Positions 1 through 37,388 of a stretch of 37,388 nt of DNA are shown piece after piece. Source of the stretch: an uncultured Acidimicrobiaceae bacterium (GTDB taxonomy: Bacteria; Actinomycetota; Acidimicrobiia; Acidimicrobiales; Ilumatobacteraceae); the NCBI GenBank assembly GCA_903919455.1, contig CAIXIJ010000036.1:1-37388 (forward strand), given 5' to 3'. A program made the position numbers and the translations under genes. Numbering within the stretch: the stretch's first letter is position 1; each line of letters opens with the position of its first letter. Below the pieces are notes generated by a model. That model was not told where the DNA came from. It saw only the letters and a list, made by a program, of their open reading frames with translations, and ran no database searches.

Positions 1-2361
1 GCGCGGGCGGCGCAGACGATCACATTCACCAATCCGGGTACCACGCAGTTCTCGGCGGGCACCATCACGGTGGCACCTTCCAGTTCCTCCGCACTCGGGG
101 TGAGCCTGGCGTCGTCGACGGTGTCGGTGTGCACGGTGCGGGCGTTCGTGGTGACGCTGCTCACCGGCGGCACCTGCACCCTGGTGGCCACTCAGGCCGG
201 CAACAGCTTCTATCTGCCGGCGTCGTCGGTGACCCGCAGCTTTCCCATCAGCGACGAACCGCAGACCATCGTGTTCGACGCGCCCGCCGACCGCGTGTGG
301 AGCACCGACCCGTTCACGGTGTCGGCCACCACCACGTCGGGTCTACCGGTGAGTTTCTCGGCGCTTGGCATCGGCGTCTGCACGGTGACGGGGGCGGTAG
401 TGCAACTCGTCGCCGCGGGTGAGTGCACGCTGGTGGCATCACACCCCGGAGATGCACGGTGGGCGCCCGCGTCGCAGCAACGCTCGTTCCAGGTGACAGC
501 GGCCGAACAGGCCCCGCTGGCCGTCACGGCATCGTCGTATCTCCTCGTTCCGGGCGACACCGCCGACCTTGCCAACAGCGGCGGTTCGGGCACCGGTGCC
601 GTCGCCTACGCCACCGCGTTCGGCGATGGCGGCTGCGTGGTGGATAGCGGCGTCGTACGCGCCGTGCACCAAGGCTGGTGCATCGTCGCAGCCACCAAAG
701 CCGCCGATCCGCGCCACCTGCTCACCATTGGCTACGCCGACCTCGTGATGGTGCAACTGGCCCAGGTGGCCGACATCTCGGTCGACGTGGCTAGCCAAGC
801 GACGAGCGGCGATGTGCTGCCGGTGAGGGTCACCGTGACCGGACTGCTGCCAGGCAGGCTCCCTGCCGACGTGTCGCTGACGCTGGACGACGGCTCGCTG
901 GGGTCGAGCGCGACGCCTGCGTTGCGGGCCTGGACACCGAGCGTCGATGGCACCAGCGCCACCGCCGACTTCGAGGTGACCCTCGGCGACAGCGGCCTGC
1001 TGCAGGTGGTCGCCGGCATGCCAGCCAGCACCGTGTACGCAGGCGCCTCGAGCCTCGGCGCGTGGATCTTGGTGGATGCTCCACCCACGACGACAACAAC
1101 GACAACAACCACGACAACCACGACACCGACAACAACAACGACCACCACAACAACGACCACAACAACAACGACAACAACAACGACCACGGAACCGACCACC
1201 ACCACCACGACACCGACCACCACCACGGCACCGACCACAACCGCTCCGCCAACCACGACCACCACCCCGCCCGTGCTGCAACCGGTAGCGGTGGTACGAC
1301 TGGTCGACACCCGCGCCGGCATGTCACATCTGCTGCCTGCGGTGGACCGACGGTTGCGTGCGGGTGAGAGCGTGCGAATGCATGTGCTGGGTCTCGCGGC
1401 ACGCGTTCCCGCCACCGGCGTGGGTGCGGTGCACATCACGGTGACTGCGCTCGATTCCACCGCCACGGGTTCGGTCGCGATCGCTGCATGCGGCATCACG
1501 GCCGCACCTCCAGCGCTCTGGTTCACACAGGGCCGGCCAGCCAGCACGTCCACCTTCGTCGCCCCCGACTCCACCGGCAGCGTGTGCATCACCGTCAGCG
1601 CACCCACGCACCTCGTGGTGGACCTTCGTGGCTACGCACCGGCCACCGGAGGCCTCCACGCTGTCCGGCCCACGCACGTGTTCGACACCCGTCCGCGACA
1701 CGCCGCGCTGCGCGCCGTGCCCAGCCGCACACTCGGGTCGGGCAGCGTGTTGAAGGTGCGGTTCACGGCGCTGGGTGCGCTGGTGCCCGCCAGCGGCGTG
1801 AGCGCAGTCGCGCTGCACCTCACCGCCATCAGCGCTGGCACCTCGGGCTCGTTGACCGCGTGGTCGTGCGGTGCTCGGCCCAGCGCGTCGTCGCTCACAT
1901 TCGGACCGACCGGAGTCAGTTCGGTGGCGCTGATACTGGCGCCAGATGGCACCGGTTCGCTCTGCTTCGCCAGCACCGCTGCGGTGCACGTGGCGGCCGA
2001 CGTGACGGGGTGGGTGGCCACCGGTCGCGGCTTCCATCCCGTCGCAGCCACCCGCGTGCTGAACGCCCGCGTGGGCACCATCGCCACGGCCGCACAGCCG
2101 GGCCGGTCGCTCGCCGTTGCTCCATCAGCAACCACTGCCTGGTGGGTGCGTCTGTCGGTGGTGGCACCCGATGGTGCCGGCACTGCCGTGGTGCAGGCCT
2201 GCGGCTCGGTCACTCGACTGGCCACCATCTCGTTCGTCGCCCGGCAGTCCGCCTCGGTGGCAGTGGTAGTGCCAGCGAACGCCACCACCGGTGCACTCTG
2301 CATCACGGCATCGAGGTCGGTGCGAATGACACTCGATGTCGATGGGTGGTTCGCTCGGTAG
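1..2361 (+). CDS. Secreted Ig-like / Thr-rich repeat protein (5' partial)
   Basis: The frame is open from base 1, so the N-terminus lies outside the window. The visible ~786 residues begin with three successive Ig/MBG-like beta domains. Each carries a Cys pair (for example CTV...CTL, CTV...CTL, CVV...CIV), and the second and third domains open with 'QTIxF' or 'QAPLxV'. A fourth Ig-like segment without Cys follows, then a nearly pure Thr linker (bases 1087-1270), then three repeats that open with 'VRLVDTR', 'THVFDTR' and 'TRVLNAR' (starting near 1285, 1665 and 2040). Each of these also has a Cys pair and ends in a 'VDLRGY/ADVTGW/LDVDGW' motif. Such repeats are common at the ends of secreted actinobacterial proteins. 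No membrane anchor or sorting motif is seen at the C-terminus. The likely location is extracellular or the cell surface; the ligand is unknown. Confidence 0.85.
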   Translation, partial: ARAAQTITFTNPGTTQFSAGTITVAPSSSSALGVSLASSTVSVCTVRAFVVTLLTGGTCTLVATQAGNSFYLPASSVTRSFPISDEPQTIVFDAPADRVWSTDPFTVSATTTSGLPVSFSALGIGVCTVTGAVVQLVAAGECTLVASHPGDARWAPASQQRSFQVTAAEQAPLAVTASSYLLVPGDTADLANSGGSGTGAVAYATAFGDGGCVVDSGVVRAVHQGWCIVAATKAADPRHLLTIGYADLVMVQLAQVADISVDVASQATSGDVLPVRVTVTGLLPGRLPADVSLTLDDGSLGSSATPALRAWTPSVDGTSATADFEVTLGDSGLLQVVAGMPASTVYAGASSLGAWILVDAPPTTTTTTTTTTTTTPTTTTTTTTTTTTTTTTTTTTEPTTTTTTPTTTTAPTTTAPPTTTTTPPVLQPVAVVRLVDTRAGMSHLLPAVDRRLRAGESVRMHVLGLAARVPATGVGAVHITVTALDSTATGSVAIAACGITAAPPALWFTQGRPASTSTFVAPDSTGSVCITVSAPTHLVVDLRGYAPATGGLHAVRPTHVFDTRPRHAALRAVPSRTLGSGSVLKVRFTALGALVPASGVSAVALHLTAISAGTSGSLTAWSCGARPSASSLTFGPTGVSSVALILAPDGTGSLCFASTAAVHVAADVTGWVATGRGFHPVAATRVLNARVGTIATAAQPGRSLAVAPSATTAWWVRLSVVAPDGAGTAVVQACGSVTRLATISFVARQSASVAVVVPANATTGALCITASRSVRMTLDVDGWFAR
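1087..1270 (+). repeat. ACN-codon low-complexity tract (poly-Thr linker)
   Basis: About 60 codons are almost all Thr (ACA, ACC, ACG mixed), broken by Pro, Glu and Ala. The tract separates the Ig-like domains from the C-terminal repeats. It probably forms an extended, possibly glycosylated, stalk. The simple sequence also opens long meaningless frames on both strands. Confidence 0.9.
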
Positions 2362-2364
2362 GCG

Positions 2365-2370
2365 TACGAT
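2365..2370 (+). promoter_or_regulatory. Leaderless-type -10 (TACGAT)
   Basis: TACGAT lies 8 nt before the ATG at 2379 and there is no Shine-Dalgarno. Transcription would start at or next to the start codon. Confidence 0.5.
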
Positions 2371-2378
2371 GCCTCGCC

Positions 2379-3260
2379 ATGAGCACCATCTCCGTCGTCA
2401 CCGGCGCCAACAGCGGCATCGGCCGAGCCACCGCCATCCACCTTGCCGCTCAGGGCCACACCGTCTACGGCACGGTGCGCAGCGTCACCAAGGCCACCAA
2501 GCTGCAGGCGATGGCCGACGACGCCGGCGTAGAGGTGAAGTTGGTGGAACTCGACGTGGCCGACGATCAGTCGGTGCGTGAGGGCTTCGACCAGATCCTC
2601 TCGGCTACCGATGGCGTGGTCGACGTGATGGTGAACAACGCCGGCATCGGCGGCAACGCCACGGCCGAAGAATGCTCGCCGGCGCTGCACCTCGAGGTGA
2701 TGAACGTGAACCTGTGTGGCGCCGTGCGATGCCTGCAGGCCGTGCTGCCGGGCATGCGCGAACGCCGCCGCGGCACTGTCGTGAACGTCACCTCGGTGGT
2801 GGGCCGCATCGGAGCGTTGGCACAGAGCCCGTACGTCACGTCGAAGTGGGCGTTCGAGGGCTTCAGCGAGGAGTTGGCCCAGGAGGTGGCCCCATTCGGC
2901 ATCCGCGTCGCCATCGTGGAGCCGGGCATCACCAAGAGCGCCATCTTCGCCAAGAACATCGACATGCCGAACCTCACCGGCGCCTACGACGACGCCTACC
3001 GGCGCATGTTCCAGATGTATGCGGCCGGCCTGGGGCACGCCACCGATCCGTTCGAGGTGGCGGCCGTCATCCACCACGCCGTCACCACCGATCAGCCGCG
3101 CCTTCGCTACGCCGTGAGCTGGGCTTCGAAGGACATCATCGACGGCCGCGCCGCCATCACCGACGAACAGTGGGTGGCCATGGGCAACGCTGCCAACGAC
3201 GACGAGTACTACGACAGCTTCCAGCGCGCCTTCGGCCTCGACCTGCGCGACATGGGTTAA
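2379..3260 (+). CDS. SDR-family NAD(P)-dependent oxidoreductase
   Basis: 293 residues, a normal length for a classical short-chain dehydrogenase. The Rossmann glycine motif TGANSGIG is at residues 8-15, NNAG at 86-89, and the catalytic Ser139, Tyr152 and Lys156 (YVTSK) are all present, so the enzyme should be active. The start is the ATG at 2379. The frame stays open far upstream, but only inside the preceding gene, and a TACGAT box sits 8 nt before this ATG. The C-terminal ~60 residues (including a 'DDEYYDSF' segment) are lineage-specific and do not reveal the substrate. It stands alone between the secreted protein and a convergent PPOX gene. Substrate: unknown alcohol or ketone. Confidence 0.9.
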   Translation: MSTISVVTGANSGIGRATAIHLAAQGHTVYGTVRSVTKATKLQAMADDAGVEVKLVELDVADDQSVREGFDQILSATDGVVDVMVNNAGIGGNATAEECSPALHLEVMNVNLCGAVRCLQAVLPGMRERRRGTVVNVTSVVGRIGALAQSPYVTSKWAFEGFSEELAQEVAPFGIRVAIVEPGITKSAIFAKNIDMPNLTGAYDDAYRRMFQMYAAGLGHATDPFEVAAVIHHAVTTDQPRLRYAVSWASKDIIDGRAAITDEQWVAMGNAANDDEYYDSFQRAFGLDLRDMG

Positions 3261-3266
3261 GACAGG

Positions 3267-3590
3267 TCAGTCGTTGCGCAGCGCAGGCCGGTGCAGCACT
3301 GCGTTCGACGGCGCGAACTGCACGCCGTCGTCGGCGACCGATGCTGTGCCATCAATGACCAGGCTGTAGGCGGTGCCGTCGGCGCCTGGAAACACCATGC
3401 TCACCTGCGGCCGCGCCGCGGCGTTGGCCCGACTGCCTCGACCCGCCTGCAGATGGAACACACCGTCGCGATAGTCGGTGGGCACGGCGAGCGAATGCGC
3501 CACCTGCTGCTCGCCCACGGTGATGAAGTATCCCCACGGGTAGTTGGCCAACGAAGTGGCGAGGTCGGTGAGGTCGACGGGAATGCTCAT
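3267..3590 (-). CDS. Small pyridoxamine-phosphate-oxidase-fold protein
   Basis: 107 residues with the split-barrel pattern of the PPOX superfamily: an N-terminal 'WGYFITVGE' strand, a 'VFHLQAGRGSRANAAARPQVSMVF' type core (Arg/Ala loop before the strand) and a 'YSLVIDGTASV' strand. This superfamily binds FMN, F420 or haem; the sequence does not show which. The ATG at 3590 was chosen because the conserved fold begins there and a TACGCT box lies 7 nt upstream. The gene ends 6 bp from the convergent SDR gene. Substrate unknown. Confidence 0.75.
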   Translation of the reverse strand: MSIPVDLTDLATSLANYPWGYFITVGEQQVAHSLAVPTDYRDGVFHLQAGRGSRANAAARPQVSMVFPGADGTAYSLVIDGTASVADDGVQFAPSNAVLHRPALRND

Positions 3591-3597
3591 CGTCGAG

Positions 3598-3603
3598 AGC
3601 GTA
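3598..3603 (-). promoter_or_regulatory. Leaderless-type -10 (TACGCT)
   Basis: On the minus strand TACGCT ends 7 nt before the ATG at 3590, with no Shine-Dalgarno between. Confidence 0.5.
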
Positions 3604-3613
3604 CCGACCGGGG

Positions 3614-4090
3614 TCAGGGCCCTTCGGCCAGATCGGTATCCACGATGGCCTGATCCTCCGGGTCGGCGATGGGTGTGGCCTTGGCCGCCGCCCATGCCAC
3701 CGCTGCTTCGTCGGTACGACCCAGTGCCTGCAACGCGCGAGCGCGCACCTCGTGCGCGTACGCGAGGTCGAAGTCGGCGACTCCGAGTTCCAGACACAGC
3801 GCCATCGTGGCGTCGGCGTAGTGCAGCGCCCGTTCGGGTTGACCCGTGAGGTGGTGCACCTTCGACAACATGTAGCGGGCCCGCATCTCGTTCACCGGCG
3901 TGCGGCGCGCAGCGCGCTGCCAGTGATACGCCGATGCGTAAGCGCGACGCAGCAGTTCCTCATCGCGCTCGGGCGATGCCGGTTCACCCACGAGATCCCA
4001 GATGCTGTTGTTGGCCTCCACGCCGTAGGCGCGGTGTGCGGCCTCAATCGGGTCGTCGGCGGGTGCGTCGGTGGGTGCGTCGGTGCTCAC
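3614..4090 (-). CDS. Small TPR-like helical protein
   Basis: 158 residues from a GTG at 4090. An acidic/Pro/Ala N-terminus ('TDAPTDAPADDP') is followed by paired amphipathic helices with TPR-like spacing: 'ARYMLSKVHHLTGQPERALHYADATM' type and 'AYAHEVRARALQALGRTDEAAVAWAAA' type. These suggest two or three tetratricopeptide repeats and a protein-binding role. No catalytic motif is visible. A longer frame continues upstream to 4264 but runs into the peroxiredoxin gene and lacks family character. A CACAAT box 6 nt before the GTG is a weak version of the leaderless -10 seen elsewhere. Divergent from the peroxiredoxin gene; function unknown. Confidence 0.65.
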   Translation of the reverse strand: MSTDAPTDAPADDPIEAAHRAYGVEANNSIWDLVGEPASPERDEELLRRAYASAYHWQRAARRTPVNEMRARYMLSKVHHLTGQPERALHYADATMALCLELGVADFDLAYAHEVRARALQALGRTDEAAVAWAAAKATPIADPEDQAIVDTDLAEGP

Positions 4091-4128
4091 GCGACCATTG
4101 TGCCCGTTCCGCGACGGGCCGAAATCCT

Positions 4129-4151
4129 TTCCCGACCGGAATAGTCGGGAA
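4129..4151 (+). promoter_or_regulatory. 23-bp palindrome, probable operator of the peroxiredoxin
   Basis: TTCCCGAC, seven bases, then GTCGGGAA: perfect 8-bp arms. It lies just upstream of a candidate -10 (TATCGT, 4157-4162) and so overlaps the expected -35 position of the peroxiredoxin promoter. The position suits a transcription-factor site, perhaps redox-responsive. The regulator is not in the window. Confidence 0.5.
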
Positions 4152-4156
4152 TTAGA

Positions 4157-4162
4157 TATCGT
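4157..4162 (+). promoter_or_regulatory. Candidate -10 (TATCGT) of the peroxiredoxin gene
   Basis: TATCGT would start transcription near 4169, giving a ~34-nt leader that contains AAGGAG (4190-4195) 7 nt before the ATG. Unlike most genes here, this one has a leader and a strong ribosome binding site. Confidence 0.4.
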
Positions 4163-4202
4163 TGCACGTCGGAGCACATCCCTACTTCCAAGGAGCCCTG
4201 CC

Positions 4203-4838
4203 ATGACCGTTCGTCTCGGCGACATCGCCCCCGATTTCACCGCCCCCACCACGCAGGGCGACATCAGCTTTCACGAGTGGCTCGGCGACTCGTGGGGCGT
4301 GCTGTTCAGCCACCCGAGAGACTTCACGCCGGTCTGCACCACCGAGCTTGGCTACGTCGCCAAGATCAAGCCCGAATTCGACAAGCGCAACGTGAAGGTC
4401 ATCGGCCTGTCGGTCGACAGCGTCGAGTCGCACATCAAGTGGGAAGGCGACATTGGCGAGACCCAGGGCACCCCGGTGAACTTCCCGATGATCGGCGACC
4501 CCGATCGCACGGTGGCCGACCTGTACGACATGATCCACCCGAACGCCAACGACACCCAGACGGTGCGTTCGGTGTTCGTGATCGGACCCGACAAGAAGGT
4601 GAAGCTCACCATCACCTACCCGGCCAGCACCGGTCGCAACTTCGACGAGATCCTGCGCGTCATCGACAGCTTGCAGCTCACCGCCGGCTACAAGGTGGCC
4701 ACGCCGGTGAACTGGACCGACGGCGGCGACGTCATCATCGGCGCAGCGGTCAGCGACGAAGAGGCCAAGCAGTTGTTCCCGCAGGGTTGGACCACGGTGA
4801 AGCCGTACCTGCGAGTGCTGCCGCAGCCCAACAAGTGA
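4203..4838 (+). CDS. 1-Cys peroxiredoxin (Prx6 family)
   Basis: 211 residues; reduces hydrogen peroxide and organic hydroperoxides in the cytosol. The peroxidatic Cys45 lies in 'HPRDFTPVCTTE' (residues 37-48), the Prx6-type signature. The long C-terminal dimerisation extension ('TAGYKVATPVNW', 'GWTTVKPYLRV') is also typical of Prx6. Cys45 is the only cysteine in the protein, so there is no resolving Cys and an external thiol must reduce the enzyme. The ATG at 4203 is fixed by AAGGAG 7 nt upstream; the frame runs further upstream without family similarity. The upstream palindrome (4129-4151) suggests regulated expression. A hairpin terminator follows. Confidence 0.93.
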   Translation: MTVRLGDIAPDFTAPTTQGDISFHEWLGDSWGVLFSHPRDFTPVCTTELGYVAKIKPEFDKRNVKVIGLSVDSVESHIKWEGDIGETQGTPVNFPMIGDPDRTVADLYDMIHPNANDTQTVRSVFVIGPDKKVKLTITYPASTGRNFDEILRVIDSLQLTAGYKVATPVNWTDGGDVIIGAAVSDEEAKQLFPQGWTTVKPYLRVLPQPNK

Positions 4839-4869
4839 CCCACTGAGTCACCTCGTTTTCTTTCGCAGG

Positions 4870-4898
4870 GGCCCCGTCACCCACGAGGTGGCGGGGCC
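4870..4898. terminator. Hairpin terminator between convergent genes
   Basis: GGCCCCGTCACC pairs with GGTGGCGGGGCC (12 bp, one G-T) around a 5-nt loop, followed by TTT. It lies between the end of the peroxiredoxin gene and the end of the minus-strand DUF3052 gene. Confidence 0.75.
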
Positions 4899-4913
4899 TT
4901 TGCGCGCACTCAC

Positions 4914-5333
4914 TCACCGCTTCCAGGGCGGGCGGGTGTCCTTGCGCATCACGAAGCGCAAGGCGCTCCAGGTGTCGTCGATGGAGGCCAGCTTGTTGTC
5001 GAGCCAACCGGCCTTCATCATGTCGGCACGCACGATGTCTTCGGTGAGGTCGGTGTTCACGCCGCTGTTCTTCTTCGGCCATGCCACCCACACTTCACCG
5101 GCCGGGGCCGCGGCATCAGCCAACTGCGGCCACTTGGCCTTCATCCGTTCGCGTTCAGTGAAGAACGACACGACCACATCGATGGTGGGCATCAGGTTGC
5201 GCTGATGCACGGCCTCTCCCACGTCGCCCAGCGCCTGCTCGAACCCACGCGGCGCACCGACGAGCGTGAACACGATGTCGCCATGGATGCCGAGCTTCTT
5301 GTTCAACGGCGTGTTGCCAGTACTCGCGCTCAT
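4914..5333 (-). CDS. DUF3052-family protein
   Basis: 139 residues. The hallmark 'GEVWVAWPKKNSGVNTDLTED' region (written here only as its key residues: WPKK, GV, TDLTED) and the C-terminal 'ASIDDTWSALRFVMR' strand match the DUF3052 pattern as I know it. No catalytic residues are assigned to this family. The ATG (5331-5333) overlaps the stop of the upstream PPOX gene (TCAT on the plus strand), so translation is probably coupled. It is the last gene of the ABC transporter operon. Function unknown. Confidence 0.75.
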   Translation of the reverse strand: MSASTGNTPLNKKLGIHGDIVFTLVGAPRGFEQALGDVGEAVHQRNLMPTIDVVVSFFTERERMKAKWPQLADAAAPAGEVWVAWPKKNSGVNTDLTEDIVRADMMKAGWLDNKLASIDDTWSALRFVMRKDTRPPWKR

Positions 5334-5710
5334 TTCAACCCACCGTTACACAACACTCGGTCCACCTCGATCTCGACGACCACCCGGTCTACGCGCACCT
5401 TGGGCGGCCGGTAGCGACGAGCGTACGCATCCACAGCGTCAGATACCGACGTCGCGTCGGTGAGCAATCGCACGCTGCCCTCCAGAGTGACCCACCGGGC
5501 ACCGTCGAGTTGGGTGACGCTGGCGCGCCCACCGCGTGCGGCGTTCTTCGCCTTTACCGACGTGGAAAAGGTGATGACCCGCACATTGCCCTGATGCATG
5601 GTGAAGCCCACGGGCACGGCGTGCGGAGAGCCATCGGCGCGTTGAGTGACCAACGTGGCCAGGTGGCGTTCGGCGATGAAGTCCAGGAGGGCAGGAGAGA
5701 ACGTGTTCAT
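5330..5710 (-). CDS. PPOX-class (probably F420-dependent) oxidoreductase-like protein
   Basis: 126 residues with the split-barrel fold of the F420-type PPOX family. 'LLDFIAERHLATLVTQRADGSPHAVPVGF' type opening (residues 7-35), a 'VRVITFSTSVKAKNAARGG' type cofactor strand and loop, and 'RWVTLEGSVRLLTD' type strand occur in the usual order. The ATG at 5710 overlaps the stop codon of the preceding permease (ATGA), and its own stop overlaps the start of the DUF3052 gene. It therefore belongs to the ABC operon. The substrate is unknown. The family is often linked to F420H2-dependent reduction, or to binding without catalysis. Confidence 0.8.
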   Translation of the reverse strand: MNTFSPALLDFIAERHLATLVTQRADGSPHAVPVGFTMHQGNVRVITFSTSVKAKNAARGGRASVTQLDGARWVTLEGSVRLLTDATSVSDAVDAYARRYRPPKVRVDRVVVEIEVDRVLCNGGLK

Positions 5711-8247
5711 CCGTCGGCCGCAATCGCTCGCAACACGTTCAGACGAGTAGCCCGCCATGCGGGAATCACCGCTGCCGCCACGCCCGCCACGAAGGCCAAC
5801 ACCATGATCCACACGATGGAAGTGACCGGCACGGAGTACGCAGTGAGGCCCTGGTCGCGCAACGAGGCGATGACCACGTATCCCAACACCAGCCCCATCA
5901 GCACACCCACGAATGCACCGTAGACCGATGTGATGACACTCTCCCACCGCACCGTGGTTCGAACCTGCGCGCGGGTCATGCCCACGGCGCGCAACAGACC
6001 GATCTCGCGCCGCCGCTCGTACACGGCGAGCAGCAGTGTGATGACGATGCCGAACGCAGCAATCACGATGCTCAACAGCAGCAACCCATAGATGAACGCC
6101 AGGCTGCGGTCCACCAGGTCGGCCCGACTGTTGATGAACTGCTGCTTGTCTTGCAGGGTGCCGATGCCGTAGTCCGACGCTGCCTTTCCGACGACGGCAC
6201 GAAACTGCGCGTCGTCGACGCCGGGCGCGCGAGTGAGCGACACGAAGCCCGCAGGCGTGGTGATGCTGGTGTTCTTGAACGTGTCGCGGTCGTAGATGCG
6301 AGCCGTTCGAATCAGTTCCGTGGTCTGGAAGATGCCCTCTACGCGCAACGGCAGCACCACGCCATCAACACGCAGCGCCAACACCTCACCGAGGCCTAGG
6401 CCGCGCCGCTTGGCTTCACCTTCGCTGATCAGCACGCCCTCGGTGGTGAGCGCGTCGATGCTGCCCCCCGTGAAGGTGATGTCGATGAGACCCTTCACAG
6501 TGGCGGGGTCTACCACCGCGCCGAACGCAGGCTTGCCCTCCGCATCGGCCACGCCGCGGGCGAAACCCAACCCGGTGGCCACCCCCACTTCGGGCATACC
6601 GTTGAGCTGATCGACGAACTCCTGACCGAAACTCACCGCGCCACCCTTGGTGGAGTTGATCACGTAATCGCCGATGAAGCTCTCGCCCACCGCAGTCTGA
6701 ATCTGTTCCTTGATCGAAGCAGCGAACACCGATGCACCCGTCACCAACGCAACACCGATGAGCACCGGGGCCGCAGTGCGAGCGGTGCGTCGAGGGTTGC
6801 GCTGCACGTTGCCTCGCGCCATCGTGCCGGTGATGCCGCGAAGGCGCTGCACGGGCGCACCGATGAAACGAGCAATGGGGCGCGCGAGCACCGGGCCCAT
6901 CAGCAGCAGGGCTGCAAAGAGCGCCACCACGCCGAGCGCCAGCAGGATGGCATCACCGCCGTTCATCACGACCACGATGGCTGCAGCACCCACCAGAGCG
7001 CTCACCGCTGCCGCAACGATACGACGCCGGGGGTTGCGCACCCGCTCGAGCACTGCGTCGGTCATGGCGGCAACCGGAGGCACGCGGCCGGCGCCGATGG
7101 CGGGGCCGAGCGCGGCAACCAAACTGGCGACCAGGCCGGCCACCAGCGTGATCACGATGGTGGGCGTCTCCACCGCCAGGCCGCGCGCCGGGATGTCGTA
7201 GTCCAGCGCCGCCAGCAAGGCCTTGATGCCCGAGGCCAGTGCCATACCGCCCACCAACCCGAGCAACGAACCGATCAGGCCCACCGCAGCGGCCTCCAGC
7301 AACATCGTCCACGTGACCTGCCGACGGCTGGCACCCAGAGCGCGCAGCAGGGCGTTTTCCCGTTGCCGCTGTGCAGCGGTGATGGAGAAGACGTTGTAGA
7401 TCACGAACATGCCCACACCGAGTGCGATGAACGAGAACATCGCTAGGAACACAGTGAGGAAGCTCAGCGTCTTCTGCACCTCGGTCTGGGCCTGCTTGGT
7501 GATCTCGGCCGACGTGAGCGTTTCGGCCACGTCGGGGTTCAGCGTGTTCCGCAAGCGCGTCACCAGTTCGGTGGCAGGCACGGAACCATCACCCTTCACG
7601 AGCACGGCATCGATGAAGCCAGCTTTGGCGATGAACTCGCTCGCTGTGGGCGCGTCGAACAACGCCCACGTGGCATTGCCCGGCGAGATGATGTTGTCGT
7701 ACTCGACGATGCCGACCAACGTGAACTCTCGCTTGCCGTTGTCGGAGTTCACCTTCACCCGGTCGCCCAGCACGTAACCACCGTCGTTGGCAGTGAGCAC
7801 ATCAAGCGCCAACTCATCGCCACCAACGGGGAGACGCCCCGCCTGCACCTTCCACACCGACAGCGCGCCCTCGTTCACCGTCGCGCCATTCGTGGGGGCG
7901 GTTGGCCGTTCGATCGGCTCACCGCTCTTGCCGATCACCACGGCATCGCCAGTCACCGACGCTTGAGCATCCGCCACACCGGGAATGGCCTTCACTTCGT
8001 CGACGATGTCGGCCGGAAGTCGATCGCGGTTCTCCAGTCCGAACAGGTTCTCGACGGAATTCGAACTCTGCACGTATGCATCGACGCGGTCGTAGACGTT
8101 CGCGAACAGCGCATCGAACGTGCGCGAGATGGTGTCCTTGAACACGAACGTGCCCGACAGAAAGGCCGTGCTGGCCACGATGGCCAACGAGGTGAGGACC
8201 AACCGACCCCACCTCGCCGCAATGCTGCGCAGCGCCAGACGAAACAT
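5707..8247 (-). CDS. ABC transporter permease, FtsX/MacB type (second of two)
   Basis: 846 residues from the ATG at 8247. There is one N-terminal membrane segment (~15-36), an extracytoplasmic MacB-PCD-like domain (~40-250), a first FtsX three-helix unit (~262-395) containing 'RENALLRALGASRRQV', paired middle helices (~410-455), a second periplasmic-type domain, and a C-terminal FtsX unit (~720-846) with 'RREIGLLRAVGMTRAQV'. This duplicated architecture is typical of actinobacterial MacB/LolCE-like exporters of lipids, peptides or drugs. Its start overlaps the stop of the upstream permease by one base (TGATG) and its stop overlaps the next gene (ATGA), so the operon is translationally coupled. 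Substrate not predictable. Confidence 0.9.
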   Translation of the reverse strand: MFRLALRSIAARWGRLVLTSLAIVASTAFLSGTFVFKDTISRTFDALFANVYDRVDAYVQSSNSVENLFGLENRDRLPADIVDEVKAIPGVADAQASVTGDAVVIGKSGEPIERPTAPTNGATVNEGALSVWKVQAGRLPVGGDELALDVLTANDGGYVLGDRVKVNSDNGKREFTLVGIVEYDNIISPGNATWALFDAPTASEFIAKAGFIDAVLVKGDGSVPATELVTRLRNTLNPDVAETLTSAEITKQAQTEVQKTLSFLTVFLAMFSFIALGVGMFVIYNVFSITAAQRQRENALLRALGASRRQVTWTMLLEAAAVGLIGSLLGLVGGMALASGIKALLAALDYDIPARGLAVETPTIVITLVAGLVASLVAALGPAIGAGRVPPVAAMTDAVLERVRNPRRRIVAAAVSALVGAAAIVVVMNGGDAILLALGVVALFAALLLMGPVLARPIARFIGAPVQRLRGITGTMARGNVQRNPRRTARTAAPVLIGVALVTGASVFAASIKEQIQTAVGESFIGDYVINSTKGGAVSFGQEFVDQLNGMPEVGVATGLGFARGVADAEGKPAFGAVVDPATVKGLIDITFTGGSIDALTTEGVLISEGEAKRRGLGLGEVLALRVDGVVLPLRVEGIFQTTELIRTARIYDRDTFKNTSITTPAGFVSLTRAPGVDDAQFRAVVGKAASDYGIGTLQDKQQFINSRADLVDRSLAFIYGLLLLSIVIAAFGIVITLLLAVYERRREIGLLRAVGMTRAQVRTTVRWESVITSVYGAFVGVLMGLVLGYVVIASLRDQGLTAYSVPVTSIVWIMVLAFVAGVAAAVIPAWRATRLNVLRAIAADG

Positions 8248-10784
8248 CAGGTGGTGGCGATCGCTTCCAAGATGTCGGCCTTCGCTGCTCGACGCGCAGG
8301 AAACACTGCGGCCCCGGCGGCAAACACCAGAGCCAGCGCCCCGGCCACCACGATCGTGGAGATCGGCAGCGAGAACACGCTGAGGCCCTGGTCCTTCAGC
8401 GCCGCCACGATGATCCACCCGAGCATCACGCCCAGCACGGTTCCTGCGATGACGCCGACCACCGCGGTGACCATGCTCTCCCACAGCACCGCACTGCGCA
8501 CCTGACGGCGCGTGGTTCCCACCGCTCGCAGCAGACCGAGCTCGCGACGCCGTTCGTAGACCGCCAGCATCAGGGTGATGACGATGCCGATGATGGCGAT
8601 GAAGATGCTCATGCCCAGCAGTGCGTAGATGAAGTTGAGGAACCCATCGATCTGCTTGCTCTGGTCGGCGATGTACTCATCGCGACTCTGCAACTTCAGC
8701 GACGGGTAGGTATCGACGACGGCTGCGATCGCGGCCGAGTTCGCCGCCGTAACACCACCCGGGGTGCGGATGAAGACACCGATGTCGAACACCGGCACAG
8801 GCGAGCCGTCGAAGATGGCTCGATCGACGATCAAGTTGCCGAACAACTTGGTGTCGAAGATGCCCTGCACGGTCAACTTGAGATCGATCCCGTCGATGGT
8901 GCGAGCCTGGACGACATCGCCCACCGACAGCGCGTCGCGATCGGCCTTTGTCTTCGAGACCAGGATGCCGTCTTTGGCGAGATCGGCAAAGCTGCCGGCC
9001 ACGAACGGAATGTCGAGCACGTTCTGGGCGTCGGCGGGGCGCAGGGCGATCACCTGCTTTGCCCTGTAGTCGACCTTCTCCTGGATCTGCAAAGCCGTGG
9101 CCGCAAGGCCCATCACATCGCCCACCTGGGCTGCCTTCAGGTCGTCAGCTAGCGACGCCGGCACGCTGGCGCCGTTGTTGCCTTGCTTGGCCGTCACCAC
9201 GTAGTCGCCGTTGAACGACTTGCCCACCACGTCGTGTGTGGTGGCCTTGGCCGACGCACCGAGCGTGGCCACGCCGATCAAGAGTGCCAGGCCCACAGCG
9301 AGCGCACCCGCAGTGAGTGCCGTGCGCTTCGGGTTGCGCGCTGCGTTGCGACCCGCCATGGTGCCTGAGGCCCCGCGGAGCTTGGTGAGCACCGGCGTGG
9401 CGAGGCGAGCCACCGGAGTGGCCAAGAACGGACCCAGGGCGATGAGCGCGAGGAACAACGCCGATGCAGCGCCGCCGAGAGCCATCGTGTTGCCGCGCAG
9501 GCCCAGCCACACGAACAGCGCGGCGCTGACGACGGCCAACGTACCCACCACCTTGCGGGTGCGGCTGACATCGGCATGGTCGATGGCCACGTCGCGCATC
9601 GCTGCCAGAGGCGGCACGCGACCGGAACGGATGGCGGGAGCAATTGCGCACACAATGGTGACCAGCACGCCCACGATCAACGTGACCACGAAACCAGTGG
9701 GGTGAATGACGAGAGTGGATTGGCCCGGCCCGATGCCGGCCTTGTTCATCGCCCAGAGGATGAACCACGCCAGCCCCACACCGCCCGCGCAGCCGAGCAG
9801 CGAACCGCCCAGGCCCACCACGATGGCCTCGATGAACATCGAGCGCGTCACCTGGCTACGGCTGGCGCCCACCGCCCGCAGCAATGCATTCTCCCGCGTT
9901 CGCTGGGCGGCACTGATGCTGAAGACGTTGTAGATGATGAAGCTGCCGACGAACAGCGAGATGAGGGCGAAGATCGACAGGAAGATGGTGATGAAGCTGA
10001 GCGTCTTCTCCACCGCGCTCTGGTTCTCGGAGATGATCTGCTGACCGGTGAGCACTTCCACCTCGGGGTCGGCCAACGCAGCGTTGATGGAAGTGGCAAC
10101 CTCCTGCTGTGTCTGGCTGCCGTCGCCGCGCACCACGATGTTGTCGATCTTCGTGGTGTCGCCGATGACGAACTCCTGCGCCGTCGGCAGGGTGAACAGT
10201 GTCCAGGTGGCCCCACCCGACGTGGCCTTCCCCGCGAACTTCGCGATGCCCACCACGGTGAACTGGCGAGGCTTTCCTTGCGAGGTGACGGTGACTTCAT
10301 CACCGAGATGCAGAGGACCGAGTGTGGCCGACGACTTGTCGACCACCACTTCCGTGGGCGACGAAGGAGCGTGGCCCGAATCCAGGCGCCACGGCGAACC
10401 CTCGCTGTCGATCCATGCACCGGCGAACTTGGGCGGACCATCCTGGCCAATCACCTTGCCGTCCTTGGTGGTGACGGTGGCGCTGCCCTGCACGTCGCCG
10501 TGGGCTTCGACGACGCCCGGAACCTTGAGGACCGCATCCACCAGGGACACGTCGATCCGGTCGCGAATGTCCTGGCCGAAGTCGCCCTCGACGACGTTGT
10601 TGGAGCGCACGAACGCATCGGTCTTCGCGTAGGCGCTGGCAAACATCTGGTCGAAGCTGCCCTTGATGGTGTCGGTAAACACGAACACGCCCGACAGGAA
10701 CGCCGTGCCGGCGATGACGGCCGTAGCGGTGAGGAGCAACCGTCCCTTCCGCGACCAGATGTTGCGGAGGCTGAGCTTGAACAT
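8247..10784 (-). CDS. ABC transporter permease, FtsX/MacB type (first of two)
   Basis: 845 residues with the same layout as its downstream neighbour: N-terminal helix, MacB-PCD-like domain, FtsX unit with 'RENALLRAVGASRSQV', middle helices, second extracytoplasmic domain, and C-terminal FtsX unit with 'RRELGLLRAVGTTRRQV'. The two permeases have clearly similar N-termini (MF[RK]L-L-R-I...RG/GRL) and C-termini, so they arose by tandem duplication. They probably act as a heterodimer with the single ATPase encoded just upstream (3 bp gap). Located in the cytoplasmic membrane; substrate unknown. Confidence 0.9.
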   Translation of the reverse strand: MFKLSLRNIWSRKGRLLLTATAVIAGTAFLSGVFVFTDTIKGSFDQMFASAYAKTDAFVRSNNVVEGDFGQDIRDRIDVSLVDAVLKVPGVVEAHGDVQGSATVTTKDGKVIGQDGPPKFAGAWIDSEGSPWRLDSGHAPSSPTEVVVDKSSATLGPLHLGDEVTVTSQGKPRQFTVVGIAKFAGKATSGGATWTLFTLPTAQEFVIGDTTKIDNIVVRGDGSQTQQEVATSINAALADPEVEVLTGQQIISENQSAVEKTLSFITIFLSIFALISLFVGSFIIYNVFSISAAQRTRENALLRAVGASRSQVTRSMFIEAIVVGLGGSLLGCAGGVGLAWFILWAMNKAGIGPGQSTLVIHPTGFVVTLIVGVLVTIVCAIAPAIRSGRVPPLAAMRDVAIDHADVSRTRKVVGTLAVVSAALFVWLGLRGNTMALGGAASALFLALIALGPFLATPVARLATPVLTKLRGASGTMAGRNAARNPKRTALTAGALAVGLALLIGVATLGASAKATTHDVVGKSFNGDYVVTAKQGNNGASVPASLADDLKAAQVGDVMGLAATALQIQEKVDYRAKQVIALRPADAQNVLDIPFVAGSFADLAKDGILVSKTKADRDALSVGDVVQARTIDGIDLKLTVQGIFDTKLFGNLIVDRAIFDGSPVPVFDIGVFIRTPGGVTAANSAAIAAVVDTYPSLKLQSRDEYIADQSKQIDGFLNFIYALLGMSIFIAIIGIVITLMLAVYERRRELGLLRAVGTTRRQVRSAVLWESMVTAVVGVIAGTVLGVMLGWIIVAALKDQGLSVFSLPISTIVVAGALALVFAAGAAVFPARRAAKADILEAIATT

Positions 10785-10787
10785 GGC

Positions 10788-11531
10788 TCAGTCTCCGAAA
10801 TGCTTCATGCGGTCCAGCACGCGTTCGGCGGTGGGTTCGTGCATCTCGTCGACCACCTTGCCGTCGGCGAGGAAGATGACTCGATCGGCATAGCTGGCAG
10901 CAACGGGATCGTGGGTGACCATCACGATGGTCTGCCCCAACTCGCGCACTGCACGCCGCATGAACGCCAGGATCTCCGCCCCGGTGCGACTGTCGAGGTT
11001 GCCGGTGGGCTCGTCGGCGAAGATGATCGTGGGCTGGCTGGCAAGCGCTCGCGCCACAGCAACACGCTGCTGCTGGCCGCCGGAGAGTTCGCTAGGACGG
11101 TGACGCAAACGGTCGCGCAACCCCACCGTGTCGATCACGTTGTCGATCCAGGTCTGGTCGCCCTTCGTGCCACCCAGCAACAAGGGCAGGGTGATGTTCT
11201 CCTCGGCGGTCAGTGTGGGCACCAGGTTGTACGCCTGAAAGATGAAGCCGACTGCGGTGCGGCGAAGTTCCGTGAGTTGCTTGTCGTTGAGATCGGCAAG
11301 GGCCGTATCGCCGATGTGCACGGCGCCACTGGTGAGCGAATCCAGACCTGCCAGGCAGTGCATCAGCGTGCTCTTGCCGGAGCCCGAAGGGCCCATGATG
11401 GCGGTGAACTTGCCGGCCTCGAAGGTGACGGATACGCCGTCGAGCGCACGCACTTCGCTGTCGCCGGCGCCGTAGATCTTGCTTGCGTCGATGGCCCCGG
11501 CTGCCGCCAGCGTGGTGGGAGTGTCAGTCAT
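10788..11531 (-). CDS. ABC transporter ATP-binding protein (MacB/LolD family)
   Basis: 247 residues. Walker A GPSGSGKST (~52-60), Q-loop 'FQAYNLVPTLTAEEN', signature LSGGQQQRVAVARA, Walker B 'IIFADEPTGNLD' and the H-loop 'VTHD' are all intact. The 'DEPTGNLDS' and 'AYNLVP-L-TA-EN' features mark the MacB/LolD/FtsE branch that works with FtsX-type permeases. Both permeases lie immediately downstream. First gene of a five-gene operon: ATPase, permease, permease, PPOX protein, DUF3052. The ATG at 11531 is divergent from the cyclase gene, with the promoters in the 150 bp between. Confidence 0.95.
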   Translation of the reverse strand: MTDTPTTLAAAGAIDASKIYGAGDSEVRALDGVSVTFEAGKFTAIMGPSGSGKSTLMHCLAGLDSLTSGAVHIGDTALADLNDKQLTELRRTAVGFIFQAYNLVPTLTAEENITLPLLLGGTKGDQTWIDNVIDTVGLRDRLRHRPSELSGGQQQRVAVARALASQPTIIFADEPTGNLDSRTGAEILAFMRRAVRELGQTIVMVTHDPVAASYADRVIFLADGKVVDEMHEPTAERVLDRMKHFGD

Positions 11532-11666
11532 GGCCCCTTGTGTAGCGCAGAAAACCGAAAAAGTCGCCTCATCCAGCCGTGACGTCGGACGAACAAGTGT
11601 GGTAGCGACAGATCCTCATCAAGTTCGGCGGCGACAATCGGCGTAGGGGGCGGCGCCAAAGTGGCC

Positions 11667-11672
11667 TACGCT
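11667..11672 (+). promoter_or_regulatory. Leaderless-type -10 (TACGCT), decides the cyclase start
   Basis: TACGCT lies 9 nt before ATG 11682. It favours that ATG over the in-frame GTG at 11661, though an AGGGGG tract at 11645-11650 could serve the GTG. Confidence 0.4.
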
Positions 11673-11681
11673 CACGCCTTG

Positions 11682-14600
11682 ATGTTGTGCACGGCCTGCG
11701 GCGGTTCTGTCCCTGTTGGGGCCCGATTCTGCCCGGCGTGCGGCAACGCCCAACAGTCGGTGCAGTCCCAGGCTGAAGAACGACGGATCGTCACCATCTT
11801 GTTCGCCGACCTGGTCGGGTTCACCTCGCTGGCCGAGCACATGGACCCTGAGCACGTGAAGCGCCTCATCGACAACTGCTTCGAGCAGATGGTCGAGGTG
11901 GTGGTGGAGTTCGGTGGCCGCGTGGACAAGATTCTGGGCGACGGAATGCTGGTGCTCTTCGGGGCACCCGTCGCGCACGAGGACGACCCCGAGCGAGCAG
12001 TGCGCGCCGCCCTGCGCATGCAATCCACATTGGCTGCGCACGTCGCCGCAAGCGGCATGAACGAACTGCAGATGCGCATCGGCATCAACACGGGCGAGGT
12101 GCTGGTGGGCACATTGGCCGGCACCGATTACACCGCCATGGGCGATGTGGTGAACCTGGCGTCGCGCCTACAGGCCCAAGCGCCACCCGGAGGCGTCCTC
12201 GTGGGAGAAAGCACCCACGTGCTCACGGCGCACACATTTCGTTTCGAAGCCGTTGGCGATGTGCAAGCCCGCGGCCGCGAGCAGACGATTCGAGCATGGC
12301 TGGCGATGGAAGCCACCGCTCCACCCGGCGCAGGACGAAGGCGCCGACGCGATGTGCCCTTCGTCGGACGATCACGCGAACTCGCGCTCTCCACCGCCGC
12401 AATGGAACTGGTCACCGACCACGACCGAGGCATGGTGCTGCACCTGATGGGCGACACCGGCGTGGGTAAGAGCCGGCTCGTCGACGAACTCATCAGCCGC
12501 TTCCGCAGCGAGCACGACGTGACACTGCTGGAGGGCGCCTGCGTGCCGTACGGCGAGTCCAACGTGTGGTGGCCGATCGCGAACGCGGTCATGCGTTCGT
12601 TGGACTTCGACGCTGATCTACCACTCAGCATGATTCGCGCCGAGGCCATCGCCCGGTCCGAGCGGATGTTTCCCGCGAAGACACCCGCAGAACGCGAGCA
12701 CGTAGCCGATGTGTTCGCGCATCTCCTCGGCCACCCATCTCCGCTGGACCGTCTGGACGGTGCGGGTGCTCGCAGCACCATTCATCACACCGTTGCAGAG
12801 GTGCTCGATGCCAAGGCTCAGGAAGGCCCCGTGGTGCTCAGCATCGACGATCTTCACTGGGCCGACCCTGTGCTGCTCGAATTACTCGAGTCGTTGGTGT
12901 CGTCGTTGAGTCGCGACCAGTTCGTGCTGCTCACTGCGATGCGACCCGGAGCCGAACTCGCATGGCCGCCGAGAAGCGACCGCTCCACCGTGGTGTCACT
13001 CACGTTGCAGCCCCTGTCGCACGAGGAGACCGACGAACTGAGCCGGGCCCTGCTCTCTGATGAGGATCCCACCGACGCCACGCTCGGCGCACTGTTCGAC
13101 CGCAGCGGCGGCAACCCACTGTTCCTCATCGAACTCGTAGCCCTCACCGAAGCAGGCGGCAGCGGCGATCTACCCGACACGCTTCGCACACTCATCGCCG
13201 CCAGGCTGGACCAATTGAGTCTCGGACAGCGCCAGTTGCTCGAGAACGCCGCCGTCCTCGGAACGTCCGGCAGCTTCACCGCGCTCGAGCAGTTCGCCAC
13301 CGCACTCGGCCAGCCTCACCCCGGCGAGGCACTGCAGGAACTCGACGAACTCGGACTGCTCGATGTGCACGGCACCCGCTGGGAGTTCAACAGCGAGAGC
13401 GTGCGCGACGCTGCATACCAGACACTCACCAAGGCCGCCCGCGCCACACGCCACGCAGGCGTTGCGAGAGCACTGGCCTTCAACAAGGTCGGCATCGACG
13501 ATCTTGCCCACCACGCGGCCAGCGCCGCAGAACTGATGACCGAGCTCGGAAGCGTCGAGGGCTTGCCGCCCGACCTGCCCGAGAACGCAGTGCAGCTACT
13601 CACCAGCGCAGCCGACCGAGCCCTCGAGACGGGCAGCCTTCGCCTCGCCGTGCGACACTCCACCCGAGCGCTGGACCTGTCGGTGGGGGCACTGGCCGAC
13701 GATGCGAGGGTGGCTCGGCTCCGCAAGGTGCGCGCCGCAGCCGCCACCGACCTACGCCAATTCGAATCGGCGACCGCCGACATCGATGCCATCACCACCA
13801 TCGCAACGCGCACCAACGACACCGTCATGCTCGGCGAGGCGCACCGGCTCCGAGGCATGTTGGCGAACGTGGCCGGCAGGGTGGAGGATGCCCGTGAACA
13901 ACTTGGTCTCGCCGTGGATCTGTTGCGGGGCGTCGACCGACCGGATTTGCTGGCCGACGCCCTGCGCCACCGCGGTTTCATCGAGATGTTCACCGGTTCG
14001 CTGTCCGATGCCGAGTGGTTCTTCGGTGAGGCCGACAGCCTGTTCCGCGAGCTCGACGATCAGCGCGGCATGGCGTACGTGGAGCAACACCGCGCGTTCA
14101 TCGCATTCCTGTCCGGCGACATGACCGTGGCACGCGAGCGTCTCGTTCGGGCCGCTGGTTCGCACAGCCAGCTCGGCGACCGCAACGGCGCCGGCTGGGC
14201 GTTCGGTCTGCTCGCGTTCGTCGAGTTCTTCGAGCGACACTTCGAAGAGGCCGAGCGGTTGGCGGTCACCGTTCAACGCGAAGCCGAACTGCGCGGCGAC
14301 GAGTGGGCGGCGGGGATGATGGACACCCTGCGCGCCGACCTCCACCTGTGGCAGGGTCGCCTCGAAGAAGCAAGTGATCTGGCCGAACGGGCTCGATCGA
14401 GGTTCAAGCGGCTCAACGACCGCTTCGGCCTCATCCAGTCGCTGGCGCCGCTGGTGCGCTCGCAGGTGGCGTTGGGCCGTTTCGCAGCGTCACAACGCAG
14501 TGCGGAAGAACTCAGCGCACTGGCCGACACCGGACGCCCCGGACCGTATCCGCTGCTCTCGATCGCAGGCGCGGCGATGCATCGCGGCAACGGCGCCGTC

Positions 14601-15116
14601 GCGTTGGCCATGGCCGATCGAGCGATCAGCGAAATCGAGCACACCGGCTCGAACGTGACGGAAGCCGTCGTGCTACGAGCCGCCGCTCTCACGCAACTCG
14701 GCCGTCACGAGGAAGCATTGGCAGCAATCGAATCGTTGCAGGATGGCGGGCAACAGCACCCCTTCACTCGCGCGGTGGCCGCACTCGTCACCATGGCCGC
14801 TGGCTTCCCGGACATCGCGGTGGAACATGCAGAAGCCGTCACCCTCATCGAGGGTGCCAGCTATCTGGATCAGGTCTTCGCCTACGTCGCCGCTGCCGGA
14901 GCGTTCGATCAACTGGGCCACCACGCCCAAGCGGCGCTCTCGGCGGAAGCCGCCATCGCCCGCGCCATGGGCGTGGGCGATGTCGTTGCCACGGCGCTGG
15001 CCACCGCCACGTTCGAGGCGGTCACCGGACAGCCACATCCGGCGCACGACAGCCGCACACCCATCGGTGACGGTTGGGAACTCGTGGTGCGTCAGCTCGC
15101 CACTGGCGCCGCTTGA
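11682..15116 (+). CDS. Zinc ribbon - class III adenylate/guanylate cyclase - AAA ATPase - TPR protein
   Basis: 1144 residues from ATG 11682 (1151 from GTG 11661). A zinc ribbon with Cys3, Cys6, Cys17, Cys20 is followed by a class III cyclase homology domain (~34-215). The metal-binding Asp43 (FADLVGFT) and Asp87 (KILGDG) and the transition-state residues Asn158 and Arg162 (NLASR) are present, so it should be able to make cyclic nucleotide. Next is a STAND/AAA-type ATPase domain with Walker A GDTGVGKS (~257-264) and Walker B 'VVLSIDDLHWAD' (~384), then a long helical-repeat region (~600-1144). This cyclase-ATPase-TPR layout is common in Actinobacteria and Rhizobiales. The repeats probably sense a protein partner. 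The nucleotide made (cAMP or cGMP) is not certain. Soluble; no membrane helices. Confidence 0.92.
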   Translation: MLCTACGGSVPVGARFCPACGNAQQSVQSQAEERRIVTILFADLVGFTSLAEHMDPEHVKRLIDNCFEQMVEVVVEFGGRVDKILGDGMLVLFGAPVAHEDDPERAVRAALRMQSTLAAHVAASGMNELQMRIGINTGEVLVGTLAGTDYTAMGDVVNLASRLQAQAPPGGVLVGESTHVLTAHTFRFEAVGDVQARGREQTIRAWLAMEATAPPGAGRRRRRDVPFVGRSRELALSTAAMELVTDHDRGMVLHLMGDTGVGKSRLVDELISRFRSEHDVTLLEGACVPYGESNVWWPIANAVMRSLDFDADLPLSMIRAEAIARSERMFPAKTPAEREHVADVFAHLLGHPSPLDRLDGAGARSTIHHTVAEVLDAKAQEGPVVLSIDDLHWADPVLLELLESLVSSLSRDQFVLLTAMRPGAELAWPPRSDRSTVVSLTLQPLSHEETDELSRALLSDEDPTDATLGALFDRSGGNPLFLIELVALTEAGGSGDLPDTLRTLIAARLDQLSLGQRQLLENAAVLGTSGSFTALEQFATALGQPHPGEALQELDELGLLDVHGTRWEFNSESVRDAAYQTLTKAARATRHAGVARALAFNKVGIDDLAHHAASAAELMTELGSVEGLPPDLPENAVQLLTSAADRALETGSLRLAVRHSTRALDLSVGALADDARVARLRKVRAAAATDLRQFESATADIDAITTIATRTNDTVMLGEAHRLRGMLANVAGRVEDAREQLGLAVDLLRGVDRPDLLADALRHRGFIEMFTGSLSDAEWFFGEADSLFRELDDQRGMAYVEQHRAFIAFLSGDMTVARERLVRAAGSHSQLGDRNGAGWAFGLLAFVEFFERHFEEAERLAVTVQREAELRGDEWAAGMMDTLRADLHLWQGRLEEASDLAERARSRFKRLNDRFGLIQSLAPLVRSQVALGRFAASQRSAEELSALADTGRPGPYPLLSIAGAAMHRGNGAVALAMADRAISEIEHTGSNVTEAVVLRAAALTQLGRHEEALAAIESLQDGGQQHPFTRAVAALVTMAAGFPDIAVEHAEAVTLIEGASYLDQVFAYVAAAGAFDQLGHHAQAALSAEAAIARAMGVGDVVATALATATFEAVTGQPHPAHDSRTPIGDGWELVVRQLATGAA

Positions 15117-15135
15117 TCGCCCCGTCCGGGCAGCG

Positions 15136-16035
15136 TTAGCCGGCTACGTCGCGACGCCAGGGAAGCTCACTCAGGAACTTCGCTGCGGCGGGGTGCGGAT
15201 CCATCTCACGATCGATGTGCATCGGCGTGATGTCGCGGGCAGGCGCATGCTTCACCTGGCAACCTGGGCACCAGTACACGAGACGGGCGTGCTCTCCAAC
15301 GCGCTTCACCAAGATGGTGTCGCCGCAACGAGCGCAGGGCTGACCGTTGCGCGAGTAGACGGCCAAGCCACCGGGGATATCGGGCTGCGTGACACGCTGA
15401 CTGTTCGCAAGGTTCATGCGCAGCATGCGTGCCGCCGACTGGATCACCTGCACGCAGTCGGCTGGGTGCAGGGTGTGTACCTCGGCGAACGGGCTGAGAT
15501 CGCAGGCCCACAGGATCTCGCTGCGATACACGTTGCCCACGCCGCATGCGACGTGTTGGTCCAGCAGCACCTCGGCAATCGTGGCGCTCGGATCGGGATA
15601 GTCGTAGATGCGACGAGCGCATTCCTCGAGTTCCTTCACCGGTGCCGTGCAAAGGTCGGGTCCGAGCCGGCCGAAGCCCGGGTGGCGATGGATGTCGAAC
15701 TCGCGGAAGGTTTCCACCACCGGAGCGTTGAAGCACACGGCAACCCAGTCGTGTACCTCGATCGCCACGCGCATCTGACTGTCGGGCTTCCGCCAACGCT
15801 CGCCGGCTCGATACAGGTGCCACGAACCGGTCATTCGCATCTGCGTGTGCAACACGAGGCCGTCGTCCCACGACACGTCGAGGTGCTTTCCGTGGCTCTC
15901 CACCAGTTCGATGACGCGCCCCACAGCTGGGCGTGGCCCGTACAGTCGTGGCGCATCGAAGCGGACGACGGGTTTGCCCACCAACGCGGTCCGCAGCGCA
16001 GCGGCCGAACGATGAATCGTATCCCCCTCGGGCAT
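15136..16035 (-). CDS. nei: Fpg/Nei-family DNA glycosylase/AP lyase
   Basis: 299 residues. It starts MPEGDTIHR, so the catalytic Pro2 and Glu3 are in place; Lys50 (SHGKHL), the helix-two-turn-helix 'GVGNVYRSE' (~165-173) and a C-terminal zinc finger with Cys234, Cys237, Cys256 and Cys259 are all present. It should remove oxidised bases and cut the abasic site. The 'MPEGDTIHR' start points to the actinobacterial Nei2/endonuclease VIII branch rather than Fpg (MPELPEVE). About 40 residues extend beyond the zinc finger, which is unusual. The ATG at 16035 has a TACGAT box 7 nt upstream. It is convergent with the cyclase gene, with a 19-bp gap. Confidence 0.93.
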   Translation of the reverse strand: MPEGDTIHRSAAALRTALVGKPVVRFDAPRLYGPRPAVGRVIELVESHGKHLDVSWDDGLVLHTQMRMTGSWHLYRAGERWRKPDSQMRVAIEVHDWVAVCFNAPVVETFREFDIHRHPGFGRLGPDLCTAPVKELEECARRIYDYPDPSATIAEVLLDQHVACGVGNVYRSEILWACDLSPFAEVHTLHPADCVQVIQSAARMLRMNLANSQRVTQPDIPGGLAVYSRNGQPCARCGDTILVKRVGEHARLVYWCPGCQVKHAPARDITPMHIDREMDPHPAAAKFLSELPWRRDVAG

Positions 16036-16042
16036 AACACGA

Positions 16043-16048
16043 ATCGTA
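16043..16048 (-). promoter_or_regulatory. Leaderless-type -10 (TACGAT) of the Nei gene
   Basis: On the minus strand TACGAT ends 7 nt before the ATG at 16035. Confidence 0.5.
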
Positions 16049-16088
16049 AACGCTGGACACGGCTCAGCACGCGATACCCATCTATCTC

Positions 16089-16418
16089 ATGGGTAGCGTG
16101 CATCTCGTGTCGAACGAAGAACTGCTCGAAACGATCGATCCGCTGCCACCGATCTCCGACCCTGTCGGCACCGCGCGCCGCAAGCACGGCGCTGCTGGTG
16201 CAGTACTGGCGGCCGGTCTGTTCGGCATCGACGTCGCGCTGGGCAGGAAGCCGAAGGAAGAAGTGCCCGTGGTGGTCGACGCAGCCGGCGAACCCACGAA
16301 CATCGACACCGACGGAATGACCTTCGCCATCGACGCCGACACGCAGATTGTCGCTCCGCCGTTGCCCCCCAGCATGCCGTTGGCGCCCAAGCCGAAGCGC
16401 CGTTCGCGTTTCTCCTAG
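16089..16418 (+). CDS. Small protein of unknown function
   Basis: 109 residues; not recognised. The N-terminal third is hydrophilic and acidic ('NEELLETIDPLPP'), followed by a short hydrophobic stretch rich in Ala and Gly (~36-50, AAGAVLAAGLFGIDVALG) that could be a weak membrane helix. The C-terminus has a Pro-rich stretch and a basic tail (KPKRRSRFS). It is divergent from the Nei gene and 84 bp before the Nudix-like gene. The start could also be the GTG at 16107. Codon positions look coding (GC-rich third positions), but no homologue family is claimed. Confidence 0.55.
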   Translation: MGSVHLVSNEELLETIDPLPPISDPVGTARRKHGAAGAVLAAGLFGIDVALGRKPKEEVPVVVDAAGEPTNIDTDGMTFAIDADTQIVAPPLPPSMPLAPKPKRRSRFS

Positions 16419-16502
16419 GGCATCCATCCCGCCGAAGGGTTTCATCGGCAAGGCTGGACATGACAACATCGTTGGTTCCGGCTCTTCTCTGGCGGCTCGC
16501 AC

Positions 16503-17039
16503 ATGAACGAAAAACTCGACACTCGCAACGGTTGGCTCAACAAGGACGACCTGCAGAACATCCGCGCCAATGTGCCCCTGGTGTACGTCGATGCGGTGCC
16601 CGTGCGGGTCGACGACCTCGGCCGAGTCACGTCGGTGGGCATGCTGCTGCGGCAAGCGGCCGACGGCACCATCAGCCGCATGGTGGTCAGTGGTCGGGTG
16701 CTCTACGGCGAGCGCGTTCGCGACGCGCTACTGCGTCACCTCGAGAAAGACCTTGGCCCGGTGGCGCTGCCGCGCATTCCTGCCGAGGTAGCGCCGTTCA
16801 CGGTGGTGGAGTACTTCCCCGACCCCGACATCAGCGGTTTCCACGACCCGCGCCACCATGCCGTGAGCCTGGCGTTCGTCGTGCCGGTGTCGGGCGACTG
16901 CACCCCCACCCAGGAGGCACTCGACCTCGCCTGGTACCCGCCGGAGCAGGCGGTCAGCGAGTCGGTGCGCCGCGAGATGACCGGCGGCCACGACCGCCTC
17001 ATCCGGCTCGCGCTCGCGCACGTCGGCCAACTCCCCTGA
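16503..17039 (+). CDS. DUF4916 / Nudix-fold protein with degenerate Nudix box
   Basis: 178 residues. The region 'GRVLYGERVRDALLRHLEKDLG' (~62-83; key residues G, E, R, HLEKD, G) sits where a Nudix box would be, but the REUxEE core reads RHLEKD. The catalytic glutamates are therefore not conserved, and pyrophosphohydrolase activity is doubtful. The rest ('VPLVYVDAVPVR', 'HAVSLAFVVPVSG', 'ALDLAWYPPEQA') follows the Nudix fold and resembles the actinobacterial DUF4916 family. The start is the ATG at 16503; no Shine-Dalgarno or -10 box is obvious. Convergent with sucD. Function unknown. Confidence 0.75.
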   Translation: MNEKLDTRNGWLNKDDLQNIRANVPLVYVDAVPVRVDDLGRVTSVGMLLRQAADGTISRMVVSGRVLYGERVRDALLRHLEKDLGPVALPRIPAEVAPFTVVEYFPDPDISGFHDPRHHAVSLAFVVPVSGDCTPTQEALDLAWYPPEQAVSESVRREMTGGHDRLIRLALAHVGQLP

Positions 17040-17092
17040 TCACTGGGGCGAGTCAGGCGCTCAACCGGCCGAGGCGGGCGACAGGAATTGAA

Positions 17093-18004
17093 TCAGAGGG
17101 CCTTGATGATCTCGGCCATCAGGTCGCCGGCTTCGGTGGGGTTCAGACCCACCCGCACACCAGCGGCCGCGAGGGCGTCCATCTTGCCCTTCGCCGTGCC
17201 CTTGCCGCCCGAGGTGATGGCGCCGGCGTGGCCCATCTTCTTGCCCTCGGGTGCGGTGACGCCAGCGATGTAGGCGCTCATCGGCTTGGTGACGTTGGCC
17301 TTGATGAACTCCGCAGCCTCTTCCTCGGCCGAGCCACCGATCTCACCGATCATGATGATGGCGTGGGTCTCGGGGTCGGCCTGGAACTCGCGCAGGCAGT
17401 CGATGAAGTTGGTACCGGGAACGGGGTCGCCACCGATACCCACGCAGGTGCTCACGCCGATGCCGCGCTGCTTCAGTTCGTACAGCGCCTGATAGGTGAG
17501 CGTGCCTGAGCGGCTGACGATGCCCACGTTGGGGCCCGACGCAGTGGGCAGCTGGGCAATCTCGCCGGCGGTGATGCCGATGTTGCACTTTCCAGGGCTG
17601 ATGATGCCCGGGCAGTTCGGGCCCAACAGACGCGTGTTGGGATAGTCGCGCACGAGCGTGTTGTAGACCTTCGCCTCGTCCTGGGCCGGAATGCCCTCGG
17701 TGATGCACACGATGAACGCGATGCCCGCCGCAGCGGCCTCGAGGATGGCGGCGCTGGCAGCCTTCGGCGGCACGGCGATGAACGATGCAGTGGCGCCCGT
17801 AGCAGCCACGGCCTCGGCCACCGAGTTGAACACCGGAATGCTGCCACCCTCAGGAATGGCCACATCGGTGCCGCCCTTGCCGGGGGTGACGCCGCCGACG
17901 ACCTGGGTGCCATAGGCCTGGTTGCGCAGACCGTGGTACTTGCCCTGGCCGCCGGTGAGGCCCTGCACGATGACCTTGGTGTTCTGATCGACGAAGATGG
18001 CCAT
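17093..18004 (-). CDS. sucD: Succinyl-CoA synthetase (ADP/GDP-forming), alpha subunit
   Basis: 303 residues, full length. The CoA-binding Rossmann region '[14 protein letters not shown]' (~11-24), '[16 protein letters not shown]' type loop, '[13 protein letters not shown]' strand and the phospho-histidine His259 in 'MGHAGAI' are intact. It interconverts succinyl-CoA and succinate with substrate-level phosphorylation in the TCA cycle. It follows sucC with only one base between stop and start, so the two are co-translated. The third gene of an operon that begins with a B12-binding mutase domain. Confidence 0.97.
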
Positions 18005-18005
18005 G

Positions 18006-19160
<1,155 letters not shown>

Positions 19161-19574
19161 TTAGGCCTCGTCTCCTTCGATTCGATCCAATGCGGCTTCC
19201 AGCCAGGAGCTGATGCCCTTCAACGAACTACCGGGGCCGAAGATCTCGGCCACGCCCTGCTCACGCAGTGCGCGGGCATCAGCGTCGGGAATGACCCCAC
19301 CGCCGAACACGAGGATGTCGCCCAGGTCGCGCTTGCGCAGTTCCTCCATCACGCGGGGGAACAGCGTGAGGTGCGCGCCGCTCAGCAAGGACAGCCCGAC
19401 AGCGTCGACGTCCTCCTGCAGCGCGGTCTCCGCGATCTGTTCAGGGGTCTGATGCAGACCCGTATAGATGACCTCGAAACCATGGTCACGAAGGGCGCGA
19501 GTGATGGTCTTCGCGCCGCGATCATGACCATCGAGCCCGGGCTTTGCCACGACAACGCGATACGGCCGCTTCAC
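19161..19574 (-). CDS. Methylmalonyl-CoA mutase B12-binding domain protein
   Basis: 137 residues forming only the C-terminal cobalamin domain of methylmalonyl-CoA mutase. The base-off/His-on motif DxHxxG is Asp15-Gly-His17-Asp-Arg-Gly20, followed by 'LSLLSGAH' and 'VFGGGVIPDAD' motifs that bind the nucleotide loop. The catalytic TIM-barrel subunit is not in the window. In Actinobacteria and archaea it is often a separate gene. The start is GTG at 19574 with TAGGGT 9 nt upstream. Its fusion into an operon with sucC-sucD fits its role: the mutase makes the succinyl-CoA that SucCD consumes, linking propionate or odd-chain and branched-chain breakdown to the TCA cycle. It could serve a related acyl-CoA mutase instead. 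Confidence 0.92.
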   Translation of the reverse strand: MKRPYRVVVAKPGLDGHDRGAKTITRALRDHGFEVIYTGLHQTPEQIAETALQEDVDAVGLSLLSGAHLTLFPRVMEELRKRDLGDILVFGGGVIPDADARALREQGVAEIFGPGSSLKGISSWLEAALDRIEGDEA

Positions 19575-19583
19575 AAGTGAGGA

Positions 19584-19589
19584 ACCCTA
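19584..19589 (-). promoter_or_regulatory. Leaderless-type -10 (TAGGGT) of the mutase-sucCD operon
   Basis: On the minus strand TAGGGT ends 9 nt before the GTG at 19574. Confidence 0.45.
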
Positions 19590-19594
19590 CGACC

Positions 19595-20143
19595 ATGGCT
19601 CGTTTCCGGCCAACTCGGGGCGCCGTGCGAGCCGCCGTCTGGAGCGGCACACTGTGTGCCGTGCGTCGTCCGCAACTGCAATCCACCTTCGCCCGAGCCG
19701 TCGTGCCGGTGTTGCTCGGCATCGTGTTCTTCGCCATTCTCGGCCTCGGCCTGTGGGGTGCTGCCGCGCTCATCGCCCGCAACTCAGACCAGACCACCGA
19801 GAACCTGGCTCCCACCATCCAGGAACTGGGCAGCACCGCGAAGCTCGCTGATGCCATCGCCAAGGACGGCCCGATCCTGCTGAACGACCTCATCGGCAAC
19901 GACAGCCACATCGTGCTCGATCACACCGGTGATGTGCCCGGTCAGGGGTGGGCGCTGTACTTGGCCCACCCGGCCGACCGCACGTACGAGTGCACCATCG
20001 AAGTGGTGAAGGGCACCGCCACGTTCACCGACTGCGAGGGCCGCACCCTCACCGCCGACCAGTTGGCCACGGTGCCGCAAGGTGTGCGCCCCATCGTGAA
20101 CAAAGAGGGCACCGTGCTCACCCTCGACCTCACCCCCACCTGA
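19595..20143 (+). CDS. Single-pass membrane protein of unknown function
   Basis: 182 residues from ATG 19595; the GTG at 19661 (VRRPQLQ...) is an alternative start. One strong membrane helix ('AVVPVLLGIVFFAILGLGLW', ~53-72) follows a basic segment. The extracytoplasmic C-terminal domain has two Cys residues (in 'YECTIEV' and 'FTDCEGR') placed to form a disulphide. The domain's beta-rich pattern 'GWALYLAHPADRTYECTIEV' is not one I can name. Divergent from the mutase gene by only 20 bp. Function unknown. Confidence 0.65.
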   Translation: MARFRPTRGAVRAAVWSGTLCAVRRPQLQSTFARAVVPVLLGIVFFAILGLGLWGAAALIARNSDQTTENLAPTIQELGSTAKLADAIAKDGPILLNDLIGNDSHIVLDHTGDVPGQGWALYLAHPADRTYECTIEVVKGTATFTDCEGRTLTADQLATVPQGVRPIVNKEGTVLTLDLTPT

Positions 20144-20164
20144 TCACCCCGTCCCGATCACCCG

Positions 20165-20218
20165 GGGCTTCTCGGTGGGATTCTTCCCATTTCGGCTTCT
20201 CGGTGGGTTGCTTCCCGG
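20165..20218. repeat. Two direct copies of a 24-bp sequence
   Basis: GGCTTCTCGGTGGGATTCTTCCCA begins at 20165 (written here as its key core, TTCTCGGTGGG) and a close copy, differing at about three positions, begins at 20195. The period is 30 bp. The second copy is the left arm of the hairpin at 20197-20243, so duplication of a terminator arm is likely. Confidence 0.6.
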
Positions 20219-20243
20219 AAACCGGGAACCAACCCACCGAGAA
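20197..20243. terminator. Long hairpin between convergent genes
   Basis: TTCTCGGTGGGTTG (20197-20210) pairs perfectly with CAACCCACCGAGAA (20230-20243). A C-C mismatch and a further 7-bp stem (TTCCCGG / CCGGGAA) enclose an AAA loop. It stands between the membrane-protein gene and the flavodoxin-like gene. It has no T-tract on either strand, so it may be a terminator of the U-less type or another RNA structure. Confidence 0.6.
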
Positions 20244-20257
20244 CGACTGCCCGAACC

Positions 20258-20689
20258 TCAGGCGCGGGCGGGGGTGTTCGCCACGAGGCGAGCGGCGAAC
20301 TCCTCGGTGTGCTCTTCCAGCTTCGCCCGATGCAATGCCAGGCCACCGATCACTTCCGTGCCCACCTGGGAGAGCGCCCGGTCGAGCTTGTCGAGGCTCT
20401 TGCCGGGGTTCAGCGCAAAGGTGCAGAACGACGCCGAGAGCTTCCCGCGCATCGGCGGAAGGTTGGCGATGGCACCCAGGTTCCACGGCGCCTGGCCCAC
20501 CACGAACAGGCCGTGCACCCACGTGCCCACGATCACCATGTCGGCGTCCTGGATGCCACCCATCTCCAGGTCGTTCAACGGGCACACCGTGGTGATGCCC
20601 CAGCCCTCCTGCTGCAGGTTGCCAGCAATGAGCTCACCCGCCTTGCGAGTGTTCCCGGTGAGGCTGGTGTAGAGGATGGCGGCCTTCAT
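20258..20689 (-). CDS. Flavodoxin-domain protein
   Basis: 143 residues with the flavodoxin fold: the N-terminal FMN phosphate loop 'YTSLTGNTRKAG' (residues 7-18), a central 'DMVIVGTWVHGLFV' strand and loop (~50-63), and 'ASFCTFALNPGKSLDKL' (~85-101). It likely binds FMN and carries electrons or acts in menaquinone or haem-type redox chemistry; the partner is unknown. The gene starts at ATG 20689, 9 bp after the stop of the upstream membrane-protein gene, so they form a two-gene operon. Similar to the 'flavodoxin domain-containing' proteins of Actinobacteria. Confidence 0.75.
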   Translation of the reverse strand: MKAAILYTSLTGNTRKAGELIAGNLQQEGWGITTVCPLNDLEMGGIQDADMVIVGTWVHGLFVVGQAPWNLGAIANLPPMRGKLSASFCTFALNPGKSLDKLDRALSQVGTEVIGGLALHRAKLEEHTEEFAARLVANTPARA

Positions 20690-20698
20690 AGGGCCAAT

Positions 20699-21187
20699 TC
20701 AAGCAGATTCAGCGCTGTCGGAACCCTTTTGCAAGATCCCCGCCACGTCGGCCTCGGCTGCTGCCTTCGCTCGGCGCCCAGCCTTCACCTTGCGGATCAC
20801 GCCCACCACACCGGCCGTGAGCGTGATGCTGATGATGACCAGCACCACGATGATGATCTTCTTCGGCAACTCGCGAGTGCCGAGGAAGATGTAGAGATCG
20901 GGGATCACGAACGCCACCAGCGAGATGACCGCCCACTTGGCTGCCTGCCGATAGTGATCGTCGACGAAGCTCAGCACCATCCGCGGCGTGGTGACGGCAT
21001 CGATACACGCAGCAACGACGTCGATGCCGAGATAGATCCAGGGATTCAGGCCGTAGTCGCCCACCGCCGCCCACACGATGAGCGTGCGGATGATCGCCCA
21101 CCCGATGACCACTGCAGCCCAGCTACGAGCAAGCACCTTGCGCCGGGCCAGCACGGCCGGATCATGGTGCTTCAACGCCAACGGCAT
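20699..21187 (-). CDS. Multi-pass membrane protein of unknown function
   Basis: 162 residues from ATG 21187 (a TTG at 21199 adds four). About four hydrophobic segments are visible: 'SWAAVVIGWAIIRTLIVWAA', 'WIYLGIDVVAACIDAV', 'WAVISLVAFVIPDLYIFL' and 'IIIVVLVIISITLTAGVVGV'. A basic, Ala-rich cytoplasmic tail follows. No family motif is recognised. The gene is upstream of, and probably co-transcribed with, the flavodoxin-like gene. Confidence 0.65.
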   Translation of the reverse strand: MPLALKHHDPAVLARRKVLARSWAAVVIGWAIIRTLIVWAAVGDYGLNPWIYLGIDVVAACIDAVTTPRMVLSFVDDHYRQAAKWAVISLVAFVIPDLYIFLGTRELPKKIIIVVLVIISITLTAGVVGVIRKVKAGRRAKAAAEADVAGILQKGSDSAESA

Positions 21188-21224
21188 AGCGCCATTCAAT
21201 CAGAGGCGACACCCACCGGAGACC

Positions 21225-23948
21225 TCAGGACAGTTTCTTGAGGGGAGCCCACGCGAGCGACAGGTGCTTCGTTCCAGCCGACGGGAATCGGATGGTGGCC
21301 TCGGCCTTGTCGCCCTGACCACGGATCTCGAGGATGATTCCCTCGCCGAACGCGGGGTGTTCCACGTCGTCGCCCACCTTCAACCCGAGCTCCTGCGAGT
21401 TCGCGGGCGTTTGCGCATTTCGCCGGCCGGCGTTGACGGCCGCGTCGACTATGCGCTCGCGGTGCCAATCGACATCGTCATCCGGGTCGAACCCGCTGAC
21501 CGGGCTACGGCTGCCGCTGTCGCGGCGCCGGAACTCGGGCGGCGATGCGTACTCGTCGCGCCCGCGATAGCTCTGGCGGCCGTAGTTGTTGCGCCCGCCG
21601 ACGTTGCCAGCGTGCTCCACCAGATCAGCGGGAATCTCATCGAGGAAGCGCGACGGAGGGTTGTAGTTGGTGGTGCCGAACAACTGCCGGCTCCACGCAT
21701 GGCTGAGGTGCAGTTTCTGCTGAGCACGAGTGATGCCCACGTACGCCAGGCGGCGTTCTTCCTCCATCTCGGTGGGTTCTGAAAGCGCCCGACTGTGCGG
21801 GAACACACCCTCTTCCATGCCCAGCACGAACACCACCGGATACTCCAGACCCTTCGCGCTGTGCAGGGTCATCAGCACCACCCGGTCGTCGTCGTCGATC
21901 TCGTCGGTGTCGGCCACCAACGCCACCTGTTCGAGGAACTCGTCGATGCGGGTGAACTCGCGCGCCGAGCCAACCAGTTCGCCCAGGTTCTCCAGACGAC
22001 CGGCCGCCTCCACCGTCTCCTCGGCCTCCAGCTCGGCGCTGTAGCCGCTGTCGTCGAGCGCCATGCGCAACAGGTCGCCTGGACCCGTGGACTCGTCGGC
22101 CGCCGCCACCGCCAGGCTGTCGAGCAGGTCGACGAAGCTGGCCACACCACGCGCTGCGGGCCCGGTGAGGCCCGCCTCCTGCGATCGCCGCATGGCATCC
22201 ACGAACGAGATGCCCTCAGCGCGCGCCAACGCGTCGAGCTTCGCCACCGACGTGTCGCCCACACCTCGCTTGGGCACGTTCAGCACCCGTTTCACGCTCA
22301 CCTCGTCGGCCGGGTTCACCACAGCCTTCAAGTAGGCCATGGCGTCCTTCACCTCGCGGCGGTCGTAGAAGCGTGTTCCGCCCACCACCTTGTAGGGAAT
22401 GCCGAACCGCATGAACGCTTCCTCGAGCACACGGCTCTGGGCGTTCGTTCGGTAGAAGCACGCCATGTCGCGCCAGATGAAGTGCTGCTCCTGCGCAGTC
22501 TGCTGGATGGTGCGCGCCACCCAGGTGGCCTCATCACCTTCGTCCTCGGCGTGATAGCGCACGATGCGAGCGCCCTGCCCCTTGTCGCTCCAGAGATGCT
22601 TCTCCTTGCGACCGGGGTTGTGGGCGATGACCGCGTTGGCCGCATCGAGGATGGTCTGGGTGCTGCGGTAGTTCTGGTCGAGCACGATGGTGGTGACGTC
22701 GTCGAACACCTCTTCGAACTGCAGGATGTTGCGCACATCTGCCCCGCGCCACCCGTACACGCTGTTGTGCACCAACACACCGTTGGCGACGTAGTGATGC
22801 GTCGGTTCCACCTCGAGGTCGTACACGGGCCCGTCGTAGTGCTCGATCTCCACCCGTTCCACGGTGCGCCGCGCCAGTTCCCCGTCGACCAACACGAGCA
22901 CCTCTTTGCCGACCTGCACATGCCGCAATGCGGTCTCCGCCCCCGTCGGGCCGACCGGCAACACGTGATCCGGCGTGCCAGCCACAGCAGCACCGTTGAC
23001 GAAAATCCGAACAACATCGCCGACGTAGCGCCCTCTATGGATTCGCCGCACATCGCCCTTCTCGACCGTTCCGAAGTCGCCGCTACCGAGCACGGTGTCG
23101 CCAACTTGGATCTGCTCGATGGGCACCGCACCGTCGAGCGTGCTGATCATCGTTCCGGGGGGCAGGCATTGGTCGCCGTCGCCCACGATGGTGATGTTCT
23201 CGTGTCCAGCAGCCAACTGCAGGGCGATCTCGTTCTGGGCGGTATTGGTGTCTTGGTACTCGTCGATGAGCACGTGCGCGAACCGCTGCTGGTAGTGCGC
23301 CAGCACTTCGGGATGCTGCCGGAACAGCACCACCACATTCATCAGCAGGTCGTCGAAGTCCATCGCCCCGGCCTTCAGCAGGCGGGCCTGGTAGTCCTGG
23401 TAGATCTCGGCGTGCTTGCGTTCAAAGATGTTGCTCGCCCGGTCGAGCGCCATTGCAGGCGTGACCAGTTCGTTCTTCCAGAGACTGATCTGGCCATGCG
23501 CACCTCGAGGCGGGAAGCGCTTGGCATCCAGCCCGAGATCGCGCACCACATAGCCAGCAAGGCGCTGAGCATCGGCCTGGTCGTAGATGCTGAACGTGCG
23601 CGGGTAACCCAACGCTTCGGCGTGAGCGCGCAGGATGCGCACGCAGGCCGAGTGGAACGTGCACACCCACATCGCCTTCACCACCGGGCCCACCAGCGCA
23701 GCCACGCGGTGCTTCATCTCCTGCGCGGCCTTGTTGGTGAACGTGATGGCCAAGATGCTGGTGGGCGAGGCACCCTCCTGGATGAGGTGAGCGATGCGAT
23801 GCGTGAGCACGCGCGTCTTACCGGAGCCGGCGCCCGCCACCACCAGCAACGGGGTACCCCGATGCACCACCGCGTCGAGTTGGTCGGGGTTCAACGACTG
23901 AAGGTCGAGCGGGTCGAGATCGAACTGGAGGCGGCCGTCGTCGCTCAT
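21225..23948 (-). CDS. pcrA: PcrA/UvrD-type superfamily 1 DNA helicase containing an intein
   Basis: 907 residues, of which 135 are an intein (residues 261-395), leaving a normal 772-residue helicase. Helicase motifs: Q-motif 'LNPDQLDAV' (~19-27), Walker A AGAGSGKT (38-45), Ia 'AITFTNKAAQEMK', motif II LIDEYQDTN (227-235), motif III VGDGDQ (255-260) then, after splicing, SVYGWRGAD, motif IV 'LDQNYRST', motif V 'VVLMTLHSAKGLEYPVV' region, motif VI 'RLAYVGITRAQ'. The C-terminal ~50 residues form the Tudor-like domain that binds RNA polymerase in PcrA ('KVGDDVEHPAFGEG'). It unwinds DNA 3' to 5' in repair and replication-conflict resolution. ATG 23948 is chosen with a TAGGAT box 9 nt upstream; the gene is divergent from the CLC gene. 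Confidence 0.95.
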   Translation of the reverse strand: MSDDGRLQFDLDPLDLQSLNPDQLDAVVHRGTPLLVVAGAGSGKTRVLTHRIAHLIQEGASPTSILAITFTNKAAQEMKHRVAALVGPVVKAMWVCTFHSACVRILRAHAEALGYPRTFSIYDQADAQRLAGYVVRDLGLDAKRFPPRGAHGQISLWKNELVTPAMALDRASNIFERKHAEIYQDYQARLLKAGAMDFDDLLMNVVVLFRQHPEVLAHYQQRFAHVLIDEYQDTNTAQNEIALQLAAGHENITIVGDGDQCLPPGTMISTLDGAVPIEQIQVGDTVLGSGDFGTVEKGDVRRIHRGRYVGDVVRIFVNGAAVAGTPDHVLPVGPTGAETALRHVQVGKEVLVLVDGELARRTVERVEIEHYDGPVYDLEVEPTHHYVANGVLVHNSVYGWRGADVRNILQFEEVFDDVTTIVLDQNYRSTQTILDAANAVIAHNPGRKEKHLWSDKGQGARIVRYHAEDEGDEATWVARTIQQTAQEQHFIWRDMACFYRTNAQSRVLEEAFMRFGIPYKVVGGTRFYDRREVKDAMAYLKAVVNPADEVSVKRVLNVPKRGVGDTSVAKLDALARAEGISFVDAMRRSQEAGLTGPAARGVASFVDLLDSLAVAAADESTGPGDLLRMALDDSGYSAELEAEETVEAAGRLENLGELVGSAREFTRIDEFLEQVALVADTDEIDDDDRVVLMTLHSAKGLEYPVVFVLGMEEGVFPHSRALSEPTEMEEERRLAYVGITRAQQKLHLSHAWSRQLFGTTNYNPPSRFLDEIPADLVEHAGNVGGRNNYGRQSYRGRDEYASPPEFRRRDSGSRSPVSGFDPDDDVDWHRERIVDAAVNAGRRNAQTPANSQELGLKVGDDVEHPAFGEGIILEIRGQGDKAEATIRFPSAGTKHLSLAWAPLKKLS
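22764..23168 (-). other. Mini-intein inserted in motif III of the PcrA/UvrD helicase
   Basis: 135 in-frame residues lie between Gln260 and Ser396 of the helicase. They begin with Cys1 in a block-A Hint motif ('CLPPGTMISTLDG', then 'IQVGDTVLGSGD'). They carry block B 'AGTPDHVL' (the TxxH His at intein residue ~69), block F 'VYDLEVEPTHHYVANG' and end in the block G dipeptide His-Asn followed by Ser+1. All residues for class 1 splicing are present. The ~45-residue linker between blocks B and F has no room for a homing endonuclease. Splicing would join GDGDQ to SVYGWRG, restoring helicase motif III. Rough GC of the segment (~65%) is close to the surroundings, so there is no sign of recent entry. 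Confidence 0.93.
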
Positions 23949-23957
23949 GATGTGGCC

Positions 23958-23963
23958 ATCCTA
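23958..23963 (-). promoter_or_regulatory. Leaderless-type -10 (TAGGAT) of pcrA
   Basis: On the minus strand TAGGAT ends 9 nt before ATG 23948. Confidence 0.5.
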
Positions 23964-24018
23964 CGGAGGGGGTGCCACACCGTTGCCACGAGACCGGACC
24001 GCCTCCACCCCTCACGGT

Positions 24019-24024
24019 TAGCCT
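24019..24024 (+). promoter_or_regulatory. Leaderless-type -10 (TAGCCT) of the CLC gene
   Basis: TAGCCT lies 7 nt before ATG 24032. This and the pcrA box face away from each other within an 83-bp intergenic region. Confidence 0.5.
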
Positions 24025-24031
24025 GACCGGA

Positions 24032-25189
24032 ATGTCGAGGCTCAAGCTGTACCTGTTCGCCGCCATCGGCGGTGCACTGACGGGCCTCATCTCGTTCGCC
24101 TTCCTGCGTGCCCTCGACTGGGCCACGCACACCCGCCTCGCCCACGGATGGCTGGTGTGGCTATTGCCGGCGGCCGGTTTCATCGTCGCTGGCTCCTACC
24201 ACTACTGGGGTGGCCGGGCGAAGGGCGGCACGCCGATGGTCATCGAGCAAGCCCACACGTTCACCCGCGGCGTACCCACTCGAATGGCGCCGATGATCTT
24301 CGGCGGCGCCGTCGCCGGCCACATCGTCGGTGCATCGGTGGGTCGAGAAGGGGCCGCGCTGCAGATGGCCGGATCGGTCACCGACAGTGCCGCACGCCTC
24401 GCTCGCCTCACGCACGACCAACGTCGCACGCTCATCGCCGCGTCGCTCGCTGGCGGCTGGGGCGCGGTGTTCGGGGTGCCGATCACGGGCATCGTGTTCA
24501 CGCTGCAGGTCACCAAAACCCATCGTTGGCGAGCGCTCATCCCCGCTGTCATCTCCGCGTACACCGGCACATGGGTGGTCAGCGCGCTCGGCTACACCAT
24601 CGGCGACCGGCCTCGCCTTAGCCGCGCTGGTTGGTCGTTCCTGCTGCCGTTCAAACTGGCACTGGTGGGCATCGGCGTGGGCCTGATCGCCCGCCTGTTC
24701 GTCGCACTGCTGAAGGTGACCAAGCGGAAGGTGGCGCACCGCCTGCACTGGCCGCCGTTACGCGCGGCATTCGGTGGGGCCGTCACCATTGCCCTGCTGA
24801 TGATCGTCGGCCGCGACTACCTCGGCCTCTCCGGGTCGCTGTACTCCAGCGCCATTGCTGGCGAGCACATCGACATCTGGGTGCCGTTCCTGAAGATGCT
24901 GTTCACCGTGGTCGCTCTGGGCACCGGGTTCGTCGGTGGCGAAGTGCTGCCGTTGTTCGTGATGGGTTCCACCTTCGGAGCTGCCGTAGCTCCTGGGCTG
25001 AACCTCAGCGGACCGATGCTGGCCACAGCCGCCGCGCCGGCGGCATTCGCGAGTGGCGCATCGGTGGCGCTCACCGGCGTGGTGCTCACGGTCGAGCAGT
25101 TCGGATGGCGCACGCTCATCCCGGCGCTCATCGTCGGCGCATTCGCCCGCATCGCCGCCGGGCGGCCCGGGCTGTACATCGCCCACTGA
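24032..25189 (+). CDS. CLC-family anion channel/antiporter, CLC-F (fluoride) like
   Basis: 385 residues, about ten membrane segments. It has 'GASVGREGAALQMAG' (residues ~101-115), the CLC selectivity motif with Ala in place of the Pro of canonical GREGP, and 'GFVGGEVLPLF' for the second filter motif. It also has 'RMAPMIFGGAVAGHIVG' just before the first. These GGEV and RMAP features are those I associate with the CLC-F branch, which exports fluoride in exchange for protons; canonical chloride CLCs have GREGP and GxFAP. The short length (~385-430) also fits that branch. No fluoride riboswitch is evident upstream, and the transcript appears leaderless. Cytoplasmic membrane. Anion specificity is inference. 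Confidence 0.82.
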   Translation: MSRLKLYLFAAIGGALTGLISFAFLRALDWATHTRLAHGWLVWLLPAAGFIVAGSYHYWGGRAKGGTPMVIEQAHTFTRGVPTRMAPMIFGGAVAGHIVGASVGREGAALQMAGSVTDSAARLARLTHDQRRTLIAASLAGGWGAVFGVPITGIVFTLQVTKTHRWRALIPAVISAYTGTWVVSALGYTIGDRPRLSRAGWSFLLPFKLALVGIGVGLIARLFVALLKVTKRKVAHRLHWPPLRAAFGGAVTIALLMIVGRDYLGLSGSLYSSAIAGEHIDIWVPFLKMLFTVVALGTGFVGGEVLPLFVMGSTFGAAVAPGLNLSGPMLATAAAPAAFASGASVALTGVVLTVEQFGWRTLIPALIVGAFARIAAGRPGLYIAH

Positions 25190-25190
25190 C

Positions 25191-25196
25191 TAGGTT
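25191..25196 (+). promoter_or_regulatory. Leaderless-type -10 (TAGGTT) of the DUF445 gene
   Basis: TAGGTT starts two bases after the CLC stop codon and ends 7 nt before ATG 25204, so DUF445 may have its own leaderless promoter besides read-through. Confidence 0.45.
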
Positions 25197-25203
25197 GCCG
25201 GGC

Positions 25204-26457
25204 ATGCAACAGCTGTCGACGGCCGACCTTCAGCGCCGCACCGACCTGCGTCGCATGAAACGCCTCGCGCTCGCGCTCTTGGTGTTTGTCACGATCGTGT
25301 TCCTGGTGGCCCGCTGGCAAGAGGACCGCAATGGTTGGGTCGGCTACGTGCGAGCGTTCGCCGAAGCGGCCATGGTGGGAGCCCTCGCCGACTGGTTCGC
25401 TGTCACCGCATTGTTTCGGCATCCACTCGGCCTGCCCATTCCCCATACGGCCATCATTCCGAACCGCAAAGATCAGATCGGCCAGTCCTTGGGCGAGTTC
25501 GTGCAGGAGAACTTCCTCACGCGGGAGGTACTGCACGAGCGACTCGACCAGGCGCGCGTCGGGCAACGCCTCGGCACCTGGCTGGCCGACGCAACCAACG
25601 CAGCAAAGGCGGGCACCGCGGTGGCCGACGCCATGCGCGGCAGCCTCGAGGTCATCGATGATCGCGATGTCGGCGCCGCCCTGGAGGGAATCATCGAGCG
25701 CAAGGTGCGCAACACATCGATCGCCCCGCTGATGGGTAGAGCCATCGATCTGGCGATGGAAGGTGGGCATCACCATCGCCTGCTCGACGTGACGCTCACA
25801 GGCCTCGGCGGATTCCTCGACGACAACCGCACCACGTTCCGCCAACGCCTCGCCACCGAGTCGCCGTGGTGGGTGCCCGAGGGTGTCGACGATCGCATCT
25901 TCGACAAGATCTACACCGCGGTCCATCGCTTCCTCGCCGACATCGGCCGCAACCCCGAGCACGAGGTGCGCCAGGCCATCGACCGTCGCATGCTCGACTT
26001 CGCTGCACGCCTGAAGTCCGACCCTGGGCTCATCGCCAAGCTCGAGGACGTGAAGGCCGAACTCCTCGAACACCGCGATGTTCAAGCGTGGCTGCAGAGC
26101 CTGTGGGGCGAGGTGAAGCGCTCCACACTCGTGGCCACCGACGACCCGAACAGCGAACTGCGCCACCGCATCGATCGGTCGCTACAACGCCTCGGTGAGC
26201 GAATGGCCGCTGAACCCGAGTTGCAAGCGAAGGTCGACGACTGGGTGCGGCGGGCCGCCGGCTATGTGGTCGACCACTACCGCGGCGAGGTGGCTGAGAT
26301 CATCTCGTCCACCGTCGCCAAGTGGGACGGCAAGGCAACCGCCGAGCGACTGGAATTGCAGGTCGGCCGCGATCTGCAATTCATCCGCATCAACGGCACC
26401 ATCGTCGGTGGTCTGGCCGGTCTGGTGATCTACACGATCACCCAGTCCATCTTCTGA
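25204..26457 (+). CDS. DUF445 family membrane protein
   Basis: 417 residues. An N-terminal membrane helix (~21-38, 'ALALLVFVTIVFLVA') precedes the DUF445 signature 'GALADWFAVTALFRHPLGLPIPHT', quoted as its parts GALADWFAVTALF and LPIPHTAIIP (~60-90), then a 'KDQIGQSLGEFVQENFL' helix. A long, charged, coiled-coil-prone region follows, and a C-terminal hydrophobic hairpin ('GGLAGLVIYTITQSIF') closes the protein. The family is widespread and of unknown role, probably forming a membrane-anchored scaffold. The start codon is 14 bp after the CLC stop. Convergent with the agmatinase gene; the stops are three bases apart. Confidence 0.9.
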   Translation: MQQLSTADLQRRTDLRRMKRLALALLVFVTIVFLVARWQEDRNGWVGYVRAFAEAAMVGALADWFAVTALFRHPLGLPIPHTAIIPNRKDQIGQSLGEFVQENFLTREVLHERLDQARVGQRLGTWLADATNAAKAGTAVADAMRGSLEVIDDRDVGAALEGIIERKVRNTSIAPLMGRAIDLAMEGGHHHRLLDVTLTGLGGFLDDNRTTFRQRLATESPWWVPEGVDDRIFDKIYTAVHRFLADIGRNPEHEVRQAIDRRMLDFAARLKSDPGLIAKLEDVKAELLEHRDVQAWLQSLWGEVKRSTLVATDDPNSELRHRIDRSLQRLGERMAAEPELQAKVDDWVRRAAGYVVDHYRGEVAEIISSTVAKWDGKATAERLELQVGRDLQFIRINGTIVGGLAGLVIYTITQSIF

Positions 26458-26460
26458 ACG

Positions 26461-27408
26461 TCAGTTACGGCGCGGCGAACCGGCAAGCAGGTGCAGTTCG
26501 TCGTGCGCAAGGGTGGCGCCAGCAAGCGCCGTGATCTGCGAAGGACCCTCGTAATGCGGCGCCACTTCCACCAGATCGGCACCCACGATGTCGAGCCCAT
26601 GCAGACGGAACAGCACGCCACGGAGTTGCGCCGTGGTAAGCCCACCGATGACAGGAGTGCCGGTGCCCGGAGCGAACGCCGGGTCGAGCGCATCGATGTC
26701 GATGGTGAGGTAGATCGGCATGCCGTGCGTGTGTTCACGAATCAGATCAGCCATCTGCGACAGCGACATGTCGACCACCTTGTTCATGTCGTACACGTTG
26801 AAGCCCATCGTGTCGTTCGGTGTGCGCATGCCGATCTGCACCGACGATGCCGGCTCGATCACTCCCTCGCGCGCTGCCTTCAGGAACATCATTCCGTGAT
26901 GTAGCGGGTCGTCTTCCCGGTACTCCCAGGTGTCGCTGTGTGCGTCGAAATGCACCAATGCCATCTGCCCGTAATGCTCGGCATGGGCACGAAGCAGAGG
27001 AAGGCTCACCAGGTGGTCGCCGCCCAGCGATACCACGCCCATCCCCGCGGCGATGAGAGCACTGGTGCGGCGCTGCGTGGCGGCCAGCATCAGATCGGTG
27101 GTGCCGGGAGGGAAGGGCACGTCACCGGCATCCACGCACACCCGGTTGCTCAGCGTGCCGGTGGGCCACGGCCATAGCGTGTGCTCGAACTCGCCCGACA
27201 GCGTGCTCTGTTCGCGGATGGCCCGCGGACCGAAGCGAGAACCCGGGCGGTTGGTGACGCCCAGGTCGTATGCCACGCCCTGCACCGCAAGATCGGCTGG
27301 CGCTCCCGGCTGGAAGCGAGGGAGTCGGGCGAACGTGGAGTCGCCCGCCCAGGTCATGCCCACTTCGTGCGGACTGGGTTCGGAATGCAGGTCGTATGCG
27401 TCGGCCAT
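26461..27408 (-). CDS. speB: Agmatinase-family ureohydrolase (speB-like)
   Basis: 315 residues of the arginase/agmatinase fold. The binuclear manganese ligands are present: 'LGGDHLVSLP' (His), 'HFDAHSDTW' (Asp, His, Asp) and 'TIDIDALDPAFAPGTGTP' type (Asp, Asp). An additional 'RFGPRAIRE' loop matches the agmatinase branch. It should hydrolyse a guanidino substrate such as agmatine to putrescine plus urea; guanidinobutyrate or another guanidino compound is possible. Start at ATG 27408, supported by TACCGT 8 nt upstream; an in-frame ATG at 27438 lies in the end of the next gene. No arginine decarboxylase gene is nearby. Confidence 0.88.
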   Translation of the reverse strand: MADAYDLHSEPSPHEVGMTWAGDSTFARLPRFQPGAPADLAVQGVAYDLGVTNRPGSRFGPRAIREQSTLSGEFEHTLWPWPTGTLSNRVCVDAGDVPFPPGTTDLMLAATQRRTSALIAAGMGVVSLGGDHLVSLPLLRAHAEHYGQMALVHFDAHSDTWEYREDDPLHHGMMFLKAAREGVIEPASSVQIGMRTPNDTMGFNVYDMNKVVDMSLSQMADLIREHTHGMPIYLTIDIDALDPAFAPGTGTPVIGGLTTAQLRGVLFRLHGLDIVGADLVEVAPHYEGPSQITALAGATLAHDELHLLAGSPRRN

Positions 27409-27416
27409 CGACGGGC

Positions 27417-27422
27417 ACGGTA
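27417..27422 (-). promoter_or_regulatory. Leaderless-type -10 (TACCGT) of the agmatinase gene
   Basis: On the minus strand TACCGT ends 8 nt before ATG 27408. It lies immediately downstream of the stop of the methyltransferase gene (27435). Confidence 0.45.
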
Positions 27423-27434
27423 GCGCGCGGTGGG

Positions 27435-28820
27435 TCAACCAGCCAGCGCGTGAAGGGCAGCAATGGCATCATCAGCCATCACATCCACGACCGCAGCAAC
27501 AGGCTTCCTCGGTCCCGTCACGGTCTGCAACGCACGGCCACCCGCAGCCGACGCCGGCAGGCCCACAGTGAGGACGGCGAACCCCGCCTTTGGTTCGGCC
27601 TCGTGCACCACGGCACCCTTGGCGATCGCTCGCCACAGCAACTCGATGCGTTGCGCTCCCGGGCGGTTCGTCGTGCGACCACCCACCACCTCGAAGTACC
27701 AGCGACGACCCTTGCGGTCCTTTGCAGCCAGGGTGGGCACCACTCCGGTGACCACTTTGGCGTCGTCGACGATGTCGGTGAAGCCGGCCTGGGTCAGCAA
27801 CGCCGCAGCGAGGTCCTTGGCTGCCCAACCACCTTCCACCGGGTCGGAGTCGCGACTCCCTCCGGCGCGCACACGCACCTGCGGCAGCAACTCCACCTCG
27901 GCCACGCGTTCCAGTGCTGCAGCGGCATAGCCGGCGTCGGTGTCGTACCCGATGAAGTGACGCCCAGTCCGCTTGGCTGCCACTGCCGTGGTGCCCGAAC
28001 CCATGAACGGGTCGAGCACCAACTCGCCCTCATAGGTGTTCATGTGGATCAATCGTTCGGGCAGCGCCACGGGGAAGGGCGCCGGGTGCCCCACCCTCGA
28101 CGCGCTTTCCGGCGGAATCTCCCACACGTCGACCGTGCTCTCCATGAACTCGTCGCGGCTCATCGTGCTCACCGAGGGCAGGCCGAGCTTGGCACGCTGC
28201 TTGGCATCGATGGCTCGATCGAAGCGACCCTTCGAGGCGATGATCACGCGTTCGGAAAGATCTCGGAGCACCGGGTTACCGGGCCGCTGGAAACTGCCCC
28301 ACGCGCAGTTGCCGGCGGCGCCACGCTGCTTCACCCACACCACTTCGCCGCGCAGCAGCAGCCGCAGGTCGTCCTGAAGAATGGTGGTGACGTCGGCGGC
28401 GAGCGATCGGTACGGGCGCCGACCCAGGTTCGCCACGTTCACCGCGATGCGGCCACCTGGCTGCAGCACGCGCACGCATTCGGCGAACACGTCTTCCAGC
28501 ATCTGGAGGTACTCGACGTAGTTGGCCGGGATGTGGCCTTCGCCCAACGCTTCTTCATATGCCTTGCCGGCGAAATAGGGCGGCGAGGTGACCACGAGCG
28601 CCACCGAGTTGTCGGCCACGTGGCTCATGTTCCGGGCATCGCCCACCACGATCGTGTCGAGAAGGCTGGGCTCGCCGATCGTCTCGTCGTCGCTCACCTC
28701 GGGCGCATGGAACCGCTCGTAGAACGCCGACGAGTCGTGGCCCTCGCGCTTGCCCACGCCGAACGCCGACGTCTTCGTTCCGCCCTTGCGGCGACGCGCT
28801 GGAGTGACGGGTTCGGACAC
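27435..28820 (-). CDS. Orphan DNA methyltransferase (beta class, SPPY) with extra C-terminal domain
   Basis: 461 residues from GTG 28820. Motif IV TSPPY (78-82) precedes motif I DPFMGSGTT (270-278), the beta arrangement of amino-methyltransferases that make N4-methylcytosine or N6-methyladenine; SPPY leans to N4-cytosine but is not decisive. Between them is a target-recognition segment (~90-260). Residues ~330-461 form an additional alpha/beta domain ('DLAAALLTQAGFTDIV', 'RRWYFEVVGGRTTN', 'FAVLTVGLP') whose alpha-beta-beta-alpha pattern recalls PD-(D/E)XK nucleases, but no clear ExK is present. No restriction enzyme gene is adjacent. A TATCGT box lies 6 nt before the GTG. Confidence 0.9.
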   Translation of the reverse strand: MSEPVTPARRRKGGTKTSAFGVGKREGHDSSAFYERFHAPEVSDDETIGEPSLLDTIVVGDARNMSHVADNSVALVVTSPPYFAGKAYEEALGEGHIPANYVEYLQMLEDVFAECVRVLQPGGRIAVNVANLGRRPYRSLAADVTTILQDDLRLLLRGEVVWVKQRGAAGNCAWGSFQRPGNPVLRDLSERVIIASKGRFDRAIDAKQRAKLGLPSVSTMSRDEFMESTVDVWEIPPESASRVGHPAPFPVALPERLIHMNTYEGELVLDPFMGSGTTAVAAKRTGRHFIGYDTDAGYAAAALERVAEVELLPQVRVRAGGSRDSDPVEGGWAAKDLAAALLTQAGFTDIVDDAKVVTGVVPTLAAKDRKGRRWYFEVVGGRTTNRPGAQRIELLWRAIAKGAVVHEAEPKAGFAVLTVGLPASAAGGRALQTVTGPRKPVAAVVDVMADDAIAALHALAG

Positions 28821-28826
28821 GCGGCA

Positions 28827-28832
28827 ACGATA
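28827..28832 (-). promoter_or_regulatory. Leaderless-type -10 (TATCGT) of the methyltransferase gene
   Basis: On the minus strand TATCGT ends 6 nt before GTG 28820. The same hexamer occurs at the peroxiredoxin promoter. Confidence 0.45.
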
Positions 28833-28850
28833 CGCGACCGCTCGCGCGCA

Positions 28851-28892
28851 CCGCGCGATACCGCGCACCATCCGCGCGACATCGCGCGCCGA
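28851..28892. repeat. 21-bp imperfect tandem repeat rich in CGCGCG
   Basis: CCGCGCGATACCGCGCACCAT (28851-28871) and CCGCGCGACATCGCGCGCCGA (28872-28892) share about 16 of 21 bases; a weaker third unit follows at 28893. It lies in the 260-bp gap between the methyltransferase and the OYE genes. Key core: CCGCGCGA, then CGCGC. Confidence 0.5.
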
Positions 28893-28973
28893 CCGTGCGA
28901 GCTGGGCCCGCCATCACGGCACCGATTGCCCCACTTGGCGGCGAGAGATTCCGCGCCCACGGGCGCGATTCAC

Positions 28974-29038
28974 GCCACATCCGGCACTTTCCTCGCCCGT
29001 GGGTGCGTTGTGAGCCAAATCTGGCAGGTTTCGCGCCC
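28974..29038. repeat. Two degenerate direct repeats upstream of the OYE gene
   Basis: A 25-bp unit at 28974-28998 (GCCACATCCGGCACTTTCC...) and one at 29014-29038 (GCCAAATCTGGCAGGTTTC...) match at about 19 of 25 positions with a 40-bp period. A third, looser copy begins near 28928. They lie directly upstream of the OYE promoter, so a regulator-binding role is possible. Confidence 0.5.
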
Positions 29039-29065
29039 AACCTGGGGTGGTGCGGCGGGGTTGGG

Positions 29066-29071
29066 TAGGGT
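29066..29071 (+). promoter_or_regulatory. Leaderless-type -10 (TAGGGT) of the OYE/FadH-like gene
   Basis: TAGGGT lies 9 nt before ATG 29081. Confidence 0.45.
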
Positions 29072-29080
29072 TGCGTCGTT

Positions 29081-31042
29081 ATGGCTTACCGGTACTTGTG
29101 GACGCCCTTGCAGCTCGGGCCGGTCACCACCCGCAACCGCATCGTGTTCAGCGCCCACCTCACGAACTACGCGCTTGACGGCAAACCCACCCAGCAGCAC
29201 GCCGACTACTACGCGGCCAGGGCAGCAGGCGGCGCCGGCCTCATCATCACCGAGGAACACAGCACCCACCCCACCGACTGGCCGTACGAGAAGCTCATCC
29301 ACGGCTTTCACCGCGACGTCATCCCCGGCTATCGGGCCATCACCGAGGCCGTGCACCGCCATCGCGTGCCCATCTTCGCTCAGATCAACCACAACGGCGG
29401 TCAGGCCAGCAGCATGTACTCGCGCCTGCCCGTGTGGGCACCGTCGCCCGTGGCCGACCCACTGTTCCGTGAGGTGCCCAAGGCCGTCACCGAGGCCGAG
29501 ATCGACGAGATCATCGCCGGGTACGCCGTGGTGGCCGAGCACTGCGCCGAGGGCGGCTTCGATGGCATCGAACTGCAGTGCAGCCACAGTTCCATCGTGC
29601 GCGGCTTCCTGTCGCCCGCCACCAACAAGCGCACTGATGAATACGGCGGCAGCATCGAGAACCGGGCCCGTCTGCTGGTGCGCATCGTGGGTGCCGTCCG
29701 CAAGGTCATCGGCAACCGTCTGGCGCTCGGCGTGCGCATCTGCGGCGACGAACTCATCGAGGGTGGCACCGACATCCACGATGCCGTGCGCATCGCCGAG
29801 ATCGCCGAAGCCACCGGGCAGGTGGACTACATCAACACGTCTATCGGTGTCGCCACGGCCAGCCTGTTCATGATCGAGGCGAGCATGCACATTCCGCCCG
29901 GCTACGCGATGTTCATCCCCTCGGCGTTCCGTAAGGCCGTCGACATTCCGGTCGTGGGCGTCGGCCGCTTCAAAGACCCTCTCCAGGCCGAGCGGGCCAT
30001 TGCCGAAGGCCACTGCGACCTCGTGGGCATCGTGCGTGGCCAGATCGCCGACCCCGATTTCGCAGCGAAGGCCCGAGCTGGGAACACCGACGACATTCGG
30101 TTGTGCCTCAGCTGCAACCAGGAGTGCGTGGGCCGTATGGGCCTGAACCGCTGGCTCGGATGCATCGAGAACCCGCGCACGGGTCGCGAGGCCCAGGGTG
30201 TGGGCACCGTGCACCTCACCTCCAAGCCCAAGCAGGTGATGGTGGTAGGGGCCGGCCCGGCAGGGCTGCAGGCCGCCATCGCAGCCGCACGCAACGGCCA
30301 CCACGTCACCGTGTTCGAGAAGACCGACCAGCCGGGCGGTCAGGTGCGCATCGCCGCCAGCGTGCCGAACCGCGCCGAGTTCGGCGACATGATCCGCAAC
30401 CAGGTGAACGAATGCGATCGCCTCGGCGTGAAGTTCGAGTACGGCGTCGGCGTGTGGCCCGGCCTGGTGGAAGAGCGCAAGCCCGACCACGTGATCGTGG
30501 CCATGGGCGCCGAGCCCGCTCGACCGTGGTGGGTGCCCGGCGATGCGAGCAACGTGGCCGATGTGCGCGAAGTGATCGACGGGTCAGCACCGAATGGCGG
30601 GCCGCAGCCCGGCGAGTCGGTGGTGGTGATCGACGAGATCGGCTTCCACCACGCCACCTCGGCAGCCGAACTGCTGGCCGACCGCGGCTGCACGGTGGAG
30701 ATCGTCACCAACGGCATGGTGGTGGGGCAAGACCTCGGCATCACGCTCGACATGGAGAACTGGTGGATGCGTGCCTACACCAAGGGCATCGTCCAAAGCA
30801 CCGACCTGGTGCCCATGGGGTTGGCCGATGGCGAACTCACGCTGTTGCACCACCCCACTGGGGTCAACCAGACCCGCCGCCCCGACTGGGTGGTGTTGGC
30901 CGTGCCGCCGAACCCGGTGGAGTGGCTCTACAACGACCTGAAGACGGCCGGCGTGAGCGTGGAGCGCATTGGCGACTGCCTCGCGCCGCGTCGCGCCCAT
31001 GCGGCAGTGGTCGACGGCGAACGCGCCGGCGCATCGCTCTGA
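29081..31042 (+). CDS. NADH:flavin oxidoreductase, FadH / mycofactocin-associated OYE type
   Basis: 653 residues. The N-terminal ~360 form an FMN-binding TIM barrel of the old yellow enzyme family ('[14 protein letters not shown]', 'QINHNGGQ', '[20 protein letters not shown]' region). A Cys cluster follows: '[13 protein letters not shown]' and a fourth Cys in 'GCIENPRTG', suited to a [4Fe-4S] cluster. A C-terminal FAD/NAD(P) half carries '[14 protein letters not shown]' (~387-400). This is the layout of 2,4-dienoyl-CoA reductase FadH and trimethylamine dehydrogenase. The details resemble the mycofactocin-system FadH/OYE proteins of Actinobacteria. The typical HGYL of FadH reads HSSI here. No mycofactocin gene is in the window. 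Substrate uncertain. Confidence 0.87.
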
Positions 31043-31068
31043 GCGCCTCCACGCGGCAGACTGGTGAC

Positions 31069-31560
31069 ATGAGCGCACCTGTCGTCGCTGTCGTGATGGG
31101 GTCGGCCAGCGACTGGCCCACCATGAGCAAGGCGGTCGACATTCTCGACCGGTTCGGTGTGCCGCACGAGGCCCATGTGCTGTCGGCGCATCGCATGCCC
31201 GACGAGATGTTCGCCTTCGCCGAAGAGGCGAGCGAACGCGGCCTTCGCGCCATCATCGCCGGAGCCGGCGGCGCCGCACACCTACCCGGCATGTTGGCTG
31301 CGAAGACCGTCGTGCCGGTGCTGGGCGTGCCGGTGCCGAGCAAGCACTTGGCGGGCCAGGACAGCCTCTACAGCATCGTGCAGATGCCCGCCGGTGTACC
31401 GGTGGCCACGTTCGCCATCGGCGAAGCCGGCGCCACCAACGCCGCTCTGTTTGCCGTGGCACTGCTGGCTGCCGGCGACGAGCAGTTGGCTGCAGCCCTT
31501 GCCGAGTATCGATCGCAGCGTCATCACGATGCCGCCACGAGTACCCTGCCACCCGCATGA
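31069..31560 (+). CDS. purE: N5-carboxyaminoimidazole ribonucleotide mutase
   Basis: 163 residues of class I PurE, which shifts the carboxyl group of N5-CAIR to give CAIR in purine synthesis. The substrate loop '[10 protein letters not shown]' (residues ~10-19), '[11 protein letters not shown]' (~42-52, with the catalytic His) and '[12 protein letters not shown]' are all present. The frame also reads open far upstream through the oxidoreductase gene, but ATG 31069 is the family start. A CAGACT box 6 nt before it is a weaker version of the leaderless -10. Its stop TGA overlaps the purK ATG (ATGA), so the two products are coupled. Confidence 0.96.
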
Positions 31561-32699
31561 GTACGCACCCCGTCGTCACCCCGCCCGCCATGATCGGCCT
31601 TCTGGGTGGGGGCCAACTCGGCCGCTACTTCGTCATAGCCGCCAAGTCCATGGGCTTCAAAGTCACCGTGGTGGAACCCGACCCCACGTCGCCGGCAGGT
31701 GCGATGGCCGACGTGCACATCGTGGCTCCCTACGACGACCCTGACGCCCTCGAGCAACTGGCTGCCACGTGCGCCGTTGTGACGGTGGAGTTCGAGAACG
31801 CTCCGGCATCCGCACTGGCCACCATCGCCGACCGCACGCTGGTGCACCCCACCCCCGCCGCCCTCGCCATCTGCCAGGACCGCATCGCCGAGAAGGACTT
31901 CCTGCTCGATATTGGCGCTCCGGTGGGCCCGTACGTGATCATCCGTAGCGACGCCGACATCGAAGCGGCCGCCGACTTCCCCCTTCCTGCCGTCTTGAAG
32001 ACCGCACGAAACGGATACGACGGTAAGGGCCAGATGGAAGTCTGGTATCCCAGTGACCTGGCCCCCACCTGGGAGCAACTCGGCAAGGTGCCGTGCGTAC
32101 TGGAGCAACGCCTCCAACTCGACCGCGAGTTGTCGATGGTGTTGGCCCGCACCGCCGACGGCCGCACCAGCACCTACGCAGTGGCCCAGAACAGCCACAT
32201 CTCGGGAATCCTCGATGTGAGCTACGTCCCTGCCTACATGCCAGCCGACAGCGCGGAGGGCGCCGCCACCCTGTGCCAGTACATCGCCAACGAGTTGCAG
32301 TTCGTCGGCGTGATGGCGGTCGAGATGTTCGTGGTGGGCAACGACGTGTACGTGAACGAGATCGCACCGCGACCACACAACACGGGGCACTACACGCTCG
32401 ACGTGTGCACCACGAGCCAGTTCGAAATGCAGGTGCGAGCCATCTGCGGCCTCGCCCTCACCGAGACCCGACTGTTGGTGCCCGGCGTATCGATGCTGAA
32501 CCTGCTCGGCGACCTGTGGGAGAAGGGTGAACCGAACTGGCAGCGCGTCCTCGACAACCCGGCGGTCCACCTGCACCTCTATGGCAAGCAGGAAGCACGG
32601 CCGGGCCGCAAGATGGGCCACATGACTGTGGCCACCGGCACGGCCATGGGCGCCACCGCGCTCGGCCGTCGCCTGCGCAAACAGCTCACCGAGGAGTGA
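31557..32699 (+). CDS. purK: 5-(carboxyamino)imidazole ribonucleotide synthase
   Basis: 380 residues, full length. It uses ATP and bicarbonate to carboxylate AIR, giving the N5-CAIR that PurE converts. The N-terminal '[13 protein letters not shown]' loop (~12-24), ATP-grasp core '[17 protein letters not shown]' type (~142-158), and metal-binding '[15 protein letters not shown]' type (~265-279) mark PurK. Its ATG overlaps the purE stop by four bases, and the GNAT gene follows with overlapping or near-overlapping codons. A TACCCT at 31542-31547 could provide an extra internal promoter. Confidence 0.97.
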
Positions 32700-32701
32700 T
32701 C

Positions 32702-33166
32702 GTGAGCGAGTTGCAGATCCTGCGCCGAACGCTCGATCACCCGCACGTGCGACCCATCCTCGATCGGCTCGATCACGAGCTCATCACCACCGAGCCCGAG
32801 GGCGGTGTGTGCCACATCCACATCGACCCCACCGATGTGGAAGATGGTAATGGGGCGTTCTTCATCGCCTACGTCGACGACGAGCCCAGCGCGTGCGGTG
32901 CCTACCGCCGCATCGGGCCGACCACGGCCGAGGTGAAGCGAATGTGGGTGGACCCCGAACGTCGGGGCCTCAAGCTCGGTGCCGCCATCCTGCGCACCAT
33001 CGAGGACGTCACCCGGGCCGAGGGCTACACCGAACTGAAGCTGGAGACCGGCGAACACCTCGAGGCCGCCGTGGGGCTGTACCGCAGCTTCGGGTTCGAG
33101 CAGTGCGACCCATGGGGCGACTACATCGACTCGCCACACTCGTACTGCATGTCCAAGACCCTCTGA
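32702..33166 (+). CDS. GNAT-family N-acetyltransferase
   Basis: 154 residues from GTG 32702; a GTG at 32696 that overlaps the purK stop adds two residues. The acetyl-CoA-binding motif A is 'MWVDPERRGLKLGAAILRTIE' (key residues R-R-G-L-K-L-G), with 'LYRSFGFEQCDPWG' at the C-terminal end, typical of the family. The GAGGAGTGA just before it is a plausible ribosome binding site inside purK. It may acetylate an amino acid, amine or peptide; the acceptor is unknown. Co-transcribed with purEK, followed by a bidirectional terminator. Confidence 0.88.
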   Translation: MSELQILRRTLDHPHVRPILDRLDHELITTEPEGGVCHIHIDPTDVEDGNGAFFIAYVDDEPSACGAYRRIGPTTAEVKRMWVDPERRGLKLGAAILRTIEDVTRAEGYTELKLETGEHLEAAVGLYRSFGFEQCDPWGDYIDSPHSYCMSKTL

Positions 33167-33191
33167 TCCACCGCTGGTGAGCGAAAACGGG

Positions 33192-33217
33192 CGAACCCGC
33201 CCTTTCGGGCGGGTTCG
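33192..33217. terminator. Bidirectional hairpin terminator
   Basis: CGAACCCGCCC pairs with GGGCGGGTTCG, a perfect 11-bp stem with a TTTC loop. Reading leftward it is followed by CCCGTTTTCGC, so it can end the rpsG transcript as well as the purEK-GNAT transcript. Confidence 0.8.
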
Positions 33218-33258
33218 GACCGGATTGTTCGTTCAGTGTGGCGAGATCGCCAGGGCAC

Positions 33259-33729
33259 TCACCAACGGTAGTGAGCGAATGCCTTGTTGCTCTCGGCCAT
33301 CTTCTGCATGTCGTCGCGACGCTTGATGGCAGCGCCCAAACCGTTTGCAGCGTCCATCACTTCGTTGGCGAGGCGCTCGGCCATCGTCTTCTCGCGACGG
33401 GCACGGCTGAAGTCGACCAGCCAGCGGATGCTGAGCGTGGCGGCACGGCGAGGACGAACCTCCACCGGCACCTGGTAGGTGGCGCCACCCACGCGGCGGC
33501 TACGCACCTCGAGCGGCGGCTTGATGTTGTCGCATGCGCGCTTCAGAGTGGCGACGGGCTCGGAGCCAGTCTTCTCTTCCACCATCTTCAGGGCGTCGTA
33601 CACGATCTTCTCTGCCACGGAACGCTTGCCGTGCAGCATGACCTTGTTGACGATCTGGGTGACGAGCGTCGACCGGTAGATGGGGTCGGGCATAAGCTCG
33701 CGACGCTGGGCGGGACCTTTACGGGGCAT
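33259..33729 (-). CDS. rpsG: 30S ribosomal protein S7
   Basis: 156 residues, the standard length. It starts '[20 protein letters not shown]' (key residues MPRKG, PDPIYRS) and contains '[16 protein letters not shown]', '[18 protein letters not shown]' region and '[20 protein letters not shown]' region, all diagnostic of S7. It binds 16S rRNA and nucleates the 30S head. It follows rpsL by 26 bp. A terminator, not fusA, follows it. Confidence 0.98.
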
Positions 33730-33755
33730 CGGTGTTCCTTACCGTTCTCTGCGAC

Positions 33756-34127
33756 TTACTTCGCGGCCTTGGCGCCGTAACGGCTGCGGGCCTGCTTGCG
33801 GTTCTTCACGCCGGCTGCGTCGAGCGCGCCGCGGATGATCTTGTAGCGCACACCCGGAAGGTCGCGCACACGGCCGCCACGCACGAGCACGATGCTGTGC
33901 TCCTGCAGGTTGTGGCCCTCGCCCGGGATGTAGGCGGTGACTTCGACGCCGCTGGTGAGACGCACACGCGCCACCTTGCGGAGTGCCGAGTTCGGCTTCT
34001 TGGGGGTGTTGGTGTACACGCGGGTGCACACGCCGCGACGCTGCGGCGACCCCTTCAGGGCCGGCGTCTTGGTCTTCGAGAACTTGGTGCTGCGGCCCTG
34101 ACGGACCAGCTGCTGAATGGTGGGCAC
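33756..34127 (-). CDS. rpsL: 30S ribosomal protein S12
   Basis: 123 residues from a GTG at 34127, with AGAGG upstream. It has '[12 protein letters not shown]' start, the decoding-site '[11 protein letters not shown]' motif with both lysines, and '[12 protein letters not shown]'. The wild-type lysine in 'TPKKPNS' is the streptomycin-sensitive state. The gene is separated from rpoC by 185 bp holding a strong hairpin, so it likely has its own promoter. First gene of an rpsL-rpsG pair. Confidence 0.98.
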
Positions 34128-34246
34128 AGTGGCAACCTCTACGAGAACAATCGGAATCCGGTACCGGCAATCGGTACACAGGACTCTGCAATGCTAGGGG
34201 CGCGCGTCGGGGCACGGCAACCTGCCGCGTCGCATACCGAACGCGG

Positions 34247-34278
34247 ACGAGCCCGGGGCAAGAATACCCCGGGCTCGT
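34247..34278. terminator. Hairpin between rpoC and rpsL
   Basis: ACGAGCCCGGGG pairs perfectly with CCCCGGGCTCGT (12 bp) around an 8-nt loop. An outer GAACG/CGTTC pairing across a small internal loop strengthens it. It lies 35 bases after the rpoC stop on the minus strand and lacks a T-tract. It probably ends or attenuates rpoC transcription before rpsL. Confidence 0.65.
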
Positions 34279-34312
34279 TCACGTTCGTTGGACCCTCGAA
34301 AGGGCGTCTGAA

Positions 34313-35655
34313 TCAGGCGTCGGCCGGAGCCTCGCCCACAGCATCGGAGCTGTAGGTGCCGTGGATGTTCGCCAGGTAGGCAGCCGGATCTTCGTCGGCA
34401 TCGGTGCTGAAGTAGGCCATCGGCTGGTACTCCGGGGCATCGATGGTGAAGTCGCGGTAGCGCATCATGCCGGTACCGGCCGGGATGAGCTTGCCGATGA
34501 TGATGTTCTCCTTCAGGCCGAGCAGGCTGTCGCCCTTGCCGTCGATGGCGGCCTCGGTGAGCACACGAGTGGTCTCCTGGAAGGAGGCAGCCGACAGCCA
34601 GCTTTCGGTGGCCAGCGATGCCTTGGTGATGCCCATGATCTCCGGGCGACCCTCAGCGGGCTTCTTGCCCTCTTCCACCATGCGGCGGTTCGTGTCGCGG
34701 AACACCTTGGCATCGGCACGCTCGCCGGGAAGGAAACCGGTGTCGCCGGGCTCCTGCACGCCAACGCGGCGGGTCATCTGACGCACGATCAGCTCGATGT
34801 GCTTGTCGTGAATGGACACACCCTGGTCGCGGTACACCTTCTGCACCTCTTCGACGAGGTAGGTCTGGGTCTCGCGGATGCCCTTGATCTCCATCAGTTC
34901 CTTCGGATCGAAGGGACCGTCGGTGATCGGCTCGCCAGCCTTCACGTCCTGGCCATCCACCACGATCGGACGCGAACCGGTGGGCAGCACCACCTGGTGC
35001 TCTTCACCGGCGTCGTCGATGACGGTGACCGGGATGCCCTTGCCCTCGTCGTCGCCGATGCGCACGATGCCCGTGGCACGAGCCAGACGGGCCGAACCAC
35101 GCGGCGTACGGCTCTCGAAGAGCTCCACGACGCGGGGCAAACCGCCGGCGATGTCCTTACCGGCCACACCACCGGTGTGGAAGGTACGCATGGTGAGCTG
35201 GGTACCGGGCTCGCCGATGGACTGAGCGGCGATAACGCCCACAGCCTCACCGAGCTCGATGCTCTTGCCCGTGGCCAGCGAACGGCCGTAGCAGCGGGCG
35301 CACACGCCCAACTCGGCATCGCACGTGACGACCGAGCGAACGCGAACACGACTCACCGAGTCGTCGTCGCGCAGGGCGGCCATCTCGATGTCGCCGATGA
35401 GCGTGTTGCGCTCGAGCACCGTGCCATCCGACAGCGTGACAGCCTGCGACAACGCACGACCGAACAGCTTGGTCTCGAGGTACGCACGCTTGTTGGCGGT
35501 GTCGACACCCACGTTGTCGATCCAGAGGCCCAGGTTCGAGCCGCAGTCGATCTCACGGATGATGAGTTCCTGTGCAACGTCGACCAGACGACGGGTGAGG
35601 TAGCCCGAGTCGGCGGTACGCAGAGCGGTGTCGACGAGGCCCTTACGAGCACCCG
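34313..35655 (-). CDS. rpoC: RNA polymerase beta' subunit, C-terminal third only
   Basis: About 447 residues of the beta' C-terminus, out of a normal ~1300. It begins at the conserved 'GARKGLVDTALRTADSGYLTRR' trigger-loop region (given here as GARKGL...DSGYLTRR). It contains the second zinc site (Cys in 'REIDCGS', then 'CDAELGVCARC'), 'GEPGTQLTMRTFHTGG', 'HIELIVRQMTRRV' and the usual end. The catalytic NADFDGD motif, bridge helix, clamp and rpoB are all missing because the sequence changes abruptly at ~35,655 to a protease-like gene in the same frame. The frame itself continues to 36289, but the upstream part is not RpoC. Transcribed into rpsL-rpsG, the usual str-region order. Confidence 0.95.
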
Positions 35656-35665
35656 GGGTGGGATG
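35640..35665. other. Probable chimeric junction inside rpoC
   Basis: RpoC homology stops at Gly (codon 35651-35653). The residues normally before 'GARKGL' are 'F-I-(S/N)-T-H', but here they read 'KYHPTP' and continue a two-domain retropepsin-like protein. The join keeps the frame by chance, with only a few bases of possible shared sequence. The right side also uses strong Shine-Dalgarno sites (for example GGAGGA at 36844-36849), unlike the leaderless left side. Confidence 0.8.
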
Positions 35666-36289
35666 GTACTTCAGAAGAGCGTCATTGAGCGCCATGTTCG
35701 CGATGCAGTTCTGCGCGCCGGTATCCAGCATCAGCCGGGCCGAGACGCTGCCAACCTTGCCGTCGATCTCCGCGAGCAATCCGTTGCGCACGCGCATGTT
35801 GCCTAGCGCGCTCGCGCGCACCTGCCGCTTCGTCGGTTCGATCCGCACCTGCCTGTTGCGAATGTCGAACACCAGCCTGCGTCCGACAAACACGTCAGCG
35901 CCCAGAATCCCGTCTTCGCGCGCCAGCTCGGTGTCGGGCAGAACGGCGACGTCGAGATCCGGTCTGGTCACCGCACCGGTCTGCAGCTTGTCGAGCCGCA
36001 CCAGCGGCATGCTCGCGGTGCCAGTTGTTCCGACAACCGTGACCTGACCCAGTGGCCGCGCACCAAGCGTCGTCATGTGGCGTGCGGCGATCACCGTCGT
36101 GGTCGATCCGGTGTCGACCATGAACTGGAAGGGGCCCATCCCGTTGATCATCACTTTCGCCGTGGGACGGCCATAGGCATCGACCCACGCATCGAGCAGG
36201 GAAGTCGCATCATCTTCAGGCTGGGGCATACTGCGCGCCGCGATCGGGGCCTGCGCCAGCGCATGCCCTGCAAGACCCAGCGCAGGCAA
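35654..36289 (-). pseudogene. Retropepsin-like aspartyl protease, truncated at its 3' end by the junction
   Basis: About 212 residues from TTG 36289 remain. The N-terminus looks like a Tat-type or Sec signal ('TRRLIIGSLPALGLAGHALA' reading from about 36,350) ending at an A-x-A site. Two retropepsin motifs are seen: 'FMVDTGSTTTVI' (DTGS) and 'RLMLDTGAQNCIA' (DTGA), as in the two-domain periplasmic aspartyl proteases of sphingomonads. 'GILGADVF' follows the first. The protein is cut soon after the second DTG and runs into RpoC. No convincing ATG is visible at the signal peptide, so the start is uncertain. It is probably from another organism. Confidence 0.75.
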
Positions 36290-36428
36290 TGAGCCAATGA
36301 TCAGACGTCGCGTAAGCTGTGTGATGGGCGTCCTCCCGCTAACAGCACTGGCGGGCCTTCTGCGAGCAGCATGATCCGCGCCGGCAGGCGCTGCAAGATG
36401 GTGCTTCAGTCGCGAGCGCGAGCTGTCG

Positions 36429-36839
36429 CTAGACCCCCGGCAGCGCCGCTGCCAGCACCATCGCGATACCGGCGAACGACACCGTCCACGCCAGCGTCCT
36501 CACCACGGGCAACCCCAGCGCATAAATCGGAAGGAACGCCACGCGACCCCAGAAGTAGAGCTGCGCGCCGAGCCCAGCCAAATCCGAATCCTGGACCACG
36601 GACGCCTCGACAAGGATGGCCGCAACAAACAGCGGGAACGTCTCGACGAAGTTCTTCCACGCGCGATCCAGCCGCGCCGCCACCTTGCCAGCATCGGCGG
36701 GCGGCTCGTCGCGCGGCCCCATCGCCCATGGCAAGCCTCGGCCCAGAACCGATGGGATGACGGCTGCCAGCAGGTACACGGTCCCAAGAACCGCGCTCGC
36801 CCAGAGCATCGTGAATTCAGTTGAGCCAAGATCAGGCAT
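36429..36839 (-). CDS. MAPEG-family membrane protein
   Basis: 136 residues with four membrane segments of the MAPEG family (eicosanoid and glutathione metabolism). The 'KNFVETFPLFVAA' helix (~64-76) and 'LYFWGRVAFLPIYALGLP' (~95-112) are the family signatures. In bacteria the role is unknown; some bind glutathione. ATG 36839 has GGAGGA four nt upstream, a strong ribosome binding site not seen in the main part of the window. Adjacent to the protease fragment; consistent with an alphaproteobacterial source. Confidence 0.87.
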   Translation of the reverse strand: MPDLGSTEFTMLWASAVLGTVYLLAAVIPSVLGRGLPWAMGPRDEPPADAGKVAARLDRAWKNFVETFPLFVAAILVEASVVQDSDLAGLGAQLYFWGRVAFLPIYALGLPVVRTLAWTVSFAGIAMVLAAALPGV

Positions 36840-36928
36840 GTGTTCCTCCCCGGATCGTTTGGAGGGAGGCTACGCTATCCTGCGCGGGTAACAATCGGCG
36901 CCGTTGGGGCAGCCGATCTTTGGCGGCG

Positions 36929-37150
36929 CTACTTCGCGCGGACGATCTTGCTGATCATCAGGGGCGGCAGGCCGGAGCGTTCCGAGATCTGGCGGTCCTG
37001 CTCTTCCAGAGCCTTCCGGATAGCGCCTTCGCCATCATACGGATCATCCACGACCTCCAGCGGAACCTTGCGGTTCGACTTCTGGCTGCCGTCTTCATAG
37101 GTCACGTTGAAAAACACGAATTCGGTGCGAGCCGTCGGCTTCTTCGCCAT
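36929..37150 (-). CDS. Small basic/acidic protein of unknown function
   Basis: 73 residues. It starts 'MAKKPTARTEFVFFNVTYEDG' (quoted as MAKKP and VFFNVTYEDG), then 'SNRKVPLEVV', and 'GAIRKALEEQDRQISERSG' type helix. It appears to be one beta strand pair and a helix, cytosolic. GGAG lies 6 nt before ATG 37150. I do not recognise the family with certainty. Probably alphaproteobacterial. Confidence 0.6.
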   Translation of the reverse strand: MAKKPTARTEFVFFNVTYEDGSQKSNRKVPLEVVDDPYDGEGAIRKALEEQDRQISERSGLPPLMISKIVRAK

Positions 37151-37313
37151 GGGAGTCTCCGTTGGCTGCCAAATAGCCGGTTTGGGGGTAGCTCAGCGCG
37201 GGCCGGCCGGAGGGCGCCCGCGAGGGTCAATTGGCCGAATTCGGCTTGATCGCAAGGCCCCTGCGACAACGCGCGCTATCCGGGCGCGCCGTCTGGCAAT
37301 GCTTTTGGGAAGA

Positions 37314-37388
37314 CTAGGCGGCCACCGTGGCGCGTTCCGCCATTGCGCAACCTTCGACCAGTTCGGCCATCGCGGCTGCACGCGCGCC
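37314..37388 (-). CDS. C-terminal end of a gene entering from the right (partial)
   Basis: On the minus strand a frame from the window edge reads 'GARAAAMAELVEGCAMAE' and on to a TAG (37314-37316), about 24 residues. It has coding-like composition but is too short to identify. The region 37151-37313 has no gene that I can support. Confidence 0.3.
   Translation of the reverse strand, partial: GARAAAMAELVEGCAMAERATVAA

Follow-up and report, generated by a model that had tools for sequence, protein, structure and literature searches.

A protease-RpoC reading frame in an Acidimicrobiaceae metagenome bin is almost certainly a chimera of two genomes

Introduction

Does a single reading frame that starts out as an aspartic protease and finishes as the last third of RpoC stand for a gene, or for two genomes that were joined on their way into a database? 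The question is raised by the minus strand of a metagenomic contig, of which we analysed a stretch of 37,388 nucleotides (the window), and in which positions 34313-36289 form one open frame of 658 amino acids from a TTG start (728 codons from stop to stop). A sequence-only reading of the window had described this frame as a two-DTG protease joined to RpoC and had put it down to a probable fault of assembly. Here we trace both halves of the frame to their relatives and to the other contigs of the same bin (G000; 3.55 Mb in 150 contigs, 97.18% complete and 2.07% contaminated), and weigh the assembly explanation against those in which the frame is real.

Results

The description of the frame as one open frame made of a two-DTG protease and the last third of RpoC is confirmed by its matches to PF13650 and TIGR02386. 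Its N-terminal part is an aspartyl protease (PF13650, 1.1e-18 at residues 45-133; PF13975 also matches) and carries the two DTG motifs of a PF13650 aspartic protease at residues 59 and 189, while a third DTG (residue 516) lies inside the RpoC part. Residues 210-612 correspond to positions 740-1146 of the 1147 positions of TIGR02386, and the frame scores 520.1 bits with this model, under the cut-off of 963.5 that a functional RpoC should reach. Also in line with what had been claimed, the RpoC part is devoid of its active site, the catalytic motif NADFDGD being absent from the frame, and the C-terminal part of the protease is incomplete if a 320-residue relative (see below) is used as a yardstick. 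Judged by these comparisons, both halves of the frame are incomplete as proteins. A putative signal peptide can be read by eye at the N-terminus. That the frame is open across the join is weak evidence in this DNA, since its G+C content is about 65% and the antisense strand, too, is open through the join, in a frame of 615 codons.

Both halves meet at 35659..35661, where Hyphomonadaceae homology ends and rpoC homology starts, and which we regard as the false join. The alignment to a contig from a Hyphomonadaceae metagenome-assembled genome (CANJXY010000099.1; here L025) has its boundary at 35659 and rpoC identity to another species of the bin's own genus (G007) starts at 35661, which leaves a perfect overlap of 3 nt only. 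On the protease side, homology to L025 ends at frame residue 210, 19 residues past the second DTG, and this endpoint matches residue 222 of the 320 in the L025 protease, the rest of which is replaced by RpoC. In RpoC, the break lies within the segment ...NFREGLETLEYFIATPGARKG... (shown as ...NFREGLETLEYFIA|TPGARKGLVDTALRT...), which we take to be the bridge helix, and the RpoC half aligns to chain 8k60_D from residue 848 of 1,299. The earlier placement of the RpoC start in the trigger loop therefore has to be given up: the motif TMRTFHTGG, presumably the trigger loop, sits at frame residue 366, 153 residues after GARKG at residue 213, and the join is upstream of it.

Left of the join, the window holds what looks like the 3' third of the native rpoC (34313..35661, minus strand; TIGR02386 positions 740-1146 of 1147), whose 5' end is cut by the false join, followed by its native neighbours rpsL (33756-34127, minus; TIGR00981) and rpsG (33259-33729, minus; TIGR01029). 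Over the 1349 bp of 34313-35661, the window and contig C200 of G007 agree at 98.1%, with no mismatch in the 120 nt of rpoC that adjoin the join; C200 is collinear with 33181-35670 of the window at 98.0%, and its frame reads on upstream through another 264 residues of ordinary RpoC until the contig ends. Further away from the join, the left part is genuine genome context: most of 4100-34300 tracks contigs of G007 at 87-98% (the comparison covers the window from 4100 on). Among the 40 relatives searched, 35 gave a match to the query, and in all 19 loci that were read (the best 19 of the 35 matching relatives) the sequence just before the join point on the upstream side is ordinary RpoC. An RpoC-like similarity of protease residues 116-209 to relatives was set aside as over-extension of the alignments, being weak and gapped next to a near-identical RpoC half.

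The order of genes beyond rpsG differs in G007: its GNAT gene is on another contig than rpsG, beside which PadR-like and ABC-transporter-like ORFs lie. A second breakpoint at 33174-33181, suspected from this order, was rejected: the rpsG-GNAT adjacency of the window is kept in five other genomes of the same genus (G003, G008, G010, G013 and G014), so that it is G007 which is the odd one at this place.

Right of the join, 35659-37388 aligns as one block to L025 (1745 columns, 78.9% identity, 24 gap openings), and gene order and strands agree between the two, with a protease, a MAPEG protein, a small ORF and the terminal part of another ORF. The apparently foreign genes, all on the minus strand, are the 5' two-thirds of the two-DTG aspartic protease (35659..36325; PF13650, PF13975 and homology to L025), a MAPEG-family membrane protein (36429..36839; PF01124, 1.3e-17; 118 of 136 residues shared with L025) and an ORF of 73 residues (36929..37150), 63 of them identical to L025, that has no match in Pfam or NCBIfam. 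The protease shares 86% of its residues with the L025 protein over 210 amino acids, and the latter (L025:3308-4270, 320 residues) continues past the join. Hyphomonadaceae belong to the Hyphomonadales within the Alphaproteobacteria in NCBI taxonomy; the right-hand genes had been called sphingomonad-like, which is borne out at the level of the class and has to be replaced by Hyphomonadaceae at that of the family. A closer source was sought in 105 Hyphomonadaceae genomes, and 15 gave any match, none above 79% over most of the query, from which it follows that the true source genome is not among these 105.

Two observations on the protease gene may be added. The TTG that opens the ORF is at 36289, and the position aligned with the ATG of the L025 protease, which follows a Shine-Dalgarno site, reads ATC in the window (36323-36325) after GGGAGG; this ATC may be a sequence error, a variant or a non-standard start. 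In addition, the protease part matches three places within 4 kb of one Hyphomonadaceae contig (G144:C509) and two within 2 kb of another (G139:C495), which suggests that tandem copies of the two-DTG protease may occur in some members of the family.

What became of the remainder of rpoC can be followed on another contig of the bin. An intact second rpoC, for which the sequence-only reading had proposed to look, was not found in the bin: the only two TIGR02386 matches are both partial, positions 740-1146 on the contig studied here (C36) and 2-869 on C76, where the match runs to the contig end. The true allele is thus implied by two pieces only, and the absence of an intact copy fits a broken assembly. 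C76 has the NADFDGD motif in its rpoC and a complete rpoB-like ORF of 1,219 residues, which we assigned from its sequence and its position beside rpoC, so that the true continuation of the rpoC tail lies on this other contig, together with rpoB. That rpoB is absent, as had been stated, accordingly holds for the contig under study and fails for the bin.

Over 10 kb (823-10849), C76 and G007 agree at 97%, and C76 would therefore come from the species of the bin or a close one. Its rpoC end (C76 1-391) is only 86.5% identical to G007, and in steps of 100 alignment columns identity drops from 94-100% to 85, 84 and 79% just beyond the point equivalent to the join. C76 and the window differ at a single position in the initial 85 nt past the join. 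On these alignments, the rpoC end of C76 is itself mosaic, its last ~390 bp being a divergent allele. It is thus at a stretch conserved and common to related genomes that both contigs part from their correct partner.

Base composition changes near the join as well. We used a third-order Markov log-likelihood ratio per base, in which a model of the bin is subtracted from a Hyphomonadaceae model trained on L026. The right-hand 1.73 kb score +0.0229, 19 left-hand blocks of 1730 bp (1-32870) have a mean of -0.0347 (SD 0.0097, maximum -0.0174), the rpoC tail scores -0.0357 and four L025 blocks range from +0.0209 to +0.0372, in a test whose training sequence L026 contains a stretch 72% homologous to the window and whose own model included all of C76. 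The outcome is the same with both models retrained after removal of all window-homologous stretches: the right part is at +0.0197, the left blocks at a mean of -0.0403 (SD 0.0112, maximum -0.0200), the rpoC tail at -0.0413 and six C76 blocks between -0.0106 and -0.0322. With a single change point allowed, the best position is 35708. Two observations speak against a uniform shift. Within the protease, windows of 300 bp are uneven, some being near zero or negative (35800-36100, +0.0009; 35950-36250, -0.0138). Plain tetranucleotide distances do not set the right-hand 1.73 kb apart: they lie 0.320 away from the bin's own profile, a value that the left blocks also span (0.165-0.367, measured against a profile of which they are part), and 0.203 away from a Hyphomonadaceae profile in which L025 itself is included. 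The composition shift close to the join is thus carried by the Markov ratio and the change point.

Translation signals had also been set against each other, with strong Shine-Dalgarno sites on the right and a leaderless left part. The right-hand genes do have clear sites (GGGGAGGAACAC-ATG and CGGAGACTCCC-ATG). On the left, inspection by eye agrees for the purK-like gene at 31557 and the methylase at 28871, where no site is visible, and disagrees for rpsG and sucC, which have AAGGA/AAGGAG; rpsL has a weaker AGAGG. As an argument for a chimera we consider this contrast weak.

The window contains other elements away from the join. A palindromic intergenic repeat of ~100 bp at 28935-29066, built around GCGCCCACGGGCGCG and TGCCA/TGGCA, is dispersed through the bin in 21 matching pieces (71-100% identity, the window copy counted) and occurs several times in G007. 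Nine aligned copies give a consensus hairpin with double changes in 3 of 20 pairs and a slightly unfavourable covariation term (+0.42); nothing in the window reaches the gathering scores of Rfam. Another dispersed repeat, which is short (~80 bp, ~20162-20247), has 74-94% matches on more than 10 G007 contigs and, because it is matched on both strands, is palindromic. Finally, an insert of 135 residues (22764-23168; site GDGDQ|C...HN|S) interrupts the gene of a UvrD/PcrA helicase (21225-23948, minus). Intein and Hint models match this insert weakly, all below curated cut-offs, and it looks like a putative mini-intein devoid of a homing endonuclease.

Discussion

Our findings leave little doubt that the protease-RpoC frame is no gene and stems from an inter-genome chimeric contig, an artefact of metagenome sequencing or assembly. 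The flanks come from different genomes and are separated by one sharp switch (98.1% identity to G007 on one side, 78.9% to a Hyphomonadaceae genome on the other). This homology switch, together with the switch in composition, the rpoC pieces and mosaic end of C76 and the unbroken RpoC of relatives, supports the assembly chimera that had been proposed from the letters.

How might such a contig have come about? The first 35.66 kb belong to the binned bacterium and terminate in the 3' third of its own rpoC. The last 1.73 kb are those of a Hyphomonadaceae bacterium that presumably lived in the same community, and they begin inside its two-DTG protease gene. The two pieces are by chance in frame, and so the frame of 658 residues appears; its product is likely made by no cell. 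Probably, the assembly lost the correct path at the conserved rpoC stretch of ~85 nt that co-occurring species share, and a chimeric read, or an overlap of very few bases, then carried the contig on into unrelated DNA. The upstream rpoC and rpoB would have ended on C76, the end of which carries another rpoC allele; we infer that C76 and the contig studied here are from one species. As to the technical step, a perfect overlap of 3 nt would point to a chimeric read or molecule, bridging a spot at which assembly was in a tangle already, rather than to a simple repeat error with long k-mers.

Could the join nevertheless be real? Illegitimate recombination or horizontal transfer may have brought Hyphomonadaceae DNA into one rpoC, with an intact second rpoC elsewhere. 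Foreign DNA in genomes is not unusual, and the join is in frame and carried by one contig. Yet the two partial matches are all that a bin rated 97.18% complete has of rpoC, none of the 19 relative loci read has the insertion, the foreign block extends to the contig end, both genes are cut mid-domain, and the ORFs at the join, on inspection of the ORF list, include no transposase or integrase. Nor does one insertion explain why C76 has a mosaic end at the same point. To our minds, a real insertion is therefore very improbable. Mis-binning alone, with a sound contig that belongs wholly to another organism having such a gene, could draw on the contamination estimate of 2.07%, but the split is within the contig, which follows the bin's genus from 4100 to 35661 (87-98% to G007) and Hyphomonadaceae over its last 1.73 kb; we give this hardly any weight, even less than an insertion.

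Natural RpoC splits and RpoB-RpoC fusions exist, and with a continuous frame of 658 residues that has protease and polymerase segments one may think of a functional protein, be it a split RpoC or a protease-polymerase fusion. Against this, the protease stops at the equivalent of residue 222 of its relative's 320, the RpoC part has no NADFDGD and is cut in a segment that is unbroken in each of the 19 relative loci read, and the halves carry the homology and composition of different bacteria; moreover, with the putative signal peptide, part of an RNA polymerase would be sent out of the cell. Of all the explanations considered, a functional protein strikes us as the most far-fetched. Taken as a biological proposal, a lineage with a Hyphomonadaceae block in one rpoC copy, or with a two-piece RpoC of which one piece is fused to an exported protease, is likewise extremely unlikely.

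The chimeric contig, then, implies that there is no biological novelty in the fusion frame, and flagging it as such keeps a false 'protease-RNA polymerase fusion' out of protein databases. For the bin, it means that two contigs have wrong ends at one rpoC stretch, so that rpoC taken from this bin as a marker gene would mix organisms.

Set beside bacterial RpoC (TIGR02386), the frame keeps positions 740-1146, in DNA that is 98.1% identical to that of a species of the same genus, yet differs by having none of the N-terminal two-thirds including NADFDGD, which are on C76. Similarly, it resembles the two-DTG protease of L025 (PF13650, Asp_protease_2) in 86% identity over 210 residues, both DTG motifs and the same neighbours, and departs from that protein of 320 residues in that the sequence after the equivalent of residue 222 is RpoC. 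Chimeric contigs are described in the metaMIC (PMC9661791) and GUNC (PMC8201837) papers; in the CAMI datasets of the former, no error is more frequent than inter-genome translocation, and the latter regards misassemblies as relatively rare compared with mis-binning. As in the inter-genome chimeras of these papers (PMC9661791, PMC8201837), fragments of different genomes are joined in one contig at a single breakpoint. What sets our case apart from typical chimeric contigs is a join that is in frame, lies within an essential gene and has a perfect overlap of just 3 nt.
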